Of a DNA stretch of 64,000 nt, positions 1-64,000 are shown piece after piece. This DNA comes from Pseudomonas fluorescens Q2-87. Its GTDB lineage: Bacteria > Pseudomonadota > Gammaproteobacteria > Pseudomonadales > Pseudomonadaceae. Under the pieces are notes generated by a model that had not been told where the DNA came from, did no database searches, and was given only the letters and a program-made list of their open reading frames with translations. The stretch's first letter is position 1. Every line of letters starts with the position of its first letter. The stretch is taken from the NCBI RefSeq assembly GCF_000281895.1, contig NZ_CM001558.1, forward strand, positions 2,670,556 through 2,734,555, read 5' to 3'. The position numbers and the translations under genes were made by a program.

Positions 1-2
1 CC

Positions 3-464
3 ATCGAAGTGCCCTTGAGCGCCACGGCACCCAAGCCCTTGCCATGCCTGGACATGAGCGAGCCGATGCTGGAGCGACTGCGCGGGGCGCGGGTCTGGGT
101 GCTGGATAACGACGCGGCGATCTGCGCCGGCATGCGCACGTTGCTGGAGGGCTGGGGTTGCCAGGTGGTGACGGCATTGTCGGAACAGGACCTGGCGCGC
201 CAGGTGGACAACTACCATGCCGAGGCCGACTTGCTGATCGCCGACTATCACCTGGACCACGATCAGAACGGCGTGGACGCGGTGGCGCGGATCAACGCCT
301 GTCGCGCCTCAGCGATCCCGGCCATGATGATCACGGCCAACTACAGCAACGAACTCAAGCAGCAGATCCGCGAGCGCGGCCACACCTTGATGCACAAGCC
401 GGTGCGGCCGATGAAGTTGAAGATCGCGATGAGTCATCTGTTGGGTCTGCCCCGCAACCCTTGA
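3..464 (+). CDS. Hybrid sensor histidine kinase, C-terminal receiver domain (5' end outside window)
   Basis: Only the last 153 codons are present. The reading frame is open to the left edge, and the first residues (IEVPLS) look like the end of a HATPase domain, as in the complete kinase at 21228-22598. The rest is a CheY-like receiver: the acidic pair in VLDNDA, the phospho-acceptor Asp in LIADYHLDH and the conserved Lys in MHKPVRP are all visible. By position beside the LuxR-type regulator and the quinoprotein genes it corresponds to the hybrid kinase that opens the ped/erc island in other pseudomonads. It would sense alcohol or redox status, but the input domain cannot be seen. It is a paralogue of the kinase at 21228-22598, with similar receiver wording (ADFHLDH). 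Confidence 0.85.
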   Translation: MEVPLSATAPKPLPCLDMSEPMLERLRGARVWVLDNDAAICAGMRTLLEGWGCQVVTALSEQDLARQVDNYHAEADLLIADYHLDHDQNGVDAVARINACRASAIPAMMITANYSNELKQQIRERGHTLMHKPVRPMKLKIAMSHLLGLPRNP

Positions 465-478
465 GCCGAACCCGATTC

Positions 479-600
479 TGTGGCGAGGGAGCTTGCTCCC
501 GCTGGGGCGCGAAGCGGCCCTGAAACCTGAGAACTCGGTCTGCCTGTCAGATCCATGGGGCTGCTGCGCAGCCCAGCGGGAGCAAGCTCCCTCGCCACAG
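479..600. repeat. Inverted REP pair, family A (GTGGCGAGGGAGCTTGCTCC)
   Basis: Two REP-like palindromes face each other: TGTGGCGAGGGAGCTTGCTCC at the left end and its inverted copy ending CCCTCGCCACAG at the right, with GGGCTGCTGCGCAGCCC between. This is the REPIN arrangement common in P. fluorescens. It lies between two convergent genes. Confidence 0.9.
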
Positions 601-619
601 GGGACCAGGGGGTATCTGT

Positions 620-1291
620 TCAGCGCCGCAGGTAAGCCCCGAAATCAATGTCCCCGGCACTGAGGATCGCCTGCACCCGGTTGTGTACGTTGAGCTTGCG
701 CAGGATCGCCGAGACATGGGCCTTGACCGTGGTTTCGGCGATGTCCAGGGTGTAGGCGATCTGCTTGTTCGACTCGCCCTTGGTCATGCGTTCAAGCACC
801 AGCAGTTGCTTGCGGGTCAGGGCCTGGAGCAGTTCCGGGGGGAACGCCGGGGTTTCGTTCAGGCGCCGGCCCATCGGGCTTTTCTGGGTACGGATGATGT
901 CTGGCGGCAGGTACACGTTGCCATTGAGGATTTGCTCGATGGCGTCGGTCATCTGTGAGCGTGGCGAGGATTTAGTGATGAACCCCACCGCACCATAAGT
1001 GATGGCTTGCAGCACCACCTGCTTGTCCTGCTCGGCGGAAACGATCACCACGGGAATCGTCGGCGCCTCGTTGCGCAGGTTGATCAGGCCATTGAGCCCA
1101 TGCATGCCCGGCATGTTCAGGTCCAGCAGGATCAGGTCCAGGTCGTCGTGTTCGCGGGTCAGTGCCAAGGCGCTGTCCAGGTCGGCGGTTTCCATCACCT
1201 CGCTGCCAGGAAATCCGTCGCTGATGACGTTGTGGATGGCTTCGCGAAACAGTGGGTGATCGTCGGCTATCAGGATTTTATACATGGCCAT
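620..1291 (-). CDS. agmR: LuxR/NarL-family response regulator of the quinoprotein island (AgmR/PedR1-like)
   Basis: A 223-residue DNA-binding response regulator. The receiver occupies about residues 4-120, with acidic pocket D10-D11 and phospho-acceptor D57 in [11 protein letters not shown] NarL-type helix-turn-helix follows at about 155-215 ([25 protein letters not shown]). Position between a hybrid kinase and the PQQ-associated genes matches AgmR/ErbR/PedR1, which activates cytochrome c550, PQQ synthesis and related genes in other pseudomonads; the assignment is by family and position. Two in-frame ATGs (1291 and 1285) follow a GAGG; the longer form is given. The leader carries a 7/8 match to the Crc/Hfq motif. 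It may be the protein that binds the shared CTACC box described elsewhere in this table. Confidence 0.85.
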
Positions 1292-1341
1292 TCACCTCGT
1301 TATTGTCTTATGGGCAGAGCAGTTGCACGCAGTATTCAACA

Positions 1342-1875
1342 TCACGGAAAGGGCTCGGGCCGGGCTGCTTGCACGGGCAGGTTGGCCGCTTCCCAGGCAT
1401 CGAGGCCATCGCGATACCAGTACAGTTGCTTATAGCCCATGGCAGCGGCGCGTTTTACCGCGTTCCAGCTCAACCAGCAATCGGAGCGGCAATAAAAGAC
1501 CAGCGGTTGGTCCGTCCGCCCGGCGGTGGCCTTGCGCAAGTGCTGGCTGAAGTAATCCTGCCAGGCCGGGTCCAGGTCGCCGTCGCCGGTGTTGGCCAGC
1601 CACAGGCTGCCTGGAAGATTGGCATGGGGTTCGTTGTCGATAAAGCGTCCCTGGACCCACGGCCGGCGGTAGACGTCGATCAGGAGGGGCGGCGAGGGTT
1701 GTTCGAGCAGTTGCTGCAAGGCGGGCGTATCGAGGGTCTGCGCACCGTCAACGGCGGCGGGTGTCGGGCTGCGGTATTGGGCAATGCGATAGCCCTGCGG
1801 GGAAAACAGCAGCGTATCGGCCTGGGCGGCATTCAGCGCCAGGCCCAGCAAGACCATCGCCAGCAAACGGGGCAT
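1342..1875 (-). CDS. PQQ-dependent catabolism-associated rhodanese-like protein with CxxxCW motif
   Basis: A 177-residue exported protein. The start at 1875 is chosen because it gives a clean signal peptide (MPRLLAMVLLGLALNAAQA); the longer open frame runs into promoter sequence. The fold resembles a rhodanese domain, with FYCRSDCWLSW carrying C129 and C133 followed by W134. This is the signature of the family known as PQQ-dependent catabolism-associated CXXCW protein, found only near PQQ alcohol dehydrogenases. Its biochemical role is unknown. A rhodanese-like fold and paired Cys suggest sulfur or disulfide chemistry in the periplasm (inference). A copy of the shared CTACY...GCATTC promoter element lies about 55-95 bases upstream. 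Confidence 0.8.
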   Translation of the reverse strand: MPRLLAMVLLGLALNAAQADTLLFSPQGYRIAQYRSPTPAAVDGAQTLDTPALQQLLEQPSPPLLIDVYRRPWVQGRFIDNEPHANLPGSLWLANTGDGDLDPAWQDYFSQHLRKATAGRTDQPLVFYCRSDCWLSWNAVKRAAAMGYKQLYWYRDGLDAWEAANLPVQAARPEPFP

Positions 1876-1928
1876 AGGATTTATCCTTTTTGTTATGCGC
1901 CCATTACATGCCAGGGTGAAGGTCTTGT

Positions 1929-1970
1929 GAATGCGACCATAGACAGGAAAACCGGTACTAAAGTAGTAAT
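1929..1970 (-). promoter_or_regulatory. Shared quinoprotein-regulon box upstream of the CxxxCW gene
   Basis: Read on the gene strand this is CTACTTTAGTACC followed 32 bases on by GCATTC. The plus-strand core TACTAAAGTAGTAA (1956-1969) is very close to TACCAAGGTAGTAA at 5885-5898. Both cores lie about 80 bases upstream of their start codons, which suggests one regulator for both. Confidence 0.55.
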
Positions 1971-1994
1971 TTGGATATATGCAGGTCGACACAG

Positions 1995-2090
1995 CCCTGT
2001 GGGAGCGGGCTTGCTCGCGAAAGCGGTGATTCAGCTTGAATCAATGTTGAATGTGCCGCCGTCTTCGCGAGCAAGCCCGCTCCCACAGGG
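1995..2090. repeat. Inverted REP pair, family B (CTGTGGGAGCGGGCTTGCTCGCGAA)
   Basis: Two facing copies of the family B palindrome (TGTGGGAGCGGGCTTGCTCG and its reverse complement ending GCTCCCACAG) are separated by about 40 bases. They lie between the permease stop and the CxxxCW gene promoter. Confidence 0.9.
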
Positions 2091-2106
2091 CCTGGCGCTA
2101 ACTGGT

Positions 2107-2898
2107 TCAACCCGCCTTGCGCAACGCCGCTTGCTGCGGATTGAAGGTCCACACCGCCAGCAACGCAAACAGCAACGTCAGTCCCACGCACACCGCCATC
2201 GCCAACGGGTTGAACTGTTCGTACAGGGCAAAACGTACCAACTCCACCCCATGGGTGAACGGATTGACCGCGCACAGCCAGTACAGCCAAGGACTGGCCT
2301 CGAGCATTTTCCACAACGGATACAGCGCCGAAGACAGGAAGAACATCGGAAAAATCACGAAATTCATCACCCCGGCGAAGTTCTCCAGTTGCCGGATGGC
2401 GTTGGACAGCAACAGGCCCAGGGCACTGAGCAGCAGCGCCACCAACAGCAGGGCCGGCAAGGCCATTAGCAGGCCCATGGTCGGCGGCTGGATGCCATAC
2501 AGCCAAGCGATGGCGAGAAACGCATAGACCTGCAACAGCGAGATCAGCGAAGTCGCCAGCAACTTGCTCGCCAGCAGGAAAGCCCGGGGCAGGGGACTGG
2601 TGAGCAATACGCGCATGCTGCCCATTTCCCGGTCATAGACCATCGACAGCGAACCCTGCATGCCGTTGAACAACAGGATCATGCAGGCCAGCCCCGGCAC
2701 GATGTACACCTCGTAGGGGACGTAGGTGTCATAGGGCGCAATGATCGCAATACCGAGGGCCGCGCGAAACCCGGCGGCGAACACCAGCAACCACAGCAGC
2801 GGCCGCACCAGGGCACTGAGCAGTCGCGTGCGTTGCAGCACGAAGCGCAGCCACTCGCGCGTGACGATCCCGCTGAAACAATGCCAGTACGCGCTCAT
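2107..2898 (-). CDS. ABC-2 type transporter permease of the PQQ alcohol-oxidation island
   Basis: A 263-residue membrane protein with six predicted hydrophobic segments, typical of ABC-2 exporter permeases. It is oriented like, and translationally coupled (ATGA overlap at 2895-2898) to, the ATPase upstream. The family is the ABC permease found beside PQQ-dependent alcohol dehydrogenases (PedC-like in 2-phenylethanol clusters). The substrate is unknown. By architecture it should export, yet the same gene run encodes a periplasmic binding protein of an importer type, which is an odd combination. It probably works with the ATPase at 2895-3626. Confidence 0.85.
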   Translation of the reverse strand: MSAYWHCFSGIVTREWLRFVLQRTRLLSALVRPLLWLLVFAAGFRAALGIAIIAPYDTYVPYEVYIVPGLACMILLFNGMQGSLSMVYDREMGSMRVLLTSPLPRAFLLASKLLATSLISLLQVYAFLAIAWLYGIQPPTMGLLMALPALLLVALLLSALGLLLSNAIRQLENFAGVMNFVIFPMFFLSSALYPLWKMLEASPWLYWLCAVNPFTHGVELVRFALYEQFNPLAMAVCVGLTLLFALLAVWTFNPQQAALRKAG

Positions 2899-3626
2899 GG
2901 CTGGACTCCGGAGGCAGTCAAACGGTTAAAGGCCGAACCCAGGGTGCCGCCATGTTCCAGGCTCACCGCGTCGGCCTGCCCGCTGGCGACCAGGCGGCCC
3001 TGGTGCACGATCAATAGATCGTCGCTGGGTTGCACCTCGTCCAACAGGTGAGTGGTCCAGAGCACGCTGATGCCGTGTTCGCTGCACAGTTGCCGAATAT
3101 GCAGGCCGAGGGCCAGGCGGCTGGCCGGATCAAGGCCGACGCTGGGTTCGTCCAGCAGCAGCAAGCGCGGTTCATGCAACAGGGCCCGGGCGATTTCCAC
3201 CCGGCGCCGATGCCCTCCGTTGAGGTCGCGCACCCGCTCATGGCGGCGCTCGGTCAGGTGCTGGCGGGCCAGTTCGGCATCGAGACGGGCGCTGCCATGA
3301 CGCCGCGAAAAACCATGCAACGCCAAGTGGTAGCGCAGGTTTTGCTCAATGCTCAAGTCCAGGTCCAGGGTGCTCTGTTGGAACACCACGCCCAACTGGC
3401 GCAGGGCCGGCCGGGGCGATTTTTGCAGTGAATGCCCCCCGACGCGGATATCGCCGCGTTGCAGATCGTACAGGCGCGTGAGCAGGGCGATCAGCGTCGA
3501 CTTGCCGGCTCCGTTGGGCCCCAGCAGCGCTGCGAAACGCCCGGCGGGCAGGTTGAAAGTCATGCGTTTGAGGGCTTCGCGTGCGCCGTAGGCAAAGCTC
3601 AGGTCAATCACCTCAAGGGCGTTCAT
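2895..3626 (-). CDS. ABC transporter ATP-binding protein of the PQQ alcohol-oxidation island
   Basis: A 243-residue ATPase with all hallmarks: Walker A GPNGAGKST near residue 40, signature NGGHRRRVEIARALL (a variant of LSGGQ) and Walker B LLLLDEPSVGLD, followed by the switch His in WTTHLL. The start at 3626 (ATG) is preferred to a GTG at 3647 because it overlaps the stop of the beta-propeller gene in an ATGA, and the downstream permease overlaps in the same way. The three genes are therefore one translational unit. The signature carries NGGH in place of LSGG, a deviation also seen in ABC-2 exporter ATPases. Confidence 0.88.
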   Translation of the reverse strand: MNALEVIDLSFAYGAREALKRMTFNLPAGRFAALLGPNGAGKSTLIALLTRLYDLQRGDIRVGGHSLQKSPRPALRQLGVVFQQSTLDLDLSIEQNLRYHLALHGFSRRHGSARLDAELARQHLTERRHERVRDLNGGHRRRVEIARALLHEPRLLLLDEPSVGLDPASRLALGLHIRQLCSEHGISVLWTTHLLDEVQPSDDLLIVHQGRLVASGQADAVSLEHGGTLGSAFNRLTASGVQP

Positions 3627-4612
3627 GGTGTCACCACCACGCCCCACGGATAGCGCCCGACCTTCACCGACTTGAGCACCTTGCGGCTCTGTACATCAAT
3701 CACCGAGACATCGCCGCTGACGCCATTGGTTGCTAGCAATTGCTTCTGGTCCGGGGTGAACGCTAACTGCCAGACCCGTCGGCCCACCAGCAGGTAATCC
3801 AGCACTTCGAAGGTCTTGGCATCGATGACTGCCACGTGATTGGCCGGGCCCAGGGCAACGAAGGCGAACTTGCCGTCGGCGCTGAGCTTGATGCCCACCG
3901 GTTGCACCTTGTCCGGGTGCACACCCTTGATCTGGAACGTCAGGGTCTCGAGGATTTTGCGCGTCGCCACGTCGAGAATCGTCAAGGTCCCGCCGATTTC
4001 CGCCGAGGCCCAGAGCTGTGAGCCGTCGCGGCTGAACTCGACGAAACGAGGCCGCTGGTCGACCAGGGTGCTGTCGGCCAGGGTCTGGGTGCTGGTGTCG
4101 ATCCAGTGCAGCATGTTGGTGGTCTCACTGGTGTTGACCGCCCACCTGCCATCGGGGCTGACCGCCATGCCTTCGGGCTCGACGCCCACGCCGATCTGCC
4201 CCAGCACTTCGGAGGTCTGGGTGTCGATCACCGTCACCAGGGCGTCGTCCTCGTTGGAGACGTAGAGCCAGCGGTCGTTGGGGTGCAGGGCGAATTGCTC
4301 CGGGTCTTTGCCGGAGGGCAGTTCCTTGATGATCTTGCGTGTGGCCACGTCCATCACCTGGACCCGGTCCGAATCACTGGCGCAGATGTACAGCAGGCGA
4401 TTGTCGTGGGAGAGCAGCAGGCCTCGGGGACGCTGGCCCACCGGCAGGGTCTCGATGACTTCCAGGCTCTGCATGTCGATCAGGCTCAGGCTGTTGTCTT
4501 TCTCGTTGGAGACCCAGGCGATGCTGGCGGCGGCGGGACCGGCGGCAAGCAACGCAGCGCCCAGGGCGAAGGCTTGGCAGAGCAGGGCCGGGTAAAACGG
4601 CGGGCGGCGCAT
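3623..4612 (-). CDS. Periplasmic YVTN-type beta-propeller protein, PQQ-catabolism associated
   Basis: A 329-residue protein with a signal peptide ending near AAGPAAA, followed by about seven repeats of the form VxVIDxxTxxVLxxIxVGxxPxG, typical of YVTN/NHL-like propellers (for example GVEPEGMAVSPDGRW). Related proteins sit with the ABC genes in PQQ alcohol clusters; the function is unknown and no catalytic residues are evident. It may act as a periplasmic scaffold or binding partner. Its leader contains two overlapping perfect AAnAAyAA motifs just before the AAGGA ribosome binding site, suggesting Crc/Hfq repression. Confidence 0.85.
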   Translation of the reverse strand: MRRPPFYPALLCQAFALGAALLAAGPAAASIAWVSNEKDNSLSLIDMQSLEVIETLPVGQRPRGLLLSHDNRLLYICASDSDRVQVMDVATRKIIKELPSGKDPEQFALHPNDRWLYVSNEDDALVTVIDTQTSEVLGQIGVGVEPEGMAVSPDGRWAVNTSETTNMLHWIDTSTQTLADSTLVDQRPRFVEFSRDGSQLWASAEIGGTLTILDVATRKILETLTFQIKGVHPDKVQPVGIKLSADGKFAFVALGPANHVAVIDAKTFEVLDYLLVGRRVWQLAFTPDQKQLLATNGVSGDVSVIDVQSRKVLKSVKVGRYPWGVVVTP

Positions 4613-4622
4613 GGCGGTTTCC

Positions 4623-4633
4623 TTATTGTTGTT
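4623..4633 (-). promoter_or_regulatory. Crc/Hfq-type CA motif (AACAACAATAA) before the beta-propeller gene
   Basis: On the coding strand AACAACAATAA contains two overlapping matches to AAnAAyAA immediately upstream of AAGGA and the ATG. Confidence 0.6.
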
Positions 4634-4638
4634 ATCGA

Positions 4639-5805
4639 TCAGGGATAGCGGCAGCTCACTTCGGGCTGGTCGTAGCCCAAGCTGTCCATTTCATTGGTGG
4701 GGTGCAGAAAACCTTCCTGGGGCGAAGTGCTGACCAGCGCGCGCGGCTGGACCAGCTCGATCGGCTGGCGCAGTTGGCCGTTCCATGGCCGATAGCTGAG
4801 CTTGCGGCCTTTGAAACCGTCCAGGGGCAATTGCTCGCTGAGGGCCAGTTGGCGGATCGCGAACGGGTCGTCCTGCCGCAACTTGCTCACGGCGGCGGCG
4901 ATGCTGCGCACAGCGATCCAGGCGGCAAAATCCCGGTCGTTCATCCAGCGTCCGGCCAGGGCTTCGAAGCGTTTTTGCAGTTGCGCCGCGCCGTAGGTTT
5001 CCACGGTCTTGTGCCAGCCGGTGGGTGTCAGCCCTTGGGTGCCGGCCACCGGGCGGGGAAACCAGGTCTGGTAGGGCACGTATTCGCCGAAGTCGCCGCG
5101 TTCGTCGGCCACCAGCACCACGTCGTACTCGGCTGTCTGGGTGAAGAGTGGCATGTCGGCCTGGGCGCTGCGGCGCTGGTCGTTGTCGAACTGCCAGGGT
5201 TTTTCCGCGACGATTTTCATGCCGAAGCGTTTCATGGCCCGGCGCAGTGCGGCGGCGTAGGCCTGGTCCTCGGGCGTTTGGCCGACGATGAGCAAGGCTC
5301 GCTGCCATTTGCGCACCACGCTGAACTGCACCAGCGCATCGGCGAGCATCGCGCGGTCGGGCAGGCTGTGCAGCACGTTGCCCAGGCAGTCGGTGGTGCG
5401 CAGGCTGTCGTCGGGGCTGCCGGCGTTGAACAGGAGGCTATCGGGAAAAGCGGCACTGAGTTGGCGCAGGGTGTCGGCAGGGGCGTTGACCACGAACAGC
5501 CGCAGGCCTTGGTCGTGTTGCGTCCGGGCGGCCTGGAGCAGTGCCTCGGGACTGTCGACGCTGGCGCTTTCCAGACGGTAGTCATGCTTGAGGAAACGCC
5601 CGGTGCTGTTGCTGTCGATGATGGCCAGCTCGGCGCCGCGCAAACCGGCATCGGTGGGTTCGGCAATCACGTTGGACAGCAGCGGCCCTGGGTCGGGGCG
5701 ATACCCCAGGTAGCCGATGCGCACCTGCAACGGCGCAGCATCGCCCCCATGAGCGGAGGCCGCTGCCAGCAGAAAAACCAGGGCGTAACCGACGAGCCGG
5801 CGCAT
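4639..5805 (-). CDS. Periplasmic substrate-binding protein (branched-chain receptor type), PQQ-catabolism associated
   Basis: A 388-residue protein. The start at 5805 is chosen over 5835 because GGAGG lies six bases upstream and the protein then begins with a clean signal peptide (MRRLVGYALVFLLAAASAHG). The mature part has the type I periplasmic-binding fold of the Leu/Ile/Val receptor class. It is named in databases for its link to PQQ alcohol dehydrogenase clusters; the ligand is unknown and could be an alcohol, an acid or a PQQ-related compound. It is the first gene of a minus-strand run (binding protein, propeller, ATPase, permease) and has the shared CTACC...GCAT promoter element upstream. 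Confidence 0.85.
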   Translation of the reverse strand: MRRLVGYALVFLLAAASAHGGDAAPLQVRIGYLGYRPDPGPLLSNVIAEPTDAGLRGAELAIIDSNSTGRFLKHDYRLESASVDSPEALLQAARTQHDQGLRLFVVNAPADTLRQLSAAFPDSLLFNAGSPDDSLRTTDCLGNVLHSLPDRAMLADALVQFSVVRKWQRALLIVGQTPEDQAYAAALRRAMKRFGMKIVAEKPWQFDNDQRRSAQADMPLFTQTAEYDVVLVADERGDFGEYVPYQTWFPRPVAGTQGLTPTGWHKTVETYGAAQLQKRFEALAGRWMNDRDFAAWIAVRSIAAAVSKLRQDDPFAIRQLALSEQLPLDGFKGRKLSYRPWNGQLRQPIELVQPRALVSTSPQEGFLHPTNEMDSLGYDQPEVSCRYP

Positions 5806-5858
5806 GACATCCTCCATTGCAGGTAGCGCCAGCATAGGAACCCCGTGGCCGTGGGGAA

Positions 5859-5899
5859 ATATGCAGAAAGTACCGCCGGGGCAGTACCAAGGTAGTAAC
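5859..5899 (-). promoter_or_regulatory. Shared quinoprotein-regulon box upstream of the binding-protein gene
   Basis: The gene strand reads CTACCTTGGTACTGC, then GCATAT 31 bases from the start of the box. The core TACCAAGGTA on the plus strand is a perfect palindrome. The distance to the start codon (80 bases from the core) equals that of the box before the CxxxCW gene. Confidence 0.55.
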
Positions 5900-5960
5900 T
5901 CAACGGGGATGGCAGGGTTTTACGATGCAAGGCAATCGTCATCATCTGGAGCGACAGACC

Positions 5961-6230
5961 ATGCGGATTCTCAAGACCCTGCTGCTGCCGTTTCTGTTGA
6001 TTCTGAGTTTGATCGGGGTTGATCGGCTGCCCGGTAAACACGGATTGTGCGATCGCCAAAGAACATGCAAACAACCCGGATCTCCTGTGGGAGCGGGCTT
6101 GCTCGCGAAGGCGGCAGCATTGTCGAAATCGACGCAAGATGATCCACCGCTTTCGCGAGCAAGCCCGCTCCCACAGGGGATTTGCGTCCGGAGCTGGGGG
6201 TGTGAGTTTGTCCCAGCAATGGAGCGCTAA
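5961..6230 (+). CDS. Doubtful small ORF with hydrophobic N-terminus running into a REP pair
   Basis: An 89-codon frame starting MRILKTLLLPFLLILSLIGV, preceded by GGAG about nine bases upstream. The first 22 residues look like a signal or membrane segment with normal codon use. The rest (VGAGLLAK...LSRASPLPQ) is a translation of the REP pair at 6084-6179 and is probably not functional. It may be a small gene whose 3' end was overwritten by the repeats, or chance. No family is recognised. Confidence 0.25.
   Translation: MRILKTLLLPFLLILSLIGVDRLPGKHGLCDRQRTCKQPGSPVGAGLLAKAAALSKSTQDDPPLSRASPLPQGICVRSWGCEFVPAMER
6084..6179. repeat. Inverted REP pair, family B
   Basis: CCTGTGGGAGCGGGCTTGCT and its inverted copy (AGCCCGCTCCCACAGG) are separated by about 40 bases. 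Confidence 0.9.
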
Positions 6231-6232
6231 GC

Positions 6233-7486
6233 ATGTCGGCCCTCTGGCGAATCAACCTCTGGGTCACGGCGTTTTTTGCCCTGGTGACCCTGGCCTGCGC
6301 CATCCTGTTGTTGCATCAGGCTGTCGCTGACGTGAAGCGCGAGCTGCAATCGGCCGAGTCGGTGGTGCATTACCTGCGCGAAACCGCCGAGCGCGATCCG
6401 GCCAGCCTCCAGTCGCGGTTGACCGGCAGCCTGCGTCATGTGCGGGTTCATTGGCTTGCGCCAGGGGCCGCGCTTGCGGCGGATGAAGGCGGGATCCAGG
6501 CCTGGCTGGGCCGTCACTTGCTGGACGATGGCCCTGCTGCGCAGGTGGTGGACCTGCGTGACGGTCGGCGGGCGTGGATTGCCGTCGATCCGAAGGATGA
6601 GATCGAGGAAATTATCGATTCGCTTGTGCAACTGCTGGGCGTCTGCGCGATGGCGCTGTTGCTCAGCCTGCTGGTGATTCGCTGGGGCGTGCGCCGGGGC
6701 ATGCGCTGGCTGGACGAGTTGCTGCATGCGCTGCGCCAGGTGTCTGCCGGGAACTTACAGGTGCGCTTGCCCGCTGAAGGTGTCCCGGAGGCGCAGCAAC
6801 TGGCGGGGCATTTCAACCGCATGACTACCGGCCTGGCCCAGGCCCGGGCGGACAATGCCCGGCTCACCGAGGCCTTGTTGGCCGTGCAGGAAGAAGAGCG
6901 CCGCCAACTGGCGCAAACCCTGCACGACGACCTGGGCCAGTACGTGGCGGGCATTCGCGCCCGGGCCTGTCTATTACGTTTGGTGGCCGATCAGCCGGCA
7001 TCGCTGGCGCAGACTGTCAGCCAGCTGGAAGATCATTGCGAGCACCTGCACCAAGGGTTCCGAGCGTTGGTGCATGACCTGTACCCGGTGGTGCTGCAGC
7101 ACCTGCCGATGGGCGACGCCATCGCTTCGCTGGCCGAGCAATGGCAAAAAAACCAAGGCATTCGCTGTCGTCTTTGGGTCGATGAGGTGCTGCCGCAGCT
7201 GTCCGCACCGGACAAGACTCATCTGTATCGCCTGTTGCAGGAAGCGCTGACCAATGTAGCCCGGCACGCGGACGCAACCGAGGTGCGGATTCGCCTGCGA
7301 CATCGCGCAGGACACCTGCGTTTGCTGATACGCGACAACGGCCGCGGGGCGACGCAGCCAGCGCGCGCTGGGGTTGGCCTGCATTCGATGGCTGAACGAG
7401 CCCGTAGCCTCGGTGGCGAGCTGCGCATCATCAGTCGACCGAATTGCGGGTGGGCGTTGGCTTTGAACATACCTTTGGAGGCGTGA
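6233..7486 (+). CDS. pedS2: NarL-type sensor histidine kinase of the quinoprotein island (PedS2-like)
   Basis: A 417-residue membrane kinase. A first membrane segment lies at about residues 8-28, a periplasmic sensor region at about 29-130 and a second membrane segment at about 133-155. HAMP follows at about 155-210, then a HisKA_3 dimerisation domain with H231 in QTLHDDLGQ, and a HATPase with NVARHA and DNGRG. It overlaps the next gene by one base (TGATG), so it pairs with that regulator. In P. putida the equivalent PedS2/PedR2 pair controls the switch between the calcium and lanthanide alcohol dehydrogenases. Gene position here matches, so metal sensing by the periplasmic loop is the likely job (inference). 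Confidence 0.85.
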   Translation: MSALWRINLWVTAFFALVTLACAILLLHQAVADVKRELQSAESVVHYLRETAERDPASLQSRLTGSLRHVRVHWLAPGAALAADEGGIQAWLGRHLLDDGPAAQVVDLRDGRRAWIAVDPKDEIEEIIDSLVQLLGVCAMALLLSLLVIRWGVRRGMRWLDELLHALRQVSAGNLQVRLPAEGVPEAQQLAGHFNRMTTGLAQARADNARLTEALLAVQEEERRQLAQTLHDDLGQYVAGIRARACLLRLVADQPASLAQTVSQLEDHCEHLHQGFRALVHDLYPVVLQHLPMGDAIASLAEQWQKNQGIRCRLWVDEVLPQLSAPDKTHLYRLLQEALTNVARHADATEVRIRLRHRAGHLRLLIRDNGRGATQPARAGVGLHSMAERARSLGGELRIISRPNCGWALALNIPLEA

Positions 7487-8124
7487 TGAACATCTTGTTG
7501 GTGGACGACCATGCAGTGGTTCGGCAGGGCTATGCCAGTCTTTTGCGAGCGCTGATGCCGCAGCTGCAGGTCCGGGAAGCAGCCACCGGTGAGGAGGCGC
7601 TGAACCAGGTCCAGGAGCAAGTGCCCCACCTGGTGATCATGGATTTCAGCCTGCCGGGCATCAGCGGCCTGGAAACCACCCGGCGCTTGCGCCAGCGCCT
7701 GCCGCAACTGCGGGTGTTGTTCTTCAGCATGCACGATGAGTTGCCGTTGGTGCGCCAGGCGCTGGACGCCGGTGCCGCCGGCTACCTGACCAAGAACTCG
7801 GCGCCCCAGGTGTTGATGGAGGCGGTGCGACGGGTACTGGCCGGGCATGCTTACATCGAGCCATCCCTGGCCACGCAACTGGCCTGCGCCAACTCCCGGG
7901 ACAACACCGACCCGCGCCTGCAATGCATGACCCAGCGAGAGCTGGAAATTTTCGTCATGCTCGCCAAAGGCACCCCCGCGCGCACCATCGCCGAACAGCT
8001 GTGCATCAGCGCCAAGACCGTGTCCAACCACCTGACACTGCTCAAGAGCAAGCTACAGGTCAGCTCCCATGCGGAATTGGTGCACTTGGGGATCGATATG
8101 GGGGTGGTGCGGGTGGCGGGCTGA
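7486..8124 (+). CDS. pedR2: LuxR/NarL-family response regulator (PedR2-like)
   Basis: A 212-residue regulator whose ATG shares its A with the TGA of the kinase. The receiver carries acidic residues D7-D8 and phospho-acceptor D53 in LVIMDFSLPG. A NarL-type HTH follows (MTQRELEIFVMLAKGTPARTIAEQL). It is probably phosphorylated by the adjacent kinase and acts at the quinoprotein promoters. A candidate target is the GGGAA-N-TTCCC inverted repeat upstream of both alcohol dehydrogenases, but this is inference. Confidence 0.87.
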   Translation: MNILLVDDHAVVRQGYASLLRALMPQLQVREAATGEEALNQVQEQVPHLVIMDFSLPGISGLETTRRLRQRLPQLRVLFFSMHDELPLVRQALDAGAAGYLTKNSAPQVLMEAVRRVLAGHAYIEPSLATQLACANSRDNTDPRLQCMTQRELEIFVMLAKGTPARTIAEQLCISAKTVSNHLTLLKSKLQVSSHAELVHLGIDMGVVRVAG

Positions 8125-8149
8125 ATATCTGGTTTGAAATGCGATCATT

Positions 8150-8282
8150 TGTGGCGAGGGAGCTTGCTCCCGCTGGGGTGCGGAGCGCCCCCAAAACCCG
8201 GCACCTCGGAGTATCAGGTTCATTGAGTTTGACCCTATTGGGGCTGCTTCGCAGCCCAGCGGGAGGAAGCTCCCTCGCCACA
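8150..8282. repeat. Inverted REP pair, family A
   Basis: GTGGCGAGGGAGCTTGCTCC at the left faces an inverted copy ending CTCCCTCGCCACA, with GGGGCTGCTTCGCAGCCC between. It lies between convergent genes. Confidence 0.9.
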
Positions 8283-8300
8283 GGGGAGGCGCGCGACCCG

Positions 8301-8945
8301 CTATTTATCCCACGACGTTGGACATCCCGTACACCCGCGCATATTCGCATCCTGGTAATTCCCATAGTGCTGGCGTGAACCGCTCAGGTTGGCGTCTTCC
8401 AGATTGCTTTCGCCGAGCTTGGCTTCCTGCAGGTTGGCGTCGCGCAGGTCGGCGCCCTTGAGGTCGGCCTTGCTCAACCAGGCCATCTCAAGGTCGGCAG
8501 CCTGCAGATTGGCCTCGGTCAGCTTGGCGCCGGACAGTCGAGCGAACTGAAGGTAGGCGGCCGTCAGGTCGGCACGCTGGAATTGCGTCCCTTGGGCGAA
8601 CAGGCCCCAACCCTGGATTGCCTTGAGCGTGGCGCCGCTGAAGTCGGCCAGGCGCAAGTTACTTTGCTGCAGGCTGGCGCGGGTCAGGTTGGCGCCTTGC
8701 AGGTTGGCCCGTTCCAGATTGGCAAGGTCCAGCCGTGCATGACGCAGGTCGGCGTTGCGCAGGTCGGCGCCGCTGAGATTCATTTTGCGCAGGTCCTGGT
8801 TGGCCAGCCGGGCGCCACGCAGGTCGGCGCCAGGGCATTGGCTGGATTCGGCGATGACGCAGCCGTTGAGGGTAAGGGGGGTGTCGGTGTCGTCGGCGTT
8901 GGCAAAGGCGCCAACGAACAGAAGCAGCAATGACAATGATTTCAT
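8301..8945 (-). CDS. Exported pentapeptide-repeat protein
   Basis: A 214-residue protein with a signal peptide (MKSLSLLLLFVGAFANA), then about 25 consecutive A(D/N)Lxx pentapeptides (for example ADLRNADLRHARLDLANLERA). These form a right-handed quadrilateral beta-helix. The C-terminus has two Cys (GCTGCP), and there is a Cys pair near the mature N-terminus. A pentapeptide-repeat gene occupies the same place in the ped island of P. putida as I recall it, so it may belong functionally with the alcohol dehydrogenase next door, but no role is known. Confidence 0.85.
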   Translation of the reverse strand: MKSLSLLLLFVGAFANADDTDTPLTLNGCVIAESSQCPGADLRGARLANQDLRKMNLSGADLRNADLRHARLDLANLERANLQGANLTRASLQQSNLRLADFSGATLKAIQGWGLFAQGTQFQRADLTAAYLQFARLSGAKLTEANLQAADLEMAWLSKADLKGADLRDANLQEAKLGESNLEDANLSGSRQHYGNYQDANMRGCTGCPTSWDK

Positions 8946-8963
8946 GGTATGAGCTCTAGCAAT

Positions 8964-9052
8964 TGTGGGAGCGGGCTTGCTCGCGAAGAGGCCAGCACAG
9001 TCAAAATATTCATTAACTGAACCACCTCATTCGCGAGCAAGCCCGCTCCCAC
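8964..9052. repeat. Inverted REP pair, family B
   Basis: TGTGGGAGCGGGCTTGCTCG and its inverted copy ending CCGCTCCCACT. Confidence 0.9.
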
Positions 9053-9074
9053 TGAGGACATAGGGAGGTCAGTG

Positions 9075-10931
9075 CTACTTTTGCGCCGTCGCTTTATCCC
9101 AACTCGGAATCTTGAACACCCAGAACGACCCACCCTGGGCGACGGGTTTGGTCAGCTCGGCCATGTCGCCGCCCCACAACGGCACGGCACCGCCGTAGCC
9201 GACGGTCACGCCAATGAATTGCTCGCCGTCCTGTTCCCAGGTGATGGGCGGGGAGACGATGCCGCTGCCGGTCTGGAATTTCCACAGCTCCTGTCCCGTC
9301 TTGGCATCAAAAGCCTTGAAAAAGCCGTCGCCGGTGCCGGTGAACACCAGGTTGCCTTTGGTCGCGAGGACGCCGGCCCACAGTGGCAGCGGCTCTTTGT
9401 GCTCCCAGACCACCTTGCCGGTGGTGGGGTTCATCGCTCGCAGGGTGCCGACGTGATCGTCATACATCCGCTTGATGCGAAAGCCCATGCCCAAGTACGC
9501 AGAGCCCTTTTTGTAATTCACTTCCTCGGTCCAGTATTCCTCTTTCCACTGGTTGCCGGGGACATAGAACAGCCCAGTGTCCTGGCTGTAGGCCATGGGG
9601 TTCCAGTTCTTGCCGCCGAGGAAGGGTGGCGAGACTTCCACCGGTTTGCCCTTGGTTTCACCGGGCAATGGCTTGGCCGGACGCTGCCCCGGGTTCTCCA
9701 CCGGGCGACCGGTCTTCAGGTCGATGTGGCTGGCCCAGGTGATGTTGTCGACGAAGGGGAAGGCGTTCTGCAGTTTGCCGTTGTTGCGGTCCACCACGTA
9801 GAAGAAACCGTTGCGGTCGGCGTGGGCGGTGGCCTTGGTCACCTTGCCGTCCTTGTCCTTGTAGTCGAACAGCACCAGCTCGTTGTTACCGGAAAAATCC
9901 CAGGCGTCGTTGGGGGTGTGTTGATAGAACCACTTCACTTCGCCAGTGCTCGGGTCGACGCCGACCTGGCCGGAGGTATAGAGGCTGTCATAGTCGTGTG
10001 GGTTGCCATCCTTCGCGGTGCGGGCCCATGTATTCCATGGGCCGGGGTTGCCCGCGCCGACGATGATGGTGTTGGTCTCGGCGTCAAAACTGGCGCTCTG
10101 CCAAGGCGCGCCACCGCCATGGCTCCAGGCTTCGACCTTGCCGGTTTCGGTGGTTTTGTCGTCGGGCCAGGACGGCGCCTTGACGTCGCCGGTCGGGGTG
10201 CTGTCCTTGCCGTTGAGGCGGCCCATGTGGCCCTCGACGAAAGGTCGCATCCAGACTTCCTCACCGGTATCCGGGTCGCGGGCAAACAACTGCCCGACCA
10301 CGCCGAACTCGTCGCCGGAACTGCCATGGATCAGCAGCACCTTGCCGCTGGTCTTGTCCTTGATCAGCACTGGGGCACCGGTCATGGTGTAGCCGCCAGC
10401 GTGGTCGCCGAATTTCTTGTTCCACACCACCTTGCCGGTGTTCTTGTCCAGGGCGACCAGCCGCGCATCCAGCGTGCCGAAGTAGATCTTGTCGCCGTAG
10501 ATGGCCGCGCCGCGATTGACCACATCGCAGCACGGGCGAATGTTGTCCGGCAGCCGGTGATTGTAGGTCCACAGGCGCTTGCCGGTCTTGGCGTCGAGGG
10601 CGAATACCCGCGAATAGGATCCGGTGACGTACACCACGCCGTCGCTGACGATGGCCTGGGATTCCTGGCCGCGTTGCTTCTCGTCACCGAACGAGTAGGA
10701 CCAGGCCGGTGTGAGCTTGAACACGTTCTTGTCGTTGACCTGGGCCAATGGGCTCCAGCGCTGGGCGTTGGTGCCCATGCCGTATTGCAAGACGTCCTTG
10801 GTGGTGAGGTGGTCGTTGGCGATGTCTTCCCAGGTCACGGCTGCGTTGGCATGGGTGCTCAACGACAGACTGCCGGCCAGCAGCAAGGCAACGGTCAGGG
10901 AGGAGAGGGCGGGTAGCGTTTTTATTCTCAT
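9075..10931 (-). CDS. exaA: Quinoprotein (PQQ) ethanol dehydrogenase, calcium-type (ExaA/PedE)
   Basis: A 618-residue periplasmic type I alcohol dehydrogenase that oxidises primary alcohols and passes electrons to cytochrome c550. It has a signal peptide of about 29 residues and an eight-bladed PQQ propeller with tryptophan-docking repeats. Adjacent Cys C134-C135 (DNIRPCCDV) form the disulfide ring over PQQ. The Ca/PQQ region shows GAGNPGPWN, and the catalytic Asp is D345 in AWDFSGNNEL. The residue two after the Asp is Ser347. Lanthanide enzymes have Asp there, so this one should be calcium-dependent. The protein matches my memory of P. aeruginosa ExaA closely along its whole length. It is divergent from the cytochrome gene; its own leader contains the inverted repeat at 11020-11034. 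Confidence 0.95.
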   Translation of the reverse strand: MRIKTLPALSSLTVALLLAGSLSLSTHANAAVTWEDIANDHLTTKDVLQYGMGTNAQRWSPLAQVNDKNVFKLTPAWSYSFGDEKQRGQESQAIVSDGVVYVTGSYSRVFALDAKTGKRLWTYNHRLPDNIRPCCDVVNRGAAIYGDKIYFGTLDARLVALDKNTGKVVWNKKFGDHAGGYTMTGAPVLIKDKTSGKVLLIHGSSGDEFGVVGQLFARDPDTGEEVWMRPFVEGHMGRLNGKDSTPTGDVKAPSWPDDKTTETGKVEAWSHGGGAPWQSASFDAETNTIIVGAGNPGPWNTWARTAKDGNPHDYDSLYTSGQVGVDPSTGEVKWFYQHTPNDAWDFSGNNELVLFDYKDKDGKVTKATAHADRNGFFYVVDRNNGKLQNAFPFVDNITWASHIDLKTGRPVENPGQRPAKPLPGETKGKPVEVSPPFLGGKNWNPMAYSQDTGLFYVPGNQWKEEYWTEEVNYKKGSAYLGMGFRIKRMYDDHVGTLRAMNPTTGKVVWEHKEPLPLWAGVLATKGNLVFTGTGDGFFKAFDAKTGQELWKFQTGSGIVSPPITWEQDGEQFIGVTVGYGGAVPLWGGDMAELTKPVAQGGSFWVFKIPSWDKATAQK

Positions 10932-11019
10932 GGTGGCAGTTCCCAGTGAAAGGTTTTGGCCTGACTAGGGTGAGTTGCGCCACGACCCGGCCGATACGGA
11001 AAAAGTCCCGCCCTTGCCG

Positions 11020-11034
11020 GGAAGACTTCCCGAA
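11020..11034. promoter_or_regulatory. Inverted repeat CGGGAAG-A-CTTCCCG upstream of exaA
   Basis: A perfect 7-bp inverted repeat with a one-base centre, 89 bases before the exaA start. A related repeat (CCGGGAAA-A-TTTCCCGG) precedes pedH, the other quinoprotein alcohol dehydrogenase. Confidence 0.5.
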
Positions 11035-11068
11035 CCGCCTGTCTTTGCGACTTGCTTCGGATGGCTTG

Positions 11069-11108
11069 CTACCAAGGAACTACACCGCGGCCACCAAAGC
11101 AGCATTCG
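11069..11108 (+). promoter_or_regulatory. Shared quinoprotein-regulon box upstream of the cytochrome c550 gene
   Basis: CTACCAAGGAACTAC is followed by AAAGCAGCATTCG, with GCATTC 33 bases after the start of the box. The pqqA promoter has both blocks at almost the same spacing (19775-19815). Confidence 0.6.
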
Positions 11109-11185
11109 GCTGGGGCGAGGGGGTTCCTAAGATGACGGCACGGCCTCTGTAGAGAGGTCTTGCGTGCAATCCAGAGGGCATAACA

Positions 11186-11647
11186 ATGACAACAAAACGC
11201 AACGCCATCATCGCTTCCGCATTGCTGATTGGGCTGATCGGCGTAGGCTCCGCGTGGGCCCATGGCAACGTAGTGCCCCAGGCAGTGGAAACCAAGGGGC
11301 TGACCCCGATCAAGGACACCGGCGTGACCGTGGACGGCGACGGCTGGGCCGCGGTAAACCCCTATCGCACCTCGCCCGAGCATGACCGGGCCCTGGAAAT
11401 CGGCTCATCGGCCTACAACCAGAACTGCGCCGCCTGCCACGGCCTGGAGGCCAAGTCCGGCGGCATCGCCCCAGACTTGCGGATGCTCGACGCGGCCGAA
11501 GCCGGCGATGAATGGTTCGTCGAACGCGTGCGTCACGGCGCGGTGCGCGATGGCCGGGTCTACATGCCGAAGATGGCCGACTACCTGAGCCAGGAAGCCT
11601 TGTGGGCGGTGCGCACTTATCTTGACAGCGTGCACGTCGAGGAGTGA
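11186..11647 (+). CDS. exaB: Cytochrome c550, electron acceptor of the quinoprotein alcohol dehydrogenases
   Basis: A 153-residue periplasmic class I cytochrome c. The signal peptide ends at AWA (residue 25). The haem-binding motif C81-A-A-C84-H85 is clear, and the sixth ligand is probably the Met in VYMPKM. It accepts electrons from the PQQ alcohol dehydrogenases and passes them toward the terminal oxidase. It heads a plus-strand run with the binding protein, SoxYZ-like carrier and hydrolase. The upstream box (11069-11108) matches those before pqqA and other island genes. The start region contains near matches to AAnAAyAA (AACAATGA), with the ATG inside. Confidence 0.93.
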   Translation: MTTKRNAIIASALLIGLIGVGSAWAHGNVVPQAVETKGLTPIKDTGVTVDGDGWAAVNPYRTSPEHDRALEIGSSAYNQNCAACHGLEAKSGGIAPDLRMLDAAEAGDEWFVERVRHGAVRDGRVYMPKMADYLSQEALWAVRTYLDSVHVEE

Positions 11648-11652
11648 TCGCC

Positions 11653-12528
11653 ATGCGCCTGTTCGCGTGGGTAGTGTGCGGCTTGTTGCTGTGCGGGCAG
11701 GCGGCGCAGGCACAGGTGCGCAGCTACGACCAGATGATCGTTGCCGGTGAGCTGAAAGTGGCCGTCTACAAGGACTTCGCCCCTTACAGTTTTGAAGACA
11801 ACGGCCAACCCAGGGGCGTAGACGTGGAACTGGCTCAGGCGCTGGCCAAGGCATTGGGCGTGCGTCTGCAATTGATCTGGGCGCCGCCCGGCGAGAAGCT
11901 CGATGACGACCTGCGCGATTACATTTGGCGCGCCAGTCCGCTGCACCACCGACAACTCGCCGATCTGATGATGCGTGTTCCGTACGATCACGACTACGTG
12001 CAGAGACGCAACGACATCGGGGAACTGGAAAACGCCCAGGTGGTGATGTTCGGGCCCTACCAGCAAGAGTGCTGGCAGGTGGCGTATGACCGTCGCCGGT
12101 TGGATTCGGTGGGCAGCGTCGCGGTGTTCCAGCAGCACCCCATAGGCGTTGAAGTCGACAGCGTGCCGTCGTTCTACCTGACTTCAGTGTTCAACGGCAT
12201 GCTCAGCGCCAAGACTCGCCATTACCCAGGCGTTGGCCAGGCTTTCAAGGCCATGCAGGCTGGGGAAGTCGACGCGGTCATGGCCATGCGCGCAGAAGTG
12301 GATTGGCAAGTGCACGAGGCCGCCGATCCGCAACTGGCCCTGGCGGAAAATGCCTACCCGAACATGGGCAAGCAACGTTGGGAAATCGGCATGGCGGTGC
12401 ATGAAAGCAACCGACAGCTGGCCTATGCGGTGGAAGAAGCGCTGGAAGGCTTGATCCGCGACGGCAGTGTCAAGACGGTCTATGCCCATTACGGCCTGCG
12501 CTATGAAGTGCCGGAAATGTATCAATAG
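11653..12528 (+). CDS. Quinoprotein dehydrogenase-associated periplasmic substrate-binding protein
   Basis: A 291-residue protein of the SBP_bac_3 (amino-acid/polar solute binding) fold. The ATG at 11653 is used, five bases after the cytochrome stop, because it gives the signal peptide MRLFAWVVCGLLLCGQAAQAQ. YKDFAPYSFEDNGQPRGVDVELA is the typical ligand-site opening. Proteins of this family (PedG, MxaJ/XoxJ-like) accompany PQQ dehydrogenases; XoxJ/MxaJ are thought to help assemble or activate the enzyme rather than feed a transporter. No cognate permease is beside it, which fits a chaperone-like role (inference). Confidence 0.88.
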   Translation: MRLFAWVVCGLLLCGQAAQAQVRSYDQMIVAGELKVAVYKDFAPYSFEDNGQPRGVDVELAQALAKALGVRLQLIWAPPGEKLDDDLRDYIWRASPLHHRQLADLMMRVPYDHDYVQRRNDIGELENAQVVMFGPYQQECWQVAYDRRRLDSVGSVAVFQQHPIGVEVDSVPSFYLTSVFNGMLSAKTRHYPGVGQAFKAMQAGEVDAVMAMRAEVDWQVHEAADPQLALAENAYPNMGKQRWEIGMAVHESNRQLAYAVEEALEGLIRDGSVKTVYAHYGLRYEVPEMYQ

Positions 12529-12537
12529 GAGCGCGGG

Positions 12538-13296
12538 ATGAAATGGCCCATGTGGTGCCTGTTGTGGTGCGGCCTGCCGATGATCGCGCTGGCGGCGGTC
12601 GAGCCGGGCAAGGATCCGGTGCCCTCGGTGATGTGGGTCTTCTATCACAAGCAACTGCTGGGCGACGCGCCGTTCGTGTTCGACGACCGGGTCCGGTTGC
12701 TGGCGCCACCCTTCGCCGAGGATGCGCGCCAGGTGCCGCTGGAAATCGATGCCCGGGCGTTCACCGGCGACGTGGTCCGGATACTGGCCTGGGCCGAACT
12801 GAACCCGTTGCCGAAAATCGTCGACTTCCAACCGGGGGAGCGGGTGCTGCCCTGGCTGTCGATCCGCATCCGTATCGAACAAGCCACTCCGCTGCGCGCC
12901 GCTGTACAGACCCGCGATGGCCTGTGGCACGTTGGCTCGACCTTGATCGACGCGGCTGGCGGCGGCTGCACCGCGCCCAGTGTGGTGCGTACCCAGGCCG
13001 GTTGGGAGGAGCATCTGGGCGAAGTGCTCGGCGCCCGTTATCCCCGTGGTGACGCCAGTCGCCTGCGCCTGCAAGTGGCCCATCCGATGGATAACGGCCT
13101 GGTCAGTGGCATCCCTGAATTCTTCCTCAATCAAGCCCAATTACTGGATGTCGACGGCCACGTGCTGGCACGCCTGGAGCTATTCCCGGCGGTCAGTGAA
13201 AACCCCAACCTGGGTTTCGACATCCAAGGCCCCGGGCAGACCCGCCTGGTGATGCGCGATAACAGCGGCAACGCCTTCGAAGCGGCGATTCCCTGA
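12538..13296 (+). CDS. Quinoprotein dehydrogenase-associated SoxYZ-like carrier
   Basis: A 252-residue exported protein (signal peptide MKWPMWCLLWCGLPMIALAA). It resembles a fusion of the sulfur-carrier SoxY (N-terminal half) and SoxZ (C-terminal half, ending in the HPMDNGL...NPNLGFDI region typical of SoxZ). A conserved Cys lies at C144 in AGGGCTAPSV, the join where SoxY carries its swinging Cys arm. The family occurs only with PQQ dehydrogenases and its cargo is unknown. Together with the downstream hydrolase it forms the so-called quinoprotein relay; transfer of sulfur or a related group is inference. Confidence 0.88.
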   Translation: MKWPMWCLLWCGLPMIALAAVEPGKDPVPSVMWVFYHKQLLGDAPFVFDDRVRLLAPPFAEDARQVPLEIDARAFTGDVVRILAWAELNPLPKIVDFQPGERVLPWLSIRIRIEQATPLRAAVQTRDGLWHVGSTLIDAAGGGCTAPSVVRTQAGWEEHLGEVLGARYPRGDASRLRLQVAHPMDNGLVSGIPEFFLNQAQLLDVDGHVLARLELFPAVSENPNLGFDIQGPGQTRLVMRDNSGNAFEAAIP

Positions 13297-13312
13297 CTCA
13301 AAGGAGCGCGCC

Positions 13313-14248
13313 ATGCGCTGGTTATTGCTGATTCTCATAAGTTGGAACGTGGCTGCATGGGCCGGGACGGATTATTCACTCAAGCCACGGCAAATCGCTG
13401 AGGGTACCTGGCTGCTGGAAGGCAGCACCGAAAACTTTGCCAAGGACAATGGCGGCAACATCGTCAACACCGCCTTCATCATCACCGACGCCGGTGTCGT
13501 GGTGATCGATACCGGGCCGTCGAAACGCTATGGCGAGGCTTTGCGCCAGGCCATCGCGGCGACCACCGACAAACCAGTGATCCAGGTCCTGCTGACCCAT
13601 CATCACCCCGACCATGTGCTGGGCAACCAGGCCTTCAGCGACGTGCCCATCGGTGCGTTGGCGGGGACCACGGACCTGCTGCGCCAGCAGGGCGATGCCA
13701 TGGCGGAGAACATGTACCGGCTGGTGGGCGACTGGATGCGCGGCACCGAGGTGGTATTGCCCACTCAGGTGGTAACGCCCGGTGTGCTCAAAGTGGGTAA
13801 TCACGCCTTGCGCCTGCTGCAACTGGCCGGGCACACCGGGGCGGACCTGGCGATTCTCGATGACACCACCGGCGTGCTGTTCGCCGGTGACCTGGTGTTT
13901 TACGAGCGCGCCCTGACCACCCCCAACAGCCCGGGCCTGGACGTGTGGCTCAACGACCTCGATACCCTGCAAGCCTTGCCTTGGAAACAGATCGTGCCCG
14001 GTCACGGCCCACTGGCGACTGACGCCCAGCCCTTTGCCCAGATGCGCGATTACCTGGGCTGGCTCGACCAACTCATGCGCGACGGCGCGGCCCGGGGCGA
14101 CGACATGGCCGAGATGATCCGCAGCCCCATCCCAGAGCGCTTCGCCGGGATCAGCTTGAGCCGTTATGAACTGATTCGCAGCGTCAGTCATCTCTATCCA
14201 CGCTATGAGCGGGCGGGGATGAAGCGGGTGGATGCCCAACCGCAATAG
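13313..14248 (+). CDS. Quinoprotein relay system zinc metallohydrolase (SoxH-like)
   Basis: A 311-residue exported metallo-beta-lactamase-fold protein. The signal peptide is MRWLLLILISWNVAAWA. The metal motif THHHPDHVLGN (HxHxDH) is complete, with a later His in QLAGHTGAD, an Asp in FAGDLVF and a His in VPGHGPL, so a binuclear zinc site is expected. It is related to SoxH. It follows the SoxYZ-like carrier by 16 bases, so the two are probably co-translated and act together in the periplasm. The substrate is unknown. Confidence 0.88.
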   Translation: MRWLLLILISWNVAAWAGTDYSLKPRQIAEGTWLLEGSTENFAKDNGGNIVNTAFIITDAGVVVIDTGPSKRYGEALRQAIAATTDKPVIQVLLTHHHPDHVLGNQAFSDVPIGALAGTTDLLRQQGDAMAENMYRLVGDWMRGTEVVLPTQVVTPGVLKVGNHALRLLQLAGHTGADLAILDDTTGVLFAGDLVFYERALTTPNSPGLDVWLNDLDTLQALPWKQIVPGHGPLATDAQPFAQMRDYLGWLDQLMRDGAARGDDMAEMIRSPIPERFAGISLSRYELIRSVSHLYPRYERAGMKRVDAQPQ

Positions 14249-14267
14249 TCTTGGCGGTATGAGATCC

Positions 14268-14378
14268 TGTAGTGAGGGGATATATCCCCGTTGGGGCGCG
14301 AAGCGACCCCGTCTTCAGTCATTTGGTACTGAGTTAACCGAACTGGGGCTGCTGCGGAGCCACCCCCCCTCGCCACAA
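14268..14378. repeat. Degenerate inverted REP pair, family A
   Basis: AGTGAGGGGATATATCCCCG TTGGGGCGCGAAGCGACCCC at the left and GGGGCTGCTGCGGAGCC...CCCTCGCCACA at the right are decayed versions of the family A pair. It lies 3' of the hydrolase gene, at the left boundary of the RHS insertion. Confidence 0.7.
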
Positions 14379-14532
14379 AGGGAGGTGCTCGCCTAATTGA
14401 GATCACATTGCCGAACTGTGTCCAAAAGCGTGGTGTTCCAATTCGCCAACCTAACAGTTCTGTTAGTAGTCGCCTGATGAAGTTACCGAATACCCTTCAG
14501 TTGCACGTCAACACTTACGAGGGTGTCATCCT

Positions 14533-15633
14533 ATGCCTACCCAACACGAACCGTTGCTCTGTCGATACCATTACGACCCGCTCGACCGTTTGATCGGCTG
14601 TACGTTGCTGAATGGGCCTGAATCTCAGCGTTTCTACTGCAAAAAACGCCTGGTCACAGAGATTCGAGGCACGATAAAAAAATCAATATTCCAATACAAC
14701 GACCAGCTACTCGCGCAACAGTGTCATGGCGTTAAGTTTGACACTGCGCTGCTGATAACCGATTGCCAGCGGTCGGTGTTACACACGCTCAGTGAGAACA
14801 GCCAGCGACAACCCATCGCCTATTCACCTTACGGTCATCGCCCCATTGAACGCGGTGTAGCCAGTTTGCTGGGGTTCAACGGCGAACGAGCGGATCCGGT
14901 GACCGGGCATTATTTATTGGGTAATGGGCGTCGGGCGTTCAGCCCGGTGTTGATGCGATTTAACAGTCCAGACAGTTTTAGTCCGTTTGGGGAAGGTGGG
15001 CTAAATGGATATACATACTGCTTGGGTGACCCGATTAATAGATGCGATCCTACAGGGAACTCTCCACTGGCATGGGTAGGCCTGAAAACAAAGCACGTGG
15101 GTGAAGGTCTTTGGACAAAGAAAGGGGTCACCAGCTTTGAAGGAAAACGTGCGTTAAAAAGAATTCAAGCTTTAGATGAAGCGATTGAGGCGATTAAACG
15201 TGATGCTCAGAGGCAGCTCTTCCAAGCAGATAAGAAGGTATTGAACGCGGGGGGCGGCCCCAAAAAAAACACCACGCCACAAACCGGAATCCGACTTGAT
15301 AACCTTGCTTATAAGGCGGCGCGCCCTGAAGAACATCCGTTTTCTTCACTGGCAGGCAAATTCAAAGAACCTTATTTAGAGCCGATGCAGCGCCAAGCGG
15401 GCATCGAACAAACTAAGCATCGTGGTATCTTCGATTATTTGGAGAAGAAGGTAGCGGATAAAAACGAGTATCTTGCAGGCGCCCTAGAAGACAACAGTCT
15501 CAAGTTCGACGAGGAAATAGTTGATGCATATAAACGTAGGTTGCGATTGTATGCACTGAAAGCTAGGTCTCAGTCTGATTTGGTTGCAGAGCAAAACCGA
15601 ATTCGCAATAAATACTTGACTTATTTTCCTTAA
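14533..15633 (+). CDS. Orphan RHS-core protein with variable C-terminal domain
   Basis: A 366-residue protein. Residues 1-175 are the RHS repeat-associated core: YHYDPLDRLIG at the start, then SPYGHRP, LLGFNGERADPVTGHYLLGNG and RFNSPDSFSPFGEGGLNGYTYC, ending D172-PTG. The tail after about residue 176 is lysine-rich (for example KRALKRIQALDEAIEAIKRD) and does not resemble a family I can name. In full-length RHS toxins the core encloses a C-terminal toxin; here only a short core and tail remain, with no signal, VgrG or chaperone beside it. Base composition is more AT-rich than the neighbours. It sits between two genes adjacent in other ped islands. No convincing immunity gene follows. Confidence 0.8.
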   Translation: MPTQHEPLLCRYHYDPLDRLIGCTLLNGPESQRFYCKKRLVTEIRGTIKKSIFQYNDQLLAQQCHGVKFDTALLITDCQRSVLHTLSENSQRQPIAYSPYGHRPIERGVASLLGFNGERADPVTGHYLLGNGRRAFSPVLMRFNSPDSFSPFGEGGLNGYTYCLGDPINRCDPTGNSPLAWVGLKTKHVGEGLWTKKGVTSFEGKRALKRIQALDEAIEAIKRDAQRQLFQADKKVLNAGGGPKKNTTPQTGIRLDNLAYKAARPEEHPFSSLAGKFKEPYLEPMQRQAGIEQTKHRGIFDYLEKKVADKNEYLAGALEDNSLKFDEEIVDAYKRRLRLYALKARSQSDLVAEQNRIRNKYLTYFP

Positions 15634-15919
15634 GGGCATCGCCCCGGAAATAGTTGAATCCGTATCGCGCTAGACTGCAATCAGCCACATTTCAAGAGGT
15701 TGCTACATTGGTGAAAGAACGTAACCGAGCTCACGCAAAGTACTTGCGCGGTGGATAGAAAGACCTTAAGCAGACTGCATTGGACAGATGCCCAAGGAAT
15801 TGTGGGGTTTTACCGACGAGACCGCCGCACAAACGTCAGGGTGCTCAAATAAGAGGGAGCAGTTGCTCATTCCTTCACCACGGAGGCGTTGCGTTGGCCG
15901 ACCAAGCCGCCTTTGGCAT

Positions 15920-15957
15920 GTACCAAGGAACTAGAAAACTCAACACTGCGGGCAATT
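15920..15957 (+). promoter_or_regulatory. Shared quinoprotein-regulon box upstream of pedH
   Basis: TACCAAGGAACTA (15921-15933) is identical over 13 bases to the box before the cytochrome c550 gene (11070-11082). A weaker second block GCAATT lies at +32. The start codon is 107 bases downstream, close to the 103 of the cytochrome gene. Confidence 0.55.
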
Positions 15958-15997
15958 GTTGCCAGAGGCCCTGAGCCCAAGAATCTGCGACAGACCG

Positions 15998-16014
15998 GGA
16001 AAATTTCCCGGGTA
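15998..16014. promoter_or_regulatory. Inverted repeat CCGGGAAA-A-TTTCCCGG upstream of pedH
   Basis: Perfect 8-bp arms with a one-base centre, about 30 bases before the start codon. It resembles CGGGAAG-A-CTTCCCG before exaA. Near the start it could act as an operator for repression. Confidence 0.5.
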
Positions 16015-16015
16015 T

Positions 16016-16023
16016 AACAATAA
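16016..16023 (+). promoter_or_regulatory. Crc/Hfq-type CA motif (AACAATAA) before pedH
   Basis: A perfect AAnAAyAA match directly upstream of the GAGG ribosome binding site. Confidence 0.55.
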
Positions 16024-16040
16024 CCGCAGAGGTAGCCGTC

Positions 16041-17816
16041 ATGAGTCATCCCGCACGTCGCCAACCGTTCGCCGTGAGCCTGCTGCTCAGTGCCATGCTG
16101 CTGTCCGGTTCGGCCCTGGCCGCCGTGACCGATCAGGAAATTCTCCAGGACCCGAAAAATACCCAGCAGATCGTGACCAACGGCCTGGGCGTCCAGGGCC
16201 AGCGCTATAGCCCGCTCGACACGCTCAACATTGATAACGTCAAGGACCTGCGCCCGGTCTGGGCGTTCTCCTTCGGTGGCGAAAAGCAGCGCGGCCAGCA
16301 GGCCCAGCCGATGATCAAGGACGGGGTGATGTACCTCACCGGTTCCTATTCTCGGGTGTTTGCCGTGGATGCACGCACCGGCAAGAAGCTGTGGCAGTAC
16401 GATGCGCGCCTGCCCGATGACATTCGTCCATGCTGCGACGTAATCAACCGTGGTGTGGCGCTGTATGGCGACCTGGTGTTCTTCGGCACCCTCGACGCCA
16501 AGCTGGTGGCCCTGAACAAGGACACCGGCAAGGTGGTGTGGAGCAAGAAGGTTGCCGACCACAAGGAAGGCTACTCCATCAGCGCCGCGCCCCTGGTCGT
16601 CAACGGCAAACTGATCACCGGCGTGGCCGGTGGCGAGTTCGGTGTGGTGGGCCAGATCAGCGCCTACGATCCGAAGAACGGCGATTTGCTCTGGACTCGC
16701 CCGACGGTGGAAGGGCACATGGGCTACGTCTACAAGGACGGCAAGGCGGTCGAGAACGGCATCTCCGGCGGCGAAGCCGGCAAGACCTGGCCGGGCGATC
16801 TCTGGAAAACCGGCGGCGCGGCGCCTTGGCTGGGCGGCTACTACGATCCGGAAACCAACCTGCTGCTGTTCGGCACTGGTAACCCGGCGCCATGGAACTC
16901 CCACCTGCGTCCTGGCGACAACCTCTATTCTTCGTCGCGCCTGGCACTGAACCCGGACGACGGCACGATCAAGTGGCACTTCCAGAGCACGCCGCACGAC
17001 GGCTGGGATTACGACGGCGTCAACGAGCTGATTTCATTCAACTACAAGGAAGGCGGCAAGGAGATCAAGGCTGCGGCCACCGCTGACCGTAACGGCTTTT
17101 TCTACGTGCTCGATCGCACCAACGGCAAGTTCATCCGTGGCTTCCCGTTCGTTGACAAGATCACCTGGGCCACTGGCCTGGACAAGGATGGCCGGCCGAT
17201 CTACAACGAGGCCAGCCGTCCGGGCGCACCGGGCAGTGAAGCGAAGGGCAGCTCGGTGTTCGTCGCACCGGCGTTCCTCGGCGCGAAAAACTGGATGCCG
17301 ATGGCCTACAACCAGGACACCGGGTTGTTCTATGTGCCGTCCAACGAATGGGGCATGGACATCTGGAACGAGGGCATCGCCTACAAAAAAGGCGCCGCAT
17401 TCCTCGGGGCCGGTTTCACCATCAAGCCGCTGAACGAAGATTACATCGGCGTGTTGCGGGCCATCGATCCGAAGACCGGCAAGGAAGTCTGGCGCCACAA
17501 GAACTATGCGCCGCTGTGGGGTGGGGTGTTGACCACCAAGGGCAATCTGGTCTTCACCGGCACGCCTGAAGGGTTCCTGCAGGCCTTCAACGCCAAGACC
17601 GGGGAAAAGGTCTGGGAATTCCAGACCGGCTCCGGCGTGCTGGGTTCGCCCATCACCTGGGAAATGGACGGCGAGCAATACGTCTCCGTGCTCTCCGGCT
17701 GGGGCGGCGCGGTGCCGCTGTGGGGCGGCGAGGTCGCCAAACGCGTGAAGGACTTCAACCAGGGCGGGATGCTCTGGACCTTCAAGTTGCCGAAAGAGTT
17801 GGTGGCCAAGCGCTGA
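16041..17816 (+). CDS. pedH: Quinoprotein (PQQ) alcohol dehydrogenase, lanthanide-type (PedH)
   Basis: A 591-residue periplasmic PQQ alcohol dehydrogenase with a signal peptide ending near SGSALA. Adjacent Cys C131-C132 (DIRPCCDV) form the disulfide ring. GTGNPAPWN is the metal/PQQ region, and the catalytic D323 lies in DGWDYDGVN. Asp325, two residues after the catalytic Asp, is the extra carboxylate that marks lanthanide-dependent enzymes such as XoxF and PedH; the calcium-type enzyme at 9075-10931 has Ser there. PedH of P. putida oxidises the same alcohols as PedE when lanthanides are present. It is monocistronic here, with its own promoter region. Confidence 0.94.
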
Positions 17817-17830
17817 AGTCTGTCTTGCAC

Positions 17831-17956
17831 TGTGGCGAGGGAGCTTGCTCCCGCTCGGCTGCGAAGCAGTCGCCAACCTGGCGGTCCTGGTTTCGTCCAG
17901 GAACAGAGGCACGGGAGTGCTCCGCACTCCAGCGGGAGCAAGCTCCCTCGCCACAA
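17831..17956. repeat. Inverted REP pair, family A
   Basis: TGTGGCGAGGGAGCTTGCTC and the inverted copy ending GCTCCCTCGCCACA, about 125 bases end to end. Confidence 0.9.
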
Positions 17957-18015
17957 CCGCATGTGCGACAGACTTGAGCTGGCGCTTCTTACCCGAAAAC
18001 CTACGACCAAATAAC

Positions 18016-18094
18016 GAGAGGCCCCCTGCCAACGACGCATTCGTCAGGCAGGCGGGGCTCTCTACCATCGGCCTATCGCCTGTCCCGTGACAGG
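18016..18094 (+). promoter_or_regulatory. Two-hairpin leader of the aldehyde dehydrogenase gene
   Basis: The first hairpin pairs GAGAGGCCCCCTGCC with GGCAGGCGGGGCTCTC (one bulge); the second pairs GCCTGTC with GACAGGC around CCGT. There is no T-run, so a simple terminator is unlikely. The block ATAACGAGAGGCC...GACGCATT also occurs in the mqo leader (24225-24255). It could be an attenuator or processed RNA; the function is unknown. Confidence 0.4.
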
Positions 18095-18117
18095 CATCGA
18101 CCAGGCAGAGGCCCAAT

Positions 18118-19638
18118 ATGATCTACGCACAACCCGGAACCCCAGGCGCCGTCGTTTCTTTCAAACCACGCTATGGCAATTTCATCGGCGGCGAATTTGT
18201 CGCGCCGGTCGACGGCGAGTATTTCACCAACACGTCCCCGGTCAATGGCGAAGTCATCGCCCAATTCCCGCGCTCCAATGCCGCCGACATCGACAAGGCC
18301 CTGGATGCCGCCCATGCCGCTGCCGACGCCTGGGGCAAGACCTCGGTGCAGGACCGCTCCCTGGTGCTGCTGAAAATTGCCGACCGTATCGAGCAGCACC
18401 TGGAAGTGCTCGCCGTCAGCGAGACCTGGGATAACGGCAAGGCCGTGCGCGAAACCCTCAACGCCGATGTGCCGCTGTCGGCCGACCATTTCCGTTATTT
18501 CGCCGGTTGCATCCGCGCCCAAGAAGGCGGGGCTGCAGAGATCAACGAGCTGACCACGGCCTATCACTTCCACGAGCCACTTGGCGTAGTAGGGCAGATC
18601 ATTCCGTGGAACTTCCCGCTGTTGATGGCCGCCTGGAAACTCGCCCCGGCCCTGGCCGCCGGTAACTGCATTGTGCTCAAGCCGGCGGAGCAGACGCCGC
18701 TGTCGATCACCGTGTTCATCGAACTGATCGCCGACCTGCTGCCGCCCGGTGTGTTGAACATCGTCCATGGTTTCGGTCGCGAAGCCGGTGAAGCCCTGGC
18801 TACCAGCAAGCGCATCGCCAAGATCGCTTTCACTGGTTCGACCCCAGTCGGTTCGCACATCATGAAATGCGCCGCCGAGAACATCATCCCGTCCACCGTG
18901 GAGTTGGGCGGCAAATCACCGAACATCTTCTTCGAAGACATCATGCAGGCTGAGCCGGCCTTCATCGAAAAGGCCGCCGAGGGCCTGGTGCTGGCGTTTT
19001 TCAACCAGGGCGAAGTCTGCACCTGCCCATCGCGGGCCCTGGTACAGGAATCGATCTATGCGCCGTTCATGGCCGAAGTCATGAAAAAAATCGCCAAGAT
19101 CAAGCGCGGCAACCCGCTGGACACCGAGACCATGGTCGGTGCCCAGGCTTCGCAGCAGCAATACGACAAGATTCTTTCGTATCTGGAAATCGCCCGGGAA
19201 GAGGGCGCTGAACTGCTGACCGGCGGCGCGGCCGAGCACTTGGACGGGGACTTGTCGAGCGGTTACTACATCCAGCCGACCCTGCTCAAGGGCCACAACA
19301 AGATGCGTGTGTTCCAGGAAGAAATCTTCGGCCCGGTGGTGGGGGTGACCACCTTCAAGGACGAAGCCGAAGCCCTGGCAATCGCCAACGACACCGAGTT
19401 CGGCCTCGGCGCCGGCCTGTGGACCCGCGACATCAACCGCGCCTACCGCATGGGCCGGGCGATCAAGGCCGGTCGCGTGTGGACCAACTGCTACCACCTG
19501 TACCCGGCTCACGCTGCGTTTGGTGGCTACAAGAAGTCCGGTGTCGGCCGTGAAACCCACAAGATGATGCTCGATCATTACCAGCAGACCAAGAACCTGC
19601 TGGTGAGCTACGACATCAATCCGTTGGGGTTCTTCTGA
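18118..19638 (+). CDS. exaC: NAD-dependent aldehyde dehydrogenase of the alcohol oxidation island (ExaC/PedI)
   Basis: A 506-residue cytoplasmic aldehyde dehydrogenase that oxidises acetaldehyde and other aldehydes from the quinoprotein enzymes to acids. Catalytic Cys C301 lies in [11 protein letters not shown], general base E262 in VELGGKSPN and the nucleotide loop in FTGSTPVG. Full length and intact. Its place between pedH and pqqA matches ExaC/PedI. The start at 18118 follows AGGCAGAGG. The structured leader may control expression. Confidence 0.93.
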
Positions 19639-19658
19639 TCCCAATGCCCCATAAAACC

Positions 19659-19748
19659 CTGTGGGAGCGGGCTTGCTCGCGAAAGCGGTCTGTCAGTCAC
19701 CACGATGGTGAATGTGTTGACGCCTTCGCGAGCAAGCCCGCTCCCACA
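19659..19748. repeat. Inverted REP pair, family B
   Basis: CTGTGGGAGCGGGCTTGCTC and its inverted copy ending CGCTCCCACA, between exaC and the pqqA promoter. Confidence 0.9.
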
Positions 19749-19774
19749 TGGGCGGTTAGGTGATGCTTCAATTG

Positions 19775-19815
19775 CTACCAACGCACCCCACCCACCGCTT
19801 CGAAAGTAGCATTCG
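19775..19815 (+). promoter_or_regulatory. Shared quinoprotein-regulon box upstream of pqqA
   Basis: GCTACCAA (from 19774) and AAAGTAGCATTCG (19803-19815) match the cytochrome c550 promoter blocks at 8/8 and 12/13 positions, with spacing differing by one base. Confidence 0.6.
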
Positions 19816-19881
19816 AGCCCTGGGCGCCGCGTGCATTAATGACCTTGCCGGAATCGCCCGGTACAAGAAGAGGAAAGACCC

Positions 19882-19953
19882 ATGTGGACTAAACCCGCGT
19901 ACACCGACCTGCGTATTGGCTTTGAAGTGACGATGTACTTCGCCAACCGATGA
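19882..19953 (+). CDS. pqqA: PQQ precursor peptide PqqA
   Basis: A 23-residue peptide beginning [11 protein letters not shown] and ending [11 protein letters not shown]. It carries the E15-x3-Y19 pair (EVTMY) that PqqE cross-links to make pyrroloquinoline quinone. AGAGGAAAG is a strong ribosome binding site. The match to known PqqA peptides is near complete, so the call is firm despite the size. It stands alone: no pqqBCDE follows within the window, so it is probably an extra copy that boosts precursor supply when the island is on. It is followed by a hairpin (19960-19987) and preceded by the regulon box shared with cytochrome c550. Confidence 0.95.
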
Positions 19954-19959
19954 GTATCG

Positions 19960-19987
19960 GCCCGGCCTGGTGGTTTCCAGGTCGGGC
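19960..19987 (+). terminator. Hairpin downstream of pqqA
   Basis: GCCCGGCCTGG pairs with CCAGGTCGGGC (10 of 11) around TGGTTT, seven bases after the pqqA stop. There is no T-tract. It may stabilise the short pqqA transcript or cause partial termination before ercA. Confidence 0.5.
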
Positions 19988-20046
19988 TACCCATTGGTCT
20001 GATTGCAATCACGGCGGGATGCTTTAGGCTCAGGGGATCCCCAGAC

Positions 20047-20054
20047 AATAACAA
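20047..20054 (+). promoter_or_regulatory. Crc/Hfq-type CA motif (AATAACAA) before ercA
   Basis: A perfect AAnAAyAA match 12 bases before the ercA start codon. Confidence 0.55.
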
Positions 20055-20065
20055 CAGGCTTACCG

Positions 20066-21244
20066 ATGAGCCACGCACCTGAAAAGATGAGCCTCAGCCC
20101 GCTGCGCAAGTTCGTTTCCCCTGAAATCATGTTCGGTGCAGGTTGCCGCCACAACGTCGGCAATTACGCCAAGACGTTCGGCGCACGCAAGGTGCTGATC
20201 GTCACCGACCCCGGAGTGATCGCCGCCGGATGGGTGGCCGACGTCGAAGCCAGCCTGCAGGCCCAGGCCATCGACTACTGCATCTGCAGTGCCGTATCGC
20301 CCAATCCACGGGTCGAGGAAGTGATGCTCGGCGCCGAGCTGTACCGGGAAAACCATTGCGACGTCATTGTCGCGGTCGGCGGCGGCAGCCCCATGGATTG
20401 CGGCAAAGGCATCGGCATCGTCGTTGCCCATGGTCGCAACATCCTCGAGTTCGAAGGCGTCGACACGCTGCACGTGCCCAGTCCGCCACTGATCCTGATC
20501 CCCACCACCGCGGGCACTTCGGCGGATGTGTCGCAATTCGTGATCATCTCCAACCAGCAAGAGCGCATGAAGTTTTCCATCGTCAGCAAGGCGGCGGTGC
20601 CGGACGTGTCGCTGATCGACCCGGAAACCACCTTGAGCATGGACCCGTTCCTGTCGGCCTGTACCGGCATTGACGCGTTGGTACATGCCATCGAGGCATT
20701 CGTGTCCACCGGTCACGGTCCGTTGACCGATCCCCATGCGCTGGAAGCGATGCGCCTGATCAACAACAACCTGGTGCAGATGATCGCCAACCCGGCTGAC
20801 ATCGCCCTGCGGGAAAAAATCATGCTCGGCAGCATGCAGGCCGGCCTGGCGTTTTCCAACGCGATCCTCGGTGCGGTGCATGCGATGTCCCACAGTCTGG
20901 GCGGGTTCCTGGATTTGCCCCACGGCTTGTGCAACGCGGTGCTGGTGGAACACGTGGTGGCGTTCAACTACAACTCGGCGCCGGATCGCTTCAAGGTGAT
21001 TGCCGAGACGCTGGGCATCGACTGCCGGGGGCTCAACCACCGGCAGATCCGCACGCGCCTGGTGGAACACCTGATCGCCCTCAAGCGCACCATCGGGTTC
21101 CACGAGACCCTGGGGCTGCATGGCGTGAGCACCTCGGACATTCCGTTCCTGTCGCAACATGCGATGCACGACCCGTGCATCCTCACCAACCCTCGGGAGT
21201 CGAGCCAGCGGGATGTCGAGGTCGTCTATGGCGAAGCCCTCTGA
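20066..21244 (+). CDS. ercA: Iron-containing alcohol dehydrogenase (ErcA-like)
   Basis: A 392-residue group III alcohol dehydrogenase. The start at 20066 gives MSHAPEKMSLSPLRKFVSPE; the open frame upstream to 20003 is in the leader. The nucleotide motif GGGSPMDCGKG is present, as are metal-ligand His residues in the AMSHSLGGFLDLPHG region. ErcA is needed for ethanol oxidation control in P. aeruginosa and is thought to act in signalling rather than bulk catabolism. Here it overlaps the hybrid kinase gene by 17 bases, so the two are co-expressed, which supports that view. Confidence 0.9.
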   Translation: MSHAPEKMSLSPLRKFVSPEIMFGAGCRHNVGNYAKTFGARKVLIVTDPGVIAAGWVADVEASLQAQAIDYCICSAVSPNPRVEEVMLGAELYRENHCDVIVAVGGGSPMDCGKGIGIVVAHGRNILEFEGVDTLHVPSPPLILIPTTAGTSADVSQFVIISNQQERMKFSIVSKAAVPDVSLIDPETTLSMDPFLSACTGIDALVHAIEAFVSTGHGPLTDPHALEAMRLINNNLVQMIANPADIALREKIMLGSMQAGLAFSNAILGAVHAMSHSLGGFLDLPHGLCNAVLVEHVVAFNYNSAPDRFKVIAETLGIDCRGLNHRQIRTRLVEHLIALKRTIGFHETLGLHGVSTSDIPFLSQHAMHDPCILTNPRESSQRDVEVVYGEAL

Positions 21245-22598
21245 CGAACAGCAAAAAGCCTTGGCCGGGCTGCTGGGGCTGGGCAATCACTCGACGCGCA
21301 AGAGCCACTATCCTGAGCTGGCGGCGCGCCTCGATGAACTGGAACAGGCCCGGCAGCACTTGCAGCGGCTCAATGACCAGTTGGAGCAACGGGTAGCCGA
21401 ACGCACCGACGCGTTGTTGGAGGCCAACCATAACCTGCAACGGCAGATCGCCCAGCGCGAGCTGGTCGAGCAGCAGTTGCGCGACGCCCGGGACGCGGCC
21501 CAGGCCGCCAATCGCAGCAAGGACAAATACCTCGCCGCCGCCAGCCATGACCTGCTGCAACCGCTCAACGCTGCGCGCCTGTTGATTGCCACCCTGCGCG
21601 AGCGGGAATTGCCGGCGACCGAACGGGTGCTGGTCGAGCGGACCCACCAGGCGCTGGAGGGGGCGGAAGACCTGCTCACCGATCTGCTGGATATTTCCCG
21701 GCTGGACCAGGCCGCGGTCAGGCCCGACGTGGCCCCGTATCGCCTGGATGAATTGCTTGGGCCGCTGGTTTCGGAATTCCAGTCGGTGGCCGGTGCCGCA
21801 GGGTTGGAGCTGCGCGTGCGTTTCGCCGATGAAGCGGTCATGACCGACCTGCGATTGATGACCCGCATCCTGCGCAACTTTCTCAGCAATGCCTGCCGCT
21901 ACACCGAGCGCGGTGGCATTCTCCTGGCCGCCCGGCGCCGGGGAGAGCGGTTGAGCCTGGAAGTCTGGGATACCGGGCGCGGCATTGCTGCCGATTGCCT
22001 GGAGTCGATCTTCCTCGAGTTCAACCAGTTGGACGTCGGGCGTGCGGCAGATCGCAAAGGCGTGGGCCTGGGGCTGGCGATCGTCGAGCGCATCGCCCAT
22101 ATCCTCGGTTATCGGGTGCAGGTGCGTTCCCGGCCGGGACGCGGCTCGGTGTTCAGTATCGAGGTGCCGCTGTCCGCTGAAAAACCTTTGCCTGCGTCGC
22201 TGGCACCCGTGCAGGCAGTGACCGGAAATCCCCTGCCAGGGCGCCGGCTGCTGGTGATCGACAATGAACTGAGCATTTTGCAAAGCATGGCCGCGTTGCT
22301 GGGGCAGTGGGGCTGTGAAGTGCTGACCGCCACCGACGAAGCGGGCGCCCTGGATGTGTTGCAAGGGCGGGCGCCGGAACTGATTCTGGCGGATTTTCAT
22401 CTGGATCATGGGGTGGTGGGCTGTGAAGTGGTCAAGCGCCTGCGCGAGCATTTCCGGCAATCGATCCCGGCCGTGATCATCACCGCCGACCGCAGCGACC
22501 AGTGCCGCCGCGCCCTGCGCAAACTGAACGCGCCACTGCTCAACAAACCGGTCAAGCCCGGCAAGTTGCGAGCGGTGCTGAGTCAGTTGCTCGGGTAG
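21228..22598 (+). CDS. Cytoplasmic hybrid sensor histidine kinase (ErcS'-like)
   Basis: A 456-residue protein without membrane segments. A coiled coil occupies about residues 25-85 (LDELEQARQHLQRLNDQLEQRVAERTDALLEAN). The HisKA H-box carries H107 in AAASHDLLQPLNAAR. HATPase spans about 215-325 (NACRYTERGG, DTGRGIA), and a receiver at about 340-455 carries phospho-acceptor D389 in LILADFHLDH. There is no sensor domain, so input probably comes from a partner, perhaps ErcA, whose gene it overlaps. It is a paralogue of the kinase cut by the left edge. Start 21228 (ATG inside the end of ercA) is preferred to upstream alternatives. Confidence 0.9.
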   Translation: MAKPSDEQQKALAGLLGLGNHSTRKSHYPELAARLDELEQARQHLQRLNDQLEQRVAERTDALLEANHNLQRQIAQRELVEQQLRDARDAAQAANRSKDKYLAAASHDLLQPLNAARLLIATLRERELPATERVLVERTHQALEGAEDLLTDLLDISRLDQAAVRPDVAPYRLDELLGPLVSEFQSVAGAAGLELRVRFADEAVMTDLRLMTRILRNFLSNACRYTERGGILLAARRRGERLSLEVWDTGRGIAADCLESIFLEFNQLDVGRAADRKGVGLGLAIVERIAHILGYRVQVRSRPGRGSVFSIEVPLSAEKPLPASLAPVQAVTGNPLPGRRLLVIDNELSILQSMAALLGQWGCEVLTATDEAGALDVLQGRAPELILADFHLDHGVVGCEVVKRLREHFRQSIPAVIITADRSDQCRRALRKLNAPLLNKPVKPGKLRAVLSQLLG

Positions 22599-22618
22599 CG
22601 ACACGGCAAACTAAGTTG

Positions 22619-22661
22619 GGGCCGCTTCGCGCCCCAGCGGGAGCAAGCTCCCTCGCCACAA
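22619..22661. repeat. Single family A REP half
   Basis: GGGGCCGCTTCGCGCCCC followed by AGCGGGAGCAAGCTCCCTCG; only the right half of the usual pair is present. Confidence 0.8.
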
Positions 22662-22785
22662 AAGCTGGGCCGGTGTGTTTTGTGGGGGAGGGCTAGAAAA
22701 TTTATGTTATGTTATCCGATCTCGTTTGGCAGGAGTTCTCATCCTGGCCTTGCATGGACCAACGACCTTCATTCCGAGTACCACC

Positions 22786-23991
22786 ATGAGCCTGTCCCAT
22801 AGCGTGATGAGTCCACCCGGCGTCATCACGCCCGCCCTTGCGACCCTTACCACCAAAACCTCTATGCGTATGCTTGCCATCGACGCCCTGCGAGGGTTTG
22901 TCATGTTGCTGATGCTGGTGGACCATGTGCGCGAAACGTTTTTCCTGCACCACCAGGTCAGCGATCCGATCGACGCCCTGAGTGTCACTCCGGACCTGTA
23001 TTTCACTCGGCTGCTCAGCACGCTTTGCGCTCCGGTGTTCATCTTCCTCACTGGCCTGTCGGCCTGGCTCTACAGCCAGAAACACAGCGCCGGCGAAACC
23101 TCGCTATTTCTGCTCAAGCGCGGTCTGTTCCTGATCTTGCTGGAACTGACCTTCGTGTGTTTCGCCTGGAACGCCGAGTTCCCGCCCAAGACGTTGTGGC
23201 TGCAGGTGATTTGGTGCATCGGTCTGTGCATGATTGCCTTGGCCGCGCTGCTGCACCTCAAGCGCGGTTGGTTGATTGTGCTCGCAATCGTCATTGTCGC
23301 CGGGCACAACCTTTTCGACGGCGTGGTACTGGGGCCGGATTCGCCGTTTTTCGTGCCGTGGTCGATCCTGCATCAGCGAGCGTTCATCGACATCACCGAG
23401 TTCACTCGCGCCCGCACCACCTATCCAGTGTTGCCGTGGATCGGCGTGATCCTGCTGGGCTGGGCCATCGGCCCGTGGTTTGGCAAAGAGGTAGAGTCGG
23501 CCGTGCGGCTGCGGCGATTGTTCAAGGTGGGCATCGGTATGCTGCTGGCCTTCGTGCTCATTCGTTACCTGAACGTTTATGGCGACAAGCCCTGGATACA
23601 GACAGGCGATGCGCTGCGCACCGTCATGAGTTTCCTGAGCGCGACCAAGTATCCACCTTCGCTGATGTTCCTGATGCCGACCCTCGGTGTGGGTTTGATC
23701 CTGCTGGCGTGCTTTGAAAAGGCCCAGGAGCGCGGAGCCATTGCGCTCTTGGGCATCTATGGCGGCGCGCCGATGTTCTTCTACCTTCTGCACCTTTATG
23801 TGCTCAAGGCGCTGTACCTGCTGGCGATGGCCATCTGGGGCGCCAACCAGGGCGCCTATTTCGGCTTCGACCATTTGCCTTGGGTGTGGCTGTGGAGCGT
23901 GCTATTGGGCACCGTGCTGTTTTTCCCGACGCGCTGGTTTGCCGGGTTCAAGCAGCGTCGTCGTGATATCGCGATCCTCAAGTACTTTTGA
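22786..23991 (+). CDS. DUF1624/HGSNAT-like multi-pass membrane protein
   Basis: A 401-residue inner-membrane protein with about ten hydrophobic segments. The N-terminal motif RMLAIDALRGFVMLLMLVDHVRE is typical of the heparan-alpha-glucosaminide acetyltransferase catalytic-domain family (DUF1624), with a putative catalytic His in DHVRE. The substrate is unknown; relatives move acyl groups across the membrane. The start at 22786 (MSLSHSV) is one of several; no strong ribosome binding site decides it. It ends before a terminator-like hairpin at 24036-24066. No functional link to its neighbours is visible. Confidence 0.8.
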   Translation: MSLSHSVMSPPGVITPALATLTTKTSMRMLAIDALRGFVMLLMLVDHVRETFFLHHQVSDPIDALSVTPDLYFTRLLSTLCAPVFIFLTGLSAWLYSQKHSAGETSLFLLKRGLFLILLELTFVCFAWNAEFPPKTLWLQVIWCIGLCMIALAALLHLKRGWLIVLAIVIVAGHNLFDGVVLGPDSPFFVPWSILHQRAFIDITEFTRARTTYPVLPWIGVILLGWAIGPWFGKEVESAVRLRRLFKVGIGMLLAFVLIRYLNVYGDKPWIQTGDALRTVMSFLSATKYPPSLMFLMPTLGVGLILLACFEKAQERGAIALLGIYGGAPMFFYLLHLYVLKALYLLAMAIWGANQGAYFGFDHLPWVWLWSVLLGTVLFFPTRWFAGFKQRRRDIAILKYF

Positions 23992-24374
23992 GCCGAAGCG
24001 TACCAATCCCACGGATCGCGCTGGCCAGAGCCATTAAAATGCCGTCATTTGGTCGGCGTTTTTGCCAAGAATGTAAAAAGACGCTTCGGTCTGTTTATTT
24101 CCTTATGTAAACTCCCCCCGCTGCGACAATCGGGCACGGCCATGCCAGGCCCGATGAACACGGTTCGCAGCGTCCCTCACCCAGCTGAAGCCAAGACCTA
24201 CAAGAAGTCAGCGCCGGAGAGATATAAACGAGAGGCCGACGCATTGTTCGGCCCTGTAGGTCCATCCTCCAGTCCGTCTCGATACCCATCCTGCTGGCGT
24301 TGCCGGGCTTAGGATGTGCTGTGTCGTTGATTCGGACAGGTGGACGGAATGGCGTTCATCCTAGGGATACACAC
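23992..24374. other. Intergenic region upstream of mqo
   Basis: It contains a terminator (24036-24066) and a long mqo leader with a hairpin GGCCGA/TCGGCC (24237-24256) next to ATAAACGAGAGGCC, a sequence also found before the aldehyde dehydrogenase gene. No gene is supported. Confidence 0.55.
24036..24066 (+). terminator. Rho-independent terminator after the DUF1624 gene
   Basis: AAAATGCCG pairs with CGGCGTTTTT around a nine-base loop, ending in five T. Confidence 0.7.
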
Positions 24375-26018
24375 ATGTTGAAGAAAACACACACGGCGCT
24401 TCTGGGCCTGGCGATGGCGATGGGTCTTGCGACCACGCACGCCGCCGAGCCAAAAAAAGTGGATGTCTTGCTCATTGGTGGGGGCATCATGAGCTCGACT
24501 CTAGGCGTCTGGCTCAATGAGCTGGAGCCGGGCTGGACCATGGAAATGGTCGAGCGCCTGGACGGTGTTGCCGAAGAGAGCTCCAACGGCTGGAACAATG
24601 CCGGTACCGGTCACTCCGCGCTGGCCGAGCTGAACTACACGCCGGAAGACAAGAACGGCAGGGTTGATATCTCCAAGGCCATCGAAATCAACGAGGCCTT
24701 CCAGATTTCCCGTCAGTTCTGGTCCTGGCAGGTCAAGAACGGAGTGCTGAAGAACCCGCGCTCGTTCATCAACTCCACGCCGCACATGAGTTTCCTGTGG
24801 GGCGACGAGAATATCGCGTTCCTGAAGAAGCGCTACGACGCCCTCCAGGCCAGCCCGTTGTTCGCCGGTATGCAGTACTCCGAAGATCGCGAGCAGATCA
24901 GCAAGTGGGTTCCCCTGATGATGCAAGGGCGTGACCCGAGCCAGAAGGTCGCGGCCACCTGGAGTCCGTTGGGTACTGACGTGAACTTCGGCGAAATCAC
25001 CCGCCAATTCGCCGCATACCTGCAAACCAAGCCAAACTTCTCCCTGAAGCTCTCCAGCGAAGTGGAAGACATCACTCGCAATGCAGACGGTAGCTGGCGC
25101 GTTTCGTACAAGAACCTGAAAGACGGTACCGAAACCGAGACCGATGCCAAGTTCGTATTCATCGGCGCCGGCGGTGGTGCCTTGCACCTGCTGCAGAAGT
25201 CCGACATCCCCGAAGCGCGTGAATACGCTGGCTTCCCGGTCGGCGGCTCGTTCCTGGTCACCGATAACCCAACCGTTGCCCAACTGCACTTGGCCAAGGC
25301 CTATGGCAAGGCTTCGGTTGGCGCACCGCCGATGTCGGTCCCGCACCTGGACACCCGTGTGCTCGATGGTAAGCGTGTGATTCTGTTTGGCCCGTTCGCA
25401 ACGTTCTCCACCAAGTTCCTGAAGAACGGTTCGTACTTCGACCTGCTGACCAGCACCACCACGCACAACATGTGGCCGATGACCAAGGTTGGTATTGAAC
25501 AGTACCCACTGGTTGAATACCTGGCCGGCCAACTGATGTTGTCGGATGAAGACCGTTTCAACGCCCTGAAGGAATACTTCCCGGACGCCAAGCAAGAAGA
25601 CTGGCGCCTGTGGCAGGCCGGCCAGCGCGTGCAGATCATCAAGCGTGACGAGGAGAAGGGCGGCGTCCTGAAGCTCGGCACCGAAGTGGTCGCTTCCCAG
25701 GATGGCAGCATCGCTGGCCTGCTGGGTGCCTCGCCAGGCGCCTCGACCGCCGCGCCGATCATGCTGACCGTGCTTGAGAAGGTCTTCAAGGACAAGGTTG
25801 CCAGCCCGGCCTGGCAGGAAAAACTGCACCAGATCGTGCCAAGCTACGGCACCAAGCTCAACGAGAGCCCTGAACGTGTCGCCCAGGAATGGGCCTACAC
25901 CAGCGATGTCCTGCAACTGGCCCCGCCACCGGTAATCGGCAAGACAGGCGCCACCGCTGCACCGGCCACGCCGGCCGCTGCGCGCGAAGCCAATCCAGCG
26001 GCTGACATGGCGCTGTAA
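24375..26018 (+). CDS. mqo: Malate:quinone oxidoreductase
   Basis: A 547-residue FAD enzyme that oxidises malate to oxaloacetate and reduces ubiquinone at the membrane, bypassing NAD malate dehydrogenase. The Rossmann motif [14 protein letters not shown] and the family signatures [15 protein letters not shown] and GASPGASTA are present. The N-terminus ([23 protein letters not shown]) looks like a signal or membrane anchor, and the C-terminus has an Ala/Pro-rich extension ([17 protein letters not shown]), so the protein is longer than typical Mqo near 500 residues. It is followed by a strong terminator, so it is monocistronic. Confidence 0.95.
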
Positions 26019-26041
26019 CCGGACGCTGTCTGGTGAAATAC

Positions 26042-26075
26042 AAAAAAACGCCGCTCATTGAGCGGCGTTTTTTTG
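26042..26075 (+). terminator. Rho-independent terminator after mqo
   Basis: AAACGCCGCTCA/TGAGCGGCGTTT stem with a very short loop and seven T. Confidence 0.95.
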
Positions 26076-26092
26076 GGTGATCGATAAACCCA

Positions 26093-26119
26093 ATGTGAGC
26101 GAGCTTGCTCGCGATGGCG
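26093..26119. repeat. Single family B REP half
   Basis: TGTGAGCGAGCTTGCTCGCG, a variant of the family B palindrome. Confidence 0.7.
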
Positions 26120-26133
26120 ACCTGAAAGCCGCA

Positions 26134-26610
26134 TCAATCCTTGATCGGCCCCCGATGCGTAAGGTCATGAACACCTGTTCCACCGATTTCCTTGAACCTC
26201 GCCTCAAAATCCTCCGCCAACTGCGCCAGGGTAATCGCCCCCAGGCGCTGGAGCAGCAAGGCCTGGGCTTCGTCGAACGCATCCGTCAGCGCCGCATTCA
26301 CCGCTTGCTCCACCAGGCATTGCGGATGATCGGTGGAAAGGCCGATGGCAAAAATCGACGTGCTGCCCAAGGCCTGGTGGATGTCGAGCAACGTCATGTC
26401 CGACAGCGGCTTGCTCAAGGTCCAGCCGCCGCGATGGCCTTTCTCCGAGGTGACATAACCCTGTTCCTTGAGCAGCGCCATGGTCCGGCGCACCACCACC
26501 GGGTTGGTGCCAAGCATTTGCGCGAGGGTGTCGGACGTGGCCGATTGTTGGTGGCGGTCCATGTGGATCAGCACGTGAAGCATGCGGGACAGGCGAGTGT
26601 CGGTTCTCAT
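26134..26610 (-). CDS. Rrf2-family transcriptional regulator lacking cluster cysteines
   Basis: A 158-residue winged-helix regulator: MRTDTRLSRMLHVLIHM at the start, HTH near residues 24-48 and wing KGHRGGWTLSKP. IscR/NsrR-type members carry three Cys for an iron-sulfur cluster; this one has a single Cys (C98 in HPQCLV), so it is a cluster-free, YwnA-like member that may sense redox or electrophiles through that Cys (inference). It is divergent from a thioredoxin-reductase-like flavoprotein, its probable target. The start at 26610 fits the family. Confidence 0.87.
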   Translation of the reverse strand: MRTDTRLSRMLHVLIHMDRHQQSATSDTLAQMLGTNPVVVRRTMALLKEQGYVTSEKGHRGGWTLSKPLSDMTLLDIHQALGSTSIFAIGLSTDHPQCLVEQAVNAALTDAFDEAQALLLQRLGAITLAQLAEDFEARFKEIGGTGVHDLTHRGPIKD

Positions 26611-26655
26611 GAGCGTTGCAGCGTTCTGTGGCGGAGACGGCCGTGAGTATCGCCT

Positions 26656-26709
26656 GTAATTGCAAAGGTTACGAGATCGTTGACAGTCGCTTTTCAAGGA
26701 ACTTACGAT
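26656..26709 (+). promoter_or_regulatory. Promoter and candidate Rrf2 operator for the flavoprotein gene
   Basis: TTGACA (26680-26685) and TACGAT (26704-26709) are separated by 18 bases, a good sigma-70 promoter. Just upstream GTAATTGCAAAGGTTAC (26656-26672) has GTAA/TTAC ends and may be the regulator site. Confidence 0.55.
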
Positions 26710-26756
26710 GTATCGAGAGTTTCGAGTTTCGTCGAAACCATTCCAGGAGATTGATC

Positions 26757-27650
26757 ATGCGCTACGACGTCATCATCGTAGGCGGCAGCTATGCCGGTAT
26801 GTCCGCAGCCCTGCAACTCGCCCGAGCGCGGCGCAACGTGTTGGTGATCGATGCCGGCCAGCGGCGCAACCGGTTCGCGGCCAGCGCCCATGGCTTTCTC
26901 GGGCAGGACGGCCGGGCCCCGGGTGAGATCATTGAGGACGCCCGATTTCAGCTATTGGCTTACCCGACGGTGGAATGGCTAGCGGATACCGCGACCAAGG
27001 CCAGCCAGGAAACGGCGGGCTTCACTTTGGAAACCCTCGGCGGGAAACGCTACAGCGCCCAGCGCCTGTTGTTGGCCACCGGGGTTATCGATGACTTGTC
27101 AGACGTCGAAGGGCTGGCGCAGCGCTGGGGCAAAAGCATATTTCACTGCCCGTATTGCCACGGCTACGAATTGGAACAAGGGCCGATAGGCGTGCTGGCC
27201 ACTTCCGAAATGTCCTTGCACCACGCATTGATGCTTCCGGACTGGGGACCCACGACATTCTTTACCCGCGGCGTGTTCGAACCTGACCCATTGCAGCGCG
27301 CCAGCCTGGAACAGCGCGGAGTGACAATCGTGCCAGAGCGCGTCGATCGCATCGAAGGTTCCCGGGCCGATGTCGTGTTGGCCAATGGCCGCGTGGTGGC
27401 TGTCGACGGCTTGTTTGTGCTTCCCCATACGCGGGCGGCCAGTCCATTGGCCGCCTCGCTGGGTTGCGAATTTGAAGACGGACCGCTCGGGTCTTTCATC
27501 CAGACCGACATGACCGGCCAAACCAGCGTTCCCGGGGTGTTTGCCACGGGCGACGCGGCCATGCCGTTCGGATCGATCGCGTTGTCGGTGGGGGATGGCG
27601 TACGGGCGGGATCAGGCGTGCACCGGTCGTTGATCTTCGCGGCTCACTGA
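26757..27650 (+). CDS. NAD(P)/FAD-dependent oxidoreductase, thioredoxin reductase-like
   Basis: A 297-residue flavoprotein. The FAD motif GGSYAGMSAA opens the protein, the redox pair CPYC (FHCPYCHGYE) lies near residue 130 and the FAD-closing motif FATGDAA near the end. It is shorter than true thioredoxin reductase and belongs to the stand-alone oxidoreductase group often paired with Rrf2 or similar regulators. CAGGAGA is a strong ribosome binding site for the ATG at 26757. It probably protects against a thiol-reactive or oxidative stress; the partner is unknown. Confidence 0.88.
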   Translation: MRYDVIIVGGSYAGMSAALQLARARRNVLVIDAGQRRNRFAASAHGFLGQDGRAPGEIIEDARFQLLAYPTVEWLADTATKASQETAGFTLETLGGKRYSAQRLLLATGVIDDLSDVEGLAQRWGKSIFHCPYCHGYELEQGPIGVLATSEMSLHHALMLPDWGPTTFFTRGVFEPDPLQRASLEQRGVTIVPERVDRIEGSRADVVLANGRVVAVDGLFVLPHTRAASPLAASLGCEFEDGPLGSFIQTDMTGQTSVPGVFATGDAAMPFGSIALSVGDGVRAGSGVHRSLIFAAH

Positions 27651-27726
27651 AGGCAGCACTCACCAACCCCGTTTTAGGGACTGCTTCCTCTACACCTGAA
27701 CCGCTATCGCGAGCCCAGCCACCGCA

Positions 27727-28578
27727 TTATTGAGTGCCAAACATCGCCGTCCAATAAATACCGGCATCGCTTTTCGGATCAGTCGCGTACCCAGCCCCGA
27801 GTTCGCGAAACTGCGGATTCATCAGGTTGGCGCAGTGCCCCGGGCTCGCCAGCCAGCCGTCGACGACCTTGAGGGCCGTGTCTTGTCCGGCGGCGATGTT
27901 CTCGCCGATCAACTGTCCCAGGTAACCGGCCAGTTCGGCGCGGTCGCCGGGCATGCGGTTGTCGCGGTCCTTGTGGTCGAAGAAGTTGTTGTTGGCCATG
28001 GCGCGGGTATGGTTCACGGCGGCCAGGGCCAGCGTAGCGTTCCAGGCCAGTGGGGTGGTGGCGGCAAAGGCTTCGGTGCCGCAGCGGCGAGGCTGTGCCC
28101 GAGCGCTGTTGATCAGCTTCAGCAGCTTCTGGCCTTCGGCCTGCCAGTCACCCAGGCGCGCGGACAGCAGCGGACGGGCCAGTACGATGCGCCATTCGCG
28201 ATCCAGGCGGCTGACACCGATGTCGACGAATTGCGGGTCCAGGACCACCTGGCAGAAGCTTTCCTGCACGGCCTTCATGGCCGATTGTGCATCCCGTGGC
28301 CCGGACAGGCTGATGGCTTGCACGTTGACCATCGGATAGGCCGCTCGCGCCAGCGCCTGCTGCAGGTCGCCGATGCCATTGGCCGACAGGATCAGCCGGG
28401 TGTCCATCGCCAGGGGCGGTAACTCCAGCGAGGCCTGGCCGGCGCAGCTTTGGGATTGGCTGCGGTAAAGGTTGATGGACTCGACCAGTTGCGTCTCTTC
28501 GGTGGCGGCGGCACTGGCGGCGAATGCCAGGCCGAGCGAAAGCACGACAAGACGCATGGCGGATGAAATGGCACGCAT
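27727..28578 (-). CDS. Exported CAP/SCP-domain protein
   Basis: A 283-residue protein. The signal peptide starts MRAISSAMRLVVLSLGLAFA (ATG 28578, with GGGAG upstream). The C-terminal half is a CAP domain: LLKLINSARAQPRRCG, VNHTRAMANNNFFDHKDRD, GENIAAGQ and GHCANLMNPQFRELGAGY. The N-terminal half appears to be a second, degenerate domain. Bacterial CAP proteins are exported and their activity is mostly unknown. It stands alone. Confidence 0.85.
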   Translation of the reverse strand: MRAISSAMRLVVLSLGLAFAASAAATEETQLVESINLYRSQSQSCAGQASLELPPLAMDTRLILSANGIGDLQQALARAAYPMVNVQAISLSGPRDAQSAMKAVQESFCQVVLDPQFVDIGVSRLDREWRIVLARPLLSARLGDWQAEGQKLLKLINSARAQPRRCGTEAFAATTPLAWNATLALAAVNHTRAMANNNFFDHKDRDNRMPGDRAELAGYLGQLIGENIAAGQDTALKVVDGWLASPGHCANLMNPQFRELGAGYATDPKSDAGIYWTAMFGTQ

Positions 28579-28771
28579 GTAAATCTCCCTTGAGCGGACG
28601 GCGCCTATGATGCGCAATTTTTGCCCCGCTGGGGCAACGGTATTCACGCTCTCTTGAAATCCCTTGGAACGGCACCGTTGGGTACCGTTCGGGACAATCC
28701 TCAAGTAGTGGGATCAGTTTTCGAGCGAATAAGTCCATTTCCGTCGTTCCAAGGCCTGAAAACATCGACCA

Positions 28772-29545
28772 TCAGCTCATCCAATTGCCTCCGTCGACAT
28801 TGTAGGTCTGGGCCACTACATACTCGCTTTCCGCCGACGCCAGGAAAATCGCCATGCCGACGAGGTCTTCGGCAGTGCCCATCCGGCCATAAGGCACCTG
28901 CTGCCCGACTTGGCGTTTCTTTTCCCCCAGCGGCAGGTTTTCGTGGCGGGCGAACAGCGCATCCACGCCGTCCCAATGCTCGCCGTCCACCACGCCGGGC
29001 GCGATGGCGTTGACGTTGATGCGGTGCTTGATCAGATCCAGCCCGGCGGACTGGGTCAGGCTGATCACCGCCGCCTTGCTGGCACAATACACGCCCACCA
29101 GCGCCTCGCCACGCCGGCCGGCCTGGCTCGCCATGTTGATGATCTTGCCGCCATGCCCCTGGCGGATCATCTGCCGGGCCGCAGCTTGCAGCGTGAACAG
29201 GGTGCCGGCGACGTTGATGGAAAACAGTCGCTCGTAGCTCTGGCGGGTAATGTCGACGATGGGCGCCAGGTCGAATAGCGCGGCGTTATTGATCAAGATA
29301 TCAAGCTTGCCGGCCTGGGCCACCACTGCGTCGATCGCCTGGTCAATGGAAGCCTGGTCGGTGACGTCCATTTTCACCGCGTAGGCGCTCTCGCCCAGCT
29401 CGGCAGCGGTGGCCGTGGCTCGTTCAAGGTCGATATCGGCAATCGCCACCGTGGCCCCCTCGTTGATGTAGGCCTGGGCAAACGTCCTGCCGATACCACG
29501 GGCGGCGCCGGTTACCAGGGCGCTTTTTCCTTCCAGTCGTTTCAT
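28772..29545 (-). CDS. SDR-family polyol (sorbitol/L-iditol-type) dehydrogenase
   Basis: A 257-residue short-chain dehydrogenase. The NAD motif TGAARGIG, NNAA, and catalytic S140, Y153 and K157 (YCASK) are all present. The overall sequence resembles bacterial sorbitol/galactitol dehydrogenases (SmoS/PolS type), which oxidise sugar alcohols to ketoses. The start at 29545 (MKRLEGKSALVTG) fits the family. It is divergent from an AraC regulator that may control it; no polyol transporter lies nearby, so the substrate is not certain. Confidence 0.8.
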   Translation of the reverse strand: MKRLEGKSALVTGAARGIGRTFAQAYINEGATVAIADIDLERATATAAELGESAYAVKMDVTDQASIDQAIDAVVAQAGKLDILINNAALFDLAPIVDITRQSYERLFSINVAGTLFTLQAAARQMIRQGHGGKIINMASQAGRRGEALVGVYCASKAAVISLTQSAGLDLIKHRINVNAIAPGVVDGEHWDGVDALFARHENLPLGEKKRQVGQQVPYGRMGTAEDLVGMAIFLASAESEYVVAQTYNVDGGNWMS

Positions 29546-29805
29546 AAGGTTTTCCTGCCTCAAGTTGCGTCAAATGGGTGGAGCCACGGGGGTAGGGCGG
29601 ACCTGCCGTCTCCAACGGCCGGCCGATTACAGCAGCGCCCATGGAGGCCGGCAAACGCAGGGATGATCGCCCGCTGATACTTTTTTAACGCGTAACCGCA
29701 GGGCACCCTCGGGTTAAAAAAGTATCGGTGAGGGGGCGTGTCGAGACTGGCGAAACACCGCAGGCGCGGCGTAAGGTGCTCGTCATAACGACTAAGAGGC
29801 GCGAC

Positions 29806-30786
29806 ATGCCTGATCACCGAACGCCCCTGTTCGAGCAGCGACCGGCCGAACTGGAAGTCATCCTGCCCGAGCCCGAACACAGTTTTCGCTGGTACGAGCA
29901 CGATTACCCGTACCCGTTGGCGCGCTGGAACCATCATCCCGAATTTGAAATCCATCTGATCCGCCAGGGCAGCGGAAAGCTGTTGGCCGGTGACTATATC
30001 GGCCCGTTTGGCCCCGGCCACGTCGCAATGATCGGCCCGAACCTGCCCCACGACTGGATGGGCGACCTGGCGCCCGATGAGCACTTGGCCGGGCGCGACG
30101 TGGTGCTGCAATTCGACGGCGCGACGCTGCTGAGCTTGCGCCGGACCCTGCCCGAACTGGGCGATCTGCACGGGTTGTTCGAGCGCGCTCGCCGTGGACT
30201 GGCGTTCCGCGGCAGCACCGCGCAACACGCCGGCTACCTGCTTGAAACCATCGGCCCGGCCCAGGGGTTGGCGCGCCTGGCGCTGTTCCTGGAACTGCTC
30301 GATACGTTGAGCCGGGCCCCCGAGGACGAAGCGCAAGTCCTGGCGAGCCCGTTCTACGCACCCAGCCTTGACGCCCGCAGTTCCGAGCGCATCCATAAAG
30401 CCTTCGAATATCTGCAAGCTGAACTCACCGGCGATGTGCGGCTGTCGGTCATCGCTCGCCAGCTGGACATGAGCGAACCGGGTTTCTCGCGTTTCTTCAA
30501 GCGCATCACCGGGCATGGCTTCATCGACCTGATGCGCAAGCTGCGGGTCCAGCGCGCCTGCCGGTTGCTGCTACAAAGTGAAATGCCGGTGACCGACATC
30601 TGTTTTGAGGTGGGCTACAACAACCTGTCCAACTTCAACCGACACTTTCGCATCGAGATGAACCAGACGCCGAGTGAGTATCGGCGGGGCGCGTTCGCCC
30701 TGGTTGAGGGAGCTTCCCCAGGAGCGAGCTGTGGGAGCGAGCTTGCTCGCGAAGACGGCAGCACCGCCACCATCGATGCGAACTGA
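29806..30786 (+). CDS. AraC-family transcriptional activator, extended at its 3' end by a REP element
   Basis: A 326-residue regulator. A cupin sensor domain lies at the N-terminus ([23 protein letters not shown]), and two AraC helix-turn-helix motifs at the C-terminus ([24 protein letters not shown] and [21 protein letters not shown]). The sensor resembles MtlR-type polyol regulators, consistent with the divergent polyol dehydrogenase. The usual protein end is soon after [10 protein letters not shown]; here the frame continues through a family B REP half ([10 protein letters not shown]) and overlaps the convergent sigma-54 regulator gene by 172 bases. Confidence 0.87.
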
Positions 30787-32588
30787 GCCACACAACTAAG
30801 GCAGGTCCGGCATTTAGTCCGGGATACTTTTTGATGTTTTTTCAACCGATAGGCGAACTGTGCCCGGCTCAGCCCCAACGAGCGCGCCGCCGCCGCCAGG
30901 TTGCCGCTGCTCAGTTGCAGGGCTTCGCTGATCAGTCGTGATTCCAGGCCGTCAATCGAGAAGTCCGAGTCCAGTTGGCTGAGGGACTGGAGCAACGGCG
31001 GTTTTTCTGCGGCATCGTTGGCGGCCAGGCCCATCGGCGAGAGGCCGCCGTGATGGTCCACGGAATACGCATCCACCGGCAGTTGCTCATTGCGAAACAG
31101 GTGCATCAGGTCGATCGCCTGGCCTTCTTCGCTGGCGATCAGGCCGCGCTCGATGAGGTTTTGAAGTTCCCGGACGTTTCCCGGAAAGTCATAGCGCAGC
31201 AGGACCTTCAAGGCGCGCATGGTCAAGCCCATCGGGACGCGCCCGTATTCCTGGCAAAAGCGCTTGAGGAAGGCATTGATCAGCAACGGTATGTCATCGC
31301 GGCGTTCACGCAGGGGCGGCAGGGCGATGGGGTAGACATTGAGCCGGTAGAACAGGTCTTCACGAAACGCGCCGTCCGCCACGGCTTTGCGCAGGTCGAT
31401 GTTGGTGGCCGCCACGACCCGCACATCGACCTTGATGCCGTGGCCGCCGCCGATCCGTTCGATTTCCCGCTCCTGCAAGGCGCGCAGCAACTTGCTTTGC
31501 CCGGCCAGGCTCAGGCAGGTGATCTCGTCCAGGAACAACGTGCCGCCGTGGGCGCGCTCGAAACGACCTGGGCGCGAATGGGTGGCGCCGGTGTAGGCAC
31601 CACGCTCGACGCCGAACAGTTCGGCCTCGATCAGGTTGTCGGGAATCGCCGCGCAGTTGAGGGCTATGAACGGCCCATCACGGCGGCGACTCAGTTGATG
31701 CAACTGGCGGGCGAACATCTCCTTGCCCACGCCGGATTCGCCGCTGACCAGCACGGTAGCGGGCGTCAAGGCCACCCGTTGCAGGGCTTGGGTCGCGGCG
31801 TTGAAGGCTGCGCTGGCACCGATCAGTGGTTGTTCGCTGTCAGCCAGCGGGGCGGTGCCGGCAACGTTGTCGGACCGAGTGTCGGCGCGCGCGACAATCG
31901 CAGGTTGTGAGGCGTTGAGGTAATTCAGGTCTTGCTCGACGTCCCCCCATTGCTCTGCGGTCTTGCCGACGACGCGGCAACGCTCGTGGCCCATGCCTCG
32001 GCATTCCACTTCGCGGAATATCACCAGTTGCCCGAACAGCCCACTGACGAAGCCGATGGCATAGCCCAGCTCAGTCCAGCACACCGGATCCTGCCCGGTG
32101 CCATAGGCCGCGACATGCTCGTCAGCCTCGCAGGAGTGATGCCAGAGGAACTCCCCCTCATAGAATCCCGAGTCGGAGTCGAACTTGAAATGCAGCGGTT
32201 CGACTTTGGTCATGCCTTCAAGGGTATGCAGATGCGTGCCTGCGCGAAACACCGCCGCGGCATTGGCGTGGGGCCAGCGTTCGCGAATCAGCCGCGCGTC
32301 CCGGGCGCCCGAGGAATAGCCGGTGCGGGTGAGCATGCCCCGTGCCTGCTCCAGTCCTTGGCGTTCGATGATTTCCCGGCGCAACGCCCCAAAGGACGAG
32401 CTGTGCAGCAACAACATGCGTTGGTCGTTGAGCCAGATACGCCCATCGTCGGGGGAAAAGAACAGGCAATCGGTGAGCTCTGCCGGCGTGGGCGAACTGC
32501 TGTCGCTCAGCTCGTTGCTGTCTCCGCGGGGGTGGTAATGCTCGGTGGCGACCCGCAGGTCGGGCAATTGGCAGTGGGGATTATTCAT
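30615..32588 (-). CDS. Sigma-54-dependent activator with XylR_N/V4R sensor domain
   Basis: A 657-residue activator of the XylR/DmpR class. The N-terminal XylR_N (about residues 40-120) and V4R (about 130-200, with [16 protein letters not shown] and [11 protein letters not shown]) bind an aromatic or small hydrophobic effector. The AAA+ domain carries Walker [16 protein letters not shown] (GAFTGA loop with Tyr) and Walker [11 protein letters not shown] Fis-type HTH follows ([24 protein letters not shown]). About 70 residues after the HTH are unusual and read antisense to the AraC gene. It is divergent from a sigma-54 promoter driving the aldehyde/coniferyl alcohol dehydrogenase operon, its likely target. 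Confidence 0.9.
30730..30760. repeat. Single family B REP half inside the convergent gene overlap
   Basis: GTGGGAGCGAGCTTGCTCGC lies within the 3' ends of both the AraC and sigma-54 regulator frames. Confidence 0.85.
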
Positions 32589-32605
32589 TGTTATGCCCCT
32601 GGATA

Positions 32606-32625
32606 GTGATGATCCAAATGATCAC
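32606..32625. promoter_or_regulatory. Candidate upstream activator site (imperfect inverted repeat)
   Basis: GTGATGATCCAAATGATCAC has GTGAT/ATCAC ends and lies about 150 bases upstream of the -24/-12 promoter, a normal distance for an activator of this class. A second repeat, AGTTAT-N5-ATAACT, follows at 32636-32652. Its position just before the regulator start also allows autoregulation. Confidence 0.45.
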
Positions 32626-32777
32626 CTGGCGAGATAGTTATTAAGCATAACTTTATCAAATGAACAAGCGGCAGCTGGCCAACGGCCAGGTCGGTGATGG
32701 TTAAGCGGGCACGGTGCCAGACCAAGAGCCTTGAACCAGAGCCCTGAGTCAGCTTTATCGCGGTACGCAGGCAAAAC

Positions 32778-32793
32778 CGGCACAGCGCTTGCT
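32778..32793 (+). promoter_or_regulatory. Sigma-54 (-24/-12) promoter of the aldehyde dehydrogenase operon
   Basis: CGGCACAGCGCTTGCT matches TGGCAC-N5-TTGCW with one mismatch and exact spacing (10 bases between GG and GC). It is 80 bases before the start codon and faces away from the sigma-54 activator gene. Confidence 0.75.
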
Positions 32794-32847
32794 CAAGCAC
32801 TTTCACGGCGTTTGCGGCGCGACCTTCCAGGTGCGGCAAACGATGAC

Positions 32848-32855
32848 AACAACAA
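32848..32855 (+). promoter_or_regulatory. Crc/Hfq-type CA motif (AACAACAA) before the aldehyde dehydrogenase
   Basis: A perfect AAnAAyAA match just upstream of the ribosome binding site (CGGGAG). Confidence 0.55.
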
Positions 32856-32872
32856 AGAGCCGGGAGTTATAC

Positions 32873-34345
32873 ATGTCTGCAGCCAAAAGCCACCTGCTGT
32901 CTGAGGTGATCGAGTCGGAATGCGTTTTCAACGGTGACTGGGTGCCTGCCTCGGGCCCGCTGCAAGCGATTATTGAGCCGGCCACCGGCGAGCGACTGAT
33001 GCGCAGTGCCACGGCTGACGCCGCCGACATCGCCAAGGCCAGTCGCGATGCAGCCCTGGTCCAACCGGCATGGGCAGCGCTGGGCCCACGGCAACGCGCG
33101 GCGATCTTTCGCAAGGCGGCCGATGTGGCCGAACGGTCTTTTGCGGAACTGGCGCTGTATGTCGCTCGGGAAACCGGAGCGGCCTTGTTCAAGGGTCAGC
33201 ACGAGGTTCGTGAGGCGATCGTGCTGCTGCACCAGGCGGCGGGCATGCTGTCCCAGGCCCACGGGGTGGTGCTGCCCAGCGAGGCGGGGCGCTTGTCCTA
33301 TGCGCGCCGCTTGCCCCACGGCGTGATTGGGGTGATCTCGCCGTTCAATTTTCCGTTGGTGCTGTCGATGCGTTCCGTAGCGCCAGCCCTGGCAGCGGGA
33401 AACGCGGTCGTGCTCAAGCCCGATCCGCAAACGCCGGTCAGTGGCGGTTTCCTGATTGCCCGGCTGTTTGAAGCCGCCGGGTTGCCCAAGGGGCTGTTGC
33501 AAGTATTGCCCGGTGCGGCGGATGCGGGGGAGGCGCTGTGCCGCGACCCCAACGTGAAAATGATTGCTTTTACCGGCTCTACCGGTGCCGGTCGCAAAGT
33601 GGCCGAAGTGGCCGGGCGCAACTTGAAGAAAGTCGCGCTGGAATTGGGCGGCAAAAACCCGCTGATCATCCTCGAAGATGCCGATCTGGATCTGGCCGCC
33701 CGCAATGCAGCGTGGGGCGCCTGGATGCACCAGGGGCAGATTTGCATGGCGACCGGGTTGATCCTGGTCCATGAATCCATTGCCCAGGACTTCACGCGCA
33801 GATTGGTCGAGAAAGCTCGGGCATTGACCGTGGGCGACGCCGCCCGCGAAGAAGCGGCGTTGGGCCCGTTGATCAATCAGCGGCAGCTGCAACGGGTGCA
33901 TGACATCGTCAGCGACAGCGTCCGGGCCGGCGCCACGCTGGAAACCGGCGGTGAATACGACCGGTTGTTTTACCAACCCACCGTGCTCAGCGGTGTGAAA
34001 CCGGGCATGCGCGCGTTCGAGGACGAAGTCTTTGGTCCTGTGGCGACGGTGGTCAGTTTCGCCAGCGACGATGAAGCCATCGAACTGGCGAATCGCACTG
34101 AGTACGGCTTGTCGGCGGCGATCATCTCGCCCTCGGTGGGACGGGCCATGGCCATCGGCGAGCGGCTCGAGTGCGGCATGTTGCACATCAATGACCAGAC
34201 CGTCGCCGATGAGTGCGTCAACCCGTTCGGCGGACGCGGTGCCTCGGGCAACGGCGGCAGCGTCGGCGGGCCGGCGGACTGGGACGAATACACACAGTGG
34301 CAATGGGTGACGGTGAAGGATAAGGCGCCGATCTACCCGTTCTGA
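32873..34345 (+). CDS. Aromatic (benzaldehyde/coniferyl-aldehyde-type) aldehyde dehydrogenase
   Basis: A 490-residue NAD(P)-dependent aldehyde dehydrogenase. Catalytic C291 lies in HQGQICMATG, general base E257 in ALELGGKNP and the coenzyme loop in FTGSTGAG. It resembles XylC-type benzaldehyde dehydrogenases. As the first gene after the sigma-54 promoter, with coniferyl alcohol dehydrogenase next, the likely reaction is oxidation of coniferyl or a related aromatic aldehyde to the acid. The start at 32873 follows GGGAG. The substrate is inferred from context. Confidence 0.88.
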   Translation: MSAAKSHLLSEVIESECVFNGDWVPASGPLQAIIEPATGERLMRSATADAADIAKASRDAALVQPAWAALGPRQRAAIFRKAADVAERSFAELALYVARETGAALFKGQHEVREAIVLLHQAAGMLSQAHGVVLPSEAGRLSYARRLPHGVIGVISPFNFPLVLSMRSVAPALAAGNAVVLKPDPQTPVSGGFLIARLFEAAGLPKGLLQVLPGAADAGEALCRDPNVKMIAFTGSTGAGRKVAEVAGRNLKKVALELGGKNPLIILEDADLDLAARNAAWGAWMHQGQICMATGLILVHESIAQDFTRRLVEKARALTVGDAAREEAALGPLINQRQLQRVHDIVSDSVRAGATLETGGEYDRLFYQPTVLSGVKPGMRAFEDEVFGPVATVVSFASDDEAIELANRTEYGLSAAIISPSVGRAMAIGERLECGMLHINDQTVADECVNPFGGRGASGNGGSVGGPADWDEYTQWQWVTVKDKAPIYPF

Positions 34346-34360
34346 GGCTTGTTTTTTAAA

Positions 34361-34386
34361 CAGGGGCCAATGAGCTGAGGCCCCTG
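34361..34386 (+). terminator. Intercistronic hairpin CAGGGGCC/GGCCCCTG
   Basis: A perfect 8-bp stem with a 10-base loop between the aldehyde dehydrogenase and calA. No T-tract follows, so it may stabilise or partly terminate the transcript. Confidence 0.45.
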
Positions 34387-34398
34387 CGAGCAGACAAA

Positions 34399-34406
34399 AA
34401 TAATAA
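34399..34406 (+). promoter_or_regulatory. Crc/Hfq-type CA motif (AATAATAA) before calA
   Basis: A perfect AAnAAyAA match immediately before AGAGG and the ATG. Confidence 0.55.
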
Positions 34407-34417
34407 GAGGACTCAAC

Positions 34418-35185
34418 ATGAAACTCGACAACAAGATTGTGCTGGTCACCGGTGTCTCGTCGGGTATCGGTGCTGCCACGGCAAGCGTGTTGCGCGCTCA
34501 CGGCGCCCAAGTGATTGGCGTGGATCTCAAGGCTCCGAACATGACCCTGGACGGTTTTGTGCAGGGCGATTTGAGTAGCGCCGAGAACATCGAACGCTTG
34601 CTGCCACAGCTACCCGCACGGTTCGACAGCCTGTGCAATATCGCCGGTGTGCCGGGCACCGCAAACCCGCAACTGCTGGCGCGGGTCAACTACCTTGGGC
34701 TGCGCCACCTGACCGGTTCGCTGTTACCGCGCATCAGCGCTGGCGGCAGCATCGTCAACATCGCCTCGATCCTCGGCGCCGAGTGGCCGTTACGCCTGGA
34801 GCAGCACAAGGCGCTGGCGCGTATCGAAGGGTTTGCCGCCGGGCAAGCCTGGCTCGCCGATCACCGTGTGCCGGACCAGACCTGTTACCAGTACTTCAAG
34901 GAAGCGCTGATCGTCTGGACCTACCTACAGGCCCAACCCTGGTTCCTGGAGCACTCGGTGCGCATGAACAGTGTCGCGCCAGGTCCGGTTTTCACACCGA
35001 TCCTCGACGACTTCGTGAGCATGCTCGGCGAGGCTCGGACCCAGGCCGATGCCCATCGCATGAAACGTCCCGCGTATGCCGATGAGGTGGCGGTGGTGAT
35101 TGCTTTCCTGTGCGCCGATGAGTCGCGATGGGTCAACGGCATCAACCTGCCCGTCGATGGCGGATTGGCCTCCACTTACATCTGA
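34418..35185 (+). CDS. calA: Coniferyl alcohol dehydrogenase (SDR family)
   Basis: A 255-residue short-chain dehydrogenase that oxidises coniferyl alcohol to coniferaldehyde. The NAD motif is TGVSSGIG, and catalytic S117, Y157 and K161 lie in SIL and YQYFK. The run DQTCYQYFKEALIVWTYLQ and the C-terminal segment RMNSVAPGPVFTPILDDF are close to CalA of Pseudomonas as I recall it, and the length is the same. Its place between an aromatic aldehyde dehydrogenase and the ferulate genes fits a coniferyl alcohol to ferulate branch. Confidence 0.88.
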   Translation: MKLDNKIVLVTGVSSGIGAATASVLRAHGAQVIGVDLKAPNMTLDGFVQGDLSSAENIERLLPQLPARFDSLCNIAGVPGTANPQLLARVNYLGLRHLTGSLLPRISAGGSIVNIASILGAEWPLRLEQHKALARIEGFAAGQAWLADHRVPDQTCYQYFKEALIVWTYLQAQPWFLEHSVRMNSVAPGPVFTPILDDFVSMLGEARTQADAHRMKRPAYADEVAVVIAFLCADESRWVNGINLPVDGGLASTYI

Positions 35186-35200
35186 ATGCACACCCGTAGA

Positions 35201-35218
35201 AAGCGGCGCACGCCGCTT
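35201..35218 (+). terminator. Intercistronic hairpin AAGCGGCG/CGCCGCTT
   Basis: A perfect 8-bp stem with a two-base centre, between calA and the DUF1302 gene; no T-tract. Confidence 0.4.
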
Positions 35219-35252
35219 ACCCGAGCGTGGTGGCTGCAAAGCCATGCCTGAA

Positions 35253-35263
35253 AATAACAATAA
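35253..35263 (+). promoter_or_regulatory. Crc/Hfq-type CA motifs (AATAACAATAA) before the DUF1302 gene
   Basis: Two overlapping perfect AAnAAyAA matches 13 bases before the start codon. Confidence 0.55.
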
Positions 35264-35275
35264 CGAGAAGCGTCC

Positions 35276-36925
35276 ATGGATAACGTCAAAGATTGCCTTC
35301 GTTTCAAGCATTGCGCCTTGTTCCTGGCGTTGTGCAGCACCGGTGCGATGATCGAAAGGGTCGAGGCCATGCAAATGGACCTGGGCGACTCCGACTGGAA
35401 ACTGCGTTGGGACAACACCATCAAGTACAGCCAGGCCTGGCGTCTGCAGGGCCAGGACAGTCGCGTGGTCAACGCGCCTACCGCCAACGGCCTCTACCCG
35501 TCGATCCAGAGCCAGGGCGACAAGAATTTCAGCAGTGGCCTGGTCTCCAACCGCCTGGACCTGTTTTCCGAAATGGACCTGAGCCGGCAAAACTATGGGC
35601 TGCGCGTGAGCGGCGCGGCTTGGTACGACGACATCTATAACAAGGACACCGACAGCAGCGAGCAGACGCACTTTCTCAGCGAAACCCGCAAGCTTCATGG
35701 CCGCGACGCGGAAATTCTCGACGCCTTCGTGTTCTTGCGCGGTGATTTGGGCGAAGACTCCCAGGGCGTGGCGCGTCTGGGCCGCCACAGCCTGATCTAC
35801 GGCGAAAGCCTGTTCTACGGCGGCAACGGCATCGCCAATGCCCAAGGCCCAACCGATGTGGTCAAGTTGCTCAGCGTGCCGGGGACCCAGTTCAAGGAGA
35901 TCCTGCGCCCGGTCAACCAGATCTCCGGCCAATTGCAGATCAACCCGCAGTTGTCGGTGGGTGCGTACTATCAGTTTGAGTGGGAGCGTTCCAATCTGCC
36001 GGGCGCCGGCAGCTACCTGAGCGATGCCGATGCCATCGGTCATGGCAGCGGCCCCCTGCGGGAAGTGTTCGGCAACGACACGGTGAATGGCGGCGATCTG
36101 AAACCGCGCAATTCGGGGCAGGGCGGCATGCAGATCCGCTTCAAGCCGACCGGCACCGAGCTGGAGCTGGGTTTCTACGCGGCCCAGTATCACGATAAGG
36201 CGCCGATCGGGTTGTACGCGTACCTGGACGGTCCCGCCGCAGCGGCCACTGGGTTGCCCATCCTGGGTTCCTATCGTCAGGTCTACGCCGAAGACATCAA
36301 GACTGCCGGTGTCAGTTTCTCCACTGCCTACGGTCCGTTCAATTTTGCCGGTGAAACGTCGGTGCGCTGGAATGCGCCCTTGGTGAGCAACCTGCAAGTG
36401 GTGACGCCCGGGATGGAAGCCGACGGCGACGACCATTCGTTGTTCGCCCGGGGCAAGACCGCTCACGCCAACCTGTCGGCGATTTACCTGCTGTCGCCCA
36501 CAGCATTCTGGGATGGCGGATCGGCCCTGGCCGAACTGGCTTGGAACCGCACCCTGAGCGTCACTGAAAACGCCGCCGCGCTGGATTCCAACACCACCCG
36601 CGATGCCACCGCGCTGCGAGTGTTGATGGAGCCGGCGTACTTTCAGATCGTCGACGGAATCGACCTGACCGTGCCGATCGGCATGGGCGTGGTGCTCGAT
36701 GGGCGGTCCTCGGCCGTCAACAAGTCCGGCTTCGGCAATACCCATTCCGGCGACTGGAGTGTCGGGCTCAAAGCCACCTATTTGCAGCGCTGGGACGTCG
36801 GCCTCAACTACGTGAATTTCTTCGGCGCACCGAAAGCCGGGCTGCGCGAGGACGGCAATTTCAGCTACGGACAATCGCTGGCCGACCGCGACTTCGTCTC
36901 GCTCTACGTAAAAACCTCATTCTAA
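35276..36925 (+). CDS. DUF1302 outer-membrane beta-barrel protein
   Basis: A 549-residue exported protein with alternating amphipathic strands and a C-terminal Phe (VSLYVKTSF), as expected of an outer-membrane barrel recognised by BAM. The start of the mature region (DWKLRWDNTIKYSQAWRL) is typical of DUF1302. The N-terminal export signal is present but unusual (FKHCALFLALCSTGAMIERVEA). The family is almost always next to DUF1329; function is unknown, but such pairs occur in clusters for hydrophobic substrates. It may form the outer-membrane part of an uptake or trafficking route in this operon (inference). Confidence 0.88.
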   Translation: MDNVKDCLRFKHCALFLALCSTGAMIERVEAMQMDLGDSDWKLRWDNTIKYSQAWRLQGQDSRVVNAPTANGLYPSIQSQGDKNFSSGLVSNRLDLFSEMDLSRQNYGLRVSGAAWYDDIYNKDTDSSEQTHFLSETRKLHGRDAEILDAFVFLRGDLGEDSQGVARLGRHSLIYGESLFYGGNGIANAQGPTDVVKLLSVPGTQFKEILRPVNQISGQLQINPQLSVGAYYQFEWERSNLPGAGSYLSDADAIGHGSGPLREVFGNDTVNGGDLKPRNSGQGGMQIRFKPTGTELELGFYAAQYHDKAPIGLYAYLDGPAAAATGLPILGSYRQVYAEDIKTAGVSFSTAYGPFNFAGETSVRWNAPLVSNLQVVTPGMEADGDDHSLFARGKTAHANLSAIYLLSPTAFWDGGSALAELAWNRTLSVTENAAALDSNTTRDATALRVLMEPAYFQIVDGIDLTVPIGMGVVLDGRSSAVNKSGFGNTHSGDWSVGLKATYLQRWDVGLNYVNFFGAPKAGLREDGNFSYGQSLADRDFVSLYVKTSF

Positions 36926-36940
36926 TAAGGTGGATTCGCC

Positions 36941-38302
36941 ATGCAGAACAAAGGATTCCTGAACATTTGCGTCCTGGCCCTTGCCCTTGCCGGCATGAGC
37001 CTGGCCCAGGCGGCGGTGTCGCCTGAACAGGCCGCACGTTTGAAAACCGATCTGACTCCCCTGGGCGGCGAGCGCGCCGGCAATGCCGATGGCAGTGTCC
37101 CGGCCTGGCAGGGCGGCTACACCCAGGTCTCACCCGGCTATAAAGCGGGCGACAAGCGCCCCGATCCGTTCGCCAGCGAAAAACCGCTGTATACGATCAA
37201 GGCCTCGAACATGGAGCAGTACGCCAGCGAGTTGGCCGAAGGCACCAAACTGCTGTTGAAGAAGTACCCGGACTATCGCCTGGACGTGTACCCGACCCAT
37301 CGCTCGGCCGCCGCCCCGCAGTGGGTGTATGACAACACCAGCAAGAACGCCACCCGCGCTACGTTGGAGGTGGACAGCGAGAAGGTCTCCAACGCTTATG
37401 GCGGCATCCCGTTCCCGATCCCGGAAAACGGTGCGCAAGCGCTGTGGAATTACCGGTTGTCCTGGCAGGGCGGCGACACCATCAGCTCGCCTTTCGATAC
37501 CTGGCTGATGACCGCAGGCGGCAAGAAAGTCCAAGCGACCCGGGCCCAATACACCTACCAATTTCCTTATTACGTCGAAGGCGGCAGCCTGGAAAACTAT
37601 TCGGGCAAATACCTGCTGGGCAAACTCTTGACCGAGCTGCCGTCGTCCAAGGCCGGCGAAGGCCTGATGACCCATTGGGACCTGGACCCGGCCAATCGCG
37701 CGGCCTGGCAATATCTGGTCGGCCAGCGCCGGGTTCGCCGGGCACCGAACATTGCCTATGACACGCCGGACTTCGTGACCTCGGGTGTCGGCCTGTTCGA
37801 CGAAGCGTTCATGCTGTTCGGGCCTACCGATCGTTATGACCTCAAGCTGGTGGGCAAAAAAGAACTGATCGTCGCCTACAACAATAACCGTGCCGCGCTG
37901 GCCAAGAGCGACGACCTGGTCAAGGTGAATTTTCTGAACCCCGATCTGGTGCGTTGGGAGAAACATCGGGTCTGGGTGGTCGAGGCCACGCTCAAGTCCG
38001 GCAAGCGCCATGTCGTCCCGCGTCGGACTTACTACATCGACGAAGATTCCTGGCAGATCCTCATGGCTGACGGCTATGACGCCCAAGGCAAGCTCGGCCG
38101 CCAGATGTATTCGTTGACGCTACTGGCCCCGGACCTTCCGGCCCTCACCGCACAGGTCATGTGGGGCAGCTACAACCTCGACACCGGCGCCTACTTCCTC
38201 AACTCATCGAGTAACGACTTGGCGGTCCAGTACCAGAAAGTCGCGAAGCCTTCGGCGTCCTATTTCACGCCGGATGCCATGGCCAACGAAAACATGCGCT
38301 GA
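36941..38302 (+). CDS. DUF1329 periplasmic protein (LolA/LolB-like fold)
   Basis: A 453-residue exported protein (signal peptide ending MSLAQAA). It belongs to DUF1329, which is predicted to have the half-barrel fold of the lipoprotein carriers LolA/LolB. Typical segments are DLTPLGGERAGNADGSVPAWQGG near the N-terminus and RVRRAPNIAYDTPDF mid-protein. It follows the DUF1302 barrel by 15 bases. A lipid-binding fold next to a barrel and an RND transporter suggests carriage of a hydrophobic molecule across the periplasm (inference); the cargo is unknown. Confidence 0.88.
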   Translation: MQNKGFLNICVLALALAGMSLAQAAVSPEQAARLKTDLTPLGGERAGNADGSVPAWQGGYTQVSPGYKAGDKRPDPFASEKPLYTIKASNMEQYASELAEGTKLLLKKYPDYRLDVYPTHRSAAAPQWVYDNTSKNATRATLEVDSEKVSNAYGGIPFPIPENGAQALWNYRLSWQGGDTISSPFDTWLMTAGGKKVQATRAQYTYQFPYYVEGGSLENYSGKYLLGKLLTELPSSKAGEGLMTHWDLDPANRAAWQYLVGQRRVRRAPNIAYDTPDFVTSGVGLFDEAFMLFGPTDRYDLKLVGKKELIVAYNNNRAALAKSDDLVKVNFLNPDLVRWEKHRVWVVEATLKSGKRHVVPRRTYYIDEDSWQILMADGYDAQGKLGRQMYSLTLLAPDLPALTAQVMWGSYNLDTGAYFLNSSSNDLAVQYQKVAKPSASYFTPDAMANENMR

Positions 38303-38371
38303 TCCGGTGGCGGCCGTGGCGAGAAAGAGCTTTGCCGCGGTCGCTTACGATTGTTCTGGCGGGATAACGAT

Positions 38372-39475
38372 ATGAATGTTGAAAAAATCGTTGCGAGACG
38401 CGGTCCGTTGTGGGGTGTTTGTGCCTTGGCGTTATGCCTGTTGGCGAGCGTGCCTCTGGGGGCACAGGCCTCGACGTTTGCAGTGCTGCAGCAGCCGGCA
38501 TTGCCAACTTCCAAAGCCCCGCGCACGGTATTGCTCGGGCTGGCCCGGGCCGGCGACCGACTGGTGGCGGTCGGCGAGCGCGGGATCGTGTTGCTTTCCG
38601 ATGATACAGGAGTGAATTGGCGCCAGGCCAAGGTGCCGGTCAGCGTCAGCCTGACGGCGGTGCAATTCGTCGATGCCGAGCAGGGCTGGGCGGTCGGTCA
38701 TCTGGGCGTGGTGCTGCATACCCAGGACGGTGGGGAAACCTGGCAAAAACAACTCGACGGTGAGCGGGCCAACGCACTGGCGGTGCAGATCGCCGAGCGC
38801 GACGCCCATCAACCCGGCGGTGCCAGCAATCTGGTGCAAGCACGACACATGCTCGATGACGGGCCGGATAAACCGTTTCTCGACCTGTATTTCAGTGATC
38901 GCCTGCGCGGGTACGTCGTGGGCGCCTACAACCAGATCTTCCGTACCGACGACGGCGGGCGGAGCTGGCAGCCGTGGATGCGGCATGTGGACAATCCGCA
39001 GGGCTTGAACCTGTATGGCATCCGCGCCTTGGGCAACGATCTGCTGCTGGTGGGAGAGCGCGGCCTGCTGTTGCGTTCGGCCGATGCCGGCCAGTCATTC
39101 CAGGCATTGAAATCGCCTTATGAGGGCAGCTTTTTCGGCCTGCTCAGTACCCGCGATGGGGCGTTGATTGCCTATGGTTTGCGCGGAAATGCGTGGTGGT
39201 CCGATGACCGTGGCGGCAGTTGGCGACGCCTTGATACCGGTGTCGAATCAACATTGGCGACTGCGCTTGAGCTGCGCGACGGCAGCCTGCTGTTGGCCAG
39301 CCAAAGTGGTGAGCTTCTATTCAGTCACGACCAGGGTCGAAGCTTTGACAAGCGTCAGAGCCGCAGCGGCCGGACCGTCGCCGCCATGCAACAGGCGGTC
39401 GATGGCAGCCTGGCTAGCGTCGGTTTGAGCGGCGTGGCCGCTGACCAGGATCCGCGTGCCTCCGGTAAACCTTGA
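38372..39475 (+). CDS. YCF48/BNR-like periplasmic beta-propeller protein
   Basis: A 367-residue exported protein. The ATG at 38372 gives MNVEKIVARRG... with a hydrophobic signal at about residues 14-30; a TTG at 38351 is the alternative. Repeats with the form GWAVGHLGVVLHTQDGGETWQ, IFRTDDGGRSWQ and WWSDDRGGSWRR are BNR/YCF48 blades like those of the photosystem II assembly factor Hcf136. It lies between the DUF1329 carrier and the RND transporter, so it is probably a periplasmic subunit or assembly factor of that system. No enzymatic motif is seen. Confidence 0.85.
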   Translation: MNVEKIVARRGPLWGVCALALCLLASVPLGAQASTFAVLQQPALPTSKAPRTVLLGLARAGDRLVAVGERGIVLLSDDTGVNWRQAKVPVSVSLTAVQFVDAEQGWAVGHLGVVLHTQDGGETWQKQLDGERANALAVQIAERDAHQPGGASNLVQARHMLDDGPDKPFLDLYFSDRLRGYVVGAYNQIFRTDDGGRSWQPWMRHVDNPQGLNLYGIRALGNDLLLVGERGLLLRSADAGQSFQALKSPYEGSFFGLLSTRDGALIAYGLRGNAWWSDDRGGSWRRLDTGVESTLATALELRDGSLLLASQSGELLFSHDQGRSFDKRQSRSGRTVAAMQQAVDGSLASVGLSGVAADQDPRASGKP

Positions 39476-39528
39476 AACTTCACGGTGTAGCGCTATCGGG
39501 CCACGGCTCGTGCAACAGGGAGTCAAAC

Positions 39529-41949
39529 TTGAAAGACGACAAAATCCAGACCGTGATCAGCCGCCAGGAAGACTTCGACCGGGCGTCAGGCAACTTCGCC
39601 GAACGCGCGATCTTCAACCATCGACCGCTGGTGATCCTGCTGTGCCTGTTAGTGACGTTGGTGCTCGGTTGGCAAGCCACGCGCATCGGCATCAATGCCA
39701 GCTATGAGAAAACCATTCCCACGGGGCATCCCTACGTCGCCAACTTCCTCGACAATCGCAGTGAGTTGAGCGGCTTGGGCAACTCGTTGCGCATCGCCGT
39801 GGAGGTCAAGCAGGGGAGTATTTTCACCAAGGACTACCTCAACACCCTGGCCAAGCTCAACGATGAACTCTATCTGTTGCCGGGCGTCGACCGGCCTTAT
39901 ATGAAGTCGCTCTGGACGCCGACCACCCGCTGGACTGCCGTCACCGAAGAAGGACTCGACGGCGGCACGGTGATTCCTGACGACTACGATGGATCAGCGA
40001 CCAGCCTCGAGCAGGTGCGGACCAACGTGTCCCGCTCCGGAGAAGTCGGTCAACTGGTCGCGGGCAACTTCAAGTCCAGTGTGATTTTCGTGCCGTTGCT
40101 GGAAATCAATCCACAGACGGGTAAGGCGTTGGACTATGGCGAGTTTTCCCGTCAATTGGAGGCGTTGCGAGACAAGTACCAGACGGACGACCTGCAGATT
40201 CATATCACTGGTTTTACCAAGATCGTCGGTGATCTGATCGAGGGGATGACCCAGGTACTTCTGTTCTTTGTCGTGGCGGTGCTGGTGACGGTATTGGTGC
40301 TGTTTGGCTACACCCGTTGCGCGCGCAGCACCCTGGTGGTGGTGATCTGTTCGCTGGCGGCGGTGCTCTGGCAACTGGGGCTGCTGGCCCTGCTCGGTTA
40401 TGAACTGGATCCTTACTCTGCATTGGTGCCGTTCCTGGTGTTCGCGATTGGCATGAGCCATGGCGCGCAGAAGATGAACGGCATCATGCAGGACATCGGC
40501 CGTGGTACTCACAGGGTGGTCGCCGCGCGCTATACCTTCCGCCGACTGTTTGCGGCGGGCATCACCGCTTTGCTCTGTGATGCGGTGGGCTTTGCCGTTC
40601 TGCTGTTGATCAATATTCGGGTGATCCAGGACTTGGCAATCACCGCCAGCCTCGGTGTGGCGGTGCTGATTTTCACCAACCTGATCCTGCTGCCGATCCT
40701 GCTCAGCTATATCGGCGTGAGCCCGGCGGCGGCACAACGCAGCCTGAGTTCGGAAACCACCGAGCAGCAGGCGCAGATCAAGCATCCGCTGTGGCGTGTA
40801 CTCGACCTGTTCACCCAGCGGCGCTGGGCCATTGGCGCCATGGTGGTTGGCTTGCTGTTGGCCGCGTGTGGTTTTGCCGTGAGCTTGCATTTGAAGATCG
40901 GCGATCTGGACCCCGGCGCTCCGGAATTGCGCGCCGACTCGCGCTACAACCGCGATGCGCTGTTCATGACGCAAAACTATGCGGCCAGCTCGGATATTTT
41001 CGTGGTCATGATCAAGACCCCGGAGGACCAATGCACCCGTTACGCCAGTTTGTCGGCGGTGGACGCGCTGGCCTGGCAACTGGAGCAGTTGCCCGGCGTG
41101 GAGTCGACCACTTCGATGGCGGCACTGAGCAAGATCGCCACGGCCGGTTATAACGAAGGCAACTTCAAATGGTATGAACTGATCCCCAACGACGGCGCGT
41201 TGGGCGCCGTGCAAACCCGTGCACCGCGGGAGCTGTTCAACCAGGGTTGTTCAATGCTGTCGTTATACGTCTATCTTGCCGATCACAAAGCTGACACCTT
41301 GAACCGGGTGGTGGAGGCCAGTGAGCAGTTTATCGCTGGACATCACGTGCCAGAGGTCAAGTTCATGCTGGCGGCCGGCAGCGCGGGTATCGAAGCGGCG
41401 ACTAATATCGTGGTGAAGAAGTCCATGCGCGAGATGCTGTTCTGGGTCTACGGTGCGGTCAGCCTGCTGTGTCTGCTGACCTTCCGCAGCTGGCGCGCAA
41501 CCCTGTGCGCGATGCTGCCGCTGATGCTCACCTCGATCCTGTGCGAGGCACTGATGGTGGGGCTAGGCATGGGGGTGAAAGTTGCGACGCTGCCCGTCAT
41601 TGCCCTGGGCGTGGGCATCGGCGTCGACTATGCGCTTTATGTGCTGAGCGTGATCCTGGCTCGAATGCGTGCCGGTGACACCCTGGCCCAGGCGTATTAC
41701 CAGGCGCTGCTGTTCACCGGCAAGGTGGTGTTGCTGACAGGTATGACGCTGGCTGTGGCTGTGTCGACCTGGGCCTTTTCACCGATCAAGTTCCAGGCCG
41801 ACATGGGGATCTTGCTGGCCTTCATGTTCCTGGTGAATATGCTCGGTGCCTTGATCCTGCTGCCGGCCTTGGCCTGGCTGCTGCTGCCACAGAAGGTCTT
41901 CGCAAAAAAGCCTGAACTGACCCGGCAGGAGCGGTGGGTTAGGGGGTGA
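39529..41949 (+). CDS. RND/MMPL-family transporter
   Basis: An 806-residue inner-membrane protein with the RND layout: one membrane segment near residues 33-50, a large periplasmic loop, five segments at about 230-400, then the same pattern repeated to the end (VGIGVDYALYVLSVILARM is the typical second-half segment). It resembles HpnN/MmpL-type lipid transporters more than drug pumps; no membrane-fusion protein is present. The likely start is TTG at 39529, six bases after GGGAG; a TTG at 39472 overlaps the previous stop. It closes the sigma-54 operon and may move the hydrophobic cargo handled by DUF1302/DUF1329. Confidence 0.87.
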   Translation: MKDDKIQTVISRQEDFDRASGNFAERAIFNHRPLVILLCLLVTLVLGWQATRIGINASYEKTIPTGHPYVANFLDNRSELSGLGNSLRIAVEVKQGSIFTKDYLNTLAKLNDELYLLPGVDRPYMKSLWTPTTRWTAVTEEGLDGGTVIPDDYDGSATSLEQVRTNVSRSGEVGQLVAGNFKSSVIFVPLLEINPQTGKALDYGEFSRQLEALRDKYQTDDLQIHITGFTKIVGDLIEGMTQVLLFFVVAVLVTVLVLFGYTRCARSTLVVVICSLAAVLWQLGLLALLGYELDPYSALVPFLVFAIGMSHGAQKMNGIMQDIGRGTHRVVAARYTFRRLFAAGITALLCDAVGFAVLLLINIRVIQDLAITASLGVAVLIFTNLILLPILLSYIGVSPAAAQRSLSSETTEQQAQIKHPLWRVLDLFTQRRWAIGAMVVGLLLAACGFAVSLHLKIGDLDPGAPELRADSRYNRDALFMTQNYAASSDIFVVMIKTPEDQCTRYASLSAVDALAWQLEQLPGVESTTSMAALSKIATAGYNEGNFKWYELIPNDGALGAVQTRAPRELFNQGCSMLSLYVYLADHKADTLNRVVEASEQFIAGHHVPEVKFMLAAGSAGIEAATNIVVKKSMREMLFWVYGAVSLLCLLTFRSWRATLCAMLPLMLTSILCEALMVGLGMGVKVATLPVIALGVGIGVDYALYVLSVILARMRAGDTLAQAYYQALLFTGKVVLLTGMTLAVAVSTWAFSPIKFQADMGILLAFMFLVNMLGALILLPALAWLLLPQKVFAKKPELTRQERWVRG

Positions 41950-41977
41950 CTGCGTTCATTCAGGTGAACATCGAATC

Positions 41978-42112
41978 TGTGGGAGCGAGCTTGCTCGCGA
42001 AGGCGGCGTACCAGTCGACCTGTTGCTTCCTGATGTACCCAATCCAATGCTGTGGGTCATGGCAAATAGGTTGAATTCGCTGACATCATCGCGAGCAAGC
42101 TCGCTCCCACAA
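41978..42112. repeat. Inverted REP pair, family B variant
   Basis: TGTGGGAGCGAGCTTGCTCG at the left and the inverted copy ending AGCTCGCTCCCACA at the right, in the region between convergent genes. A GCCGCC/GGCGGC hairpin follows near 42140. Confidence 0.88.
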
Positions 42113-42238
42113 TTGGATCGAAGCACGCCGAAGAGTCAGGCCGCCTCGCGGCGGCCCACGGAGCAATGCCGAAAGTGGGCCGCTGTAGGAGCGAAGCCAT
42201 AAGCCGCCGTTACGACGACAACGGATAGGTACGCCGAA

Positions 42239-43462
42239 TCAGGAATGCTTCACAACCGGCCTTGCCGCCCCGAGCCCCAGCCCAGTCGAACGGCGCATCA
42301 CCCCAAGAACAGCCAGCGTCGCGACCACCAACCCCGGTGAAGTCGCCAACAATACGGCAGCAGTCCCACCCCCAGCCGCCAGGATCTGTCCAGCCGCCAA
42401 AGGACCAGCAACCGAACCCAACCGTCCGATAGCGACCGCCGCACCTACGCCAGTCGCACGCACAGCAGTGGGGTAGGAGGGCGGTGCCAGGGCATAAAGC
42501 ACCAACTGCGCAGCCATGACAAACAACCCCGCGGCGAACCCTGCCATCGCCATCGGCACGATGCCGACGGACAAGCCGACCCCGGCCAGGGCGCTCAGCA
42601 GACCGGCATAGACAAACAGCACCACCTTCACGCCATTGCAGCGGTCCAGCAACAGGCCACCCAGTAACGAGCCAAGTGCACCACCGATGTTGAACAGCAT
42701 CTGCACCAAGCCGGCCTGAGGTTTGCTGAAGCCCTGTTCCACCAATAACGATGGCAGCCAGTTCAGCAGCATGTACATGACCGTCAGGGTGAAAAAATAG
42801 CTCAGCCATAGCGCCACGGTAGTACGGCTGCGACCTTCAGCGAACAGCGCCTGGGCGGTTGTGCCGCGCCGTTGGCCGCCATCCTGCGCCTGGCGAAAAG
42901 CGCTGGATTCAGGCAGCCACAACAGCATCAGCGGAACCACCAACAAGGGAGCCAAGCCACCGATGAAAAAGGTCATCTGCCAGTGCTCGCCAAAAACCAT
43001 GGCGACCACCGCGGCCAAGGCACCGCCCAACGGCACCCCCGCATACATCACGCTGATGGCCGTGCCACGGCGTTCTTCTCCCACGGCTTCGGCACACAAC
43101 GCAATGAGGTTGGGCAGGGCGGCGCCCAGGCCCAGGCCGGTCATGAAGCGCACCAACAGCAGGCTGGAAAAATGCTCGACATGCGCAGTGCTGAGGGAAA
43201 ACACACCGAACAGCAGGACGGCGGCGATGAGGATCTTCTTGCGACCGATGCGATCGGCGATCCAACCGCCGAAGAACGCCCCAGGCAAAAGGCCGATGAT
43301 CCCGGCGCTGAAAACCCAACCCATCATTTTCGGGTCCAGGGCAAACGTCTGCCGCAAGCCGGCGGCGGCAGTGCCGGCCGATTGCAAATCGAAACCTTCG
43401 ATCAACGCAACGATAAAACACAAGGCAATGGTCAGCGTCGCACGACGCGCCGGCTGGTTCAT
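42239..43462 (-). CDS. MFS transporter, aromatic acid:H+ symporter family
   Basis: A 407-residue permease with 12 membrane segments. The start at 43462 gives MNQPARRATLTIALCFIVALIEGFDLQSAG; the family signature GFDLQ and the loop motif GGWIADRIGRKKIL are clear, as in PcaK/MhpT-type aromatic acid symporters. It is divergent from the OprD porin and close to the ferulate genes, so import of ferulate or other hydroxycinnamates across the inner membrane is likely. The promoter has a copy of the TTAGTTA box (43529-43546) and the leader a perfect CA motif. Confidence 0.9.
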   Translation of the reverse strand: MNQPARRATLTIALCFIVALIEGFDLQSAGTAAAGLRQTFALDPKMMGWVFSAGIIGLLPGAFFGGWIADRIGRKKILIAAVLLFGVFSLSTAHVEHFSSLLLVRFMTGLGLGAALPNLIALCAEAVGEERRGTAISVMYAGVPLGGALAAVVAMVFGEHWQMTFFIGGLAPLLVVPLMLLWLPESSAFRQAQDGGQRRGTTAQALFAEGRSRTTVALWLSYFFTLTVMYMLLNWLPSLLVEQGFSKPQAGLVQMLFNIGGALGSLLGGLLLDRCNGVKVVLFVYAGLLSALAGVGLSVGIVPMAMAGFAAGLFVMAAQLVLYALAPPSYPTAVRATGVGAAVAIGRLGSVAGPLAAGQILAAGGGTAAVLLATSPGLVVATLAVLGVMRRSTGLGLGAARPVVKHS

Positions 43463-43473
43463 GGCAAATCCTC

Positions 43474-43481
43474 TTATTGTT
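43474..43481 (-). promoter_or_regulatory. Crc/Hfq-type CA motif (AACAATAA) before the MFS gene
   Basis: A perfect match on the coding strand, followed by GAGGA and the ATG. Confidence 0.55.
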
Positions 43482-43528
43482 TTTGTCCGGACACCGGCCT
43501 GGGAAGCAGTCCGGTCGCTGGATTTAAG

Positions 43529-43546
43529 ATTAACAAAGCTAACTAA
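43529..43546 (-). promoter_or_regulatory. Candidate FerR-type operator upstream of the MFS gene
   Basis: The gene strand reads TTAGTTA-GCTTTG-TTAAT, 67 bases before the start codon. It matches the box overlapping the ech promoter. Confidence 0.5.
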
Positions 43547-43637
43547 AAAATGAATGACATGCAGTGGAGGGCTGTAAGTGGAAGGATTCGGCCGAAGAAT
43601 CAGAGGCTTAAGCATAAAGACCGAAAAAAACAGTAAA

Positions 43638-43655
43638 TTGGTTAATGATATTAAT
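43638..43655 (+). promoter_or_regulatory. Candidate FerR-type operator upstream of the porin gene
   Basis: TTGGTTA-ATGATA-TTAAT, 122 bases before the porin start; same pattern as the boxes before MFS and ech. Confidence 0.45.
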
Positions 43656-43750
43656 GTTCGATTATCGGTCACTGCAGATTGACGAAGCGCCATCACCGTT
43701 TCCATTCTTGGTGCGCATGGCCCGCCGACACCCAAGGCCGGCCGATCAAA

Positions 43751-43764
43751 AACAACAACAATAA
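43751..43764 (+). promoter_or_regulatory. Crc/Hfq-type CA motifs (AACAACAACAATAA) before the porin gene
   Basis: Several overlapping perfect AAnAAyAA matches 13-26 bases before the ATG at 43777. Confidence 0.6.
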
Positions 43765-43776
43765 GTGGACTCGAAC

Positions 43777-45084
43777 ATGCCGAAAATTGCCCGGGGCGCT
43801 GTTGCGCTGCGTCCTGTTTCACCCTTCGTCCCCCTGCTGGCCAGCCTCGGCTTGAGCCTGGGTTCCAGTGCCGTACTGGCCGAGGGATTGCTCGACGACA
43901 GCCACGGCACCTTGACCCTGCGCAATTACTACCTGGACCGCGACTACAAGGACGACGGCGCCAAGACCGCAGCGCGGGAATGGGCCCAGGGCCTGATGAT
44001 GAACGTGGAGTCCGGGTTCACGCCGGGCACCGTCGGTTTCGGCATGGACGCCCGGGGATTGGTGGGCATCAAGCTCGATTCGTCGCCGGATCGCAGCGGC
44101 ACTGAACTGCTGCCGGTCTCCAGCAGCGACAAACGTGCAGCCGACGAATATTCGCGCTTGGCGCTGACCGGCAAGCTGAGGGTCGGCCAGACTTTGGTAA
44201 AGACCGGCGATGTCTCGATCTTCCTGCCGTTTGCCTTTGCCAGTCCGTCGCGCCTGCTGCCGCAAACCTTTCGCGGCACGACGCTCAGCTCCAAGGATAT
44301 CGACGGACTGACGTTGAACACGGGCTACATCGACCGGATCAACCGCCGCGACTCCACCGACTACCAGCCGATGACCATCGCTTCGCCCAATCGCCGTTTC
44401 AATGGCGCGGCAACCTCGTCCCACATGGCGTATCTGGGCGGTGATTATCAAATCAATAAAGACCTCAGCGTGCGGGCCTACCACGCCGAAGTGGCGGACC
44501 TGTACCAGCAGGACACCCTGGCATTGCTGCACAACCTGCCGTTGGGCAACGGTGTGTTGACCACCGACTTGCGCAGCTTTTTCAGCGATGACAACGGTGC
44601 TGCCAAGGCGGGGAAAGTGGATAACCGCAATGTCTCGGCGCTGATCGGCTATCGCTTGGGTGGGCATCGCGTGAGCCTGGGTTACATGCATTCCAGCGGC
44701 GATACGGCCACGCCTTATGTGTCCGGCACCGAGTTGATGGGCTTGAGCGAAATGACCATGAGTTCGGATTTTCTCAACGCCCGGGAACGCACCTGGCAGG
44801 CGATCCATGATTATGACTTTGCGGCCGTGGGCGTACCGGGCCTGAGGACACGACTGCGTTATGTGCGCGGCGATCACATCGACCTGGCGGCCCTCAACGC
44901 CGAGGATCGCAAGGAGCGTGAATTCCAGATGGAACTGGGCTACGTGATCCAGGGCGGCCCGCTGAAAAACGTCGGGCTGCTGGCGCGCAAGTCGATCTAC
45001 CGTAACGATTTTCCAGGCACGGCGGCGTTTCGCGATGAAAACCAGACCCGGTTCCTGGTGACCTACAGCGTACCGATCTGGTAG
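43777..45084 (+). CDS. OprD-family outer-membrane porin
   Basis: A 435-residue porin. The start at 43777 (MPKIARGAVALRP) leads a signal peptide ending near SSAVLA. The opening of the mature protein (DSHGTLTLRNYYLDRDY) and the segment GTVGFGMDARGLVGIKLDSS are diagnostic of OprD porins, which take up organic acids. The C-terminal strand ends VTYSVPIW with the terminal aromatic residue. With the divergent MFS and the ferulate genes beside it, passage of hydroxycinnamates or vanillate through the outer membrane is the likely role. Confidence 0.92.
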   Translation: MPKIARGAVALRPVSPFVPLLASLGLSLGSSAVLAEGLLDDSHGTLTLRNYYLDRDYKDDGAKTAAREWAQGLMMNVESGFTPGTVGFGMDARGLVGIKLDSSPDRSGTELLPVSSSDKRAADEYSRLALTGKLRVGQTLVKTGDVSIFLPFAFASPSRLLPQTFRGTTLSSKDIDGLTLNTGYIDRINRRDSTDYQPMTIASPNRRFNGAATSSHMAYLGGDYQINKDLSVRAYHAEVADLYQQDTLALLHNLPLGNGVLTTDLRSFFSDDNGAAKAGKVDNRNVSALIGYRLGGHRVSLGYMHSSGDTATPYVSGTELMGLSEMTMSSDFLNARERTWQAIHDYDFAAVGVPGLRTRLRYVRGDHIDLAALNAEDRKEREFQMELGYVIQGGPLKNVGLLARKSIYRNDFPGTAAFRDENQTRFLVTYSVPIW

Positions 45085-45103
45085 CGAACGGTGTGCCTGT
45101 CAG

Positions 45104-45592
45104 TTACTGCTGATAAACCTTCTTCAACAGCCGCAACAATTGCGTCCGCTCGCCGTCCGAAAGCGCCGCCGTGGAATCCAGATCGCTCTGCACGGCAATC
45201 TGCTGGAGTTCTTTGAGCAGGGTCTCTCCGGTCTTGCTCAGGAAAATCCCGTACGAACGCTTATCCGGCTTGCAGCGCACGCGCACGGCCAGGGCCCGGC
45301 TCTCCAGTTTGTTCAACAGCGGCACAACCTGTGGCGGCTCTATCGCCAGGGCCTTGGCCAGGTCGGCCTGCATCAGGCCAGGATTCTGGTCGATGATCGC
45401 CAGGGCCGAAAATTGGGCGGGCCGTAAATCGTGCACGGCGAGCCGGTTGATAAGGTTCTGGAACAATTTCAACTGGGCGCGGCGCAGGGCATAACCGATC
45501 AGGTCATCCAGCGCGGCGTCCAGCGGCGCCTGCGCGTCGGTACCGGTGGCCAGTGGCTCAACGGGTTCGGCAAGCTTGGAAGACTTGGTCAT
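45104..45592 (-). CDS. MarR-family repressor of ferulate catabolism (FerR-like)
   Basis: A 162-residue MarR regulator. The winged HTH is clear (LMQADLAKALAIEPPQVVPLLNKLESRALAVRVRCKPDKRSY). It is divergent from ech-vdh-fcs, the position of FerR, which in other bacteria is relieved by hydroxycinnamoyl-CoA. A good inverted repeat (TAGTTA-N7-TAACTA) overlaps the ech promoter at the expected operator position. The start at 45592 (MTKSSKL) is uncertain; alternatives at 45604 and 45610 exist. Confidence 0.87.
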   Translation of the reverse strand: MTKSSKLAEPVEPLATGTDAQAPLDAALDDLIGYALRRAQLKLFQNLINRLAVHDLRPAQFSALAIIDQNPGLMQADLAKALAIEPPQVVPLLNKLESRALAVRVRCKPDKRSYGIFLSKTGETLLKELQQIAVQSDLDSTAALSDGERTQLLRLLKKVYQQ

Positions 45593-45733
45593 CGAAGTGA
45601 ACATCCTCAAGGTGAGTGGTTAACAAGGCTATCCAGTTTGCCGGGGTTGCGCCGCCGTGGCTACGGCCGAGCGCGAAATTCAAGATCCCGCCAATCCCAG
45701 CAAGTACTCAGAAAATACAGATAAACGAATTAA

Positions 45734-45769
45734 TAGTTAATTGACATAACTAAATTTGCGGTTTAGCTT
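45734..45769 (+). promoter_or_regulatory. ech promoter with overlapping MarR-type operator
   Basis: TTGACA (45741-45746) and TAGCTT (45764-45769) are 17 bases apart. The -35 lies inside an inverted repeat TAGTTA-N7-TAACTA (45734-45752), so a bound repressor would block RNA polymerase. The reverse strand shows the TTAGTTA-N6-TTAAC box at 45736-45753. Confidence 0.65.
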
Positions 45770-45785
45770 TTACTCATCTTCAGCC

Positions 45786-45793
45786 AAGAACAA
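45786..45793 (+). promoter_or_regulatory. Crc/Hfq-type CA motif (AAGAACAA) before ech
   Basis: A perfect AAnAAyAA match next to the GAGAG ribosome binding site. Confidence 0.5.
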
Positions 45794-45806
45794 GAGAGCG
45801 CGCATC

Positions 45807-46637
45807 ATGAGCAATTACGACGGTCGCTGGAAAACGGTCAAGGTCGACATTGAGGAAGGCATCGCCTGGGTCACCCTCAATCGCCCGGAAAAACGCAACG
45901 CCATGAGCCCGACCCTCAACCGCGAGATGATCGACGTGCTCGAAACTCTGGAACAGGATCCCGCCGCCGGTGTACTGGTGCTGACCGGGGCCGGCGATGC
46001 CTGGACTGCGGGCATGGACCTCAAGGAATATTTCCGCGAAGTGGATGCCGGGCCGGAAATCCTCCAGGAAAAAATCCGTCGCGAAGCCTCGCAATGGCAG
46101 TGGAAATTGCTGCGCATGTACGCCAAGCCCACCATTGCGATGGTCAATGGCTGGTGCTTCGGTGGTGGTTTCAGCCCTCTGGTGGCCTGCGACCTGGCGA
46201 TCTGCGCCGACGAAGCGACTTTCGGCCTGTCGGAAATCAATTGGGGCATTCCGCCTGGCAACCTCGTCAGCAAGGCCATGGCCGATACCGTGGGCCATCG
46301 CCAATCGCTGTACTACATCATGACCGGCAAGACCTTCGGCGGGCAGAAAGCTGCCGAGATGGGCCTGGTCAACGAAAGCGTCCCCTTGGCGCAACTGCGT
46401 GAAGTCACCGTTGAACTGGCGCGCAACCTCCTGGAGAAAAACCCGGTGGTGCTGCGGGCCGCCAAGCATGGCTTCAAGCGCTGCCGCGAACTGACCTGGG
46501 AGCAGAACGAGGATTACCTGTACGCCAAGCTCGACCAGTCCCGTCTGCTCGATACCGAAGGCGGCCGCGAGCAGGGCATGAAACAGTTCCTCGACGACAA
46601 GAGCATCAAGCCCGGCCTGCAAACCTACAAGCGCTGA
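45807..46637 (+). CDS. ech: p-Hydroxycinnamoyl-CoA hydratase/lyase (feruloyl-CoA to vanillin)
   Basis: A 276-residue crotonase that hydrates feruloyl-CoA and cleaves it to vanillin and acetyl-CoA. Key residues known from P. fluorescens HCHL fall at exactly the same numbers with this start: Y75, S123, E143 and Y239. The oxyanion-hole region is GAGDAWTAGMDLKEYF and NGWCFGGGFS. This residue-level match fixes both function and the start at 45807. It leads ech-vdh-fcs, under the operator described above. Confidence 0.97.
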   Translation: MSNYDGRWKTVKVDIEEGIAWVTLNRPEKRNAMSPTLNREMIDVLETLEQDPAAGVLVLTGAGDAWTAGMDLKEYFREVDAGPEILQEKIRREASQWQWKLLRMYAKPTIAMVNGWCFGGGFSPLVACDLAICADEATFGLSEINWGIPPGNLVSKAMADTVGHRQSLYYIMTGKTFGGQKAAEMGLVNESVPLAQLREVTVELARNLLEKNPVVLRAAKHGFKRCRELTWEQNEDYLYAKLDQSRLLDTEGGREQGMKQFLDDKSIKPGLQTYKR

Positions 46638-46645
46638 AGCGCCAA

Positions 46646-46676
46646 GGCGAACAGCGGGCGCATCCCGCTGTTCGCC
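46646..46676 (+). terminator. Strong intercistronic hairpin between ech and vdh
   Basis: A perfect 13-bp stem, GGCGAACAGCGGG with CCCGCTGTTCGCC, around CGCAT. No T-tract follows, so it may set relative expression or protect the ech mRNA rather than end transcription. Confidence 0.6.
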
Positions 46677-46745
46677 GTGTCGCCCTGGCGCTACTGTTAC
46701 ACCGCTTTGATGCATTCCCGATAAAGACAATAAAGAGGAATCACC

Positions 46746-48194
46746 ATGCTGGACGTGCCCCTGTTGATCGGCGGCCTGTCGTGTCCCGCCCGTGACGGCC
46801 GGACCTTCGAGCGCTGCAATCCGGTAACCGGTGAGGTGGTCTCGCGCGTTGCCGCCGCCACCCTGGAAGATGCCGATGCCGCCGTGGCCGCCGCGCAAGC
46901 CGCGTTTCCCGCCTGGGCCGCGCTGGCCCCCAACGAACGCCGCACCCGCCTGCTGCGCGCGGCCGAGCAATTGCAGGCTCGTAGCGGCGAATTCATTGCG
47001 GCTGCCGGCGAGACCGGTGCCATGGCCAACTGGTACGGTTTCAACGTGCACCTGGCGGCAAACATGCTGCGCGAAGCCGCTGCGATGACCACCCAGATCA
47101 ATGGCGAAATCATTCCTTCGGATGTGCCCGGCAGCTTCGCCATGGCCTTGCGTCAACCCTGCGGCGTGGTACTGGGTATCGCACCGTGGAACGCGCCGGT
47201 GATTCTCGCCACCCGCGCCATCGCCATGCCGCTGGCCTGTGGCAACACGGTGGTGCTCAAGGCTTCCGAGATAAGCCCGGCCGTGCATCGGTTGATTGGC
47301 CAGGTGCTGCAGGACGCCGGTTTGGGCGACGGCGTGGTCAATGTCATTTGCAACGCCCCGGCCGATGCGCCGGCGATTGTCGAGCGCTTGATCGCCAACC
47401 CGGCGGTACGCCGAGTGAATTTCACCGGCTCGACCCATGTCGGCCGTATCGTCGGTGAGCTGTCGGCGCGCCACCTCAAGCCGGCCTTGCTGGAATTGGG
47501 CGGCAAGGCACCGTTGCTGGTGCTGGACGACGCCGACCTGGACGCAGCAGTCGAGGCCGCAGCCTTCGGCGCGTACTTCAACCAGGGGCAGATTTGCATG
47601 TCCACCGAGCGCCTGATCGTCGACGCCAGCGTGGCCGACGCCTTTATCGCTCGGCTGACCGCCAAGGTCGCCACGCTGCGCGCCGGCGATCCCACAGCCG
47701 GTGATTCGGTGCTCGGTTCGCTGGTGGATGCCGGCGCCGGCCTGCGCATCAAAGGGCTGATTGACGATGCCTTGGGCAAAGGGGCAACGCTGCTGGCGGG
47801 CGGACAATTGGACGGCAGCATCCTGCAGCCGACCCTGCTTGATGGCGTCACCGAACACATGCGCCTGTACCGCGAAGAATCCTTCGGCCCCGTGGCGGTG
47901 CTGCTGCGCGGTGACGGCGATGAAGAACTGCTGCGCCTGGCCAACGACTCCGAATTTGGCCTCTCGGCGGCCATTTTCAGCCGCGACACCGCGCGTGCAC
48001 TGGCCCTGGCCCAACGAATCGAATCGGGCATTTGCCACATCAATGGTCCGACCGTGCACGACGAGGCGCAAATGCCCTTCGGCGGGGTCAAGTCCAGTGG
48101 TTACGGCAGCTTTGGCGGCAAGGCGTCGATCGAGCATTTCACCCAGTTGCGTTGGGTGACCCTGCAGAACGGTCCACGGCATTACCCGATCTGA
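46746..48194 (+). CDS. vdh: Vanillin dehydrogenase
   Basis: A 482-residue aldehyde dehydrogenase that oxidises vanillin to vanillate. Catalytic C284 lies in NQGQICMSTE, general base E250 in LLELGGKAP, and the coenzyme loop is FTGSTHVG. The N-terminus (MLDVPLLIGGLSCPARDGRTFERCNPVTGE) and the length agree with Vdh of ferulate-degrading Pseudomonas. Gene order ech-vdh-fcs is typical. AGAGGA precedes the start, with a 7/8 CA motif beside it. Confidence 0.94.
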   Translation: MLDVPLLIGGLSCPARDGRTFERCNPVTGEVVSRVAAATLEDADAAVAAAQAAFPAWAALAPNERRTRLLRAAEQLQARSGEFIAAAGETGAMANWYGFNVHLAANMLREAAAMTTQINGEIIPSDVPGSFAMALRQPCGVVLGIAPWNAPVILATRAIAMPLACGNTVVLKASEISPAVHRLIGQVLQDAGLGDGVVNVICNAPADAPAIVERLIANPAVRRVNFTGSTHVGRIVGELSARHLKPALLELGGKAPLLVLDDADLDAAVEAAAFGAYFNQGQICMSTERLIVDASVADAFIARLTAKVATLRAGDPTAGDSVLGSLVDAGAGLRIKGLIDDALGKGATLLAGGQLDGSILQPTLLDGVTEHMRLYREESFGPVAVLLRGDGDEELLRLANDSEFGLSAAIFSRDTARALALAQRIESGICHINGPTVHDEAQMPFGGVKSSGYGSFGGKASIEHFTQLRWVTLQNGPRHYPI

Positions 48195-48248
48195 AACCCG
48201 TCGCACCGCAGGCGACGCGCTTCGAATCCGTCGCCCGGTGCAGGCCAG

Positions 48249-48256
48249 AATAACAA
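48249..48256 (+). promoter_or_regulatory. CA-like motif (AATAACAA) in the vdh-fcs spacer
   Basis: A perfect AAnAAyAA match, but about 80 bases before the fcs start, so its role in translation is less clear than at the other genes. Confidence 0.35.
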
Positions 48257-48334
48257 TGACAAGGCCGCAGCCAGACGCTGCGGGGCTGCGCTCGCTTTGT
48301 GCGAACCGAGTCTGCCTTGGTGGAGGAAATGTAC

Positions 48335-50212
48335 GTGAGTTCCCTATTCAGATCGTCCTCCCAACCCGACCCAGGGCGTTATCGCCAGGTGTCGATTGGT
48401 CATCCCGCCGTCGAAGTCACGCAAGAGCACGGCATCTTGCACATGCGCTCCCTCGAGCCCTTGGCCCCGATGCCGGCGCGTCTGCTCGATCGCCTGGTGC
48501 ATTGGGCCGAGGTGCGTCCGCAACAGACTTTCATCGCGGCTCGCGAGGCTGGCGGCGACTGGCGCAGGGTCGGTTATGCCGAGATGCTCGAGCGTGTCCG
48601 GGCCATCGCCCAAGGCCTGCTGAGCTTCGGTTTGTCGGCCGAAAGGCCCTTGGTGTTGCTCTCGGGCAATGACATCGAGCATTTGCAAATGGCCCTCGGC
48701 GCGATGTACGCCGGGATTCCGTACTGCCCGGTGTCGCCGGCCTATTCATTGCTCTCCCAGGATTTCGCCAAGCTGCGTCACGTCTGCGACCTGCTGCAGC
48801 CAGGGTTGGTGTTCGTCAGCGAGGCCGCACCGTTCGAACGAGCGATAAATGCGGTATTGCCGGCGGATATTCCCTTGGTTACGGTGCGCGGCGAGGTACC
48901 GGGGCGAGCCAGGACCGGTTTTGCCAGCTTGCTGGCACAACCCGGCGGCGTCGAGGCCGAGAGCGCTTTCGCGGCCACCGGCCCGGACAGCATCGCCAAG
49001 TTCCTGTTCACCTCGGGCTCCACCCGGCTGCCCAAGGCGGTGATCACCACTCAACGGATGCTCTGTGCCAATCAACAGATGCTGTTGCAGACCTTTCCGG
49101 TGTTTGGTGAAGAGCCGCCGGTACTGGTGGACTGGCTGCCGTGGAATCACACCTTCGGCGGCAGCCACAACGTCGGTATCGTGCTGTACAACGGCGGCAC
49201 ATTTTACCTGGACGACGGTAAGCCCACGGCCCAGGGCTTTGCCGAAACCCTGCGCAACCTCAAGGAAATCTCGCCCACCGCCTACCTGACCGTCCCCAAG
49301 GGCTGGGAGGAATTGGTCACTGCCCTGGAGCAGGACGCTCAATTGCGCGAGCGCTTCTTCAAGCGCATCAGCCTGTTCTTCTTTGCTGCGGCCGGCCTGT
49401 CACAAAGCACTTGGGATCGCCTCGACAGGGTCGCCGAGCAGCACTGCGGGGAGCGCATCCGCATGATGGCGGGCCTGGGCATGACTGAGGCTTCGCCGTC
49501 CTGCACGTTCACCACCGGGCCATTGTCCATGGCCGGTTACATCGGCCTGCCGGCCCCTGGTTGTGAAGTGCGCCTGGTGCCGGTGGACGGCAAGCTGGAA
49601 GGACGCTTTCGCGGGCCGCACATCATGCCTGGCTACTGGCGCTCACCGCAGCAGACGGCCGAGGTGTTCGACGAGGACGGTTTCTACTGCTCGGGAGATG
49701 CGATCAAGCTGGCCGATTCGAGCAATCCGCAGTTGGGATTGATGTTCGATGGGCGGATCGCCGAGGATTTCAAATTGTCGTCCGGTGTGTTCGTCAGCGT
49801 CGGGCCGCTGCGCAACCGCGCGGTGCTGGAAGGCACGCCTTACGTTCTGGACTTGGTGATTACCGCGCCTGATCGCGAATGCCTGGGCGCGCTGGTATTG
49901 CCACGGCTGGCGGAATGCCGACGTCTCTCAGGCCTGGGCCCGGACGCCAGTGATGCCCAAGTGCTCGCCAGCGCAGCGGTCCGCCAGTGGTTCGCCGACT
50001 GGTTGCAACGCCTGAATCGCGAAGCCAGCGGCAACGCCAGCCGCGTGGAGTGGATTGCCTTGCTCGATGAACCGGCGTCCATCGACCGCGGCGAAATCAC
50101 CGACAAGGGCTCGATCAACCAAAGGGCAGTGCTGCAATGGCGGGCGGAAAAAATCGAGGCGTTGTACCGCGGTGAAGACACATCGATCCTGCGTGCGGGA
50201 TCGCAAGGCTAG
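48335..50212 (+). CDS. fcs: Feruloyl-CoA synthetase
   Basis: A 625-residue AMP-forming acyl-CoA ligase that activates ferulate and related hydroxycinnamates. The ATP motif FLFTSGSTRLPKAVITT is complete, with DWLPWNHTFGGSHN, GLGMTEASPSC and YCSGDAIKLAD further on. The GTG at 48335 is preferred because GGAGG lies eight bases before it; the ATG at 48329 is too close to that site. It is the first enzyme of the ech-vdh-fcs pathway and closes the operon. Confidence 0.94.
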   Translation: MSSLFRSSSQPDPGRYRQVSIGHPAVEVTQEHGILHMRSLEPLAPMPARLLDRLVHWAEVRPQQTFIAAREAGGDWRRVGYAEMLERVRAIAQGLLSFGLSAERPLVLLSGNDIEHLQMALGAMYAGIPYCPVSPAYSLLSQDFAKLRHVCDLLQPGLVFVSEAAPFERAINAVLPADIPLVTVRGEVPGRARTGFASLLAQPGGVEAESAFAATGPDSIAKFLFTSGSTRLPKAVITTQRMLCANQQMLLQTFPVFGEEPPVLVDWLPWNHTFGGSHNVGIVLYNGGTFYLDDGKPTAQGFAETLRNLKEISPTAYLTVPKGWEELVTALEQDAQLRERFFKRISLFFFAAAGLSQSTWDRLDRVAEQHCGERIRMMAGLGMTEASPSCTFTTGPLSMAGYIGLPAPGCEVRLVPVDGKLEGRFRGPHIMPGYWRSPQQTAEVFDEDGFYCSGDAIKLADSSNPQLGLMFDGRIAEDFKLSSGVFVSVGPLRNRAVLEGTPYVLDLVITAPDRECLGALVLPRLAECRRLSGLGPDASDAQVLASAAVRQWFADWLQRLNREASGNASRVEWIALLDEPASIDRGEITDKGSINQRAVLQWRAEKIEALYRGEDTSILRAGSQG

Positions 50213-50222
50213 ATAGAACCCC

Positions 50223-50252
50223 CTGTGGGAGCGAGCAAGCCCGCTTCCACAG
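50223..50252. repeat. Rearranged family B REP unit
   Basis: CTGTGGGAGCGAGCAAGCCCGC TTCCACAG: the two outer ends of a REP pair with the inner part lost. Confidence 0.7.
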
Positions 50253-50262
50253 TTCGTGGTAC

Positions 50263-50580
50263 TTAACGCCGTCCGAGCAGCAGGCCCACCACCAAACCAA
50301 AACCGGCGGAAATCGCCACGGTTTGCCATGGATGTCCGCCAATATAGACCTCAGTGGCATCGACCATCGGACGGGTGCGTTCGCGTGCGCTGTTCAGCGA
50401 ATCCAGGGCCTGTTGCAGTTTCTGGGAGATCTGGCCGCGCAGGTTTTCCGCGTCTTCGCCAACCAGCGACACACTGCTTTTGAGCAGCTTTTCTGATTCT
50501 TCGATCAGTGCCTGCAATTCGCTGAACGCTTGATCCTTGATTTGCTCTCCGTTGGCTTGGACAGTGCTTTTACGGGCCAT
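50263..50580 (-). CDS. DUF883 (ElaB/YqjD-like) inner-membrane ribosome-associated protein
   Basis: A 105-residue protein of the DUF883 family: a long amphipathic helix (ELQALIEESEKLLKSSVSLVGEDAENLRGQISQKLQQALDSL), then a C-terminal membrane segment with the family motif HPWQTVAISAGFGLVVGLLLGRR. Relatives such as YqjD anchor ribosomes to the membrane in stationary phase. The start at 50580 (MARKSTVQ) has GGAGTACC upstream. Confidence 0.9.
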   Translation of the reverse strand: MARKSTVQANGEQIKDQAFSELQALIEESEKLLKSSVSLVGEDAENLRGQISQKLQQALDSLNSARERTRPMVDATEVYIGGHPWQTVAISAGFGLVVGLLLGRR

Positions 50581-50737
50581 TGAGGTACTCCTTGGTGATG
50601 GTGCAGTGAACAATGGAGTGCGGCGCCTGGGCAAAAGTTGCAGTGACCGGCCTTCGCAGCGCAGCCCATCACAAATGGGTTAAGACGTTTCCCTGCAAGG
50701 TGTAAGATGGCGCCTATTTACGCAACAGGTAATTCCC

Positions 50738-50992
50738 ATGAGTTTCAATCTGGCTGACAAGCCCTTGGCCGAGCGTGCCGCGCTGGAAGACGAAAAATCC
50801 CGACTCTTTGAACTGTGGCAAAACAACCTGGGCAAGGCCAAGGGCGATGCCGCCCGCCTGTTCGGTGAGCGTTCCAAACGCAAGGGTAAATGGGCCGAGT
50901 GGGTGCGTGCCGAGCTGGATGGCATGTCGCCGCCCGAATACGCCAACATGGTGCGCAGTGAAGTCAATCGCCTGATGGCCGCCAACAAGTAA
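50738..50992 (+). CDS. Conserved small Pseudomonas protein of unknown function
   Basis: An 84-residue basic, soluble protein (MSFNLADKPLAERAALEDE...). It is rich in charged helices and has no signal or membrane segment. Codon use is normal for the genome, and I recall similar small hypothetical proteins across Pseudomonas. It is followed three bases later by the convergent LysR gene. No function is known. Confidence 0.75.
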   Translation: MSFNLADKPLAERAALEDEKSRLFELWQNNLGKAKGDAARLFGERSKRKGKWAEWVRAELDGMSPPEYANMVRSEVNRLMAANK

Positions 50993-50995
50993 GCC

Positions 50996-51904
50996 TTATG
51001 AGAAGGTCGCGACGATGGACTCACGAACCCTGACCACCGCCGGGTCCATCTGCGTGGGGGTTCGCCAGCCCAATTCGATAGGGTAGCGGGGCAGAGCCAA
51101 GGGGCAGGGCAGCAAGGCCAGGCCGCTGAGGGATGCGATGGCCCGGGCGGCGTGGGCCGGAATGGTCGCCACGGCCTGGCTGCCCCTGAGCAGGAACGGT
51201 AGCGCGGCGAAGTGCGTGGTCGAGGCGCATACCCGCCGGCTCAGGCCAAGCCCGGCCAACCCTTCATCGGTAATGCCGATAAAACCGCCCGACGACACCA
51301 GCAAATGCTCACGAGCCACGAATGCGTCGAGGCTGAGCGCTTGCTGGCCCTCCGTCAGGCTGGCCGGGTCCACCAGGCAGGCGTAATCGCCTTCGCCCAG
51401 GATGTGACGGCTTAGCAACCGCTGCGCAAATCCGCCCGCCGTGATCGCCAGATCAAGGTTGCGCTCCATCAGGGCCCGTCCGACGATCTGGCTGTGGGTC
51501 TGCCGGAAAATCAAGCGCAGGCCCGGGGCCCGGCGGGCCACTTCCTCGATCAGCTGTCGCCCGTGGGCAATCTCGAAATCATCAGATAAGCCAACGATCA
51601 CCGAACGGCCTTCGTAATGGCTGGCGTGCGGGTCGACCATCGCCAGGCTCTGGCGGCATTTGTCCAATGCGTCGCTAATCACCGGCTTCAGCTGATTGGC
51701 CCGCAGGGTGGGCGCCAGGCCTCGACCGGTGCGCACGAACAATGGGTCGCCATACAAATCTCGAAGTCGGCGCAGGGCCGCGCTGATGGCTGACTGGGTC
51801 ACGCCCACGCGCAAAGCCGCACGACTGGCGCTGGATTCGTCGTGCAGGGCTTCGAAGATCTTGAGCAGGTTGAGGTCGACGTCGGCGATATTCATATGGC
51901 TCAT
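50996..51904 (-). CDS. LysR-family transcriptional regulator
   Basis: A 302-residue LysR regulator. The N-terminal winged HTH is clear (NLLKIFEALHDESSASRAALRVGVTQSAISAALRRLRDLYGDPLF), followed by the effector-binding domain. It resembles NodD/LeuO-type members with short HTH lead-in. It is divergent from a nitrilase-family gene, its probable target. Starts at 51904 and 51895 are both possible. Confidence 0.9.
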   Translation of the reverse strand: MSHMNIADVDLNLLKIFEALHDESSASRAALRVGVTQSAISAALRRLRDLYGDPLFVRTGRGLAPTLRANQLKPVISDALDKCRQSLAMVDPHASHYEGRSVIVGLSDDFEIAHGRQLIEEVARRAPGLRLIFRQTHSQIVGRALMERNLDLAITAGGFAQRLLSRHILGEGDYACLVDPASLTEGQQALSLDAFVAREHLLVSSGGFIGITDEGLAGLGLSRRVCASTTHFAALPFLLRGSQAVATIPAHAARAIASLSGLALLPCPLALPRYPIELGWRTPTQMDPAVVRVRESIVATFS

Positions 51905-51990
51905 ATCATTTAGCAGCGATTGGGGCTTTATTCATGATCGGCTGGCGTCTGAAAATCAGCAACACCTGATGACCCGAGGAGTTGCAAACC

Positions 51991-52914
51991 ATGCCCAAAT
52001 CCATTGTCGCCGCCCTGCAGATAGGTTCGATGCCTGGAGGCAAAGAGCAGACCCTGGCGCAGATTCTTTCTTACGAAGATGCCATTCGCCAGGCCGGTGC
52101 TCGTCTGGTGGTGATGCCCGAAGCCCTGCTGGGCGGATATCCGAAGGGTGAGGGGTTTGGCACTCAGCTGGGTTATCGTCTGCCGGAGGGGCGCGAGGCA
52201 TTTGCCCGCTATTTTGCCAACGCCATTGACGTGCCCGGTGTCGAGATCGAAGCACTGGCCGGCCTTTCGGCACGCACCGGAGCGAGCCTGGTGCTGGGGG
52301 TCATAGAGCGAGCCGGTAGCACGTTGTACTGCACCGCGCTGTACTTCGAACCCGATGCCGGCCTGGTGGCCAGGCACCGCAAGCTGATGCCCACCGGCAC
52401 CGAGCGGCTGATCTGGGGCATGGGCGACGGTTCGACCTTGCCGGTGGTCGACAGCCAGGTCGGTCGTGTCGGCGCGGCGGTGTGCTGGGAAAACATGATG
52501 CCGCTGCTGCGCACCGCGATGTATGCCAAAGGCGTGCAAGTCTGGTGTGCGCCGACGGTGGATGAGCGGGAAATGTGGCAGGTGACCATGCGCCACATCG
52601 CCCACGAAGGTCGCTGTTTCGTGGTCAGCGCCTGCCAGGTCCAGGCCTCGCCGCAGGCGTTGGGCATCGACGTACCGAATTGGCCGGCCGAGCGTGCGCT
52701 GATCGCCGGTGGCAGCGTAATCATCGACCCGATGGGCGAGGTGCTGGCGGGGCCGCTGAAAGACACGGCCGGGTTGTTGACGGCTGAAATCGATACCGAT
52801 GAACTGGTGCGGGCACGCTACGACTACGACGTGGTCGGGCACTATGCCCGGCCCGACATCTTCGAGCTGGTGGTGGATGAGCGCGCCCGGCCCGGCGTGC
52901 GTTTTACCGGCTGA
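51991..52914 (+). CDS. Carbon-nitrogen hydrolase (nitrilase superfamily)
   Basis: A 307-residue enzyme with the complete catalytic triad E44 ([12 protein letters not shown]), K131 ([13 protein letters not shown]) and C165 ([12 protein letters not shown]). GGYPKG and [10 protein letters not shown] are typical of true nitrilases of branch 1, which turn nitriles into acids and ammonia. The start at 51991 (MPKSIVAAL) has GAGGAG upstream. The divergent LysR gene probably controls it. The natural nitrile is unknown. Confidence 0.88.
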
Positions 52915-53385
52915 TCACCATGTGGCCGTGGAGCCCCGCAAGTCGAGGGTGCCGCGATCGACGAAACGCATCGTGCCGAACAAACCACCGGCGAGCTTGC
53001 CCTTGAGTACATAGGGCAGGTTGTCCAGGCGTTGGGTCTGGCTCAGGCCCAGGGTCTGGCGCAGGACAGTAAACGCCGAGATGCTCACGGGGACCGTCAG
53101 TATTGCTTCGGAAAAACGGGGGATGGAGCCGGTCTGGTCACTGACCCCGGTCGCGAGCGTACGGCCGTTGACCTCCAGGTCCAGGGCCACGCCGTTGTAG
53201 TCGATGGTGGTTTCGTTGGGGTTCTGCAGGCGCAGCTTCACGGCAAAGCGCACCTCCAAGTCCTGGCTGGCCAAGGGTTCGATGCCGACTACATTGATAT
53301 TCAGCGGATCACGGTGGGGGAAGAGGGCGCAGGCGCTCAGGTTGAGCAAGATCAGTAAGAGGGACAAGCCGAAGATTCTGCGCAT
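52915..53385 (-). CDS. LEA type 2 family lipoprotein
   Basis: A 156-residue lipoprotein: lipobox LSAC at about residues 16-19 after MRRIFGLSLLLILLN. The rest is a LEA2/WHy beta-sandwich (EVRFAVKLRLQNPNETTIDYNGVALDLEVNG), found in desiccation-related proteins. Residue +2 after Cys is Ala, so outer-membrane sorting is expected. Its stop abuts the nitrilase stop. Confidence 0.87.
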   Translation of the reverse strand: MRRIFGLSLLLILLNLSACALFPHRDPLNINVVGIEPLASQDLEVRFAVKLRLQNPNETTIDYNGVALDLEVNGRTLATGVSDQTGSIPRFSEAILTVPVSISAFTVLRQTLGLSQTQRLDNLPYVLKGKLAGGLFGTMRFVDRGTLDLRGSTATW

Positions 53386-53531
53386 GGGTAGTGGTTCTCA
53401 TAATAAAAAGGCAGAGCTATCGCTCACCATAACTCACAATCTCCAACGCCGGAGGCAAGCGGGTAGGCTCCTGACAGTTTCTGACACCAGCCTCTGCTAA
53501 TCTGCATCATCTTTTTCCCGGACAATCCATC

Positions 53532-54248
53532 GTGTCGCGAACCAGTCGACTGCTCACTCTGCTGCAAGTCCTGCGAGGCAAGCGTTGCCCGGCCACCGCC
53601 GCGAGTCTGGCTAGCGAACTGAAGGTCTCGGAGCGCACGGTATACCGCGATATCGCCGAACTGACAGCCCTCGGCGCGCCGATCCAGGGCGAGGCGGGTA
53701 TTGGCTATGTGTTGCGCAGTGGGCTGTTCCTGCCGCCGCTGATGTTCACCGCCGATGAAATCGAGGCCATTGTCCTGGGCTTGCGCTACGTCGACCAGCG
53801 TGCCGACGAGGTGCTGGGCAAGGCCGCTGCCGATGCGTTGGCGAAGGTTGCCGCAGTATTGTCGCCAGACGTGCGTGATGCCTTGCGCAATCCCACGGTC
53901 CTGCCCGGGCCAGCGGGTTATGGCTATCCGCAGAACACGGTGGAGCTGAACGTGTACCGCCAGGCCATTCGCGCCCAAGCCAAGCTGCACATCGATTATG
54001 CCGATGTGAACAAAACCCCGAGCCAGCGCTTGATCTGGCCCCTGGCCCTGGGCTTTTTCAATGAGGCGCGGGTGGTGGTGGCCTGGTGTGAACTGCGCGG
54101 CGCCTACCGGACCTTTCGCACCGATCGGATTGCCGCCGCCACCGAACAGGGCGAGCGATACCCCGGCCGACGCAGCGATCTGCTGCGGGCCTGGTTCGCG
54201 CTGATGAAAGTCGATGAGTCAGGGCGTTTTACTCCTGACAAAAACTGA
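53532..54248 (+). CDS. YafY-type WYL-domain transcriptional regulator
   Basis: A 238-residue regulator: HTH_11 at residues 5-60 (LLTLLQVLRGKRCPATAASLASELKVSERTVYRDI), followed by a WYL domain (LIWPLALGFFNEARVVVAWCELRGAYRTFRTDRI). Such proteins bind nucleotides or other small ligands. It is 51 bases upstream of an NTF2-like gene with which it is probably co-transcribed. Confidence 0.9.
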   Translation: MSRTSRLLTLLQVLRGKRCPATAASLASELKVSERTVYRDIAELTALGAPIQGEAGIGYVLRSGLFLPPLMFTADEIEAIVLGLRYVDQRADEVLGKAAADALAKVAAVLSPDVRDALRNPTVLPGPAGYGYPQNTVELNVYRQAIRAQAKLHIDYADVNKTPSQRLIWPLALGFFNEARVVVAWCELRGAYRTFRTDRIAAATEQGERYPGRRSDLLRAWFALMKVDESGRFTPDKN

Positions 54249-54299
54249 CACAGCGCTGGTCTAGCATGGAGCCAGATCGATTAAACAAGGAGCCGTATC

Positions 54300-54641
54300 A
54301 TGTCCAATCCAGTCGCTTCCCTGGCCCCGGCCATCGCCGGTTACATCGCCGCCGCCAATGCCTGCGACAGTTCTGCTGTGACGCGTTTTTTTGCCGAGGA
54401 TGCCAACGTGTTCGATGAGGGCCAGCACCGCGTCGGTACCCAGGCCATCGCCCAATGGATGGAGGACACCGCCCGGCGCTTCCGGCCCCGGGTTGAAGTG
54501 CTCGATGTCCAGCAGCGCACCGGCAAGGTGCTGGTACACAACCTGATTTCCGGGACATTCCCGGGCAGCCCGCTGGAGTTGCGCTACACCTTCCGCCTCG
54601 ATGGACAGGGCAAGATCACCCGCCTGGATATCTCGACCTGA
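54300..54641 (+). CDS. NTF2-like (SnoaL-type) small protein
   Basis: A 113-residue protein with the NTF2-like fold: AIAGYIAAANACDSSAVTRFFAEDANVFDEGQ at the start and YTFRLDGQGKITRLDI at the end. These folds act as small isomerases or binding proteins. AAGGAG precedes the start. The WYL regulator just upstream may control it. The ligand is unknown. Confidence 0.85.
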   Translation: MSNPVASLAPAIAGYIAAANACDSSAVTRFFAEDANVFDEGQHRVGTQAIAQWMEDTARRFRPRVEVLDVQQRTGKVLVHNLISGTFPGSPLELRYTFRLDGQGKITRLDIST

Positions 54642-54745
54642 AGGCGCAACCTGGAAGCTGTTCGGGTAGTTTCATGGTGCAGGTGTAATCACTCGCTCAA
54701 GGGGCATGGCATACTCCTCACCTTCGTTTACCGGACCTGGGCCGT

Positions 54746-55867
54746 ATGACTTTCGACTCCCCCCTGAGCGCCTGGCAGCAAGCCATCGAACAGCACGGCT
54801 TCGTCCAGGACGAGGCCCAGGAATTGGCCATCATGGCCTTGGAACAATGCCATCAGGCCTTGCATGAAGGGCGCAAGTCAATCAAGGGTGTCTACCTCTG
54901 GGGGCCGGTGGGGCGTGGCAAGACCTGGTTGATGGACCGTTTCTACGAAAGCCTCAGGGTCCCGGCCCGCCGCCAGCATTTCCACCATTTCATGGCCTGG
55001 GTGCATCAGCGTTCGTTCCAGCTCACCGGTACCCCAGACCCATTGCAGGCTCTCGCCCGGGAACTGAGCCAAGAAGTCCGGGTGCTGTGTTTCGACGAGC
55101 TGTTTGTCAACGACATCGGCGATGCCATCATCCTCGGGCGCCTGTTTCAGGTGATGTTCGAGTTGGGAATGGTCATGGTCAGCACGTCTAACCTGCCGCC
55201 GGAGGAACTCTATGCCAACGGCCACAACCGGGAGCGATTCCTGCCGACCATCACCGCCATCAAGCAGCACATGCAAGTGGTGCCGGTGAATGGCTGGCAG
55301 GATCACCGCCAGCATCCGGGCACGCTGCAGCAGCGCTATTGGGTGCGCGAGGGCGGGCAGCCCGACCCGCTGGCCGAAGTCTTCGGCCAATTGGCCGCAG
55401 GACAGGCGTTGGGCAACGGGCCGGTGGAAGTCGGGCATCGATTGCTGGAGCCGATCCAGGCCAGCGATACGGTGCTCTGGAGCCGCTACTTCGATGTATG
55501 CGAGCAACCGTTCTCGGCCGTGGATTTCATGGCCCTGTGCGACCGCTTCAGCGTCATCCTGCTCAGTGATGTGCCCAGCCTCAGCGCCGTGCAACGCGAA
55601 GGACGCATCGCCCGCGGTACGGAAGATGGCGTCGAGCGGGTCGAGGCCGGTGATCGCGAGCTGCCGCAGTTGTCGGTCCATGACGATGGCGTTCGGCGCT
55701 TCATTGCCTTGGTCGACGAGTGCTATGACCGCAAGGTTCCGCTCTACCTTTCGGCCCAGGTGCCCATGGATGAGTTGTACACCGAGGGCTATCTGCAATT
55801 CCCGTTTCGCCGTACGCTCAGCCGCTTGCAGGAAATGCAATTGCAACGTTTCGGTCAGCCCGCCTGA
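54746..55867 (+). CDS. zapE: Cell division AFG1-like ATPase ZapE
   Basis: A 373-residue AAA-like ATPase. Walker A GPVGRGKT, Walker B VLCFDELFVNDI and the family segments FHHFMAWVHQR and STSNLPPEELY are typical of ZapE/AFG1, which acts on Z-ring stability in E. coli. Length is normal. It has its own short leader and no clear operon partner. Confidence 0.93.
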   Translation: MTFDSPLSAWQQAIEQHGFVQDEAQELAIMALEQCHQALHEGRKSIKGVYLWGPVGRGKTWLMDRFYESLRVPARRQHFHHFMAWVHQRSFQLTGTPDPLQALARELSQEVRVLCFDELFVNDIGDAIILGRLFQVMFELGMVMVSTSNLPPEELYANGHNRERFLPTITAIKQHMQVVPVNGWQDHRQHPGTLQQRYWVREGGQPDPLAEVFGQLAAGQALGNGPVEVGHRLLEPIQASDTVLWSRYFDVCEQPFSAVDFMALCDRFSVILLSDVPSLSAVQREGRIARGTEDGVERVEAGDRELPQLSVHDDGVRRFIALVDECYDRKVPLYLSAQVPMDELYTEGYLQFPFRRTLSRLQEMQLQRFGQPA

Positions 55868-55918
55868 CCAGCCACCCGCCGACGGCCAGGCCGCCGGTTT
55901 TACTCAAGAGAGATGGTA

Positions 55919-56425
55919 ATGGTCATGGAAGAAGCCAGGGATGTCCTGGTACTGCAAGCCAGCTACAGCAATCCGGTCCACGCTGAAGCGATCTGTCATG
56001 TGCTCAACGCCTATGCCGAGGATCCGATGGGGGGCGGTCATTCGCTGCCCGCTGAGGTGCTGCTGCACCTGCCCGAGGAATTGGCCAAGCGCCCCCATGC
56101 ATTCAGCGTACTGGCGTTCGTCAACGGCGAACCGGCCGGGCTGGTCAATTGTTTCGAAGGATTTTCAACGTTCGCCTGCCGGCCGCTGGTCAATATCCAC
56201 GACGTGGCGGTAATAAAGGAATTTCGTGGGCTCGGGTTGAGCCAGAAGATGCTGCAGAAGGTTGAGGACATTGCCCGCCAGCGCGGTTGCTGCAAGATCA
56301 CTCTCGAGGTGCTCGAAGGCAATGCCGTGGCCCAGGCCAGCTATGCCAAGTTCGGCTTTGCCGCCGGCATGTTTGACCCCGCCCACGGGCGTATGCAGTT
56401 CTGGATCAAGCCCCTTCAGGCGTGA
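55919..56425 (+). CDS. GNAT-family N-acetyltransferase
   Basis: A 168-residue acetyltransferase. The acetyl-CoA loop is visible in VIKEFRGLGLSQKMLQKVEDIARQ (RGLGLS), followed by CKITLEVLEGNAVAQASYAKFGF. Three ATGs lie close together (55913, 55919, 55925); the middle one is six bases after AAGAGAG and is preferred. The substrate is unknown. Confidence 0.87.
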   Translation: MVMEEARDVLVLQASYSNPVHAEAICHVLNAYAEDPMGGGHSLPAEVLLHLPEELAKRPHAFSVLAFVNGEPAGLVNCFEGFSTFACRPLVNIHDVAVIKEFRGLGLSQKMLQKVEDIARQRGCCKITLEVLEGNAVAQASYAKFGFAAGMFDPAHGRMQFWIKPLQA

Positions 56426-56455
56426 TGCTGTTCAATCGGGTGTTGTTGGAATGAC

Positions 56456-56484
56456 TGGCGCGGGAGCAAGCTCCCTCGCCATAA
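56456..56484. repeat. Single family A REP half
   Basis: GCGGGAGCAAGCTCCCTCGCC without its partner, between convergent genes. Confidence 0.75.
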
Positions 56485-56544
56485 ATTCCCTAGATCCCTA
56501 GCCGCTCAGCATTGCCTGTAGAAGCGGGGCGCCTATCGATTTCG

Positions 56545-58284
56545 TTACTTCTGTACGACTTCAGCCACCGGCGCCTTGGGCTTCATCAGGCTGAAATCGA
56601 TCAGCCCTTTGTGCTGGCTTTCGTACGGGTTGCCGATCAACAGCGGCCGTGCCTTGAAGTCTTTGCTGACCAGGCTCTTGCTGCGATCCAACTCATCGAA
56701 ACTCAGGCCCGCCAAGTCTGCCCAGGTATGGATCAGTTGGGAGCTGCTGTAGGGCCGTGACAGATCGCCGGCAAAGCTCCAGTCGTGGGTTTCGCGCCAC
56801 TTGGGCGAAGCCCAGGCCATGAACGGGATGGTGTACATCGGCGCGGTCGGCTTGGCTTCGTTGCGGCCCAGGGTGCTGTGGCCCACCGAGTCGAAGACAT
56901 CCTCCCCATGGTCCGACAGGTACAGCAGGAAACCATTGGGGTCGCTCTTGGCGTAATCCTTGATCAGGCTGGAGACCACGAAGTCGTTGTACAGCACGGC
57001 GTTATCGTAGCTGTTGTAGGTCGGGACCTGATCGTCGCGCAGGCCCGCCGGTACGCCCTGGCGGTCGGTGAACTTGTCGAAGGTCGGCGGATACCGGTAC
57101 TGATAGCTCATGTGGGTACCGAGCAGGTGCACCACGATCAGTTTGCGCGGTGCGCTGTCGGCCAAGGCCTTGTTGAACGGCTCGATCACATCGCCATCGT
57201 ACTGGGCGGCGTTCTGGTTGCGGTTGTTGTTCAGGTACACCTGTTCATCGGCCTGCTGGGAGAAGGTCGTGAGCATGGTGTTGCGCTTGGTCATGGTCTG
57301 CTGGTTGGTGATCCAGAAGGTCTTGTAGCCCGCCTGTTTCATCATGCTGACCAGCGATGGCGTGCTCAAGTACAGGTCTGGGTTCTCTTCGTCAGCGAAC
57401 GTCAGCACTTGCTGCAACGCTTCGATGGTGTAGGGGCGCGGTGTGATGACATTGTCAAAAACCGACAGTTGGTCCTTGAGCTTGTCCAGTTCCGGCGTGG
57501 TTTCCCTCGGGTACCCATAAAGGCTCATGCGCTGGCGGTTGGTGGATTCGCCGATGACCAGTACCAAAGTGGCTGGCTGGTCAGCCATGGTGTCCTTGAG
57601 ATTGCGCAGCGGCGCGATGTTGCTGGCGCTATGGAGCATGCCCTGCATGTTTTCCAACTGCTCACCGTAGCGACGATAGGCCACCAGCATCTGCCATGGC
57701 ACCGCCGGCTCGATGCGATCTTCGAACTTCTCGAGGCCTCCGGCGAAGCTGCCGGTACGCTGGGTCTGCTTGATCAGCGGATAACCGACCACCGCCAGCA
57801 CAATGGCGGCTGCCGCTACCAGGGCCTGGCCACGTGGCAAGTAAACCGGGCGAACCCGAGTCCACAGCAAATAGCCGACAACGGTATGGGCCAGGAACGC
57901 GGCGACCATCCACCAGGCAAAATATTGCGTCAGGTACTCGCCCGCTTCAGACACGTTCGATTCGAACATGATGAAGATGACGCTCTGGGAAAATTCCTGC
58001 TGGTAAATGAAGAAGTAGCCCAGGCTGGCCATGGAGCAAGCCCACAGCACGATGCCGATCAGGGCGGCGAGCAGGCGGGTGCGGGCGGGGAAGAGCAGCA
58101 GGGGCGCGAGCCACACCGCACTCATCACGAACGCTTGGCGAAACCCCGTGAAGCCGGACGTGTCACTCAGCAGGATGAGCAGTTGGGTGATGCCCGAGAA
58201 ATACCAGAAAAACAGAAAAAGCCAGCAAAGTCCGGCCCAGTCGAAACCTTTCGCAGTCGTTTTGCTGCGTTTGAACAAACTCAT
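56545..58284 (-). CDS. cptA: Phosphoethanolamine transferase (CptA/EptA family)
   Basis: A 579-residue inner-membrane enzyme with five N-terminal membrane segments and a periplasmic sulfatase-like domain from about residue 215. The nucleophile region LVIGESTNRQRMSLYGYPRETTPELD and metal site LYLSDHGEDVFD are present. It transfers phosphoethanolamine to the lipopolysaccharide core or lipid A. The start at 58284 (MSLFKRSK) follows GGAG. It is monocistronic, convergent with the GNAT gene. Confidence 0.9.
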   Translation of the reverse strand: MSLFKRSKTTAKGFDWAGLCWLFLFFWYFSGITQLLILLSDTSGFTGFRQAFVMSAVWLAPLLLFPARTRLLAALIGIVLWACSMASLGYFFIYQQEFSQSVIFIMFESNVSEAGEYLTQYFAWWMVAAFLAHTVVGYLLWTRVRPVYLPRGQALVAAAAIVLAVVGYPLIKQTQRTGSFAGGLEKFEDRIEPAVPWQMLVAYRRYGEQLENMQGMLHSASNIAPLRNLKDTMADQPATLVLVIGESTNRQRMSLYGYPRETTPELDKLKDQLSVFDNVITPRPYTIEALQQVLTFADEENPDLYLSTPSLVSMMKQAGYKTFWITNQQTMTKRNTMLTTFSQQADEQVYLNNNRNQNAAQYDGDVIEPFNKALADSAPRKLIVVHLLGTHMSYQYRYPPTFDKFTDRQGVPAGLRDDQVPTYNSYDNAVLYNDFVVSSLIKDYAKSDPNGFLLYLSDHGEDVFDSVGHSTLGRNEAKPTAPMYTIPFMAWASPKWRETHDWSFAGDLSRPYSSSQLIHTWADLAGLSFDELDRSKSLVSKDFKARPLLIGNPYESQHKGLIDFSLMKPKAPVAEVVQK

Positions 58285-58442
58285 CAAGCGCTCCAGCCTC
58301 AATCGACGCAGCAGCCGGCACCGGATTGGTGACCGCAGGCCCGCGCCGAGCAACCTTAAAGGTTGCGAGTATCACGATTGGGGTGTGAAAACTTTGTGAG
58401 TTTTTCGGTTATAAAACGCTGGCTTGAGTGCGAAAGCACCTG

Positions 58443-58534
58443 AGGCTCGGGAGTTTGCTCCTGCTGGGGCGAGCAGCGGCCCCAGGTTTTTGCGGTTGCT
58501 GCGCAACCGAGTGGGAGCAAGCCCCCTCGCCACA
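58443..58534. repeat. Degenerate inverted REP pair, family A
   Basis: GCTCGGGAGTTTGCTCCTGCTGG and an inverted copy ending GCAAGCCCCCTCGCCACA, with several mismatches from the consensus. Confidence 0.75.
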
Positions 58535-58562
58535 GATATTGCTTGCCATGCTGCGGGCGCGT

Positions 58563-58736
58563 TTACCGCGCCACAGCCTGGCCTTGGTGGGGGAGTTGTG
58601 CGTGTTGCAATTGCATGCGCAACTGCATCACTTCATCGAGCAGCAGATCACGTTCTTCCTTGAGAAGGCGCAATTCGTCGCGACGAATGGTCACATAAAG
58701 GGTTTGGGGAGGACGTGCGGTAACGACAGGGCCCAT
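58563..58736 (-). CDS. Small coiled-coil protein (57 residues)
   Basis: A 57-residue protein starting MGPVVTARPPQTLYVTIRRDE, preceded by GAGGTGA at good spacing. Residues about 20-50 (LRLLKEERDLLLDEVMQLRMQLQHAQ) form a clear heptad coiled coil, so it probably dimerises or binds a partner helix. The codon use is normal for the genome. It stands alone between cptA and gnd. No function is known. Confidence 0.7.
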   Translation of the reverse strand: MGPVVTARPPQTLYVTIRRDELRLLKEERDLLLDEVMQLRMQLQHAQLPHQGQAVAR

Positions 58737-59007
58737 TGCTCACCTCGCAAATGGCTACATCAACTATAGAGATGCCGCCAGGTTTTGGTCGACACCTCTA
58801 CTATCGGCGCCGATTCTGATTTCTTTTGCTTGTGATTGGAACTTTTTATTTTCATGGTCGCTGTGTCTTCGGCCGGATCTTGAGCGTTATCCCTTGTGAT
58901 CGCTCGAATTACCCGGAAACTATGTCGCAATGCTCTGGACTAACCTCCAACTGTCGTTTGAGCTAAACCTTTGACTTACCTTTATTTGTAGTAGGGAGCA
59001 TCAGCAC

Positions 59008-59988
59008 ATGCAACTCGGGATCATCGGACTGGGCCGCATGGGCGGCAATATTGCGCGGCGCCTGATGCTCAATGGGCACACCACCGTCGTCTATGACCGC
59101 AATGCCGCTTTCGTCGAAAACCTGAGCCAGGAGGGCGCGACAGGCGTCGCGGACCTGCCGGCGCTGGTCGCCGGCCTGGAGAAACCGCGGGCGGTCTGGG
59201 TGATGCTGCCGGCCGGCGCACCCACCGAAGACACCATCAATGTCCTCAGCGATCTGCTTGAGCCGGGGGATGTGATCATTGATGGCGGTAATACGTATTA
59301 CAAGGACGACATCCGACGCGCCCAGGCCCTGTCGGAAAAAGGCCTGAGCTACATCGACGTTGGCACTTCCGGCGGCGTTTGGGGCCTGGAGCGTGGCTAT
59401 TGCATGATGATCGGTGGCGACACCGACGTGGTGAAACGCCTGGATCCGCTGTTCGACAGCCTGGCGCCGGGCATGGGCGACATTCCGCGCACCCGCGACC
59501 GCAAATCGGACGATGACCGTGCCGAACGTGGTTATATTCACGCCGGGCCGGCAGGCTCCGGGCATTTCGTGAAGATGATCCATAACGGTATCGAATACGG
59601 GATGATGCAGGCCTTTGCCGAGGGTTTTGACATCCTCAAGACCAAATCCAGCGAAAGCCTGCCGCCGGAACAGCGTTTCGACCTGAACGTGGCCGACATC
59701 GCCGAAGTCTGGCGCCGTGGCAGCGTGGTTTCATCCTGGTTGCTGGACTTGACCGCCGACGCACTGGCCAGCGATCCGAAACTGGACGGCTTTTCCGGCG
59801 AAGTCGCCGACAGCGGTGAAGGGCGCTGGACCATCGAGGCCGCCATCGAACAAGCGGTGCCGGTCCCGGTACTTTCCAGCTCGCTCTTCGCCCGTTTCCG
59901 TTCCCGCCAGCAAAGCACCTACGGCGACAAAATGCTCTCGGCGATGCGCTTTGGCTTCGGCGGCCATGTGGAGACGCCGAAAAAATGA
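59008..59988 (+). CDS. gnd: 6-Phosphogluconate dehydrogenase (decarboxylating), short form
   Basis: A 326-residue enzyme of the pentose phosphate pathway: 6-phosphogluconate to ribulose 5-phosphate. The Rossmann motif [21 protein letters not shown] and the catalytic region [21 protein letters not shown] are present. The length marks the short, YqeC-like type rather than the 470-residue form. AGGGAG precedes the start. It overlaps zwf by four bases (ATGA). Confidence 0.93.
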
Positions 59989-61505
59989 CCTCGATCGCCA
60001 GCAAATCCAAGGCAGAACCCGCGCCGCCGACCACGTTGTTCCTGTTCGGCGCCCATGGCGATCTGGTCAAGCGCCTGCTGATGCCGGCGCTCTACCACCT
60101 CAGTCGTGACGGTCTGTTGGGCGATGGGCTGCAGATCATCGGTGTCGACCACAACGCCATCAGCGACGTGGACTTTGCCAGGAAACTCGAGGACTTCATC
60201 CGCAACGAAGCGGCGAGCAAGGGCGGCGATGCCGACCGCGCGCTCGATCCGGTGCTGTGGGCCAAATTGGCCCGGGGCATCAGCTACGTCCAGGGTGACT
60301 TTCTCGATGACAGCACCTACCAGGCGCTGGCGGCTAAAATCGCCGCCAGCGGCACCGGCAACGCGGTGTTCTACCTGGCCACCGCGCCGCGCTTTTTCAG
60401 TGAAGTGGTCAGCCGCCTCGGCGCGGCCGGGCTGCTTCAAGAGCAGGAGGATGCTTTCCGGCGGGTAGTGATCGAGAAGCCGTTCGGCTCCGACCTGCAC
60501 ACTGCCGAAGCATTGAATACCTGCTTGCTCAAAGTAATGAGCGAAAAACAGATCTATCGGATCGACCATTACCTGGGCAAGGAGACGGTGCAGAACATTC
60601 TCGTCAGCCGTTTCTCCAACAGCCTGTTCGAGGCGTTCTGGAACAATCACTACATCGACCACGTACAAATCACCGCCGCCGAAACCGTCGGTGTGGAGAC
60701 CCGTGGCAGTTTTTATGAGCACACCGGCGCCCTGCGGGACATGGTGCCCAACCATCTCTTCCAATTGTTGGCGATGGTGGCCATGGAGCCGCCGGCCGCA
60801 TTTGGCGCAGACGCGGTACGCGGGGAAAAAGCCAAGGTGGTGGGGGCGATTCGGCCCTGGTCGGTGGAACAGGCTCGTGCCAATTCGATACGCGGCCAGT
60901 ACACCGCCGGCGAAGTCGCGGGTAAACCGGTCAGCGGCTATCGCGAGGAAGCCAACGTGGCCGCCGACAGCAGCACCGAAACCTACGTGGCCCTGAAGGT
61001 CATGATCGACAACTGGCGTTGGGTGGGCGTGCCGTTCTACCTGCGCACCGGCAAACGCATGAGCGTGCGGGATACGGAAATCGTCATCTGCTTCAAGCCG
61101 GCACCTTACGCGCAGTTTCGCGACACCGAAGTCAACGAATTGCAACCGACCTACTTGAGAATCCAGATTCAGCCCAATGAAGGCATGTGGTTCGACTTAC
61201 TGGCCAAGCGGCCGGGGCCGGCCCTGGACATGGCCAATATCGAATTGGGTTTTGCCTACAAGGACTTCTTCGAAATGCAGCCGTCCACCGGTTACGAAAC
61301 CCTTATCTACGATTGCCTGACCGGTGATCAGACGCTGTTCCAGCGCGCCGACAACATTGAAAACGGCTGGCGTGCGGTGCAGCCGTTCCTCGATGCCTGG
61401 CAGCAGGACGCCACGGTCCAGCCGTATAGCGCCGGAGAAGACGGCCCGTCGAGCGCCAATGATTTGCTGACACGCGACGGTCGCGTCTGGCATGGCCTGG
61501 GATGA
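59985..61505 (+). CDS. zwf: Glucose-6-phosphate 1-dehydrogenase
   Basis: A 506-residue enzyme that oxidises glucose 6-phosphate to the lactone and feeds Entner-Doudoroff and pentose phosphate routes. The coenzyme motif GAHGDLVKR (a GxxGDLxxR variant with His) and the active-site motif RIDHYLGKE are complete. It is translationally coupled to gnd upstream and the HAD gene downstream, both by ATGA. Confidence 0.95.
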
Positions 61506-62323
61506 GCGATCTGTTGAAACAGCCCATCCGCTTTTTGCTCAGTGACATGGACGGCACCCTGCTGCTGCCCGATCACAGCCTGAACCAGCGCACCATCGAA
61601 GCCGTGCGTTCGCTGCGCGAGGCCGGCGTGTTGTTCAGCCTCGCCACCGGGCGCCCGCCTCGGGCGATGCTGCAGCAGATCGAGGCCTTGGGCGTCGACC
61701 TGCCTACGGCCGCGTTCAATGGTGGCACGCTGGTACACCCGGACGGCAGCTTCCTGGCGGTTCATTACCTGCCGCCCGAGGCGGCCCTGGCCACGCTGGC
61801 GCTGTACGCCGACCAGCCAGGCATCGAGGTGTGGGTCTTTGCCGATGGCGATTGGCTGGTCCGTGACGCCAACGGTCCCATGGTGCCGGTGGAAACCCGT
61901 GGCCTGGGCTATCCGCCGGTGCAGGTGGAGAGTTTCGAGCCTTACCTGGACCGTATCGACAAGATCGTCGCCACCAGCGCCAACACGGATTTGTTGGTGG
62001 AGCTGGAGGCTCGGTTGCATCCGCTGCTCAAGGGCCAGGCCCAAGTGTCACGTTCGCAGCCGATCTACCTGGACGTCACGGCGATGAAAGCCAACAAGGG
62101 CGAAGCGCTGTCGACCCTGGCGGCATTCCTGGAGGTGCCGCTGGAACAGACGGCCGCCATGGGCGACGGCGGTAACGACCCGGCGATGTTCCATCGCGCG
62201 GGCTTGTCGATTGCCATGGGGCAGGCGGAGGAGGCGATCAAGCGTCAGGCCGACGTGATTACCGCAGCCAACACCGAAGATGGTGCGGCCCTGGCGATCG
62301 AGCGATACATCCTGCCACGCTGA
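61502..62323 (+). CDS. Cof-type HAD-IIB phosphatase
   Basis: A 273-residue HAD hydrolase: motif I DMDGTLLLPD, motif II in LATGRPP, the Lys in MKANKGEAL and motif IV MGDGGNDPAMF. A C2B cap lies between motifs II and III. Cof-type enzymes dephosphorylate sugar phosphates, and coupling to zwf suggests a housekeeping role for a pentose-phosphate side product. Confidence 0.92.
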   Translation: MSDLLKQPIRFLLSDMDGTLLLPDHSLNQRTIEAVRSLREAGVLFSLATGRPPRAMLQQIEALGVDLPTAAFNGGTLVHPDGSFLAVHYLPPEAALATLALYADQPGIEVWVFADGDWLVRDANGPMVPVETRGLGYPPVQVESFEPYLDRIDKIVATSANTDLLVELEARLHPLLKGQAQVSRSQPIYLDVTAMKANKGEALSTLAAFLEVPLEQTAAMGDGGNDPAMFHRAGLSIAMGQAEEAIKRQADVITAANTEDGAALAIERYILPR

Positions 62324-62333
62324 CCCTGGCTCT

Positions 62334-62462
62334 TGTGGCGAGGGCGCTTGCTCCCGCTGGGCTGCGCAGCAGCCCTGGCCCTTCGATCTGAATCAGCATC
62401 AGGTATCGCAGGCTGTCTTGAGGGGCGCTTCGCGCCCCAGCGGGAGCAAGCTCCCTCGCCAC
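62334..62462. repeat. Inverted REP pair, family A
   Basis: TGTGGCGAGGGCGCTTGCTCC at the left and the inverted copy ending GCTCCCTCGCCAC at the right, between convergent genes. Confidence 0.9.
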
Positions 62463-62486
62463 GGGGTTTCGCTCAGCCCAGCATTT

Positions 62487-63989
62487 CTATAGCCAGTACG
62501 TCACCGCATACCACCCCAAGCCGCCCATCACCACGGTGTAGGGCACCGCCATCCAGACCATCCGGCCATAGGACAGGCGAATCAGCGGGGCAATTGCCGA
62601 AGTCAGCAAGAACAGGAAAGCGGCCTGGCCGTTGGGCGTGGCGACGCTGGGCAGGTTGGTGCCTGTGTTGATGGCCACCGCCAAGGTCTCGAACTGTTCG
62701 CGGCTCATGTGTCCGGAAACAAAGGCTTGCTTGACTTCGGTGATGTAGATGGTTGCCACGAAGACGTTGTCGCTGATGGCCGACAGCAGGCCGTTGGCGA
62801 TGAACAACATGCCCGGTTGCTGATCGGCGGGCAGGGCCAGGACCCATTGGATAAGCGGTGTGAACAGCTGCTGATCATGAATGACCGCGACCACGGCAAA
62901 AAACACCACCAGCAACGCAGTGAATGGCATGGCGTCCTTGAACGCAGTGCCGAGCCGGTGCTCGTCGGTGATTCCGGTGAACGCGGTGATCAACACAATG
63001 ACCATCAGGCCGATCAGGCCGACTTCAGCAATGTGCAGGGCCAGGCCAACGATCAGAATCAGCGCGGCGATGCCCTGTACGATCAGGGCCGCGCGTTGGC
63101 GTGAGGTGCGTTCGCGATTATCTTGCTCGGCATAATCAGCCAGCACGGCGCGAACATTGTCCGGCAACAGCGTGCCATAGCCGAACCAACGCAATTTTTC
63201 CAGAATCACACAGGTCGCCAGCCCAGCCACCAGCACCGGTAGCGAGACGGGTGCGACTTTCAGGAAGAAATCCGCGAAATGCCAACCCATCTCATGGCCG
63301 ATCAGCAGGTTCTGCGGTTCGCCTACCAGGGTGCATACGCCGCCCAGGGCCGTACCTACGGCGCCGTGCATCAGCAGGCTGCGCAGGAATGCCCGGAACT
63401 GATCCAGGTCGGCATGGTGCAACGATGGTAATTCATGATCTTCATCGACGCTGCTGTCCAGACGTGGGTCGTTGCCCGACGCTACGCGGTGATACACCGC
63501 ATAAAATCCCACCGCAGCGCTGATAATCACCGCTGTGACGGTCAGGGCATCGAGGAACGCCGACAGGAACGCCGACAGGAAGCAGAACATCAAGGCCAGC
63601 AATGCCTTGGAGCGCACGCCCAACAGCAGACGCGAGAACAGGAACAGCAGCAGGTCCTTCATGAAGTAGATCCCTGCCACCATGAACATCAGCAGCAGGA
63701 TGACCGGGAAGTTGTGCAGCAGTTCGTCGTACAGCGCCTTGGGCGTGGTCATGCCCAACACCAGGGCCTCGATCAGCAGCAGCCCGCCGGGCATCAAGGG
63801 GTAGCACTTGAGGGCCATGGCCAGGGTGAAAATAAACTCCACGACCAATAGCCAGCCGGCAGCGACGGGCCCCACAGCCCATAGCACCACGGCATTGAGA
63901 ATTAGGAAACTGATGATGCACGCCTTGTACCAGCGCGGGGAATGCCCCAGAAAGTTGTGCGCGAACGCTTGAGCCATTGAACCGGGCAT
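62487..63989 (-). CDS. nhaB: Na+/H+ antiporter NhaB
   Basis: A 500-residue inner-membrane antiporter with about 12 membrane segments. Typical NhaB segments are [32 protein letters not shown] and [20 protein letters not shown]. Length is that of the family. AGGAG six bases before the ATG at 63989 supports the start. It exports sodium in exchange for protons. Confidence 0.95.
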
Positions 63990-64000
63990 TGGCTGCTCCT

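Follow-up and report, generated by a model that had tools for sequence, protein, structure and literature searches.

How aromatic compounds derived from lignin enter Gram-negative cells, or how these cells are protected from being poisoned by them, is an open question in lignin bioconversion. The locus described here encodes a four-part envelope system beside the enzymes predicted to oxidize coniferyl alcohol. It lies in the window (i.e., the whole stretch of DNA analyzed, 64,000 nucleotides of the Pseudomonas fluorescens Q2-87 genome), where six co-directional genes run along the + strand from 32873 to 41949, in the order aldehyde dehydrogenase (ALDH), CalA, DUF1302, DUF1329, YCF48, and RND. 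The gap between the ALDH and CalA genes, taken from their coordinates, is 72 bp, and those from CalA onward are 90, 15, 48, and -4 bp. A consensus scan of the + strand between 32400 and 42300 found no sigma-70-like promoter, and no terminator-like site was found in the gaps of the six genes, the numbers of sites in both cases not rising above those of the shuffles. A hairpin in the gap between CalA and DUF1302 was rejected as a terminator, given that it is not followed by a T-run. The six genes would probably be transcribed as a single unit.

Ahead of the first gene there is a -24/-12 (sigma-54) promoter, CGGCACAGCGCTTGCT (32778-32793, + strand), which is one of two sites in the window with at most one mismatch, while sites with at most two mismatches number 64 against an expected 46.5. 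As the TTG start proposed for the ALDH by the ORF lister (32789) falls within the -12 box, the ATG at 32873 is likely to be the true start. The promoter was judged against relatives, shuffles, and random windows. An equivalent site is found 94-122 bp ahead of the first gene in all 16 Pseudomonas species that have CalA beside the RND gene, and a score of at least 14/17 was obtained in 13/13 regions of this kind in the named loci, including those of Massilia, Polaromonas, and Variovorax (one of them, L088, deviating at the -12 GC), against a background of 179/1598 random windows. The earlier note had claimed a single promoter of this type, facing away from a V4R activator and followed by the ALDH, CalA, and four envelope genes in one direction, and the conservation of the site and the positions of the genes bear this out. 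The idea that sigma-54 control is intrinsic to the envelope cassette was ruled out, given that, in the 450 bp that precede DUF1302, only 6 of the 61 loci without CalA have such a site, which is not above the background; L095 and L096, whose site is further upstream, are among the 61.

Two putative activator sites, a palindrome (32614-32629) and an inverted repeat (32631-32657), precede the -24 box by 121-164 bp. In alignments, the inverted repeat is kept in all eight group A species and is recognizable in both group B species, and the palindrome is kept in six of the eight group A species; neither was found in that form in the group C species. The divergent gene (30615-32588, - strand) encodes an activator in which Pfam recognizes the XylR_N, V4R, Sigma54_activat (AAA+), and HTH_8 (Fis-type) domains, and the relatives of its sensor in the PDB are CapR, MopR, and a phenol regulator. 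Its score against the NCBI MobR model was 504 bits, for a cut-off of 999. In DmpR, the phenol hydroxyl is placed by His100 and Trp128, the first of which is replaced by Tyr in XylR (PMC7264223). Here, the phenol-pocket residues H121 and W149, as well as the Cys/Glu/Cys/Cys zinc positions, are kept in 37/37 aligned rows, in which the row of the window itself is counted twice. Judged by these features, the regulator fits the phenol-sensing subgroup of the XylR/DmpR family.

The first two genes of the operon encode an ALDH (32873-34345, PF00171), which is probably of the aromatic-aldehyde type, given that its best PDB matches include the 4-hydroxybenzaldehyde, benzaldehyde, salicylaldehyde, and vanillin dehydrogenases, and a short-chain dehydrogenase, CalA (34418-35185), whose predicted activity is that of the NCBIfam model NF009092, "coniferyl-alcohol dehydrogenase" with a score of 386.8 bits, over the cut-off of 242. 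Approximately 4 kb downstream of the operon there is a set of ferulate genes (45756-50212), also on the + strand, which comprises a p-hydroxycinnamoyl-CoA hydratase/lyase (45756-46637, over its cut-off), a second aldehyde dehydrogenase, read here as vdh (46746-48194), and an acyl-CoA synthetase, read here as fcs (48299-50212), which scored 692.2 for a cut-off of 777.

The four remaining genes encode the envelope proteins. The DUF1302 protein (35276-36925; PF06980, 380 bits) would be an outer-membrane barrel, judging by its C-terminal Phe, and a search of the PDB found no sequence relative. The DUF1329 protein (36941-38302; PF07044, 413 bits) has an N-terminal hydrophobic segment that resembles a signal peptide in the hydropathy plot; it had been described as a LolA-like carrier, and its resemblance to LolA is a weak one (27.4 bits against PF17131, below the cut-off of 30). 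The YCF48/PSII_BNR protein (38351-39475, PF14870), predicted from hydropathy to be exported, has Ycf48/HCF136 as its solved relatives. The RND/MMPL transporter (39472-41949, PF03176) is HAE3-like, its best NCBIfam match being the HAE3 model TIGR00921 (160.1 bits, below the cut-off of 351.9). When its alignment was used as a profile query, there were no PDB matches at 1e-12, and the single-sequence search returned weak matches to MmpL and HpnN. A tripartite pump of the HAE1 type was ruled out, as Pfam recognized neither a membrane fusion protein nor a TolC-type channel among the 10 proteins and 20 further ORFs of the window that were scanned.

These four families are those of AmeABCD of Castellaniella defragrans 65Phen, namely DUF1302, DUF1329/LolA superfamily, COG4447 (YCF48 group), and an HAE3-type RND, which are encoded in a catabolic island without a membrane fusion protein (PMC6394551). 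By family and by A-B-C-D order, the envelope set would therefore be of the AmeABCD type. The earlier note considered the four families uncharacterized and known only by their domain names, which does not agree with the published accounts of AmeABCD, whose deletion has a phenotype (PMC6394551), and of the homologues of Pseudomonas putida, which have been co-folded with predicted contacts and are reported to be required when the cells grow on Tween 20 (PMC10866462).

The linkage of the envelope set to CalA is conserved. All 16 CalA proteins of at least 72% identity have this RND gene approximately 5 kb downstream, and the CalA-linked operon is present in 11 of the 80 named loci, with a divergent sensor domain in each of the 11. 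The four envelope families occur together in 73 of these 80 loci, and five of the remaining seven are cut by contig ends, which supports a set that stays together; among the relatives of the RND protein, the four families are thus not usually found apart. Pairs of DUF1302 and DUF1329 without YCF48 or RND do exist elsewhere in the genome of the window (L063, L064). The proposal that CalA is always accompanied by the machine was rejected (16/28). In nine of the related species fetched, the operon consists of the regulator, ALDH, and CalA and lacks the transporter, so that the transporter is dispensable for coniferyl alcohol oxidation as such. The pairing of CalA with the transporter is also met in distantly related bacteria.

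In Azospirillum and two marine loci, a benzyl-alcohol-type dehydrogenase takes the place of CalA. In the tree of 103 RND proteins, a clade with 24 members (support 0.899) contains 21 of the 22 that are linked to aryl-alcohol oxidation, namely 18 CalA-linked proteins and three of the four that accompany a benzyl-type alcohol dehydrogenase. This grouping of the aryl-alcohol-oxidation RNDs in a single clade is new here, as are the nine operons that lack the transporter.

Given the gene content and layout, the conservation of the promoter and of the linkage, and the structure of the clade, all of which are directly observed, an even chance is given to the reading of a substrate-induced aryl-alcohol operon, in which an AmeABCD-type tetrapartite transporter clears the toxic substrate of the pathway outward. 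The DmpR-like activator would sense a phenolic phenylpropanoid and drive the one sigma-54 promoter, and CalA and the ALDH would convert coniferyl alcohol to ferulate, which would then be taken on by the ferulate genes. The four envelope proteins, presumably as a physical complex coupled to protons, would remove a hydrophobic compound, be it the alcohol, the aldehyde, or a related phenylpropanoid, from the inner membrane and periplasm and move it across the outer membrane, which would allow the cell to tolerate its own toxic substrate. In a published simulation, coniferyl alcohol readily crosses the P. putida outer membrane without specific porins (PMC9720347), which lessens the need for an importer dedicated to the monomer, and the characterized relative is thought to export. 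For these reasons, the outward clearance is favored over the inward route for lignin monomers, which is a possible form of the route for a hydrophobic molecule that the earlier note envisaged. Certain results count against this reading: besides the nine related species whose operon lacks the transporter, the ameABCD deletion in C. defragrans left growth on the functionalized analogues perillyl alcohol, aldehyde, and acid unaffected, Nile Red accumulated to only slightly different levels, and the efflux curves were near identical (PMC6394551).

It is also conceivable, but unlikely, that the set is a general solvent-stress pump, i.e., an inducible tolerance module of broad range that was recruited into the operon and whose cargo is not especially the substrate of the operon. 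Elsewhere, the cassette adjoins catabolic genes as varied as the homogentisate and hydroxyquinol dioxygenases and the Rieske and FAD enzymes (among 115 neighboring ORFs scanned, 16 had FAD_binding_3 domains and 14 MFS), and sister operons without a transporter exist, as this reading would have it. Free recruitment, however, would not require the aryl-alcohol RNDs to share a clade whichever dehydrogenase they accompany, although part of this pattern could also be due to the shared ancestry of the operon.

On the other hand, the close linkage to catabolic genes would also suit an importer, considered quite unlikely, in which the DUF1302 barrel and the DUF1329 carrier bring in poorly soluble lignin fragments (dimers, esters), the RND and the propeller energize their release or extraction, and CalA oxidizes the freed alcohol side chains. 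To our knowledge, the RND pumps characterized to date are exporters, which counts against it. The reported requirement for the P. putida homologues during growth on Tween 20 could fit uptake as well, the transposon insertion in ameB also reduced growth on perillic acid (PMC6394551), and the deletion of a DUF1329 gene of Delftia impaired growth on phenanthrene, as cited in PMC13101534. By contrast, the ameABCD deletion resembled a lowered tolerance to monoterpenes, which was partly rescued by acetate, and an exporter has been proposed (PMC6394551). The ease with which coniferyl alcohol is predicted to pass the outer membrane likewise counts against import. More doubtful still is the specific proposal that the aryl-alcohol branch is a dedicated, RND-energized uptake system for hydrophobic, lignin-derived phenylpropanoids (monolignols or dimers), which the RND and the propeller would pull in by way of DUF1302 and DUF1329 and which would be handed to CalA; if true, such uptake would be spread over the alpha-, beta-, and gammaproteobacteria. 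Finally, a carrier that shifts lipid between the membranes, adapting the envelope to aromatic alcohols, is very improbable. It is suggested by the weak LolA-like match of DUF1329 and the weak RND matches to the models of the HpnN hopanoid transporter (51.4 bits) and BstA of the BstABC sterol transporter (30.4 bits), but the latter two scores fall well short of the cut-offs of 751.85 and 1400, and the neighbors of the cassette in ten annotated plasmid regions are catabolic rather than lipid-synthesis genes.

With this operon, a four-part RND machine that is widespread but has been little studied gains a likely class of natural substrates, a switch, and a simple assay, and the nine species with the homologous operon minus the machine provide a natural control. 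If the clade result stands, the members of this machine would be tuned to particular substrates.

Among the known systems, the xyl-type operons, with their benzyl alcohol and benzaldehyde dehydrogenases, also place an alcohol dehydrogenase and an aromatic ALDH under a XylR-type regulator, whereas here the short-chain CalA takes the place of the zinc enzyme and four envelope genes are added. The regulator resembles DmpR/CapR, MopR, and PoxR in its domain layout, pocket His and Trp, and Cys/Glu/Cys/Cys zinc site (PMC7264223), although these are phenol regulators, whereas the effector of the present protein is a predicted one. In the "nanopod" clusters of Delftia (PMC3110197) and the clusters of benzene-degrading Desulfobacterota (PMC13101534), DUF1329 is accompanied by DUF1302 or a porin-like protein, and in the latter also by YCF48 and MMPL, although these are hydrocarbon degraders, and the relevant passages of the two reports mention neither an alcohol dehydrogenase nor a V4R regulator. 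The P. putida proteins PP_0765, PP_0766, PP_2018, and PP_2019, which are functionally linked through Tween 20, combine DUF1302 and DUF1329 proteins, as here, with a periplasmic component and an efflux transporter of the RND type, but by their numbering they come from two separate loci, and they serve another substrate, whereas those described here belong to one operon (PMC10866462). AmeABCD matches the present set in all four families and in their order, AmeD being compared by its description, but it is tied to monoterpenes rather than to coniferyl alcohol genes (PMC6394551), and the present set differs from it in sharing an operon with the oxidizing enzymes, under a DmpR-like activator and a sigma-54 site.

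The regulator (30615-32588, minus strand), which carries XylR_N, V4R, sigma-54 AAA+ and HTH_8 domains (Pfam), diverges from a plus-strand operon on the single 6.37 Mb contig of this genome, in which CalA, a short-chain coniferyl-alcohol dehydrogenase scoring above its curated cut-off (NCBIfam scan), is followed on the same strand by the DUF1302, DUF1329, YCF48 and MMPL genes (A, B, C and D; D is the RND transporter), with gaps of 90, 15, 48 and -4 bp. The ORFs and Pfam/NCBIfam scans confirmed the gene list of the earlier note, and the operon it proposed was right, the layout being real and conserved across relatives. The proteins of the window have their nearest relatives in Pseudomonas. Consensus scans found neither a plus-strand sigma-70-like promoter in 32400-42300 nor a terminator-like site in the operon gene gaps. 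The aldehyde dehydrogenase (ALDH) likely starts at ATG 32873, because the TTG at 32789 given by the ORF lister falls within the -12 box. The regulator ORF extends about 70 residues beyond its HTH domain (30615-30830), with a REP-like repeat in frame at its 3' end (match at 30732-30747), and this extension may be a repeat-derived tail or the product of a lost stop.

In a survey of 149 Pseudomonas species, evenly sampled out of a larger group, CalA was found at a minimum identity of 59% in 28 species, the copy of G101 being split into two frames. All 16 species with CalA at 72% or more (groups A, B and C, with 8, 2 and 6 species) have an RND of at least 74% identity downstream, at a start-to-start distance of about 5 kb (5.0-5.25 kb), and these are the best 16 RND matches across the 149 genomes, among the matches listed. 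The divergent regulator, CalA and A to D are present in 16/16 fetched regions; ALDH leads the operon in ten and is not adjacent to CalA in the six of group C. Among the remaining 12 species, nine regions of 16-19 kb were fetched (L073-L081), where the regulator (79-84%), ALDH (78-86%) and CalA (64-67%) were found and all four envelope genes were missing; for G001, G168 and G101, no RND lies near CalA among the matches listed. In L080, the only transporter-less operon scanned, a Phenol_MetA_deg outer-membrane protein follows CalA (L080:8933-9916), a possible alternative envelope partner. The CalA-DUF1302 gap of the window holds a strong hairpin without a T-run (35201-35218), with a similar stem in 7/8 group A species, possibly a transcript processing or stability element.

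The site CGGCACAGCGCTTGCT at 32778-32793 is one of two in the window with at most one mismatch to the -24/-12 consensus; with up to two mismatches there are 64, against 46.5 expected. Conservation across relatives is a stronger promoter test than such within-window counts. Between the regulator and the first gene, the best site scores 14-15/17 in all 16 species, 94-122 bp ahead of the first-gene match, and 0.4-5.8% of 500 shuffles per region reached the observed score, the weaker values being those of group C, which retains ATGGCATATCGCTTGCT although its flanking sequence is unlike that of groups A and B. Likewise, 13/13 regions from named genome loci with the regulator's sensor domain and CalA or ALDH score at least 14, against 179/1598 random 450-bp windows, this set partly overlapping the 16 species (L084/G035); one of the 13, L088, deviates at the -12 GC. 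A palindrome (kept in 6/8 group A species) and an inverted repeat (kept in 8/8 of group A, recognisable in 2/2 of group B) precede the -24 box by 121-164 bp and are candidate activator sites, for which the usual distance is 100-200 bp (PMC3040749, in the text available).

The operon appears to be a mosaic. The window's species and G060 group with the transporter-less species in the regulator (100/99) and ALDH (83/88) trees, and with the other group A species in the CalA (100/100) and RND (93/99) trees; therefore, CalA and the envelope genes share a history that the regulator and ALDH do not, and the break lies between ALDH and CalA.

In a FastTree phylogeny of 103 RND proteins, one clade of 24 (support 0.899) contains 18/18 CalA-linked RNDs and three linked to a zinc alcohol dehydrogenase (L036, L095 and L096), together with L098 and L149, where the partners are missing through truncation, and with L087 (Pseudomonas taiwanensis), which has a chemoreceptor, a LysR gene and folate genes as neighbours, neither enzyme nor regulator being found near its RND. 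L114, not labelled as an aryl-alcohol locus in the tree script, falls outside (zinc alcohol dehydrogenase match 55%, ALDH match 49%); counting it in, the clade holds 21/22 aryl-alcohol-linked loci. The evidence that this RND branch is tied to substrate is moderate, as clade support is below 0.95 and whole-operon descent contributes. In the alignment of 15 RNDs, residues 324-338 and 712-723 form conserved motifs, and the N-half motif FAIGxSHxxQKMNGI has Ser-His where the C-half motif has Asp-Tyr. S329-H330 and Asp719 are invariant and could belong to the proton path, and the Ser-His pair may be a signature for RNDs of this family.

The solved-structure relatives of the sensor are phenol regulators, and its His121 and Trp149 align with His100 and Trp128 of DmpR, which position the phenol hydroxyl, Tyr replacing His in XylR (PMC7264223, available portion). 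His121, Trp149, Cys170, Glu193, Cys196 and Cys204 are kept in 37/37 aligned rows; the window's regulator fills two of these rows, and operons of the transporter-less and benzyl types are among the rest. These residues make a phenolic inducer plausible; the benzyl-type operons, which keep them too, caution against naming the effector.

The earlier note suspected that the four families form a set, and they do stay together, in 73 of the 80 named genome loci (the best 80 of 585, hence biased toward this RND type). Contig ends truncate five sets (L098, L141, L142, L149, L156), and two others have C and D only, despite full flanks (L134, L147); in two complete loci, A and B sit upstream of C at a distance of about 5 kb (L124, L132). 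Of the plasmid records, 43 matched the RND; in the ten opened, annotation and tblastn gave all four families, ordered A-B-C-D in nine and C-D, IS element, A-B in one. CalA occurs in 11 of these best 80 of 585, six of them Pseudomonas and the others Massilia Root351, a Vitreoscilla MAG, Polaromonas JS666, Variovorax CF079 and a Burkholderiales MAG; the sensor domain, found in 22/80, is divergent in 11/11 CalA loci. Without CalA, family-matching neighbour ORFs are mostly catabolic or transport genes (among 115 scanned, 16 carry FAD_binding_3 and 14 carry MFS). Among the plasmid regions, Azospirillum B510 (L036) has a benzaldehyde dehydrogenase, a zinc alcohol dehydrogenase (second-best PDB match, benzyl alcohol dehydrogenase 1f8f) and A-B-C-D, with a convergent sigma-54 regulator (58% match) and a 16/17 sigma-54 site ahead of ALDH.

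Two marine Oceanospirillales loci (L095, L096) show the regulator and ALDH-A-B-C-D; a zinc alcohol dehydrogenase of the benzyl type lies downstream, and their sigma-54 sites score 16/17. The genome that contains the window carries another full set of the four genes (L062, G000:C1:2531500-2551000; 46/49/50/68% identity) near a glyoxalase-type protein, an MFS carrier and a Fer2 reductase, and two DUF1302-DUF1329 pairs (L063, L064) without adjoining YCF48/RND, which resemble PP_0765/PP_0766. DUF1329 matches number 23, 14 and 10 in the Pseudomonas species G027, G013 and G028, which suggests large module expansions.

Downstream of the operon, an MhpT-like MFS carrier and an OprD porin are among the neighbours, as are a p-hydroxycinnamoyl-CoA hydratase/lyase, an aldehyde dehydrogenase and an acyl-CoA synthetase (scoring under its cut-off), a set that fits the conversion of ferulate to vanillate. 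The KT2440 'calA' (PP_2426), re-annotated as an aldehyde reductase (PMC7054097, available text), is a zinc-type enzyme, whereas the window's CalA is short-chain.

Searches pairing coniferyl alcohol with DUF1329 and coniferyl with MMPL found no literature linking the module to coniferyl alcohol, in a coverage mostly outside subscription journals. Export by the envelope machine is favoured by the Ame precedent and by a simulation in which coniferyl alcohol readily crosses the outer membrane (PMC9720347, accessible part). It is made less certain by the transporter-less sister operons, by the link between the P. putida homologues and growth on Tween 20 (PMC10866462, where the available portion predicts strong RND-periplasmic partner contacts and weak DUF1329 ones), and by the perillyl alcohol result: in the accessible text on Castellaniella defragrans (PMC6394551), ameABCD deletion lowered growth on unfunctionalised monoterpenes and did not lower it on perillyl alcohol, aldehyde or acid, the Nile Red rise was slightly greater in CCCP-treated mutant cells, and real-time efflux was almost identical.

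Finally, the same text describes AmeABCD as a conserved cassette of DUF1302, DUF1329/LolA superfamily, COG4447 and HAE3 RND proteins, and related gene sets are reported in hydrocarbon degraders (PMC13101534, PMC3110197, in the parts available); the envelope module is therefore already known. The earlier suspicion of one machine was sound; calling it uncharacterised was wrong, AmeABCD having been described (PMC6394551). The feature is real and conserved: a coniferyl-alcohol operon with a known type of machine.
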